From positions 1 to 27,026 of IMG/VR virus record IMGVR_UViG_3300024518_004310: a DNA stretch of 27,026 bases; one strand, written 5' to 3'. The notes beneath the pieces were generated by a model. The model made no database searches and was not told the origin of the DNA. It saw only the letters and a program-made list of their open reading frames with translations. Within the stretch, counting starts at the first letter, position 1. Every line of letters starts with the position of its first letter. Below are positions 1 through 27,026 of this stretch, in pieces. This DNA is from a virus. A program made the translations under genes and the position numbers.

Positions 1-296
1 ATTAGTAATACATCACAAGGATGATGACAATTCTCCCAACCTATATTCATGTATAAATTGTGAAGTTTTTTGTCTTTATGATGAAATACAACACTGTATT
101 TAAATGTCCGTTCTATTTTTGTTGTAATTATCTTAGTTATTTTATCTGAGAATGTTGTTGTCCAATTAATTTTTAACTTAGTAAGTTTATTTTTTAATTG
201 TTTTTTAGTACAATTTGCAGGAAAACTTCCTTCTAAATATACTAATTGATCTAAATTAAACCATTCAGGAGATAATTTTTGTTTATATTTATTCAT
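1..296 (-). CDS. BRCT-like protein, C-terminal part cut by window edge
   Basis: The reading frame starts at an ATG at 296 and stays open to the window edge, so only about the first 98 residues are seen. The start overlaps the stop of the upstream gene in the string ATGAATAA, the same junction seen between the ligase and nuclease genes here. Residues about 18-57 read like a degenerate BRCT-type fold: a strand (LVYLEGSFP), a helix rich in Lys and Leu, then NWTTTFSDKITKII, resembling the 'skkvThlV' end of BRCT domains. The next gene upstream has the same pattern, so the two look like tandem paralogues. BRCT domains bind DNA ends or phosphopeptides and occur in ligases. The fold call rests on pattern only; the function is unknown. 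Confidence 0.6.
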   Translation of the reverse strand, partial: MNKYKQKLSPEWFNLDQLVYLEGSFPANCTKKQLKNKLTKLKINWTTTFSDKITKIITTKIERTFKYSVVFHHKDKKLHNLYMNIGWENCHHPCDVLL

Positions 297-1077
297 TTTG
301 ATATAAAGCTTTAATAAAATCTATTTCATACCCTTTAGGAACATCTAACAGTGCAATATGATAATGTATATCATCTTTAATATACCGTCTTTTATTGTAA
401 GTTCCTGGATAAGATAAACCTAATTTTCTTAATAATAATCTTACTTCTTTAATATGTTGATTTAATTTTAACCATGGAACCCACCTTTCATCCATTTTGT
501 ATTGTTCTATTAATGTAACAGCGAGTTTAACATTAACATCATCTTTTGATGTCAATAAAGAAATAACTGAATCTTCAGTATCTTCTATTTTACTTCTATT
601 TTTATTTTCAAAACATCTTTTAAATTCATTATATGAATATACTTTTTTACCTGCAAAACAATTAAATGATTTATTTATTATGAATTTATTAGTTGTTTTT
701 CCACCATTATCATCAATATAACCAATAAATTCTCGTCTATTAAATTTACAACCATACCAACGATTATAAGAATTATATCCTGTTATAGTATCTATTAATA
801 TACAACCTGAAGTAACAGAATCAAATTTATCTTGAATATATTTTGGTACTGTCTTCCAGTCAGGATTTATTGCATATTTTACTGATGTTGGATGAAATTT
901 ATCACATTGATGTCTCGTACATACAACATGAGTAACATTTTTGTCTGGAATTGAAGTCCATGTAATTGATTTCGCAGTTAACATTTTTTGTAATGTTTTA
1001 TGACCTTTTGTTTTATTATCAATAAATACTATTGATTTATCATCAAATGTTAATGTTTCATTTATGTTATTTTTCAT
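289..1077 (-). CDS. BRCT-like protein with helical C-terminal module
   Basis: A 262-residue protein with an ATG start, 6 nt after the stop of the diphosphohydrolase-type gene and overlapping the next gene by 8 nt. Residues about 15-53 (KSIVFIDN, then a helix, then WTSIPDKNVTHVV) look like a divergent BRCT domain. Residues 114-145 include FIGYIDDNGGKTTN, which could be part of a second, weaker copy. Residues 174-191 carry the pattern LL-SKD-NVKLAVTLIE, which recurs in two other proteins of this window (at about 24.0 kb and 25.2 kb). It lies in the ligase/exonuclease unit, so a DNA-repair role is possible but not shown. I cannot name a family with confidence. Confidence 0.75.
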   Translation of the reverse strand: MKNNINETLTFDDKSIVFIDNKTKGHKTLQKMLTAKSITWTSIPDKNVTHVVCTRHQCDKFHPTSVKYAINPDWKTVPKYIQDKFDSVTSGCILIDTITGYNSYNRWYGCKFNRREFIGYIDDNGGKTTNKFIINKSFNCFAGKKVYSYNEFKRCFENKNRSKIEDTEDSVISLLTSKDDVNVKLAVTLIEQYKMDERWVPWLKLNQHIKEVRLLLRKLGLSYPGTYNKRRYIKDDIHYHIALLDVPKGYEIDFIKALYQNE

Positions 1078-1083
1078 TTTTTA

Positions 1084-1632
1084 TTATTTTTTATAATATT
1101 TATTTCTATTTTCTATACTTTTATTAAGTAAATCATTGTCTAACACCATCATAAGATTAGAAATAGCATGCGCCAAATGAAGTAAGTTACTTTCATCATC
1201 AATATCATTATTACATAAATATTTATTTATATGTCTTAATGATGCATCAACATAGGTTGTATTTTTTGCTCCTTGTGAGAAATTATATTCATCATATTTA
1301 TCGGCACCATAAGTAAATACTTTTGCTACTTCAATTAATGCTAATTGTGGAAGTAAAGATAATCGGGGTTTAACCCGACCATCTTTAACAAATTCTTTTT
1401 TTGCTGGTTCATCTTTAGTAGCTAATACAAAATTTAAAAACTTGTCATTACTTTCAGATTTACCAATACTTATTATTTTACTTCTATGTACAGGAGTTCT
1501 ATCACCATTATTATTAATAATAATATTTTCGTATACTTCTTCAAAACCTATTATAACTCCACTTCCTTCTTTGGTGTTGATATATTCACCCAATACAAGT
1601 TTAAATTCATCATTATCAATTTTTACATTCAT
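1084..1632 (-). CDS. dATP/dGTP diphosphohydrolase-type protein (DUF5664-like)
   Basis: Residues about 86-170 of 182 match the phage family annotated as dATP/dGTP diphosphohydrolase N-terminal domain (DUF5664). Visible landmarks are KPRLSLLPQLALIEVAK, FTYGADKYDEYNF (106-118), LRHINKYL (132-139) and the helix ESNLLHLAHAISNLMMVL (147-164). These acidic/His helices are typical of all-alpha NTP pyrophosphohydrolases, which remove pyrophosphate from (d)NTPs with metal help. An extra N-terminal region of about 80 residues, predicted mostly beta, precedes the domain. The ATG at 1632 overlaps the upstream gene by 17 nt. It probably acts on the dNTP pool together with the class II reductase. Substrate is not readable from sequence. 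Confidence 0.75.
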   Translation of the reverse strand: MNVKIDNDEFKLVLGEYINTKEGSGVIIGFEEVYENIIINNNGDRTPVHRSKIISIGKSESNDKFLNFVLATKDEPAKKEFVKDGRVKPRLSLLPQLALIEVAKVFTYGADKYDEYNFSQGAKNTTYVDASLRHINKYLCNNDIDDESNLLHLAHAISNLMMVLDNDLLNKSIENRNKYYKK

Positions 1633-2308
1633 TGCTATTCATTTTATTTTTAAATTTAATTGTTTCATCATCAATAGAATATTTACTATCAAATTCACTT
1701 TCTGATAATATTTTAATAGTTTCAGTATCAGTTAATTTTAATTCATCTATTAATTGTTCCAAGTATTCATCGCTTCTTAATAACACATGAAATGATTTAT
1801 CAAATATTGTTGCTGAATTAACATAACTATAATGAGAGTATATATTTTGTATCGTTTTATTATTACTAATTGAACGATATTCCTGTTCTTGATACATTTC
1901 ACTATATTTTGATTCAATCATTTTACGTATTCTATTTTTAATGAATACTTTGTATCTTATAATTGCTTTATTAGATGTTTTATTTTCATATTGATAACAA
2001 TCAATAAATCCATCATAACCTTTAATTATATTTAATTGTGCTTTAAATCTTGGATTACGTGTATCACAACATATTAAATATAAATAAAATGGATTGTCGG
2101 ATAATAATTCTTCTCTTATTGAATAATCTTTAGAATTTTTATCGTCAATGTATATATTTATTGGTTCAAATGTTTCACTTAATGTTGGTTCTAGTTTTTG
2201 AAATGCTTCTTGTAGAGCTAAAGGAAAATACATTCCTTGCTCTATGTAAAACATATATTTAGCAAACTTAGTTAGATTAGGGTTTGAAATGTCTGTATTT
2301 ATTGTCAT
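1616..2308 (-). CDS. hypothetical phage protein
   Basis: About 230 residues with no family I recognise. It has many Tyr, Ile and Lys residues and a central basic helix (KVFIKNRIRKMIESKYSEMY). The start is ambiguous. A TTG at 2317 overlaps the exonuclease stop in the string TTGA, like the ATGA junctions elsewhere, while an in-frame ATG lies at 2308, six nucleotides past the stop codon; I chose the ATG. It overlaps the following gene by 17 nt, so it is translated within the ligase-exonuclease unit. There is no signal peptide or membrane segment. The function is unknown; context suggests DNA metabolism only by association. Confidence 0.7.
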   Translation of the reverse strand: MTINTDISNPNLTKFAKYMFYIEQGMYFPLALQEAFQKLEPTLSETFEPINIYIDDKNSKDYSIREELLSDNPFYLYLICCDTRNPRFKAQLNIIKGYDGFIDCYQYENKTSNKAIIRYKVFIKNRIRKMIESKYSEMYQEQEYRSISNNKTIQNIYSHYSYVNSATIFDKSFHVLLRSDEYLEQLIDELKLTDTETIKILSESEFDSKYSIDDETIKFKNKMNSNECKN

Positions 2309-2313
2309 TAATT

Positions 2314-3078
2314 TCAAATTTTTATTTTTGAAAACTTTGTTGGTTTCGGTGTTACTAAGCTCTCGTTATGCGTAATGATCCAACTCAATCTGAATCCTTC
2401 TTCGAGCTTTTTAATACCTTCTTTTAAACCATACCTATCAATAAATAGTTGAGTACAGACTTGTTTCATTTCTTGTTCAGTATTACATTTTAATAATATA
2501 TTAAATGCTGATTTTTCACCTATACCTTCCACACCTTTATAGTTTTCTTTTGGTGAACCTTTCAACAGTTGAAAATAAATTTGATAATACCCAATTGCAT
2601 GTATTTTTCCTTTAATTAATTCAATTTTACCTGGATATTGTATAACAGTAGTTTTATTAGTTTTTATATTATAATATATTCCAGGTATTGCTAAATAATC
2701 TCTATCATTTGCTATCATAACAGAGTTTGATATCCTACTTGCTAATATAGCAATAGCATCATCATTTTCAACATTTAAATATGTTATTGGATTATATGTG
2801 TTTTTTATCTCACGAAAACAATCTTTTAAATGTGGTAAATAAGTAGCTATTGCTTTCTTCTTTTTCTTAGTTCTACGTTGACCTTTATACACTGAACTTA
2901 CTGATACTTTATTTCTAAAGTTAGTTTTACTATCTTCTAAAATAATATTAAAATCATCTGTATGAAATCTTTCAGTCAGTGTTTTTATATGATTGTAAAT
3001 AGTCTCTTTATAATTCTTTTTGTTACCATGTATAAAAGCCAATGAACTACCGTCTATCCACAATCTTGTAGTTAACAT
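2314..3078 (-). CDS. 5'-3' exonuclease / flap endonuclease (T5 exonuclease-RNase H family)
   Basis: A 254-residue PIN/FEN-type nuclease that would remove RNA primers or 5' flaps before ligation. Metal ligands are visible in order: D9 in LWIDGSS, the cluster E104-N-D106-D107 followed by AIAIL, and D125-R-D127 in ANDRDYLA. A helix-3-turn-helix DNA-binding motif follows at GVEGIGEKSAFNIL. The arch region contains a run of basic residues (RRTKKKKK, 68-75), as in T5/T4 flap nucleases. The usual Asp pair just before the H3TH region is replaced by SPKENYKG, so one metal site may be altered. The length is a little shorter than the T5 and T4 enzymes. The ATG overlaps the upstream nuclease gene's stop, which implies coupled translation with that gene and the ligase. 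Confidence 0.88.
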   Translation of the reverse strand: MLTTRLWIDGSSLAFIHGNKKNYKETIYNHIKTLTERFHTDDFNIILEDSKTNFRNKVSVSSVYKGQRRTKKKKKAIATYLPHLKDCFREIKNTYNPITYLNVENDDAIAILASRISNSVMIANDRDYLAIPGIYYNIKTNKTTVIQYPGKIELIKGKIHAIGYYQIYFQLLKGSPKENYKGVEGIGEKSAFNILLKCNTEQEMKQVCTQLFIDRYGLKEGIKKLEEGFRLSWIITHNESLVTPKPTKFSKIKI

Positions 3079-3695
3079 AAATATTCATTTAATTTAGTTA
3101 CTTTATATTTAAGTTTAGAATCACCTTTTTTCCATTTATTCTTACGATCATTTACATATACCTCAGTATTAATCATAATCTGAGGAGTAAATGTTTTTTT
3201 AAATAGTGTTTCTTTATTAATATATTTTTTACCTAAAGCATAAGGTATTACTTTTTGTATATAAATATTAAATTTTTCAGCCATAGCTGATTGTCTATCT
3301 GGAAATATCATATCACTTTTTCTATTTCCATTAAAACCACCTTTAACATCTACATAAATAATACCTCTATTATTATTACAATAATAGTAAGGGCGGTTTT
3401 CATAACCACCCTTCTTATTATGATAAAATATTTTATATGCTTTAGGATTAAACTTAAATATAAAATCTGGCGTATATTCTCTTTTCTTTGTTAAAATAAA
3501 TAATTTATATTTATCTTTAGTTTTGAGTTTAGCCATCCTAGTTGACAATGTTTCATTAATTACACGATAGGTTTTTTTATTCGGATAAATCCAATCAATA
3601 TAACCTACATTATATAATTCTAATAACCAAGTATAAAAATACTCTTCCTCTTTAGAATCAAATGTATAATTAATTTTATTATTTTGTTTATTCAT
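3072..3695 (-). CDS. PD-(D/E)XK-type endonuclease (DUF1064 / T7 endonuclease I-like)
   Basis: About 207 residues from the ATG at 3695, which overlaps the ligase stop as ATGAATAA. A longer frame from 3761 would overlap the ligase by 74 nt and adds nothing recognisable, so I rejected it. The nuclease pattern is visible: FDSKEEEYFYTWL (acidic helix, E16-E18), YTPDFIF (D77), then VDVKGG (D116, K118), giving the E...PD...DxK order of restriction-like nucleases. T7 endonuclease I and DUF1064 proteins share this layout and cut branched or junction DNA. Its position between ligase and 5' exonuclease fits a role in resolving recombination or replication intermediates. The exact subfamily is uncertain. 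Confidence 0.72.
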   Translation of the reverse strand: MNKQNNKINYTFDSKEEEYFYTWLLELYNVGYIDWIYPNKKTYRVINETLSTRMAKLKTKDKYKLFILTKKREYTPDFIFKFNPKAYKIFYHNKKGGYENRPYYYCNNNRGIIYVDVKGGFNGNRKSDMIFPDRQSAMAEKFNIYIQKVIPYALGKKYINKETLFKKTFTPQIMINTEVYVNDRKNKWKKGDSKLKYKVTKLNEYLC

Positions 3696-4806
3696 AATCT
3701 CGTATTGCAATTCCAACTGCCTCCAATGGCTTCTTATCGTTAGATAATTTACGATATTCAACAGTTATCATTTTACCTTTTACATCTGTTTCAAAATTAC
3801 TAGCCCATTCTTCACGTTGTTTACTTGTTCCTTTAAGTTTAACATGAAAAACTTTACCTTCTTTTGTTCTACATATTAAAGTAGATTGTTTTTCCATTTT
3901 ACCTTTATTCCAATAATGGTCAATACATTCAAATTCATCAGTTACTCTAGGTTTAAGTTTAGTTTTACCTGATGTTCTAAATCCAAAACCATATTTTGAA
4001 TTAGGATCACAGAATACACTTCCTTCATAACCTAAATCTAATGCACTTTTATGAAATGATGTAATATCTTTTTCATTTTTAACAGGTTCAGCACAATCAA
4101 TTACAATATTTGGAAAATCTGTTGTATCTAAAGCAAGTAATAGATTACGTCTTTGAGTAAAAGTAAGATTTGGTATAGCTATATCATAAATATGATATTC
4201 TAATTTATTATTTGGATCATCTCTTTTAACCATACTACCAATTTCTTGTAGTGGAACACTGTGTAAATATAATTCCCCATCAAATGTTTGATCTAATTGA
4301 GTATTCATCATTTTAGTTATACTTTCTAAAATATGAGGTATATTAAATATTTTACCTTCACGAGATTTAAGTCGTATAACACCATTGTGTTTTTCAGCAA
4401 TACATCTACATCCATCTTTTTTAAATTGAATATAACCTGATTTAAAATTATCTTTTTTAGGTTTATATTTATTTAATAACATTGGCATTATAGATTTGTC
4501 TTTAAAAGTGTTATTTGTTGATTCATCAACATATGTCATTGTATCTTTATAACCTTTTGCAAACATTAAATTCCACTTACTCGTCAATTCCTTTTCTGCT
4601 TGTTGTTGAGGAGTAGTTTCATTTTTACGTCCAATATTTTTACCTATAGTTACCTTAACAGAACTAATAGAAGATTTAGTACTTCCTATTGTTCCTGTTT
4701 TAGCATACATTACATATACATCTTTACCTGTTTCTTTACGAGTATAAAGATCTAAATAAGCTACCTTATTAGATTGTGTTTTTTTATATAATCTTTTAAG
4801 TTTCAT
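3688..4806 (-). CDS. ATP-dependent DNA ligase with N-terminal WGR-like domain
   Basis: 372 residues. Residues 1-90 resemble a WGR domain (YVMYAKTGTIGST near 31-43, ending in a GY), a nucleic-acid-binding module seen in PARPs and some phage ligases. The adenylation core follows with all motifs: motif I K129-K-D-G, motif III FDGELY (D176, E178), motif IV EGSV (E261) and motif V KTKLK (K281-K285). The C-terminal part (about 288-372) looks like an OB fold. Lys129 should form the AMP adduct. The gene heads the unit after hairpin 4824-4857 and is followed, with overlaps, by two nucleases, a natural set for Okazaki maturation and repair. Confidence 0.9.
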   Translation of the reverse strand: MKLKRLYKKTQSNKVAYLDLYTRKETGKDVYVMYAKTGTIGSTKSSISSVKVTIGKNIGRKNETTPQQQAEKELTSKWNLMFAKGYKDTMTYVDESTNNTFKDKSIMPMLLNKYKPKKDNFKSGYIQFKKDGCRCIAEKHNGVIRLKSREGKIFNIPHILESITKMMNTQLDQTFDGELYLHSVPLQEIGSMVKRDDPNNKLEYHIYDIAIPNLTFTQRRNLLLALDTTDFPNIVIDCAEPVKNEKDITSFHKSALDLGYEGSVFCDPNSKYGFGFRTSGKTKLKPRVTDEFECIDHYWNKGKMEKQSTLICRTKEGKVFHVKLKGTSKQREEWASNFETDVKGKMITVEYRKLSNDKKPLEAVGIAIRDYE

Positions 4807-4823
4807 AATACTTTTTTTAATTA

Positions 4824-4857
4824 AAATAGACTGACATATTTCTACATCAGTCTATTT
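4824..4857 (-). terminator. hairpin between reductase and ligase genes
   Basis: Perfect 11-bp inverted repeat, AAATAGACTGA / TCAGTCTATTT, with a 12-nt loop. It lies 34 nt past the reductase stop and 17 nt before the ligase start. On the minus strand the right arm is followed by TAATTAAAAAAA, so the U tract is short. It may end transcription only partly or act as a processing site. Confidence 0.6.
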
Positions 4858-4891
4858 ATAAATTTCTAATTATTTTTATTTTTATAATTTT

Positions 4892-6772
4892 CTAAAAATT
4901 AATTTCACATGCACCACCTGCGCATGCTACTTGATCGTTAAGATTAGTTTTATCTTCTTCTTCAATGATTTTTGTTAAATCAATTGGATTAGATTCAATT
5001 ATTTTAACTAATCTTTCATATTCTTCTTTAGTACATTCTTGAAAAGGAGCATCTTTATATTGACCTCCATCATAAGGAAGAACGGATAGTCCATTATAAT
5101 TATTTTTATTATTCCACATCCATTCTCCTACATTTTCCCATTCATTTTCTTTAATACTAATAGTAGCACTTACATTATTATGATTTTGACCACTATTATA
5201 ACCTTCTTTAACCCAGTTTAAATTAAATGAATTTACTCTTTCAATCATTTCTATAGCTGTTTCATTTTCACGTAAAATAGCTGTATCTGGAGCCATTTGA
5301 GGGGTATGTATAATAGCTGAAGTGGAATCCCATTCCATAGTTTTTACTAATTCAGGATGATATGTTGTAAAAAATGTATGTAAATCATCTCCAATAGCAC
5401 ATTGCATATTACGAATATAATACTTAGAATGCCAGGCATGTATCCCGGAACTTGTTCCTAATACACAACTTGTTGAACCAGAAGGTTTTATTGTTGTTGT
5501 TCTTGCTGCTTTATTAATACCTATAATTTTAGCAATTCTTTTATTTTCTTCTTTAACTATTTTAGTTGAATCAGGTAATAAAGAACCTTCTTTATTTATA
5601 AGATTTAATAAATCACCATTACATATACCTGTAATACCTACACCAATTAAAGCATCTTTTTCTGTATTACGTTTCCATACATCTCTAAGATAATGAAAAT
5701 CAGTAAAACCTGCTTGTAACGTACCAAAGAAAGCTGCACATTTAACTCTTTTTTTAAAATCATCAATTGATGTAATATTAGCACCACTAACTTCACATAA
5801 ATTACAAAAAGTATGTGGTCGTAATGCAATTTCACAGCAAGGATTGGTTCCCCATTCTTTATCTTGATTCCAATAAATACCCGGTTCTCCAAAACCCGAT
5901 GACTCAATTTGTTTCCAAATTTTATTAAAGAATGTTTTACTTGCTTTATGTCTTAATAAGTTAACAGAATTATTAGCTCTACCTCTTTGACTATTAAGTT
6001 CATACCATTTACCTGATTTACAAGATATCATTTCTTCATCATCTGCACTAAATAAACTAATCATTGCACTTCTTCTTATTCCACCTGCTAATACTGAATC
6101 AGCAATATGACATTGAATATCATGACATTCTAAAGTAGTTAATTTATCTCCATTTTGTTTTCTATCAAGTATTAATTCAATTTCATGTAAACATCTACGC
6201 AATGGTTCAGGTCCTGGAGCTTTACCTCCAGCTGTTACTAATCTTGCACCTTTAGGTCTAATATCAGAAAAATTAAATTTTGGTTTTGATTTAGTATACC
6301 CTAAATAAGATTTTAAAAGAGCTTTTATTGAATCAGCCCAACCTGTAATATCATCAGATACTAGATATTTTCTTTCTTTAGTAGGTCTAATAATTTCAGG
6401 TAACTGTTCAATATGATGTTTTTGTACAGAGTAACCAACACCACAACCTGATAACAATAAAAACATTGTTTCTGAAAATGCTCTATAATCATTAACAGGT
6501 AAATAAGAACAATTATACCCACGTGCTTCATTTTTCTCAATTGCAATTCCACTAAATTGACACATTCTCATAGAAGGTAAAACTTCTTTTTTATATATCA
6601 ATTTAATATTATTTTCAATTTCATCATGCAATTGAGGATATTTTTTCTTCATCATTGTTTCATACCGCATTACAATTTCTTCCCAAGTTTCACGTCGTTT
6701 TAATTGGGGATTATATTTTGCGTATTTTGTATAAACAACAATATCTGATAATAACTTTTGACTTTTATTCAT
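4892..6772 (-). CDS. adenosylcobalamin-dependent ribonucleoside-triphosphate reductase (class II, monomeric)
   Basis: 626 residues, shorter than the roughly 740-residue Lactobacillus leichmannii enzyme. It would reduce ribonucleoside triphosphates to dNTPs using B12 as radical source. The active-site string NPCCEIAL gives N310, C312 (radical cysteine) and E314. C323 lies 11 residues on, matching the second redox cysteine, and C88 in NCSYL fits its partner. The tail ends VACAGGACEINF with C617 and C622 spaced five apart, as in the reducing pair C731/C736 of the model enzyme. The loop KPSGSTSCVLGTSSGIHAW (429-447) is typical of the family. No class I small subunit or class III activase is visible, which supports class II. 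It is the last gene of the primase unit. Confidence 0.9.
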   Translation of the reverse strand: MNKSQKLLSDIVVYTKYAKYNPQLKRRETWEEIVMRYETMMKKKYPQLHDEIENNIKLIYKKEVLPSMRMCQFSGIAIEKNEARGYNCSYLPVNDYRAFSETMFLLLSGCGVGYSVQKHHIEQLPEIIRPTKERKYLVSDDITGWADSIKALLKSYLGYTKSKPKFNFSDIRPKGARLVTAGGKAPGPEPLRRCLHEIELILDRKQNGDKLTTLECHDIQCHIADSVLAGGIRRSAMISLFSADDEEMISCKSGKWYELNSQRGRANNSVNLLRHKASKTFFNKIWKQIESSGFGEPGIYWNQDKEWGTNPCCEIALRPHTFCNLCEVSGANITSIDDFKKRVKCAAFFGTLQAGFTDFHYLRDVWKRNTEKDALIGVGITGICNGDLLNLINKEGSLLPDSTKIVKEENKRIAKIIGINKAARTTTIKPSGSTSCVLGTSSGIHAWHSKYYIRNMQCAIGDDLHTFFTTYHPELVKTMEWDSTSAIIHTPQMAPDTAILRENETAIEMIERVNSFNLNWVKEGYNSGQNHNNVSATISIKENEWENVGEWMWNNKNNYNGLSVLPYDGGQYKDAPFQECTKEEYERLVKIIESNPIDLTKIIEEEDKTNLNDQVACAGGACEINF

Positions 6773-6785
6773 TTATTAAATATAA

Positions 6786-6802
6786 TTAATATATTTTATA
6801 AT
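6786..6802 (-). promoter_or_regulatory. A/T leader element upstream of the reductase
   Basis: A 17-nt all-A/T string (minus strand ATTATAAAATATATTAA) sits just upstream of the reductase ATG. The identical 17-mer lies immediately before the RecT start at 10511-10527, and 14 of its bases recur before the primase start at 8019-8032. It could be a promoter core or a translation-start context; in A/T-rich DNA chance is not excluded. Confidence 0.3.
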
Positions 6803-6804
6803 CT

Positions 6805-7041
6805 TTATGTGGCTATATTTAATATACCTTCTGCTAATTTAGTACATTCTTCTTTCATTTTTTCAGTTAAATCATCACTTAATCCACCTGCATCTAGTAG
6901 TTTAGTTAATGATTCATGTTTGCTTCTTTTTAATTCAATAGCAGCAGCTCTTACACGTATTATTGCAAATTCTCTATTCATTTGTGCATCTATAGCAGCT
7001 AATTGTTCTGGTGTAATTTCTGGTTGTTTAGTATCTTCCAT
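6805..7041 (-). CDS. small helical hypothetical protein
   Basis: A 78-residue, almost entirely helical protein with an acidic start (MEDTKQPEITPEQLAAIDAQ) and a middle segment rich in Ala, Arg and Glu. It starts from an ATG three nucleotides past the primase stop and lies 32 nt before the reductase start, so it is almost certainly co-transcribed with both. The sequence is soluble, with no signal peptide. I do not recognise a family. Its composition differs from its Asn/Ile-rich neighbours, being richer in Ala, Leu and Glu, which fits a compact helical bundle or coiled-coil accessory protein. Confidence 0.72.
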   Translation of the reverse strand: MEDTKQPEITPEQLAAIDAQMNREFAIIRVRAAAIELKRSKHESLTKLLDAGGLSDDLTEKMKEECTKLAEGILNIAT

Positions 7042-7044
7042 TTT

Positions 7045-8010
7045 TTACTTTTTAAGTTTATTATTTATAATTTGTTTTGTATTATTTAATCCAATTTTTT
7101 TACATAATTCAGCAATATCTTTACAATCATTTACGTTTGGAATAATTATATTATTGAGATTATGTTCATTGGCAAATTTATTTGACATTTCAATACCTGT
7201 TGGATCATTATCGTATATAAAATATATATTTTTAAATCTACACTTAATATCATCTATTACGGCTTCTGATAATTTATTACTTTCACTCTGAGGAGCTATA
7301 GCATTAAATCCCATTTCCCATAAACACAACATATCTTTACCTCCACTAGCAATAAATAAAACATCATCAAAATGAGGTAATTCTTTATAACCAAATATAT
7401 TATTTGTTGTGGTATTTGATCTCCATTTGTTAAAATCAGAATAAGGTTGATATAATTTAACCCTAGATTCAAATTGATATACATAACATGGATCTTCTAT
7501 TATATATTTATATTTAGTTGTAAATACAAAAGAATTAGAATCTGATTTATAAGAACTAACAGGTTTTGCTATTTTATTTACAGTATTAAGTTTTATTTCA
7601 AATTGGTTCCAATAAGATTTATCGTGTTCATTCCAATTTCTTAATTTAATTTTAAAATTAACACTTTTATTTTTTAACTTTGGAGAACTTGATCTTTGTT
7701 TTTTAGGTTTAGTTAAATTAAATTTAGTATTTGATAATAAATCTTCATGTATAATATTTAAAGCTTCATAAAAATTACAACTATGTGCCCACATAACATA
7801 TTGAAAACAATCAAAATTTGCCTCTAATCCCTTTGCTCTATCAACAAACATATATTTATTTCTATGCCATTTAAAATAACATTTTCCTTTATTGTCATGT
7901 CGCATAGGATTTCTATAAATTGGTTTGTTATCTTTTAATTGTTCTCCCCAATAAAATTCCATTATATCTTTTTCTGTTATCTTTGACAGAATATTTTCTT
8001 TTAAAATCAT
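7045..8010 (-). CDS. DnaG-type primase with Toprim domain
   Basis: 321 residues. The N-terminal region (20-75) follows the layout of the primase CHC2 zinc domain (YRNPMRHDNKGKCYFKW...MFVDRAKG...FDCFQYV) but lacks its Cys/His metal ligands. The Toprim part spans about 215-290: VLFIASGGKDMLCLWEMGF is motif 1 and IYDNDPTG (D267, D269) is the DxDxxG motif. In classic Toprim domains motif 1 is EGEKD with an essential Glu; here the string is SGGKD, so the Glu is missing. I recall the same kind of replacement in other phage primases of this group. It would prime lagging-strand synthesis with the DnaB-like helicase. It is first in its unit, after hairpin 8061-8090. Confidence 0.8.
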   Translation of the reverse strand: MILKENILSKITEKDIMEFYWGEQLKDNKPIYRNPMRHDNKGKCYFKWHRNKYMFVDRAKGLEANFDCFQYVMWAHSCNFYEALNIIHEDLLSNTKFNLTKPKKQRSSSPKLKNKSVNFKIKLRNWNEHDKSYWNQFEIKLNTVNKIAKPVSSYKSDSNSFVFTTKYKYIIEDPCYVYQFESRVKLYQPYSDFNKWRSNTTTNNIFGYKELPHFDDVLFIASGGKDMLCLWEMGFNAIAPQSESNKLSEAVIDDIKCRFKNIYFIYDNDPTGIEMSNKFANEHNLNNIIIPNVNDCKDIAELCKKIGLNNTKQIINNKLKK

Positions 8011-8018
8011 TGATCATT

Positions 8019-8032
8019 TTAATATATTTTAT
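8019..8032 (-). promoter_or_regulatory. A/T leader element upstream of the primase
   Basis: A 14-nt string (minus strand ATAAAATATATTAA) identical to the core of the leader elements before the reductase and RecT genes. It lies between the hairpin at 8061-8090 and the primase ATG, where a promoter or start context for the unit would be expected. Confidence 0.28.
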
Positions 8033-8060
8033 TAATAATATGCATTAGGTTATAAAATAT

Positions 8061-8090
8061 AAACAGACTATTAAAATTAATAGCCTGTTT
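8061..8090 (-). terminator. hairpin after the SSB gene
   Basis: A 13-bp stem with a 4-nt loop. On the minus-strand RNA all pairs form, one of them a G-U wobble; on plus-strand RNA the same position is an A-C mismatch. This shows that the minus-strand transcript is the selected one. The stem is followed by UAUUUUAUAA and lies 24 nt beyond the SSB stop. Confidence 0.7.
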
Positions 8091-8114
8091 ATTATTAGAT
8101 AAGATTAAATAATA

Positions 8115-9185
8115 TTAAAACGGAACATCATCATCAGTAACAACTGATTCTGTTTCTGTTTGATTTTGTGGTAAATCATCAACAGTTACCTCTTGAAAAT
8201 CAAAGGAGTTATTCCAAAATGATTTCCATGGATATTCTTCATGTGTTAAATATTCAACTGCTTTTTTATTAAGCTTTGTTTTAGTTAATTTAACACCATT
8301 AAACATAGTATCAGTATAATCATAATTACGATCCGTAGGTCTATATGTTGCTTCTATTCCCACAGGGAATACAGTAAAAGGAGCTAATACATCTTGATAA
8401 ATTTTATCTCCATCCTGATTTGGACGAACACCAAGGAAAATACCAAGTTGATTATTTTTATCCTCCTTAACAAAGAATTCTTTACCTTCAAAATCTTGAG
8501 GGTTGTCAGCCATTAACATGTTTAAAGCTGTATAATCACCATTAAAGATATTCTCAATTACTTTAGTTGGGTTTTCACCTAATCTAAAATCATCAAGTCT
8601 TGTTGACTTTTCAGGTTCATCATTATTAATACGATGTTTATCAAGAGTACTCATTTTAAATACTAAATCATATAATGCTACTTCTCCTTGACGAGCTATA
8701 CGAACTGTTTCAGGATCCATTTTACGCATCGGGTCTCCTGGATGATATGGACTATCATCTGCTTGAGCTGCAGTTAATTGATCTTTAATTGATTTTTTAC
8801 CACTAAGTTTAAGCCAACCATTTTGGTTATGACAATCAATTACTTGAGTTTTTCCTGATTTAACACCTACTACAGGTCTATCTGAAACATAAATATCATA
8901 TTTAACAAATGTTTCACCTCCGTATTTTGGTTCCTTTAATTTCATTGCTTTATTTGGATCAAATTTAAGCAATAAAGATACAGTTCGATATTCTTTATCT
9001 TGAATGACACGACTATAATCGGGTTCTGTTACCTTATATTCTTCCGGTATATTTTTAATACGACGTATATCTGCTGCATTCGGATTAAATATAATAGGTG
9101 TTGCAAATACACCACCTGTAAATGTAGCTTTAAAATTTAATTGGGTTCTTTCAGAAAACTTTTTAGTTCTGTTAGTTGATTTCAT
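8115..9185 (-). CDS. ssb: single-stranded DNA-binding protein with acidic tail
   Basis: 356 residues, large for an SSB but in line with phage replication SSBs. The best evidence is the C-terminal tip VTDDDVPF, the acidic-hydrophobic tail by which bacterial SSBs recruit partner proteins (consensus DDDIPF). The body is mostly predicted beta with long loops and contains RPVVGVKSG, YHPGDPMRK and FLGVRPNQDGD; I cannot align it to the compact E. coli OB fold by eye. Residues about 297-306 (KLNKKAVEYL) match a segment in the gene just upstream. Position beside RecT, helicase and primase fits coating of single strands in replication and annealing. Confidence 0.78.
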   Translation of the reverse strand: MKSTNRTKKFSERTQLNFKATFTGGVFATPIIFNPNAADIRRIKNIPEEYKVTEPDYSRVIQDKEYRTVSLLLKFDPNKAMKLKEPKYGGETFVKYDIYVSDRPVVGVKSGKTQVIDCHNQNGWLKLSGKKSIKDQLTAAQADDSPYHPGDPMRKMDPETVRIARQGEVALYDLVFKMSTLDKHRINNDEPEKSTRLDDFRLGENPTKVIENIFNGDYTALNMLMADNPQDFEGKEFFVKEDKNNQLGIFLGVRPNQDGDKIYQDVLAPFTVFPVGIEATYRPTDRNYDYTDTMFNGVKLTKTKLNKKAVEYLTHEEYPWKSFWNNSFDFQEVTVDDLPQNQTETESVVTDDDVPF

Positions 9186-9206
9186 GTAAAATATATTTAT
9201 TTATAT

Positions 9207-9259
9207 ATTGAACAATATTAGTTATGTTAATCTGTAATCTTTTATTACTGTTGTTCAAT
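9207..9259 (-). terminator. possible weak structured 3' end after the 170-residue gene
   Basis: ATTGAACAA (9207-9215) and TTGTTCAAT (9251-9259) form a 9-bp inverted repeat around an inner GTAAT/ATTAC pair. It overlaps the end of the upstream gene and is followed on the minus strand by ATATAAATAAATA. The large loop makes this much weaker than the other hairpins, and I would not use it to split the unit. Confidence 0.25.
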
Positions 9260-9757
9260 AATGACATTTTCGCCCTTATTAAAATCTACTTCAACAACAA
9301 TATTATCATCTTCATCTGAAGATTCAATGTAAGACAATGTAAACGCTCCTGTTATTCCATCAATATAATTAATTTGAAATTCATGCTGTTCTAATTCATT
9401 TATTTCAAATAATTGACATATGTTATTATGTATTTGTTTGGATTTTACACATCTTGTTGGTAAATGTATTTCGTAAGATTTGTATTGTTTATCTGCTTTA
9501 ACAGTTGGCTCACTTACAATACCAATAACAGAATCATATTCAGTTTCATCTGTTGTTGATATATTATACTGTTCAAACATAATAAGTCTATTATTCTTAT
9601 CTTCAACAGTTAGAAAATCAATAGCCTTACGATTTAATTTAATAACATGCCTTTTTCCTTTTACATAAGGAACTGTAGTTAATACAGGTATATCAGGATA
9701 CTTATCTTCTTGTTTAATAATTATTTTTTCTTTTGTTTTTACTCTACTTAAATCCAT
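9245..9757 (-). CDS. hypothetical protein of the replication unit
   Basis: 170 residues, acidic at the C-terminus (ESSDEDDNIVVEVDF), with alternating strands and no membrane segment. The segment VIKLNRKAIDFLTVED resembles KTKLNKKAVEYLTHEE in the SSB gene just downstream, so the two may share a small domain or binding motif. It lies between RecT and SSB with a 34-nt gap to RecT and is presumably co-transcribed. I do not recognise a family. A helper of SSB or RecT is conceivable, on position alone. Confidence 0.7.
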   Translation of the reverse strand: MDLSRVKTKEKIIIKQEDKYPDIPVLTTVPYVKGKRHVIKLNRKAIDFLTVEDKNNRLIMFEQYNISTTDETEYDSVIGIVSEPTVKADKQYKSYEIHLPTRCVKSKQIHNNICQLFEINELEQHEFQINYIDGITGAFTLSYIESSDEDDNIVVEVDFNKGENVIIEQQ

Positions 9758-9791
9758 TATTAAATTTAATTTAAATTATTCAATTGTTAGT

Positions 9792-10511
9792 TTATTTATA
9801 TGTTGGTATAGCATCATTAGTTTTAGGATCAATAATAAATTCAGCTTTACTAAATTCAACTACTTCATGGGTATCATATAATCCACCAATTATATCTGAT
9901 GCAACTCCACGAGCTCCACGAACAACACATCTTGCATACATCATAAAACGAGGTAATTTCTTCCAATTATCTTTTTTATTCCATTGTGCAGATACAGCAT
10001 CACTCCAATAAAATGAATAATCAGATGCTATTGTTTTATTCATATCTTTATAAAATCTATGAAAACGAATAGTTGTTACATATTCAGGATTGCCATTAAC
10101 TTTGACTTGTTCGTCTTTATAAGCAATACTTCCATCAGGATTTTTATAATATTTAAAAGTACCATCTTTATCAGCAGGTAGTATTTTACCATCTTCACCT
10201 CTAAGATAAGCGGGTACTCTTCTCATTACTGGTTCGTAATCTTTTATTAATTCAACACCAATTCCTGCCTTTGCTAAAAGACCCGGTATAACTGATGATT
10301 TAATTGCAACATTACCTTGTATTAAATGCATTGAATTTAATGCAGTTAATGGGTCCATTTCCAATTGATGTCCTTTGTTAATAATAGTTACAACATCTTC
10401 AACTTTTTTAATACCAGAAGGTATTATTTTTCTATCAATCATCCATTGAGCTTTCTGAAACATAGCTTCAGTATCCATCATTACAGACAATTCATTATTT
10501 TTTTTAGCCAT
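9792..10511 (-). CDS. recT: RecT-family single-strand annealing protein
   Basis: 239 residues. The start matches phage RecT proteins: MFQKAQWMIDRKIIPSGI, then VVTIINKGHQLEMDPLTALN and MHLIQGNVAIKSSVIPGLL, equivalent to the family pattern 'G...gm.p..al..iyvi.Gk...sa..m..li'. A later region WKKLPRFMMYARCVVRGAR (184-202) matches the conserved basic helix of the family ('W..yP..Ml..Ra...laR'). RecT proteins coat single strands and pair homologous DNA without ATP. The gene lies next to SSB and helicase in the replication unit. Its exonuclease partner RecE is not visible in this window. Confidence 0.8.
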   Translation of the reverse strand: MAKKNNELSVMMDTEAMFQKAQWMIDRKIIPSGIKKVEDVVTIINKGHQLEMDPLTALNSMHLIQGNVAIKSSVIPGLLAKAGIGVELIKDYEPVMRRVPAYLRGEDGKILPADKDGTFKYYKNPDGSIAYKDEQVKVNGNPEYVTTIRFHRFYKDMNKTIASDYSFYWSDAVSAQWNKKDNWKKLPRFMMYARCVVRGARGVASDIIGGLYDTHEVVEFSKAEFIIDPKTNDAIPTYK

Positions 10512-10527
10512 TAATATATTTTATAAT
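10511..10527 (-). promoter_or_regulatory. A/T leader element at the RecT start
   Basis: The same 17-mer as upstream of the reductase (minus strand ATTATAAAATATATTAA), here ending on the A of the RecT ATG. Being this close to the start codon suggests that at this site it acts as a translation-start context rather than as a promoter. Confidence 0.28.
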
Positions 10528-10541
10528 ATTAATAATATTAG

Positions 10542-11618
10542 TTATCTTTTTACACATACTCCTTTACTCTTAAATTGTTGACAATAATCTTGAAAATCAT
10601 TTAATTCTATTTCTGTAAAATCAAAATATTTTAAGTTGTTTAACATAGGTAATATTTGATCAGGAATACCCTCTCTATTCTTTACAATATGCCAATATAT
10701 GAACTCAATTTCATCACCTTTATCATCTAACCTTATTGGAAAGTTATGATCTGTATAAGCATGTAAATTCAACTTAGCGGGCATATGTGTAAACATAATA
10801 TAATCGCTAAAGAACTCTATACTTGATGATGCCATTAAATCACTAGCAATTGGATAATGCATGTTAGGAACTTGTATTCTTTCTACTCGTTTAATATCTC
10901 TATTCATTTGAGATAATACTATAAAAAATACATTGCCTCCTTCATAGGATATTCTTTTTTTTATATCATTTAATGTTTCCATTAAATTATCAACTTTACT
11001 TTTTTGATTATCACCTTTAATGATTACAGCATGATCAATTTCAACAATTAAATAATCTTCTTTTTTACATAGTTTCTTCCAATAATAATATATTGTATCA
11101 CCTATAACATTGTGATTTTGAGGTTCTTCAACATATAACAAAGGATAGTTAAATAATTTACTATGATACTTCTTAAATATCATTTCCATTTTAGAGGCAG
11201 CCAAAGGATGTTCACTTGAATATAATTCTTGTAATGATATTTTACCTCTATTTGCTATTTCTCTACCTATAGTTTTTTGAGCTAACATTTCAAAATTAAA
11301 ACTTAACCCTATGCTTGTTTTACCTTTAGCAATTAAATTTTCATGCATGCTATTTGATATTCTTTTGGAAAGTGTAGATTTACCTCCACCACTTAATCCA
11401 CTTATAGTTAATATCGTATTAGGTTCAAGCATTAAAGCTTTATTTAACTTAGGATAACAAGTATCAAGAAAAACTATTTCTCCATTGGCGCGCTTACGTA
11501 TATACTCTTTGTTTTGCATTATTGCCTGAGCTTGAGTTAATATACGCGGTAAAAATGAAGGTCTGTCTTTGTCCTCTTTAAGAGAGTTTAATTTTTCTTT
11601 TAGTTCCTTGTTTGTCAT
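10542..11618 (-). CDS. DnaB-like replicative helicase (RecA-fold core)
   Basis: 358 residues, close to just the C-terminal ATPase half of DnaB with little of the N-terminal domain. Walker A is GLSGGGKST (74-82). FNFEM (107-111) stands where DnaB has SLEM. Walker B is LIVEIDH (190-196), with D195-H196 replacing the usual D-Y/H. The sensor motif SQMNR (236-240) is clear. It should unwind the fork and recruit the primase two genes further down. The start at ATG 11618 lies inside the upstream gene (41-nt overlap), so translation is probably coupled and the upstream product may be a partner. Confidence 0.85.
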   Translation of the reverse strand: MTNKELKEKLNSLKEDKDRPSFLPRILTQAQAIMQNKEYIRKRANGEIVFLDTCYPKLNKALMLEPNTILTISGLSGGGKSTLSKRISNSMHENLIAKGKTSIGLSFNFEMLAQKTIGREIANRGKISLQELYSSEHPLAASKMEMIFKKYHSKLFNYPLLYVEEPQNHNVIGDTIYYYWKKLCKKEDYLIVEIDHAVIIKGDNQKSKVDNLMETLNDIKKRISYEGGNVFFIVLSQMNRDIKRVERIQVPNMHYPIASDLMASSSIEFFSDYIMFTHMPAKLNLHAYTDHNFPIRLDDKGDEIEFIYWHIVKNREGIPDQILPMLNNLKYFDFTEIELNDFQDYCQQFKSKGVCVKR

Positions 11619-12150
11619 CTATATTCATTGCTAGTTTATATTCATTAGAACTAATACTGCGTTCAATCATTGCTTCTATATTAGATGTATTATTTAACCA
11701 TGCTTCTAAACCTTGCATGAATTCTAATTTATTATCATTTACAATTGAACCTTTTTTTCTAAACCATACTTCATATTTAATAGCATTAAGAACTGCTGTT
11801 AAATTATATGATTCATCTATTAAAGCTTGAATTCGTTTTTTAATCTTAGTTTTATTACCTGTCCTCAAGTTTCTACCATGAGTATTTAAATGAGCCCCTG
11901 CATTAGTAGGGAATTCAATCCTAATTAAATTATACCATTGATCTAATGAATTAATAGAATTATCTATTATTTCATCAACGGTAACATCTTCAGGAGATAC
12001 ATCATGACTACAAGATATTGTAATGGGGTATGATTCCCCTTTTAAATTTGCTTTTGTATATATTACAAATTTATTATTACCTTGCGGTTCAATGATAGAC
12101 TCTTTTATTAAATTATTGAGGAATTCTTTTGTACAAATTAATTTTGCCAA
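11578..12150 (-). CDS. hypothetical protein, possible helicase accessory factor; TTG start
   Basis: 190 residues. The only upstream-proximal start in frame is TTG at 12150; no in-frame ATG occurs until far downstream, and a TAA stop lies seven codons upstream. An ATG at 12158 is in another frame and ends after six codons. The C-terminal half is helical (KIKKRIQALIDESY, VLNAIKYEVWFRKKG, LEFMQGLEAWLNN). This recalls C-terminal regions of phage replication-initiation or helicase-loader proteins, which often sit directly before dnaB-like genes as here. The 41-nt overlap with the helicase supports a working partnership. The role is inference. Confidence 0.68.
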   Translation of the reverse strand: MAKLICTKEFLNNLIKESIIEPQGNNKFVIYTKANLKGESYPITISCSHDVSPEDVTVDEIIDNSINSLDQWYNLIRIEFPTNAGAHLNTHGRNLRTGNKTKIKKRIQALIDESYNLTAVLNAIKYEVWFRKKGSIVNDNKLEFMQGLEAWLNNTSNIEAMIERSISSNEYKLAMNIDDKQGTKRKIKLS

Positions 12151-12189
12151 TTCGTCATATTTAATTAGTTATATTTTATTAGTTGTTTT

Positions 12190-13014
12190 TTATACCAATT
12201 CTTTTTGTTTGTTTAATTCCCAAGCTCTTGCTAATCTAGTTAGACCAATACCTGCACCAAATCTAGGAAAGAAATCTAAAGATAAGAAGTCTTCTAATTC
12301 TTTTTCTACTCTATCTTTTCCAAACAAATCAAATATTTTCTGACTATAAGCTCCATCCATAATACTATAGAAGAATTTTCTCATTTCATCAGCATCACAA
12401 GAACGTTCTGCTGCTCCAATGGTTTCCTGTCCATATAAGATAGTATCACATTTATTAAATGTACCATCACCATTATATTTCATATTCCAAAACGGTGATG
12501 TTCTTTCTGGAAATTTACTTAGGAATATATTTGTTCCTTTTTCTTTCCATAATTTAAATTCATGTTCATCTTCAATTGTATTTATATTTCCGTATTCTTC
12601 ACAGATAGTATCGTAATCTACATCTACAGCCTCATCAAATCCTAAATAATCACATAATTCTTTATTTAAAGCAATTAAATCTTTAAATGACCCTTTAGAC
12701 TCAAATTCAAACATTGGAAAAATCTTTTCATGTCTACCTGGAATAGGTGCTTCTTCATTTCTATATGAAGTAGATACACAAAATACTCCATCCCATTCAG
12801 GATTCTTTAATAACTCATACTCCAACCACATCTGACCTGTTTGTGGTAATGCCCATACTACTCCGTCATATTCAAAAGTTGAAATAGAAAAAGGGTTTTC
12901 GCAAGCTGCCAATATACTCAGTCTAGATTGTGTTGGAACTTCTACGTAGTTTTTACTCAAAAAAAATTCTCTTAATTTTTGTACCACTTCATGATACGTT
13001 TTTGTTTGTTTCAT
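12190..13014 (-). CDS. free-standing class II aminoacyl-tRNA synthetase core (AsnRS/asparagine synthetase A-like)
   Basis: 274 residues matching only the catalytic core of class II synthetases of the Asp/Asn/Lys type. Motif 2 is SYRNEEAPIPGRHEKIFPMFEFE-like (R85-N-E, then H95-E96, ending about 105) and motif 3 is FGAGIGLTRLARAW (252-265) with the conserved Arg260. YGQETIGAAERS (194-205) provides the acidic substrate loop. There is no N-terminal OB anticodon-binding domain, so charging of a normal tRNA is doubtful. Known relatives with this form make asparagine by adenylating aspartate and adding ammonia. It is first in the helicase-SSB unit, an odd place for amino-acid metabolism. The substrate is unknown. 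Confidence 0.78.
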   Translation of the reverse strand: MKQTKTYHEVVQKLREFFLSKNYVEVPTQSRLSILAACENPFSISTFEYDGVVWALPQTGQMWLEYELLKNPEWDGVFCVSTSYRNEEAPIPGRHEKIFPMFEFESKGSFKDLIALNKELCDYLGFDEAVDVDYDTICEEYGNINTIEDEHEFKLWKEKGTNIFLSKFPERTSPFWNMKYNGDGTFNKCDTILYGQETIGAAERSCDADEMRKFFYSIMDGAYSQKIFDLFGKDRVEKELEDFLSLDFFPRFGAGIGLTRLARAWELNKQKELV

Positions 13015-13062
13015 TTTAATTTATAAAATTTTTAATTTTAAAGTATATTAGGTATATTAAAA

Positions 13063-13094
13063 TGGTAAGGATTGTATAAAACATATCCTTACCA
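13063..13094 (-). terminator. hairpin after the DNA polymerase gene
   Basis: Perfect 10-bp stem TGGTAAGGAT / ATCCTTACCA with a 12-nt loop. It lies 6 nt past the polymerase stop and is followed on the minus strand by TTTTAATATA, a short U tract. It separates the polymerase unit from the helicase-SSB unit. Confidence 0.68.
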
Positions 13095-13100
13095 ATATAG

Positions 13101-15044
13101 TTAAAATAAACTATAATTCAAAGTAATTATCGAATTAATTAATTTATCTGCTTCTCTTATATAATAAGTAAAATCTACATTGTATTTCTCTTGTTTTTCA
13201 TATTTATTGAACACTGTAACTTTATAACCTCTACCTGATTGTGGATGAGCTTCTATTTGAGATTCACTTCCATTATTATATTTCTTAATAAAGTGAAATC
13301 CTTTGTTAGAAACGTAATAACGATTTGTTTTTTGTAATTGTTTTTCAAATATTTTTCCACCGTTAAGTCCTCTAATAATCATCTTAGGTTTACCCTTTAA
13401 ACCACCAATAGTTTTCTTAGCTAAACAGTAATCAAAAATACCATGATTTTTAATTTTACCGTTATAATAATCTCCACAATTAAAATGATTTAAGATAGTA
13501 TCTTTAACAGGTATTCCATCAGTAAAATATAAACTAACTGCTATTGAAACTATACGTTTAGAATGGTCTTTATGATATTGAAGTTCTCCTTTCATTTCTT
13601 TATCAATTTGAAAAGCTCCTTTATATTTTACTTTACCATTAGTATAAATAGCCATATAATTATTTACATCCCTTGATACTAATTTAGAATAATGAGAATC
13701 TTCTAATTCTAATTTAGTTAATTCTTCCCACCATTTTACAATCTCATGCATTTCTTTTAATTTACTCTTATGAATTCTTATCACAATACCATCAGTATTA
13801 GCTTGTAATACAGTTGATATATTAGCAAATTCTTCAGCTAACATTGTTAATAGTAATTGCCCATTAATTGTAATAGACATTGTAAATTTTGGATCGTAAA
13901 GATAACTGTATTGACTATTAGATTTACCGTAAGTACCATTTAAAGCTAATTTTAATCCTGCATCTGTTATTTTATCTCCACTTTTCTTAGCGTCTTTTCT
14001 TGTATTATAAATTTCTTCATAAATCTCACAAAATACTTCTCCTAAATGTTTAGGATATATTTTATTTTTTATTGCAAGATTTGGGTAGTAGCTGGCAACG
14101 TCCCAATCAATTAATTCATATTCATCATCTGCTTCATATACTCCTGGTTTACAAGCGGCATGTAACCCGCCAGTACCATATACATATTCAAGATTTTTAT
14201 GATTAACCTTAAGATTATCAAAAACACCTTTAGTTTCTGTAATAACTTTGTTTTTAAGAAAAGTAAGAAGTTTATTAAATTTCTTAGATTCAAATTTAAC
14301 ATAATCAAATATACACTCACTTAATTTAATTTCATCTCTATGTGTTCTTTGATTGCGTAATTGATTCCATGTTATACCTCTTTTCTTACAAATAATCTTA
14401 GCAAATATTTCACTTCCTATTTCTGGGTCGTTAGCATTTAATAATTTTAAATTATAATTTTTAGATATTTTCTTTCTTAGTTCTATTTTACCTTGACAAT
14501 CTAAATATAATTGATAAGTAGCTAATACATCATTAAAATTATATTCCATCATACCTTCAACTTCTTCTTCTGTTAATTCATGGTCATGTTCAAAAGGTAA
14601 GTCTTGAATATTATTCCATCTTAATGCAAATTCACACCATTTTAAACCACATCTTTTTGCTATATTATCAAAATGATTAATCTTATATAAATCAAGTTGT
14701 GGTATTCTAGTATTTTTATCAGATATATTACTATATTCTGCTGCTATAACTTTATTTGCAAATCCTTTTATTATACGTGCTTTTTCTTCACCCGATTTAT
14801 CTTTAAACAAATGAGGTTTAACTAATATTCTATGAATGACAGGATAGTCAAATCCAATATTATTGAATCCGACCATCCCTTTAATTTCATCACTTGTTGT
14901 AAATTTTACAAATTCATCTAGTTCATCTTTCCATTTACAAACAACAAAATCACGTCTTTCTAAGGTATCTACATTATAATAAATACAAGAAAATACATTA
15001 CCAAAAGTTTCAATATCATATACCCAAACTTTTCTATTGTGCAC
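13101..15044 (-). CDS. family B DNA polymerase with 3'-5' exonuclease domain
   Basis: 647 residues from a GTG start (15044) that overlaps the preceding stop; the next in-frame ATG would remove exonuclease motif I, so GTG is the start. Exonuclease motifs: VYDIETFG (D10, E12), GFNNIGFDYP (D66) and YNFNDVLATY (Y168, D172). Polymerase motif A is IDWDVASYYP (D315), motif B is KLALNGTYG (K365, N369, Y372) and motif C is QANTDGIVIR (D418). Motif C normally reads DTDS; here the first Asp is Asn. YGTGGLHAA (289-297) matches the pre-motif-A signature of phage PolB enzymes. It is short for a protein-primed type, and no TPR insertions are obvious, though I cannot exclude them. It is the replicative polymerase. 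Confidence 0.9.
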   Translation of the reverse strand: MHNRKVWVYDIETFGNVFSCIYYNVDTLERRDFVVCKWKDELDEFVKFTTSDEIKGMVGFNNIGFDYPVIHRILVKPHLFKDKSGEEKARIIKGFANKVIAAEYSNISDKNTRIPQLDLYKINHFDNIAKRCGLKWCEFALRWNNIQDLPFEHDHELTEEEVEGMMEYNFNDVLATYQLYLDCQGKIELRKKISKNYNLKLLNANDPEIGSEIFAKIICKKRGITWNQLRNQRTHRDEIKLSECIFDYVKFESKKFNKLLTFLKNKVITETKGVFDNLKVNHKNLEYVYGTGGLHAACKPGVYEADDEYELIDWDVASYYPNLAIKNKIYPKHLGEVFCEIYEEIYNTRKDAKKSGDKITDAGLKLALNGTYGKSNSQYSYLYDPKFTMSITINGQLLLTMLAEEFANISTVLQANTDGIVIRIHKSKLKEMHEIVKWWEELTKLELEDSHYSKLVSRDVNNYMAIYTNGKVKYKGAFQIDKEMKGELQYHKDHSKRIVSIAVSLYFTDGIPVKDTILNHFNCGDYYNGKIKNHGIFDYCLAKKTIGGLKGKPKMIIRGLNGGKIFEKQLQKTNRYYVSNKGFHFIKKYNNGSESQIEAHPQSGRGYKVTVFNKYEKQEKYNVDFTYYIREADKLINSIITLNYSLF

Positions 15045-15456
15045 TACGTGTTCTTTTTACACCATCTGCACCTGTAATGCTAATTACATTTCTAACATCT
15101 ACACTTTTCCAATTGTTATCATCATCTTGGAACAATAAATAACCTGATTCATTACGATAATCATCAGCTCTTTTGTAATATTCTACTTTTAAACCACCCT
15201 TATGATGATCTAAAGCATGAGCAATAACTTTTTTATGTTTCCCTTTAGAAAAATCACTTACCGACATTTTATTAAGTTGCTTCATTGCTTTAAGTGTTAA
15301 TTTACGCTCATCATCAACACTAGGTATTTTATTATACTCAATTTTAATATAATCACCTACATTTAATTGTTCAACAGTGTTGAATAATTCTTTTTGAGTT
15401 ACACCATACTTAGTTGTGTGAACATTAGTAAAATTTACTTTAGTCTTTTTTTTCAT
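15034..15456 (-). CDS. hypothetical basic protein before the polymerase
   Basis: 140 residues, Lys-rich, with the segments QLNVGDYIKIEYNK (29-42) and KGGLKVEYYKRADD. The C-terminal part ends WKSVDVRNVISITGADG, a strand-rich pattern like a small SH3/OB-type barrel. It overlaps the polymerase start by 11 nt and the preceding gene by 17 nt, so the three are translated together. A nucleic-acid-binding helper of the polymerase is plausible from charge and position, but I recognise no family. Confidence 0.7.
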   Translation of the reverse strand: MKKKTKVNFTNVHTTKYGVTQKELFNTVEQLNVGDYIKIEYNKIPSVDDERKLTLKAMKQLNKMSVSDFSKGKHKKVIAHALDHHKGGLKVEYYKRADDYRNESGYLLFQDDDNNWKSVDVRNVISITGADGVKRTRSAQ

Positions 15457-16231
15457 CTTTTTTTTTATTTAATTTAGTTAATATAAGGTCCTCCATTTCA
15501 TTATCATTAATGAAAGTGGATTCATTTTTTTCTTTTTGTTTCTTTTTGTTGTACTTCTTAATATCCAATATTCTATCATATTGTCTAGATGACATTCCAT
15601 CATAGGTAGTATGTTCTACTAATTCAGATCTTCGCATACTTTCTGTTGGATTAACACATTTTAATATTCTTATTTTACGTGTTGTAGTCCAATCTACTTT
15701 CCAACCTGTTTGGTCTTCAATAAATTTAATCTTCCATTTTTCATAAGAAAATATACTATGTTGCCATTTTTGTCTATCTTGTTGAATAAATCTAATTATA
15801 TAATAATCATCAAATTCTCTTAATAATGTACCTATTTTTTGTATTGAATCGTTATGTTTTTTACGATATTTTTTAAGTACTTTTTTCATTCTAAGAAAAT
15901 CATCTACATTATCTTTTCTCTGTTTAATTAATTCATTGTATAAACGTCTACAATATCTTGTTGGTTTTTTAGAAGTTACACCTTTAAAGAAAATAATAAT
16001 TCTATTATATTTATTTATTATGATATTATCTTTTTCATTATACTCTTTTTTATCTTTAGGTTCCACTTTTTCATTGTGTAAATAAAATGAATCTCCGTCA
16101 CTTACTTTTTCAAGTAAAATAGCTTTACCTTCATATTTTATTTCTTCCTGATAATTAGTATAAATATCTATAATAGAATTCTTTTTTAATTTAATATTTA
16201 TTTTTACTTCTTTTCCTTCATTTTTCTCCAT
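15440..16231 (-). CDS. hypothetical highly basic protein
   Basis: 263 residues, very rich in Lys, Arg and Glu, with both ends strongly charged (KKDEKKD at the C-terminus). Residues 13-85 are strand-rich (SIIDIYTNYQ, GKAILLEKVSDGDSFYL). Residues 86-160 are a basic helical region (RRLYNELIKQRKDN, RMKKVLKKYRKKHN). The later segment TGWKVDWTTTRKIRILK may be a helix-turn-helix-like or nucleic-acid-binding surface. It overlaps the small-domain gene upstream by 28 nt and the next gene by 17 nt. No family is recognised; DNA binding is inference from charge and from lying in the polymerase unit. Confidence 0.7.
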   Translation of the reverse strand: MEKNEGKEVKINIKLKKNSIIDIYTNYQEEIKYEGKAILLEKVSDGDSFYLHNEKVEPKDKKEYNEKDNIIINKYNRIIIFFKGVTSKKPTRYCRRLYNELIKQRKDNVDDFLRMKKVLKKYRKKHNDSIQKIGTLLREFDDYYIIRFIQQDRQKWQHSIFSYEKWKIKFIEDQTGWKVDWTTTRKIRILKCVNPTESMRRSELVEHTTYDGMSSRQYDRILDIKKYNKKKQKEKNESTFINDNEMEDLILTKLNKKKDEKKD

Positions 16232-16701
16232 GTTTTTTTATCGTCCATGTTTGAAAAGAAAAGCATTGATGAATTACATTGTTTTAACCATTTATTTATT
16301 AGAACTGAACCCCATTTTTTATAAAAATTAATATCTAATAAATGTTGTCCTAATACACGTGCAGTCTTTTTATTAATATTGTTAAATACTTTTTCATTTA
16401 TCATTGCACATATTAATGCATCTAATGCACTATCACTCATAGTTTTAATTACATTATTATAACTACCCATATTACCTTTAACATGAAGAGGATATTTAAT
16501 GACTATACTGTTGGCAAGACACTCTTGTCCTTTTACAGTTAGCATTAATTCATCTTTAGTGTTAGGTTTATATTGGATTAAATATAATTTCATTAAACTA
16601 TCAACTTGGTTATTCCAATTCTCATGTAATTCATCATCTCTACCTGTTCTAATTAATAAAAGACAGGCTTGTTGCAAATCTGTTAATTTATAATTATTCA
16701 T
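16204..16701 (-). CDS. hypothetical protein with winged-helix-like N-terminus
   Basis: 165 residues. The first 60 look like a winged helix: LTDLQQACLLLIRTG, a recognition-like helix with SLMKLYLIQY, then a wing DELMLTVKGQECL resembling the 'LTekGrelL' wing of MarR/PadR-type domains. The remainder is helical and Asn/Lys-rich. The ATG overlaps the exonuclease stop as ATGA. It may bind DNA or RNA, perhaps as a regulator, but the match is by pattern only. It is co-transcribed with the exonuclease and polymerase. Confidence 0.68.
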   Translation of the reverse strand: MNNYKLTDLQQACLLLIRTGRDDELHENWNNQVDSLMKLYLIQYKPNTKDELMLTVKGQECLANSIVIKYPLHVKGNMGSYNNVIKTMSDSALDALICAMINEKVFNNINKKTARVLGQHLLDINFYKKWGSVLINKWLKQCNSSMLFFSNMDDKKTWRKMKEKK

Positions 16702-17426
16702 TTTATTAGTTTAGTTAATTCCGGTGATAATATTAATCTATTATTATTAGTCATCCACTTTAGATATCTATTTTCATTTTTGATTAATTCATCAATAGTT
16801 TTACCTGTATGTTTACCGGTTTTCATTTTAAAATTAGGATTTGAAATAGTAGAACCTCTTAAGTCTTCATAAGTTAATATATAATCCCTCCAAGGTAAAC
16901 CAAATTTCTCCATTTCATCAAGTATTTCAACACATGCTAAAACATCGTATTTTGCCTTGTGAGCATCTAATGTCTTACCTGTTATAAGTTTATATACATT
17001 CTCTAAAGAACGGCTAGGAATCTTATTTAAATCCTCTTCTTCTATTACATTCTTTATAATATAGAATACATCAACAAATTTAATATTTTTTATATCAAAA
17101 TTGACATTATTACGCTGATATAATGATATCAATAATGGAACATCATATCTACATATATTATATCCACCAACATATTCACTTAAAGAAAAAGTTTCTTTAA
17201 CAGATGTTGATATATCTTTAAATGTTGGCTTATCCTTAATATGTTTTTTATATATACCATGTACTTCAGAAGCTTCTTTTGGTATATCTATTTCTGGATT
17301 AATTAAAGTGTCTATTTCACGTTTTAATTTATAATTAATGGCATATATTGACACTAATCCAATAGTATTAATATTTAACCCTGTAGTTTCTAAATCAAAC
17401 CATGTTATATTATGTTTCTTTTTCAT
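16698..17426 (-). CDS. DnaQ-like 3'-5' exonuclease with ExoX C-terminal domain
   Basis: 242 residues of the DEDDh type. Motif I is WFDLETTG (D11, E13), motif II is GGYNICRYDVPLL (D95) and motif III is DAHKAKYDVLACVEIL (H156, D161). The conserved EVHGI (54-58) supports the DnaQ/epsilon group. Residues 204-226 (GKHTGKTIDEL then YLKWM) match the small C-terminal domain of exodeoxyribonuclease X-like enzymes. It would trim 3' ends of single-stranded or mismatched DNA. The polymerase here has its own exonuclease, so this enzyme more likely serves repair, recombination or degradation. It lies directly after the preceding gene without a gap and overlaps the next as ATGA. Confidence 0.87.
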   Translation of the reverse strand: MKKKHNITWFDLETTGLNINTIGLVSIYAINYKLKREIDTLINPEIDIPKEASEVHGIYKKHIKDKPTFKDISTSVKETFSLSEYVGGYNICRYDVPLLISLYQRNNVNFDIKNIKFVDVFYIIKNVIEEEDLNKIPSRSLENVYKLITGKTLDAHKAKYDVLACVEILDEMEKFGLPWRDYILTYEDLRGSTISNPNFKMKTGKHTGKTIDELIKNENRYLKWMTNNNRLILSPELTKLIK

Positions 17427-18104
17427 TTATCTTATATTAAATTCTTTATTATTATAATTTTTTGCTGGTATTTTAACCATAATGTTATTATTATCTAAAT
17501 ATAAATCAGCATTGCCAAACCCACTAATAAAACTATCACATACTTCTAAGTTAGTAATATTTTTATTAAAAGCTTCATCTTGAATATCATATTTAAATAA
17601 TTCATTTCTTACATACTTGTAAGCAGTTGCTAAACTTTTAAATCTATAAATTCTACTTGTCATATCAGGATCAGTACTTCCTTGAAAACTATAACATACT
17701 GTATCCCCTATTTCAGTACCATCATCTTTTATATACTTACAGTTTAAAAATTTAACTTCATTGTCTTCATTTGCAATTACATGACCTTGATGTCCATTTA
17801 AAAATGTTTTATCCTCTTTTAATAATAATCTCAACTCATAAACACAATGTTGTTTTTTTCTAAATGTTTGCAATTGTGCTCTACTTGTTGTTTGTTCTTT
17901 TTTTAAAGATAATACATGCGTTGTATTACGTTTATCCCATATTAACTTTAGCTCTGTATTAAAATCAGGTTTAGCTCCAGGCTTTAGTGAACCTGGAACT
18001 ATCTGTAAATAATTTTCAAGAGTTAACCTAACATTAGCTTCATCGTAACCTTCAGCATAATATCTTTTTTCATTGTGTTGATACCTATAAATTTTCGGTC
18101 TCAT
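17427..18104 (-). CDS. hypothetical protein opening the polymerase unit
   Basis: 225 residues with mixed strands and helices and no recognised family. Visible segments are KIYRYQHNEKRYYAEGYDEANV, where residues change between aromatic and charged, LRLLLKEDKTFL, and YRFKSLATAYKYVRNELFKY. There is no signal peptide or membrane helix. The ATG is the first after hairpin 18131-18145, so it is probably the first gene of the unit. It is followed at once by the exonuclease gene. The function is unknown. Confidence 0.7.
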   Translation of the reverse strand: MRPKIYRYQHNEKRYYAEGYDEANVRLTLENYLQIVPGSLKPGAKPDFNTELKLIWDKRNTTHVLSLKKEQTTSRAQLQTFRKKQHCVYELRLLLKEDKTFLNGHQGHVIANEDNEVKFLNCKYIKDDGTEIGDTVCYSFQGSTDPDMTSRIYRFKSLATAYKYVRNELFKYDIQDEAFNKNITNLEVCDSFISGFGNADLYLDNNNIMVKIPAKNYNNKEFNIR

Positions 18105-18130
18105 ATCTATTAAAATGTTTAGTTAAAAAT

Positions 18131-18145
18131 AGCAGAATATCTGCT
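18131..18145 (-). terminator. short hairpin after the 463-residue gene
   Basis: A compact 6-bp stem AGCAGA / TCTGCT with a 3-nt loop. On the minus strand it is followed by ATTTTTAAC. It lies 42 nt past the stop of the 463-residue gene and before the polymerase unit. The stem is short, so termination may be leaky. Confidence 0.5.
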
Positions 18146-18187
18146 TTATACTTATTCAATTTGTATATTTTAACTAATGGTTTAATA

Positions 18188-19579
18188 TTAAAAAGCTAAG
18201 TCAAAAATACAAGTAGCATTCATAAATATATAAGAATTTCCTGAATGACCAAATTTTCCGTTTGATTTTTCATATAATTTTTCAGATACATTCCGATTTA
18301 TAAATGATGTTATATCATATTTTATTTGACGTTTACGTTCAGAATGTCTATTTAAAGCTAAAATTGTATCTTCAGGTAATTTTACATGCATGCTAAAATC
18401 TTTCACGTTAAAAATAATAACGTTTCTTTTATAGTATATTTTAATATAGCAAGATTTCCTAAAGAAATTAGCATTTGTATAAGCTTCATTGAATGCATCT
18501 ATTACTTTCTTATTGTTATCCAATAACTCCCATGTAAATTTAAAAGAAGGTTTAAATAAACTATTTATTAGTTTTTTATAACCGTTAATATTACAACATA
18601 AATTTCTTTTAAAATTTTTATTTATTTTTTCTCTTTTATCTTTTAAGCTATTAAATAAATATTTTTCTATTTTTTTAGGAGCTATTAACTTTGTTTTTTT
18701 ACTAGCATTAAATAAATCAACTATTTGATATACAGGCGTATAATTTTCTTTGTAAATACGTACGGAAGGGTATCTTGTCATGTAATAAAGAATTATAATT
18801 TCCTTTAAACTTAAATCTTTAAAATCTAAATTATTTTTTTTATTAAAAGTACTTCTATATACATTATTAGTAAAATTTGCTTTATTTGCAACCATTCTAT
18901 TAGAATACTTTAATACCTCATCAAAATCTTCCTTATAAAGAAAATGATGCAAAGAAATTAAATTATTTATTGAATATAATTTTCCTTTATTTTCAGGATC
19001 AATATGTTTTATTATAGCTTCAGGACTTTTAAAATTTTTAAATTTTGCTGGTAAATAAGTAAGGTTATCAAATTTTATAACTTCAGGATGCAATTCAGTA
19101 AGTAAACAATTGTCATATTTAAAATTATTATAAAATTTTAGAACTGTATTAATACTAAGTTTATATATGATATTATTTATAGTAGTATAACAACCTTTTT
19201 CAGTTAAAGAAAATAAATGATTTTTATGTTTAGTATATATTAATTTATGATCTTTATTATGTCTAAGTTCTAAAGAATTAACTTTAACTTGTACTTTATT
19301 AGTATCTTTCCAGTATTTTATTATTAATGTATTCTTACTGCATGGATTATTAAACCACCCACACTTATTACTAATTGATAAAAATTCAAATTCTTTATTT
19401 TTTAAAAATTGAGCAAGATTAATATACCAATATTTACTTTTCATTGAAATAAGTTCAACATAATAGTTATCGGTTTCATCTATTATAATATCATGTTCAT
19501 AATCATAATCTTTATAATATTTTTTAAAATTTTCCTTAATTAATTTTAATGTTTTTGGTATTTTATTTATTGTTTTCAT
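18188..19579 (-). CDS. large orphan protein linked to the DUF1874 gene
   Basis: 463 residues, strongly enriched in Lys, Asn, Ile, Phe and Tyr, with no recognised domain, signal peptide or membrane helix. Positive charge is spread along the protein. There are Cys in NKCGWFNNPCSKN (71-83) and in LCCNING, not arranged as a classic zinc finger. The N-terminal part mixes helices and short strands; the C-terminal part has strands (IKIYYKRNVIIFNVKDFSMHV). Its start overlaps the DUF1874 gene by 17 nt, so the two are co-translated. It is the biggest unexplained protein in the window and the last gene of the unit. It may be a counter-defence effector or a nucleic-acid-binding protein; nothing here proves it. 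Confidence 0.72.
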   Translation of the reverse strand: MKTINKIPKTLKLIKENFKKYYKDYDYEHDIIIDETDNYYVELISMKSKYWYINLAQFLKNKEFEFLSISNKCGWFNNPCSKNTLIIKYWKDTNKVQVKVNSLELRHNKDHKLIYTKHKNHLFSLTEKGCYTTINNIIYKLSINTVLKFYNNFKYDNCLLTELHPEVIKFDNLTYLPAKFKNFKSPEAIIKHIDPENKGKLYSINNLISLHHFLYKEDFDEVLKYSNRMVANKANFTNNVYRSTFNKKNNLDFKDLSLKEIIILYYMTRYPSVRIYKENYTPVYQIVDLFNASKKTKLIAPKKIEKYLFNSLKDKREKINKNFKRNLCCNINGYKKLINSLFKPSFKFTWELLDNNKKVIDAFNEAYTNANFFRKSCYIKIYYKRNVIIFNVKDFSMHVKLPEDTILALNRHSERKRQIKYDITSFINRNVSEKLYEKSNGKFGHSGNSYIFMNATCIFDLAF

Positions 19580-19928
19580 TATTAGTTTGTTTATATTCTG
19601 CTAGAAAATAAATATAATCATCATCAGTAGGTTCTGTATAACCTTTATTTTTAGGTTTAACTCTATAACTTAAAGTTAATCCTACAATAGTAGTATTATT
19701 ATTAATATAAGTTATATCTCTATTCACATTTACATCAATATCAGTTAATTCTTTAATTAATTTTCCAACTGATTCATAACCAATACTTGAATTAATTATT
19801 TTTGCATTTTTTATAATCTCAATAAATTGATTTTTTGAAATTGTTTTTTTGTTATATAATCCATCACTTGGCATATTAGCAGAATTTAATAATGTGATTT
19901 CATCATATTTGTTTTTCATATAGTTCAT
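19563..19928 (-). CDS. DUF1874 / AcrIII-1-like protein (ring-nuclease anti-CRISPR family)
   Basis: 121 residues covering one full family domain. Family hallmarks read in order: LLNSA (13-17), GLY (23-25), SSIGYES (47-53), LTDIDVNVNR (61-70), YRV (88-90) and a last strand YIYFLAEY (105-112). Characterised members (SIRV1 gp29, AcrIII-1) bind and cut cyclic tetra-adenylate, which shuts down type III CRISPR signalling. In those enzymes the catalytic His sits in 'SaIGHesT'; here the matching residue is Tyr51. So this copy may cut slowly, only bind the messenger, or use another residue. ATG starts exist at 19928 and 19919; both overlap the upstream gene. It sits in a hairpin-bounded four-gene unit. 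Confidence 0.75.
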   Translation of the reverse strand: MNYMKNKYDEITLLNSANMPSDGLYNKKTISKNQFIEIIKNAKIINSSIGYESVGKLIKELTDIDVNVNRDITYINNNTTIVGLTLSYRVKPKNKGYTEPTDDDYIYFLAEYKQTNNENNK

Positions 19929-20235
19929 GTAGTTTTTTCATAAAATCATCAGTATCTTTCTGGTGATTATCAACTTGTCCTTTTAATAGTTGTTCTGTTA
20001 ATAAATAATCATGTTCCTTTAAACGACTTAATTTTATAATATCAGTTTCATTTTTCTTATTAACAAATAATATATCTTTATTTTTAACTAATTCTTTCCA
20101 AGAATTTAATAAATCACCAATAGCTACTAATTCCACACCCGGTTTAATAAAAAAACAACCATCTACATAAATAATCCAATAATCATTTAATAAATTGGTT
20201 AAATTCTTCGATTCTTTTATTTTTTTCATTTTCAT
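19903..20235 (-). CDS. hypothetical protein of the DUF1874 unit
   Basis: About 110 residues. The longer reading starts at a TTG (20241); the ATG at 20235 is preferred, with another ATG at 20229. It overlaps the upstream gene by at least 47 nt and the DUF1874 gene by up to 26 nt, the tightest packing in the window. The N-terminal part holds strands (YWIIYVDGCFFIKPG), followed by charged helices and a C-terminal helix rich in Asp, His and Lys. It is soluble. No family recognised. The packing with the ring-nuclease-like gene suggests a joint role but does not define it. Confidence 0.62.
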   Translation of the reverse strand: MKMKKIKESKNLTNLLNDYWIIYVDGCFFIKPGVELVAIGDLLNSWKELVKNKDILFVNKKNETDIIKLSRLKEHDYLLTEQLLKGQVDNHQKDTDDFMKKLHELYEKQI

Positions 20236-20530
20236 TTTCAAATTCTTTAATTGTATTAAGCATTGATTTAACTAATTCTTTATTATCAGTTTCTATTAAT
20301 TGTGTAATTTTTTTAAATAAATTCTCATCATCTATATATATTATATCATCTTCATTTAATAATATTGCGTTTAACACTTCTAATCCTAGACAATATAAAT
20401 TTTTAGCTTTATTAGCAATAATCATTAATTCAATATAATAATTAGGAATTATTATTAAATCAGTTGCCCATGAATCAAAACCGCTGATATCAAGTATAAA
20501 TCCTTTATACTTATCTAATTTGTTTTTCAT
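20183..20530 (-). CDS. hypothetical protein opening the DUF1874 unit
   Basis: 115 residues, acidic, with an N-terminal strand/turn region (KGFILDISGFDSWATDLIII) and a helical C-terminus with many Glu and Asn (NTIKEFENENEKNKRIEEF). It is the first gene after hairpin 20546-20575 and has an ATG start. No recognised family, signal peptide or membrane helix. Small acidic phage proteins at the head of such units are often inhibitors of host systems, but that is only a general analogy. Confidence 0.65.
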   Translation of the reverse strand: MKNKLDKYKGFILDISGFDSWATDLIIIPNYYIELMIIANKAKNLYCLGLEVLNAILLNEDDIIYIDDENLFKKITQLIETDNKELVKSMLNTIKEFENENEKNKRIEEFNQFIK

Positions 20531-20545
20531 TTTATTTTATTTAAA

Positions 20546-20575
20546 ATAATGGGTAGAAATTAATCTACCCATTAT
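20546..20575 (-). terminator. hairpin after the MoxR gene
   Basis: Perfect 12-bp stem ATAATGGGTAGA / TCTACCCATTAT with a 6-nt loop. It lies 22 nt past the stop of the AAA+ ATPase gene and is followed on the minus strand by TTTAAATAAAATAAA. Its downstream arm ends 15 nt before the next start codon, so it could also influence translation of that gene. Confidence 0.68.
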
Positions 20576-20597
20576 AAAACAATTATGTGAATGCATT

Positions 20598-21830
20598 TTA
20601 CATTCTATTTAATAACAATTTACCGATTTCAGGATCAGCCATGATTCTTTTTAATTTTCCTTGAATTAATTCTTGAGCCATATTTAATCTAATATCATTA
20701 GGAATTGATTTGATATTAATATAAGCTTTAAGATTTTTCTCTTGTAATTTAGTTAATTTACCATTTAAGGTATCAGTACAATAAAAGATGATACGTGTAC
20801 TTAATACTGATAATACATCAACTCTTGGTGCAGCACCTTTAGAAAACTTTTCAATAAATCCTTTTTCAATTGTTTTTTCAAAGTCTTTAGCTTCAAGTAT
20901 TTCTTTAGGGCTTTTCAGTGTAGTAAGATTATCATTTATAAATGTTGTAAATACAACTGCAGCATTAGGATCAAGACTACCATTACTAAGAACCATTACC
21001 ATATCTATATTTTCTTTTAGATTTTTAATGTTTCTAATGTTATTGGCAAAATGTTCAATTGATCTTGGTGTAGTTAATTCCCCATCTCTTATTAATTCTG
21101 GATGAGATAATACAAAATTTACTACTCTTTCATCAATATTATTAGACAATGCCCATCTAGCCCAAGCTTTTTCTTCAAATTCCATTGAAATATGAGTCAT
21201 ACGAGTCATTTGAGCTCCATCTAATTCTGTTACTTGATAATCTCCACCTCCTGGATTAGCTGTTAACATAATACTCCATCCTTTAGGTAATTTCCAAGTA
21301 GCAAGTCCACCATTTTGCAATAAATCCATAATACCATTAATGATACGTTTACCTGCTCTATTGAAATCATCAATTACAAATATTCCTTTTTCAGGAGATC
21401 CTAAATCTACATTTGGAACCCATTGTGGAGCAGCTGTAATTGTTTGACTTGGACGTGAATTATCTTTAGACCAACCTGCATTAATATATGAATCAACATT
21501 ATCTTTATCAACTAACTTACTTTGATCATCTTTAATTACCCAAATACCTGTACTTGGCATACCTAATAAATCACCCATTTCCTCAAACTGCGCAGGAGAT
21601 ATTTTTTCAAATCCAATTCCTAAGTTTTCAGCAAGTTGTTCTGGTAGTGCTGTTTTACCAATACCATGTTTACCCCAAATACAAATGGGAACTTTTTTAC
21701 CTTGATCATTTCTTTCAACTGTTGTTAAGTTAGAATTATAAACATGTTCTAAAAAGAACATAATTCTATCTGCAGTTAATATTGTTCCGTGGTACTCGTA
21801 AGCGATTGATTTACCTTGTTTTTTTGACAT
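20598..21830 (-). CDS. MoxR-type AAA+ ATPase
   Basis: 410 residues. Walker A is GKHGIGKT (53-60), Walker B is GIFVIDDFNRAG (149-160, D154-D155), and the sensor-1 region is MLTANP (188-193). NRAG (157-160) and QMTRMTHISM (207-216, R210) match the MoxR/AAA_5 layout, including NPxxx and R-finger-like positions. MoxR ATPases act as metal-insertion or remodelling chaperones and typically work with a vWA protein encoded beside them. That partner is the gene just upstream here (32-nt gap). The C-terminal half is helical with no recognised domain. It is the last gene of a unit with its own hairpin. Confidence 0.85.
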   Translation of the reverse strand: MSKKQGKSIAYEYHGTILTADRIMFFLEHVYNSNLTTVERNDQGKKVPICIWGKHGIGKTALPEQLAENLGIGFEKISPAQFEEMGDLLGMPSTGIWVIKDDQSKLVDKDNVDSYINAGWSKDNSRPSQTITAAPQWVPNVDLGSPEKGIFVIDDFNRAGKRIINGIMDLLQNGGLATWKLPKGWSIMLTANPGGGDYQVTELDGAQMTRMTHISMEFEEKAWARWALSNNIDERVVNFVLSHPELIRDGELTTPRSIEHFANNIRNIKNLKENIDMVMVLSNGSLDPNAAVVFTTFINDNLTTLKSPKEILEAKDFEKTIEKGFIEKFSKGAAPRVDVLSVLSTRIIFYCTDTLNGKLTKLQEKNLKAYINIKSIPNDIRLNMAQELIQGKLKRIMADPEIGKLLLNRM

Positions 21831-21862
21831 TTTTTATTATTTTTATTGTTATTAAATTGTTA

Positions 21863-23326
21863 TTAAAAATTCATCTTAACCTTCATTCCTTGAAAATCAC
21901 TCATATCTTCAGCTTCTACTCCTTGATTCTTACTAATTATCCACATTAAAGGACATTTACATTTTGGTGGAGGCGGAGCTTCTCCATCAGTAAAATAAAT
22001 TACACAATCAGGATTATACTCCGTATTTGCGTAAATAATTGGTTCATCAAAGCTTGTACCACCTCTTCCTGATATTCTATCAGGTGGTGTACCAGTATAA
22101 TCCCATATATTACCAATGTTGTAATCACATTCTACTATTCTAATTTCGGCATCAGTTTTATATATGTGATGAATTTCACTAAAGAATTCAGCCAATGAAG
22201 CATTATCCACAGAACCTGAAGTATCAATTGCAACCATTATTTTTGATTCTTTTTTGATTTTATGTCCTGGAAAAGTACCATATCTTTTACTTCTTCTTTT
22301 CAATGTCGGTATAAGATACGTTTTTTCTCCATTTGCTGCAAATTTTCTTAATTGTCTTTTCCAATTTACACTTGGCTTTAATTTAGCAATTAATTCATCA
22401 ATATAGTCTAATAGTTCTCCTGGTAATTTACCTCTCCAACTATTTTTACAAGTACTTCTATCACATTTCTTAACAGTTTCTTGTACAGTATTGTCAACCC
22501 ACTTCTCAACAAATTCTTTTTTACCTTGCTTCAATTTGGAAAGTTTATCCCACGTTGAATGCATTTTTTGATTGTTTTCATTTTGTAAGAATTTAGCAAG
22601 ATTTTTTTGAGATTTATTCAATTTATCCCAATTTGGATTATTGTTTCCTTGTTGGTTATTTTGTTTTTCTTCCTGTTCTTCTTGTCCTTTCTGTTCTTCT
22701 TGACTCTGTTGGTCTTGTTGGCTGTCTCCTTCTGAACCTTGTTGCTGTCCTTCCGAACCTGCACCTGAACCACTATTAGACTGTTCTTGTTGCTTAGAAC
22801 CTTCTTTTAAAATATCTCTAATTTTTTGAGATTCTTTAATTAATTTATTATAATAATATTCAGATGTTTGGTGACAATCTTTTCCTCCTGCTTGAATATC
22901 AGTAAAGAAATCAGGAAAGTTTTTTAATAAACAAATTTCATCTTTCATTGGTAGTTGTTCTTCTTTAATACATTGATTAACTACTAAATCTACTGCAATA
23001 TTTGCTATTTGTTTATTACTAAATTTATTATATTGAAAAATGTGTTTAAATAAGATATGTAATATTTCATGCTTAACAATACCATATTTATAATTTTCTG
23101 CCTCTATTACATTACTAACATTTAATTTTTCATTCCAAAATGTTTTATTAACTAATAGAGATAATACATTGTTAGATGTTAAACTAATTGCTGCTGTTTG
23201 AACAGGATGTTCTCCGTCTACACATTCTCTAATCAAGTTAGAGAAAAAGTGACCGTAGAACGGTTCTTTTAAAATAAGTTGAATGGATGTTCTATCAACA
23301 TCCCTCAGTACTTCTTGTTGTGTCAT
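21863..23326 (-). CDS. HExxH metallopeptidase-like + vWA protein (DUF2201 type)
   Basis: 487 residues in three parts. Residues 1-170 resemble the DUF2201 N-terminal putative metallopeptidase domain, with the zinc motif HEILH at 86-90 (H86, E87, H90). Residues 178-230 are a low-complexity linker of Gln, Glu, Ser and Gly. Residues 360-480 form a von Willebrand A domain with a complete MIDAS: DTSGS (D368, S370, S372), T424 in GRGGTSF and D447 in FTDG. Such proteins pair with MoxR ATPases, which lies next here. The ATG is the only Met before residue 127, so the start is firm; it overlaps the small ORF upstream by 32 nt. The target is unknown. Four Cys in the 289-293 and 456-458 regions could bind metal. 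Confidence 0.85.
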   Translation of the reverse strand: MTQQEVLRDVDRTSIQLILKEPFYGHFFSNLIRECVDGEHPVQTAAISLTSNNVLSLLVNKTFWNEKLNVSNVIEAENYKYGIVKHEILHILFKHIFQYNKFSNKQIANIAVDLVVNQCIKEEQLPMKDEICLLKNFPDFFTDIQAGGKDCHQTSEYYYNKLIKESQKIRDILKEGSKQQEQSNSGSGAGSEGQQQGSEGDSQQDQQSQEEQKGQEEQEEKQNNQQGNNNPNWDKLNKSQKNLAKFLQNENNQKMHSTWDKLSKLKQGKKEFVEKWVDNTVQETVKKCDRSTCKNSWRGKLPGELLDYIDELIAKLKPSVNWKRQLRKFAANGEKTYLIPTLKRRSKRYGTFPGHKIKKESKIMVAIDTSGSVDNASLAEFFSEIHHIYKTDAEIRIVECDYNIGNIWDYTGTPPDRISGRGGTSFDEPIIYANTEYNPDCVIYFTDGEAPPPPKCKCPLMWIISKNQGVEAEDMSDFQGMKVKMNF

Positions 23327-23492
23327 AATTTTTTATTTTTATATTAAGTTTTATTTTTTCATTAATTTTTAATATTCTAATATACTTAGAATTAAACTTT
23401 ATTAATGGCTCTATTCTATTTGATGCTGTGTTATACTGTAAATCTTTATTTTTATCACATAAATAAAATGGAGGTAGGAAAAATTGAGTCAT
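23295..23492 (-). CDS. possible small protein between LRR and vWA genes
   Basis: 65 residues, with its ATG overlapping the leucine-rich-repeat gene's stop as ATGA and its end overlapping the vWA gene by 32 nt. This tight fit favours a real gene, since otherwise about 160 nt would be non-coding in a very compact genome. The sequence is basic, with many Lys and Ile (KINEKIKLNIKIKNY), and has one N-terminal Cys and a C-terminal Cys. There is no signal peptide. No homologue is recognised. It might instead be a leader region with a chance frame, so confidence is moderate. Confidence 0.45.
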   Translation of the reverse strand: MTQFFLPPFYLCDKNKDLQYNTASNRIEPLIKFNSKYIRILKINEKIKLNIKIKNYDTTRSTEGC

Positions 23493-24049
23493 ACTATTTT
23501 TTTATTATTTAATATTATTCTTTTTTTTTTACTTCCTTGATTAGGGTCATATGTTACAAAACATTCTGGTAATTCATTTGAAAATTTTAATATTTCTTCT
23601 TCTGAAATATTATTTCCATCTATATGTAAATAGTCAAGTTTTTTTAATTTAAATAAAACTTTTGGGAACTTTGTAAAATTATTAGAACATATATTTAATT
23701 TACGTAAAGATTGTAAATTTTCAAATGAATCCGGTAATTCTGTTAATTCATTGTAAGGAATAGATAAATTTTCTAAATTTTTTAAAATTCCAATATTATT
23801 AGGTAATTTTTTAATTTTAACACCACCTAAACTGAGATGTTTTTTTGAAGTCAAATGTTTTATTTCTTCTTTTATAAAATGTTTCATTCCATAACGAAAT
23901 CTTATATTTGAAGTTTTTTCTCCAATAAAATCAATAAGTTCTTTAAATTCTTTCATTGCAATTTTTTCAGTATCTTTACTAATAGTAAATGCTAATTCAA
24001 TATTAACCGGATTACATGAAAATAATAGTTTTTTTATTTTTTCTTCCAT
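23489..24049 (-). CDS. leucine-rich-repeat protein
   Basis: 186 residues. About three to four leucine-rich repeats run from residue 70 to 150: HLSLGGVKIKKLP, LENLSIPYNELTELPDSF, LRKLNICSNNFTKFP and LDYLHIDGNNISEEEI. Each has the LxxLxxxxNxLxxLP core. The N-terminus (LLFSCNPVNIELAFTISK, 8-25) contains the LL-NxELA helical motif found also in two other proteins here. LRRs bind proteins, so a target-recognition role next to the vWA/MoxR pair is attractive but inferred. A run of ten A residues (minus strand, 23521-23530) near the 3' end could slip and alter the last 14 residues. Confidence 0.8.
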   Translation of the reverse strand: MEEKIKKLLFSCNPVNIELAFTISKDTEKIAMKEFKELIDFIGEKTSNIRFRYGMKHFIKEEIKHLTSKKHLSLGGVKIKKLPNNIGILKNLENLSIPYNELTELPDSFENLQSLRKLNICSNNFTKFPKVLFKLKKLDYLHIDGNNISEEEILKFSNELPECFVTYDPNQGSKKKRIILNNKKIV

Positions 24050-24069
24050 TTATTTAATTTTAAACAAAA

Positions 24070-24097
24070 AAATAGCTGATATTTCTATCAGCTATTT
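24070..24097 (-). terminator. strong hairpin-U terminator after the glucosaminidase gene
   Basis: Perfect 12-bp stem AAATAGCTGATA / TATCAGCTATTT with a 4-nt loop, directly followed on the minus strand by seven T in a row counting into the arm end (TTTTTTTG). It lies 3 nt after the glucosaminidase stop. This is the clearest rho-independent terminator of the window. Confidence 0.85.
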
Positions 24098-24100
24098 AAT

Positions 24101-24793
24101 TTACAATTTATCTAAGTTTAAATCTTTAATATGTTTAATTCTATTATAAACACCTCGGTCTGAGCTCCAATAACCACCTCTTTTATATGCTTTTATCCAA
24201 TTTTCATAGTTATCAGGTTTTGTTATTTTATTCATGTAACGATCTTGCAATAAAACTTTAGCCCAACCATCAATACCTTTCAATAACAAGTTATATGTAC
24301 GAAAGAAACATAATTCATCACCATGATCATCTTTTGCTTTAAATGAACCTTTTTCAGTTCTAGATTTAATACCACCTAAATTATTATGATTTTTAAATAA
24401 TCTAGATTTACCATATCCTGTTTCTTCAATCCAAAAAGAAATTGAAATAAAATTAGGAATACCGTATTTTAATTCTAAATAATCCCATACAGGTTTCATT
24501 TTTACAATAGCACTGTAATTTTTTAATTGATAATTTCTTAATTTCTTAGATTTTAATACAGGTAAATAATTAAATATTATACTTGTATCAAAATTAGATG
24601 TTATAGTTCTTAAATTTTTAATATCAATTTTATTGATTGAATCAACTAATTGTTTTATTTTCAAATCTTTATTTTCAGCAGTTACAACTATAGTTGGTAA
24701 CGTTACTTCAAATATTGTATTTGATTTTAAGTTAGTACTATTCAATATTAAAATGTTTAAGAATAATATAATAACTAATAAAAAACTTCTCAT
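24101..24793 (-). CDS. secreted GH73-type glucosaminidase (endolysin-like)
   Basis: 230 residues. An N-terminal hydrophobic stretch after Arg2 (FLLVIILFLNILIL, 4-17) is a signal peptide or anchor, so the enzyme probably leaves the cytoplasm by Sec. The lysozyme-like glucosaminidase core spans about 100-225: YGIPNFISISFWIEETGYGKS with catalytic-type Glu124, NNLGGIKS (137-144) and FRTYNLLLKGIDGWAKVL (164-181). Family members cut GlcNAc-beta-1,4 bonds of peptidoglycan. LPTIVVTA (32-39), just after the signal, resembles the TonB-box-like 'EVVVTA' string of Bacteroidota exported proteins. It is preceded by a Bacteroidota-type promoter and followed by a strong terminator, so it may be its own transcript. 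Confidence 0.85.
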   Translation of the reverse strand: MRSFLLVIILFLNILILNSTNLKSNTIFEVTLPTIVVTAENKDLKIKQLVDSINKIDIKNLRTITSNFDTSIIFNYLPVLKSKKLRNYQLKNYSAIVKMKPVWDYLELKYGIPNFISISFWIEETGYGKSRLFKNHNNLGGIKSRTEKGSFKAKDDHGDELCFFRTYNLLLKGIDGWAKVLLQDRYMNKITKPDNYENWIKAYKRGGYWSSDRGVYNRIKHIKDLNLDKL

Positions 24794-24834
24794 TTTGTTT
24801 GGTTTTGTTAAAAATATTTTTTTGATTAGAACCG

Positions 24835-24842
24835 CAAAGATA
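24835..24842 (-). promoter_or_regulatory. Bacteroidota-type promoter -7 box upstream of the glucosaminidase
   Basis: Minus-strand TATCTTTG, then CGG, fits the Bacteroidota housekeeping -7 consensus TAnnTTTG exactly. It lies about 41 nt before the ATG, giving a leader of roughly 35 nt. A TTG about 25 nt upstream is a weak -33 candidate because consensus spacing is about 19-21. I found no other intergenic TAnnTTTG in this window. Confidence 0.6.
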
Positions 24843-24853
24843 CATCTTTACTT

Positions 24854-25912
24854 TTAGTTGTCTGATTCAATGTTTGTTATATGATACACTATATCTCCAT
24901 TTAAAGTTGTTAAACTTTCTACTGATATGCCAGATAGTTTGAAATCATCAAGATTAATTTTAATATTATTTTGTTTACAATCACGTAACATCGTTTTTAT
25001 ACCATTAGTGTTATATGTACCACAAACATTATAACTATTCCATCTACCTACACATTTTAATAATAAAGGATTACGACCAAATATCTTTTGATAAATTGCT
25101 TTTAAAGCATGTTCTTTTATTTTTCCACCATAATAACAACATATTAATTTTGATAATATAGCTTCAACATCCAATTTTTTAATCATTTCAATTGCTAATT
25201 CCCATGAATCTTTAGATTCTAATAAATCTTGTATTGCTTTCCAATTATAATCAACACTATCAACTCTAACTTTTTTAGCAACTTCCCAATCATAAACCAC
25301 TTGTTGTAAATCAATTTCATTAATAAAATTTTTTGATTTATCTATCAATGCTTCAACATGGTCTTCATTTACTTTAGAGTGACCGATATGTGCTACAACT
25401 TTACATTTATATGTTTCTTCATATTTATCATACATTTTATCATATTTAGATAAATAATAATAATCATTATTATCATCCTTTATATGTACATTAAATACAA
25501 ATCTTTTAAATGAATTATAATCGTAGTATCTTGGTTGAGGACAATTAGCATAAACCTTGTTTTCATCATAATTATAATTATATGTTCCAATTGGAATTTC
25601 AAATCTTTTAGTAAAATTAATTGTATTACCCGACCAACTTGAAAAACTTAATGTATGTTCTTTCATTACTAAAATATCTGCTTCTTTTGGGTTGAATACT
25701 TGTTTTATATCTTTATCTTTAAGATATTTTCTCAAAGGAAGTTTTTTTATTTTACAATTAGGGAAAATATAAATTTTATCATTTTGTTTTAAGTCATCTG
25801 GTGATAATACATCTTTATTAACACCATATCTTATTTTTTTATCTTTTACCCGTTGTAAATTTATTGTTTTTAAATATTCAAGGTCTTCAGTTTTTTTAAT
25901 TACTACATTCAT
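24854..25912 (-). CDS. hypothetical protein, BRCT-like fragment plus helical module
   Basis: 352 residues. Residues 45-83 (KIYIFPNCKIKKLPLRKYL, then VFNPKEADILVM) have the strand-helix-strand 'ADilV' pattern seen in the two BRCT-like proteins at the left end of the window. Residues 230-245 (LLESKDSWELAIEMIK) carry the same helical motif as the 262-residue BRCT-like and the LRR proteins. The middle is rich in Tyr, Asp and Asn. Cys residues at 257-261 and later (CCYYGG, VGRWNSYNVC) are not a clear metal site. I recall similar architecture in phages of Bacteroidota but no function. It starts 10 nt after the upstream gene's stop. Confidence 0.75.
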   Translation of the reverse strand: MNVVIKKTEDLEYLKTINLQRVKDKKIRYGVNKDVLSPDDLKQNDKIYIFPNCKIKKLPLRKYLKDKDIKQVFNPKEADILVMKEHTLSFSSWSGNTINFTKRFEIPIGTYNYNYDENKVYANCPQPRYYDYNSFKRFVFNVHIKDDNNDYYYLSKYDKMYDKYEETYKCKVVAHIGHSKVNEDHVEALIDKSKNFINEIDLQQVVYDWEVAKKVRVDSVDYNWKAIQDLLESKDSWELAIEMIKKLDVEAILSKLICCYYGGKIKEHALKAIYQKIFGRNPLLLKCVGRWNSYNVCGTYNTNGIKTMLRDCKQNNIKINLDDFKLSGISVESLTTLNGDIVYHITNIESDN

Positions 25913-25922
25913 TTTATTTGTT

Positions 25923-26834
25923 TTATTCTATTAAATTAAATCCTAACTTAATTAAACCGTGTTGTAAATCTTCAATATCTTCTGATTTAATTAATTCGTT
26001 AAATAATATTTCTGGTTTTTTTAATTTTATTGCTAATGCTTCTATAACTTCAAGATATAAATCATTATAAAAATTTTTATTTTCAATTTTATTTCCTGTT
26101 GATAATATTGCATTAACTGTTGATACTAAATCTGTATCATTATTTTTATCATTTTTTAATAATTGAGTTAAGTAGCCATTTATTGCTCCCAAATAACCTG
26201 AATCATCATATACATAATTAGATAGCTCATCTGTTGCTAATTCTTCATCAGAAAAAGAGGAATCACGCTGTTTAATAATATTCATACATTTATGAGATTG
26301 AAAGTCATTAATCAAATTATACATGTAAGAGATATTATCATCAATCATAAGTATATTTTTATCTGTATTAAATAATAATAAGAAGTCTCTAAAATAATTT
26401 GTTGTTCTATTATTAGATTCTATACATACATTATTATTAAAGGTATATTGTCCACTTTTATTTAATGTTAATTTATCTGTATCAAAATCTAAACTATAAG
26501 AATCATAACCTTCAACATCAATTTCTAATATATCTACTAATGTATCATTTAAAGTAACATAAAAACTATCTTTTGCTTCATTACGTAATGTAATATCTTC
26601 AATAATATTTAAATTCAACAAAGATGCTACTGTTTTAATTGTCATTAATTTACGTAATCTAAGACTATCAGGCTTTTTATCATAATCTTCAATTTTTAAT
26701 TGCACATAATATAAATCTTCATTTTCAAAATCAAATATATCAATTAAAGGTTTAGAATTAATATCTACTTTTTCAGAATTATGATATAATATACCATCGT
26801 TATAAGTTATTTCACTTATTTTAATTTTACTCAT
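25923..26834 (-). CDS. hypothetical acidic phage protein
   Basis: 303 residues, acidic overall, rich in Asp, Asn and Leu. The N-terminal half is strand-rich (KISEITYNDGILYHN, LYYVQLKIEDYDKKP) and the C-terminal third is helical (YLEVIEALAIKLKKPEILFNELI, EDIEDLQHGLIKLGFN). There is no signal peptide, membrane helix or recognised family. It is separated from the next gene by 10 nt and from the truncated gene upstream by 32 nt. The function is unknown. Confidence 0.72.
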   Translation of the reverse strand: MSKIKISEITYNDGILYHNSEKVDINSKPLIDIFDFENEDLYYVQLKIEDYDKKPDSLRLRKLMTIKTVASLLNLNIIEDITLRNEAKDSFYVTLNDTLVDILEIDVEGYDSYSLDFDTDKLTLNKSGQYTFNNNVCIESNNRTTNYFRDFLLLFNTDKNILMIDDNISYMYNLINDFQSHKCMNIIKQRDSSFSDEELATDELSNYVYDDSGYLGAINGYLTQLLKNDKNNDTDLVSTVNAILSTGNKIENKNFYNDLYLEVIEALAIKLKKPEILFNELIKSEDIEDLQHGLIKLGFNLIE

Positions 26835-26866
26835 AATAATAATTGTATTTATAATTATTTAATAAT

Positions 26867-27026
26867 TTATTCAATAACTGCAGATAACCCTCTATCTGTT
26901 AATCCATCTTTATAAGGTTTTAATTCTTTTAATGAGCCTGATTTAACGCCACATTTACCTTTAAAATGTATCAAGTGAGCACATTGTTCAGCTTGTTGTA
27001 GATCGTGCTTTAAAAGGTCAATAAAT
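26867..27026 (-). CDS. 3' end of an unidentified gene (cut by window edge)
   Basis: The last 52 codons of a frame entering from the right edge and ending in TAA at 26867-26869. The residues include LLKHDLQQAEQCAHLIHFKG and, near the end, LTDRGLSAVIE. It is helical and soluble-looking. Too short to assign. Its stop lies 32 nt before the next ATG, in line with the unit's packing. Confidence 0.6.
   Translation of the reverse strand, partial: FIDLLKHDLQQAEQCAHLIHFKGKCGVKSGSLKELKPYKDGLTDRGLSAVIE

Follow-up and report, generated by a model that had tools for sequence, protein, structure and literature searches.

The window (the whole 27,026-nucleotide stretch of viral DNA analysed here) encodes a MoxR/Midasin-class AAA+ ATPase and a VWA protein with an N-terminal putative metallopeptidase domain, and the two genes lie next to a replication module and behind an LRR gene. 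The best explanation, which we hold at a probability of about 0.45, is that a MoxR/Midasin-type ring and its VWA partner may act as a remodeller or clipper of proteins in the replication phase, with the LRR protein as an optional adaptor. ORF calls placed these genes where a sequence-only reading of the window had put them, all on the minus strand, and the region is laid out as follows.

24070–24097, minus strand: intrinsic terminator forming the upstream border of the unit, after the glucosaminidase/endolysin gene (dG −14.3, z −6.1; terminator search)
23489–24049, minus strand: LRR protein, 186 aa (LRR_8/LRR_14 match), absent from relatives, with an N-terminus seen in stand-alone Bacteroidota LRR proteins
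23295–23492, minus strand: orphan ORF, 65 aa, of uncertain coding status, sharing ATGA with the LRR stop and overlapping the VWA start by 32 nt
21863–23326, minus strand: VWA protein, 487 aa, with a complete MIDAS and an N-terminal DUF2201_N putative metallopeptidase domain (HEILH ... D113), from PF13203 and PF09967, conserved ligands and AlphaFold
20598–21830, minus strand: MoxR/Midasin-class AAA+ ATPase, 410 aa, chromosomal-type subfamily with Walker B DDFN, from AAA_5, phrog_1297, AlphaFold/Foldseek, a Midasin profile match and the tree
20546–20575, minus strand: terminator-like hairpin forming the downstream border of the unit, after the ATPase gene (dG −16.9, z −5.6)
7045–18104, minus strand: replication module downstream of the pair, with primase, DnaB-like helicase, DNA polymerase and exonuclease

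The ATPase matched AAA_5 in Pfam (22.4 bits, cut-off 22) and phrog_1297, labelled 'ATPase'. The MoxR core model AAA_3 (PF07726) scored 15.9 bits, under its cut-off of 27, with no match at E ≤ 1e-3, and the protein is thus filed under the AAA_5/MoxR-Midasin class in the broad sense only. Its P-loop AAA+ core has Walker A, the sensor-1 Asn, the Arg finger and the sensor-2 Arg all intact. The AlphaFold model (pLDDT 92.8) adopted the MoxR fold: the best 12 Foldseek matches were NorQ/NorQD chains and CbbQ appeared in the top 20, while Midasin was the nearest solved sequence (top PDB sequence match; profile E 3e-19). RavA-ViaA, NorQ-NorD, CbbQ-CbbO and Midasin (Rea1), whose substrates are known, likewise combine a MoxR/dynein-class AAA+ ATPase with a VWA/MIDAS partner, and for NorQ, the top fold match, there is a solved complex with the VWA domain of NorD. 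To our knowledge, the cofactors of RavA, NorQ, CbbQ and Midasin have no DUF2201 metallopeptidase domain, unlike the window VWA protein. That the pair is a chaperone-like machine, as proposed from the letters alone, is well supported by sequence, fold and conservation.

The VWA protein contained both domains of the DUF2201 VWA-like metallopeptidases (COG3864 type). Pfam gave 58.5 bits for the C-terminal VWA-like domain (PF09967, cut-off 26.4) and 36.9 bits for the N-terminal DUF2201_N putative metallopeptidase domain (PF13203, cut-off 23.2). The metal site (H86-E87-H90, H95 and D113) was kept in 14 phage homologues of about 19–60% identity, save for one loss of H86, and the MIDAS residues D368, S370, S372, T424 and D447 were kept in the same 14; the metal-site and MIDAS residues of the window protein were common to the other phage VWA members compared. 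The HExxH motif thus stands together with a complete MIDAS, and conservation points to D113 as the third metal ligand. Among 46 aligned sequences, four chromosomal homologues carried Gln in place of E87, so peptidase activity is not certain across the whole family. The AlphaFold model had a pLDDT of 85.9, with a low-confidence linker at about residues 190–225. A Foldseek search of the PDB with the whole model returned nothing at E ≤ 0.001, and the best matches were mostly VWA/integrin I-type domains, with no metallopeptidase among them. The protein belongs to phrog_1314, which is labelled 'HNH endonuclease', yet no HNH was matched; judged by its DUF2201 domain matches, the label misfits this protein, and it has been copied into many phage annotations.

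Phage pairs of MoxR and VWA-metallopeptidase proteins are already published. Group 2.2 jumbo phages share the two-gene architecture of the window: besides a MoxR AAA+ ATPase they encode a vWA cochaperone that carries a metallopeptidase domain at its N-terminus (Iyer et al. 2021, PMC7824862), and N4 gp24 (an AAA+ ATPase) and gp25, which fall in the same PHROGs (1297/1314) as the window pair, are core genes of Schitoviridae (PMC7650795). However, the window ATPase was about 19% identical to N4 gp24 and about 20% to the N4/jumbo type, as opposed to 40–50% to chromosomal proteins of Bacteroidota and Gammaproteobacteria. In a quick tree, in which the N4/jumbo-type homologues (n = 10) sat on long branches, it grouped with the chromosomal proteins (SH-aLRT 100), apart from those ten and outside the gp24/gp25 subfamily. 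Its Walker B motif is D154-D155 instead of the canonical DE; of the catalytic sites that the sequence-only reading had called intact, Walker A, HEILH and the MIDAS stood and Walker B needed this correction. DD was found in all 48 members of the window ATPase's clade, whereas the second acidic position was E in 10/10 N4/jumbo-type homologues. By sequence, what is new here is an ATPase subfamily close to chromosomal proteins and remote from the N4/jumbo type, in a clade with Walker B DD, which could lower ATPase activity. The DD motif and the E87 to Gln change in some chromosomal members both count against the remodeller explanation. The window further differs from the group 2.2 pair in its replication-module location and in the LRR gene preceding the pair; no LRR is annotated beside the pair in the N4-type phage YH6.

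The gene context of the pair was compared across phages and viral contigs. Searching the viral contigs with the VWA protein as a single query returned nothing, and alignments spanning every phage member were too heterogeneous to serve as scan queries, so closer alignments were used. In 34 of 36 viral loci the ATPase and VWA genes were near-adjacent; the remaining two loci end at a sequence edge. Four relatives (L001, L002, L003 and L135) kept the pair and its flanking replication genes in the same order. More than 20 viral contigs of another, distant group carried the pair in a replication module with Sak4, primase, RusA, exonuclease and DNA polymerase, and in YH6 it adjoined helicase and DNA polymerase genes. 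Moreover, gp24/gp25 are middle genes in N4 (PMC4193335), and in AR9 an early promoter is annotated immediately upstream of the pair. These positions and expression classes argue for a replication-linked role. They also argue against the pair being a virion-assembly chaperone/protease that folds and processes a structural protein, as was proposed for the group 2.2 jumbo phages on the model of a MoxR-vWA system for tail assembly in an archaeal virus (PMC7824862); none of the window proteins scanned was recognisable as the product of a virion gene. That role gains from the virion genes adjoining the pair in S-TIM5 and XaC1, from a head-protein gene close to it in RM378 and, in LR756500, from N-termini resembling capsid-targeting leaders on the VWA protein and on an LRR protein encoded nearby. 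We consider it unlikely for the window phage, although these virion-gene contexts, which weigh against the replication-phase explanation, make it unlikely that the whole family has one role in replication. Gene neighbourhood is also not the same as function, and the VWA gene was apart from the ATPase gene in L005, L007 and L008 and was not found on the contigs of L006 and L009; both observations likewise stand against that explanation.

The LRR gene, the 65-aa ORF, the VWA gene and the ATPase gene follow one another on the same strand between two strong hairpins, as had been described from the sequence and as the computed hairpins now bear out. A similar hairpin separates the endolysin and VWA genes in L001 and L002. 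The Bacteroidota promoter motif TAnnTTTG showed no excess. The 65-aa ORF had no homologue in any of the loci compared, and only about 0.1% of shuffled sequences kept its frame open by chance. The LRR protein consists of a helical N-terminus of about 64 aa followed by about four 23-residue repeats; LRR_8 and LRR_14 both exceeded their Pfam cut-offs, and Pfam found no BRCT in it. The idea of a four-gene system, for which a gene-neighbourhood survey had been set in advance as the test, failed among phages: the four relatives with the same gene order lack the LRR gene and the small ORF, and LRR (PF13855) was absent from 17 pair-bearing viral contigs searched whole, L135 included. This absence is consistent with the LRR gene (and the 65-aa ORF) being a passenger that landed between the terminator and the pair with no functional tie, as is the match of its N-terminus and repeats to many stand-alone Bacteroidota LRR proteins. 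The LRR genes of LR756500 are dispersed over that genome, which makes their linkage to the pair weak support and also fits a passenger. Nevertheless, the window LRR gene is part of the transcription unit of the pair and stands where LRR genes are located in chromosomal relatives. We give the passenger explanation somewhat less than an even chance.

The closest ATPase relatives outside the phage group were encoded at chromosomal loci of Bacteroidota, Vibrio, Photobacterium and Ferrimonas (L032–L111). LRR or LRR-BRCT genes flanked the pair in 27 of the 51 chromosomal loci with room, and the VWA gene adjoined the ATPase gene in 33 of the 51. The two adjacencies were associated (Fisher p 1.7e-5, with the relatedness of loci uncorrected), which speaks against a passenger. 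L068 has the order LRR-VWA-ATPase, the VWA-to-ATPase order with an LRR neighbour being that of the window, and in Vibrio neptunius two of the genome's only three LRR_8 ORFs sit beside the pair. The suggestion that the LRR gene travels with the pair thus fails in phages and gains support from chromosomal relatives, where such proteins repeatedly flank the pair; this is new here, and a literature search found no description of chromosomal LRR-BRCT/VWA/MoxR loci. The chromosomal companion is usually larger (median about 840 aa) and has BRCT in several cases, whereas the window LRR protein has 186 aa without BRCT. A specific homology of the window LRR to the pair-linked chromosomal LRRs was unsupported, as the match was often equally good or better to further LRR proteins from those genomes, and this counts against the LRR part of the preferred explanation. 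Its N-terminal motif was a weak match to the companions' post-BRCT helical domain (26.4 bits, the best decoy reaching 23.0; E 0.009 by itself and 1.3e-4 as a family). Matches to that helical domain were found in two phage proteins.

24854–25912, minus strand: neighbour gene whose product has a C-terminal helical domain matching the post-BRCT domain of chromosomal LRR-BRCT companions (hhalign)
289–1077, minus strand: another phage protein in which the helical motif recurs (LLTSKDDVNVKLAVTLI; E values of 7.7e-5 and 4.4e-4 in hhalign)

The match of the first to the companions' domain had hhalign E values of 4.6e-8 to 7.6e-7, scoring 51 bits where unrelated decoy families reached 25 at most, and its homologue stays near the pair in L001, L002 and L135. 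A BRCT-like fold suspected by eye in its N-terminal half was not significant in hhalign. Tentatively, and at a little under even odds, these loci may represent an undescribed Bacteroidota/Gammaproteobacteria system of LRR(-BRCT) protein, DUF2201 VWA-metallopeptidase and DD-type MoxR ATPase acting on DNA-bound protein complexes. The phage group would have incorporated this system, in split form, into its replication module, as the pair, the helical-domain protein at 24854–25912 related to the companion's post-BRCT part and, here, a separate LRR adaptor.

MoxR-vWA pairs also occur in conflict systems, namely the VMAP/iSTAND/FtsH ternary systems (PMC7159879), which like the window join a MoxR-vWA couple to a further component. 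A role in host takeover or counter-defence, in which the machine takes apart or cuts a host protein involved in defence or replication, picked by the LRR protein, would accord with this, with the variable LRR neighbour, as target choice would predict, and with the rare and patchy chromosomal version (3/296 Bacteroidota genomes at E ≤ 1e-30). However, the window vWA is fused to a DUF2201 metallopeptidase, PADLOC gave no match for the window proteins tested, and no VMAP, iSTAND, FtsH or beta-propeller third component was recognised next to the pair in the Pfam scan. Retention of the pair in the replication modules of distant phages is also unlike most counter-defence genes. The conflict-system role raised earlier is not borne out by these searches, the phage gene context pointing to replication, and we regard counter-defence as improbable.

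In the preferred explanation, the ATPase would form a MoxR/Midasin-type AAA+ ring working with the VWA protein, whose MIDAS would dock a specific protein for the ring to pull or remodel and, perhaps, for the N-terminal metal site to clip. The target would belong to the machinery of DNA replication, repair or transcription, in host or phage; BRCT in the chromosomal companions and a WGR protein in L004 suggest a DNA-related one. The LRR protein of the window phage may be an accessory specificity or adaptor subunit, not an obligatory one, as the LRR genes beside chromosomal pairs, including those of Vibrio neptunius, suggest.

Many lytic phages, the N4-like ones included, have MoxR-VWA-metallopeptidase pairs among their core genes, and a literature search found no substrate or step assigned to these pairs. 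The window connects such a pair both with the replication module, in two distant groups of phages, and with a set of chromosomal genes that includes LRR and BRCT partners. It thereby offers the hypotheses that the substrates of these pairs may be DNA-associated and that LRR/BRCT proteins may serve as their adaptors.

The four ORFs, two hairpins and motifs claimed by the sequence-only reading were all found in the window, which is 27,026 bases long, has a GC content of 25% and is classed as linear in its IMG/VR virus record. Every window gene accepted as real is carried on the minus strand, and the region around the unit is arranged as follows.

24101-24793, minus strand, glucosaminidase/endolysin, upstream of the unit
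24070-24097, hairpin
23489-24049, minus strand, LRR protein (186 aa)
23295-23492, minus strand, small ORF (65 aa)
21863-23326, minus strand, VWA protein
20598-21830, minus strand, MoxR/Midasin-class AAA+ ATPase
20546-20575, hairpin

Two more genes besides the endolysin lie upstream, and genes for an exonuclease, DNA polymerase, DnaB-like helicase, primase, ribonucleotide reductase and ligase lie 3' of the unit. The N-terminal stretch of the DNA ligase (3688-4806) appeared WGR-like by eye.

The MoxR-VWA pair is real and of an already known kind. The ATPase passed the Pfam cut-off for AAA_5 narrowly and failed that for AAA_3; its AlphaFold model (pLDDT of 92.8) had NorQ and CbbQ as the best MoxR matches, and its profile retrieved Midasin. 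The VWA protein matched both DUF2201 models. Its family, phrog_1314, which includes many phage records, is named "HNH endonuclease" by PHROGs and in many phage annotations; no HNH model matched the window sequence, the matches being to the DUF2201 putative metallopeptidase and VWA. Among 14 phage homologues, E87, H90, H95, D113 and the MIDAS residues D368, S370, S372, T424 and D447 were invariant, and H86 was lost once. In the 46 chromosomal-type members, H86, H90, H95, D113, D368, S370, S372 and D447 were invariant and T424 varied once, whereas E87 was replaced by Gln in four (L036, L066, L068 and L082). These natural HQxxH variants retain all metal ligands, which suggests that they are non-hydrolytic. 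The loss of E87 alongside invariant metal ligands and a near-invariant MIDAS suggests, at the level of sequence, that for some members at least hydrolysis is less important than metal and MIDAS binding.

The idea of a four-gene phage system did not hold. Four phage relatives, L001, L002, L003 (ATPases 60%, 53% and 42% identical to that of the window) and L135 (VWA protein 46% identical), keep the order VWA, ATPase and shared replication-module genes, with neither the LRR gene nor the small ORF found at the pair. The endolysin(-like) and VWA genes of L001 and L002 are separated only by a terminator-like hairpin, and thus the window LRR gene and small ORF fill a slot between terminator and pair. 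VWA alignment found 36 viral loci, 34 with the ATPase nearby and two cut off; no LRR was found in them with window-type queries. In L135, the protein directly 5' of the VWA gene (4632-5510) showed a radical-SAM-like cysteine motif by eye.

In the survey of whether the LRR gene travels with the pair, chromosomal loci often showed the association (VWA and LRR together in 25 of 51), but the phage relatives did not, nor did 17 viral contigs scanned over their full length (88-117 kb in six cases), all of which lacked LRR_8. The 51 loci were those with at least 3 kb on either side; eight others had VWA only, two LRR only and 16 neither (Fisher p of 1.7e-5, relatedness uncorrected). They come from 80 loci found in one scan, whose ATPases were 39-47% identical in the best segment. 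Most belong to Saprospiraceae and other Bacteroidota, and the others to Vibrio, Photobacterium, Ferrimonas, Microbulbifer and Cocleimonas. Clustering of the neighbouring genes singled out three families that recur: the ATPase, the VWA protein preceding it and an LRR protein of ~840 aa. Pfam found LRR in all eight companion representatives scanned and BRCT over the cut-off in two. The Vibrio neptunius genome has three LRR_8 ORFs, two of which adjoin the pair. Some chromosomal LRR genes, such as that of L068, are directly 5' of VWA in the same direction, as in the window; others are 3' of the ATPase or divergent.

In the ATPase tree, the window, L001 and L002 cluster (99) within the chromosomal set, which stands apart from the N4/jumbo type, ten homologues outside the window clade (100; a quick method, with long N4/jumbo branches). 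Walker B reads DD in 48/48 members of the window ATPase clade, and its second place is E in the N4/jumbo type. The window pair belongs to a distinct, chromosomal-type subfamily with LRR/BRCT neighbours, of which we found no description in the literature searched.

Two further loci carry LRR genes near the pair. In L004, possibly a stretch of bacterial rather than phage DNA, the pair is adjoined by a WGR protein and by a 1,367-aa LRR protein whose BRCT match stays below threshold; WGR protein, repetitive protein, LRR protein, MoxR ATPase and VWA stand in one row (2166-10335). The 462-kb phage LR756500.1 has an LRR gene two genes from the pair and several others elsewhere in its genome. At 180972-201793 (L019/L154), its VWA protein, its LRR protein, the product of the ORF that follows and a second LRR protein all start with MKYIxxYxxFxxE, which recalls the capsid-targeting leaders of T4-type internal proteins. 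If these leaders are real, the proteins carrying them would be packaged and injected.

Similarity to the chromosomal companions also extends to a helical domain. The protein encoded at 24854-25912, whose gene stays close to the pair in L001, L002 and L135, matched the companions' post-BRCT region (hhalign, 51.3 bits, E of 7.6e-7; best unrelated decoy family, 25.0 bits), and its helical part alone gave an E of 4.6e-8. Weaker matches were obtained for window ORF 289-1077 and for a 141-146-aa protein directly 5' of VWA in a second viral group (E of 4.4e-4, with 26.9 bits against 20.9 for the best decoy, which was the phage family itself), and that of the window LRR N-terminus was only suggestive. 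The motif LLxSxDxxNxxLAxxMI occurs in 289-1077, 24854-25912 and, as seen by eye, 25923-26834; in the first two it matches the companions' post-BRCT helical domain. We read these similarities as a helical module recurring around the pair.

Sak4, primase, RusA, exonuclease, helicase and polymerase genes surround the pair in both the window group and a second, distant group of over 20 viral contigs. Helicase and polymerase also adjoin it in YH6, and an early promoter lies 5' of it in AR9. In N4, gp24 and gp25 belong to the middle class of genes (PMC4193335); both are core genes among N4-like phages (PMC7650795). However, the pair is close to virion genes in S-TIM5, XaC1 and RM378, which counts against a single role, and virion assembly has been proposed for it in jumbo phages (PMC7824862). 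For the window clade, we favour a pair that would act as a replication-linked remodeller, with the LRR protein as a putative optional adaptor.
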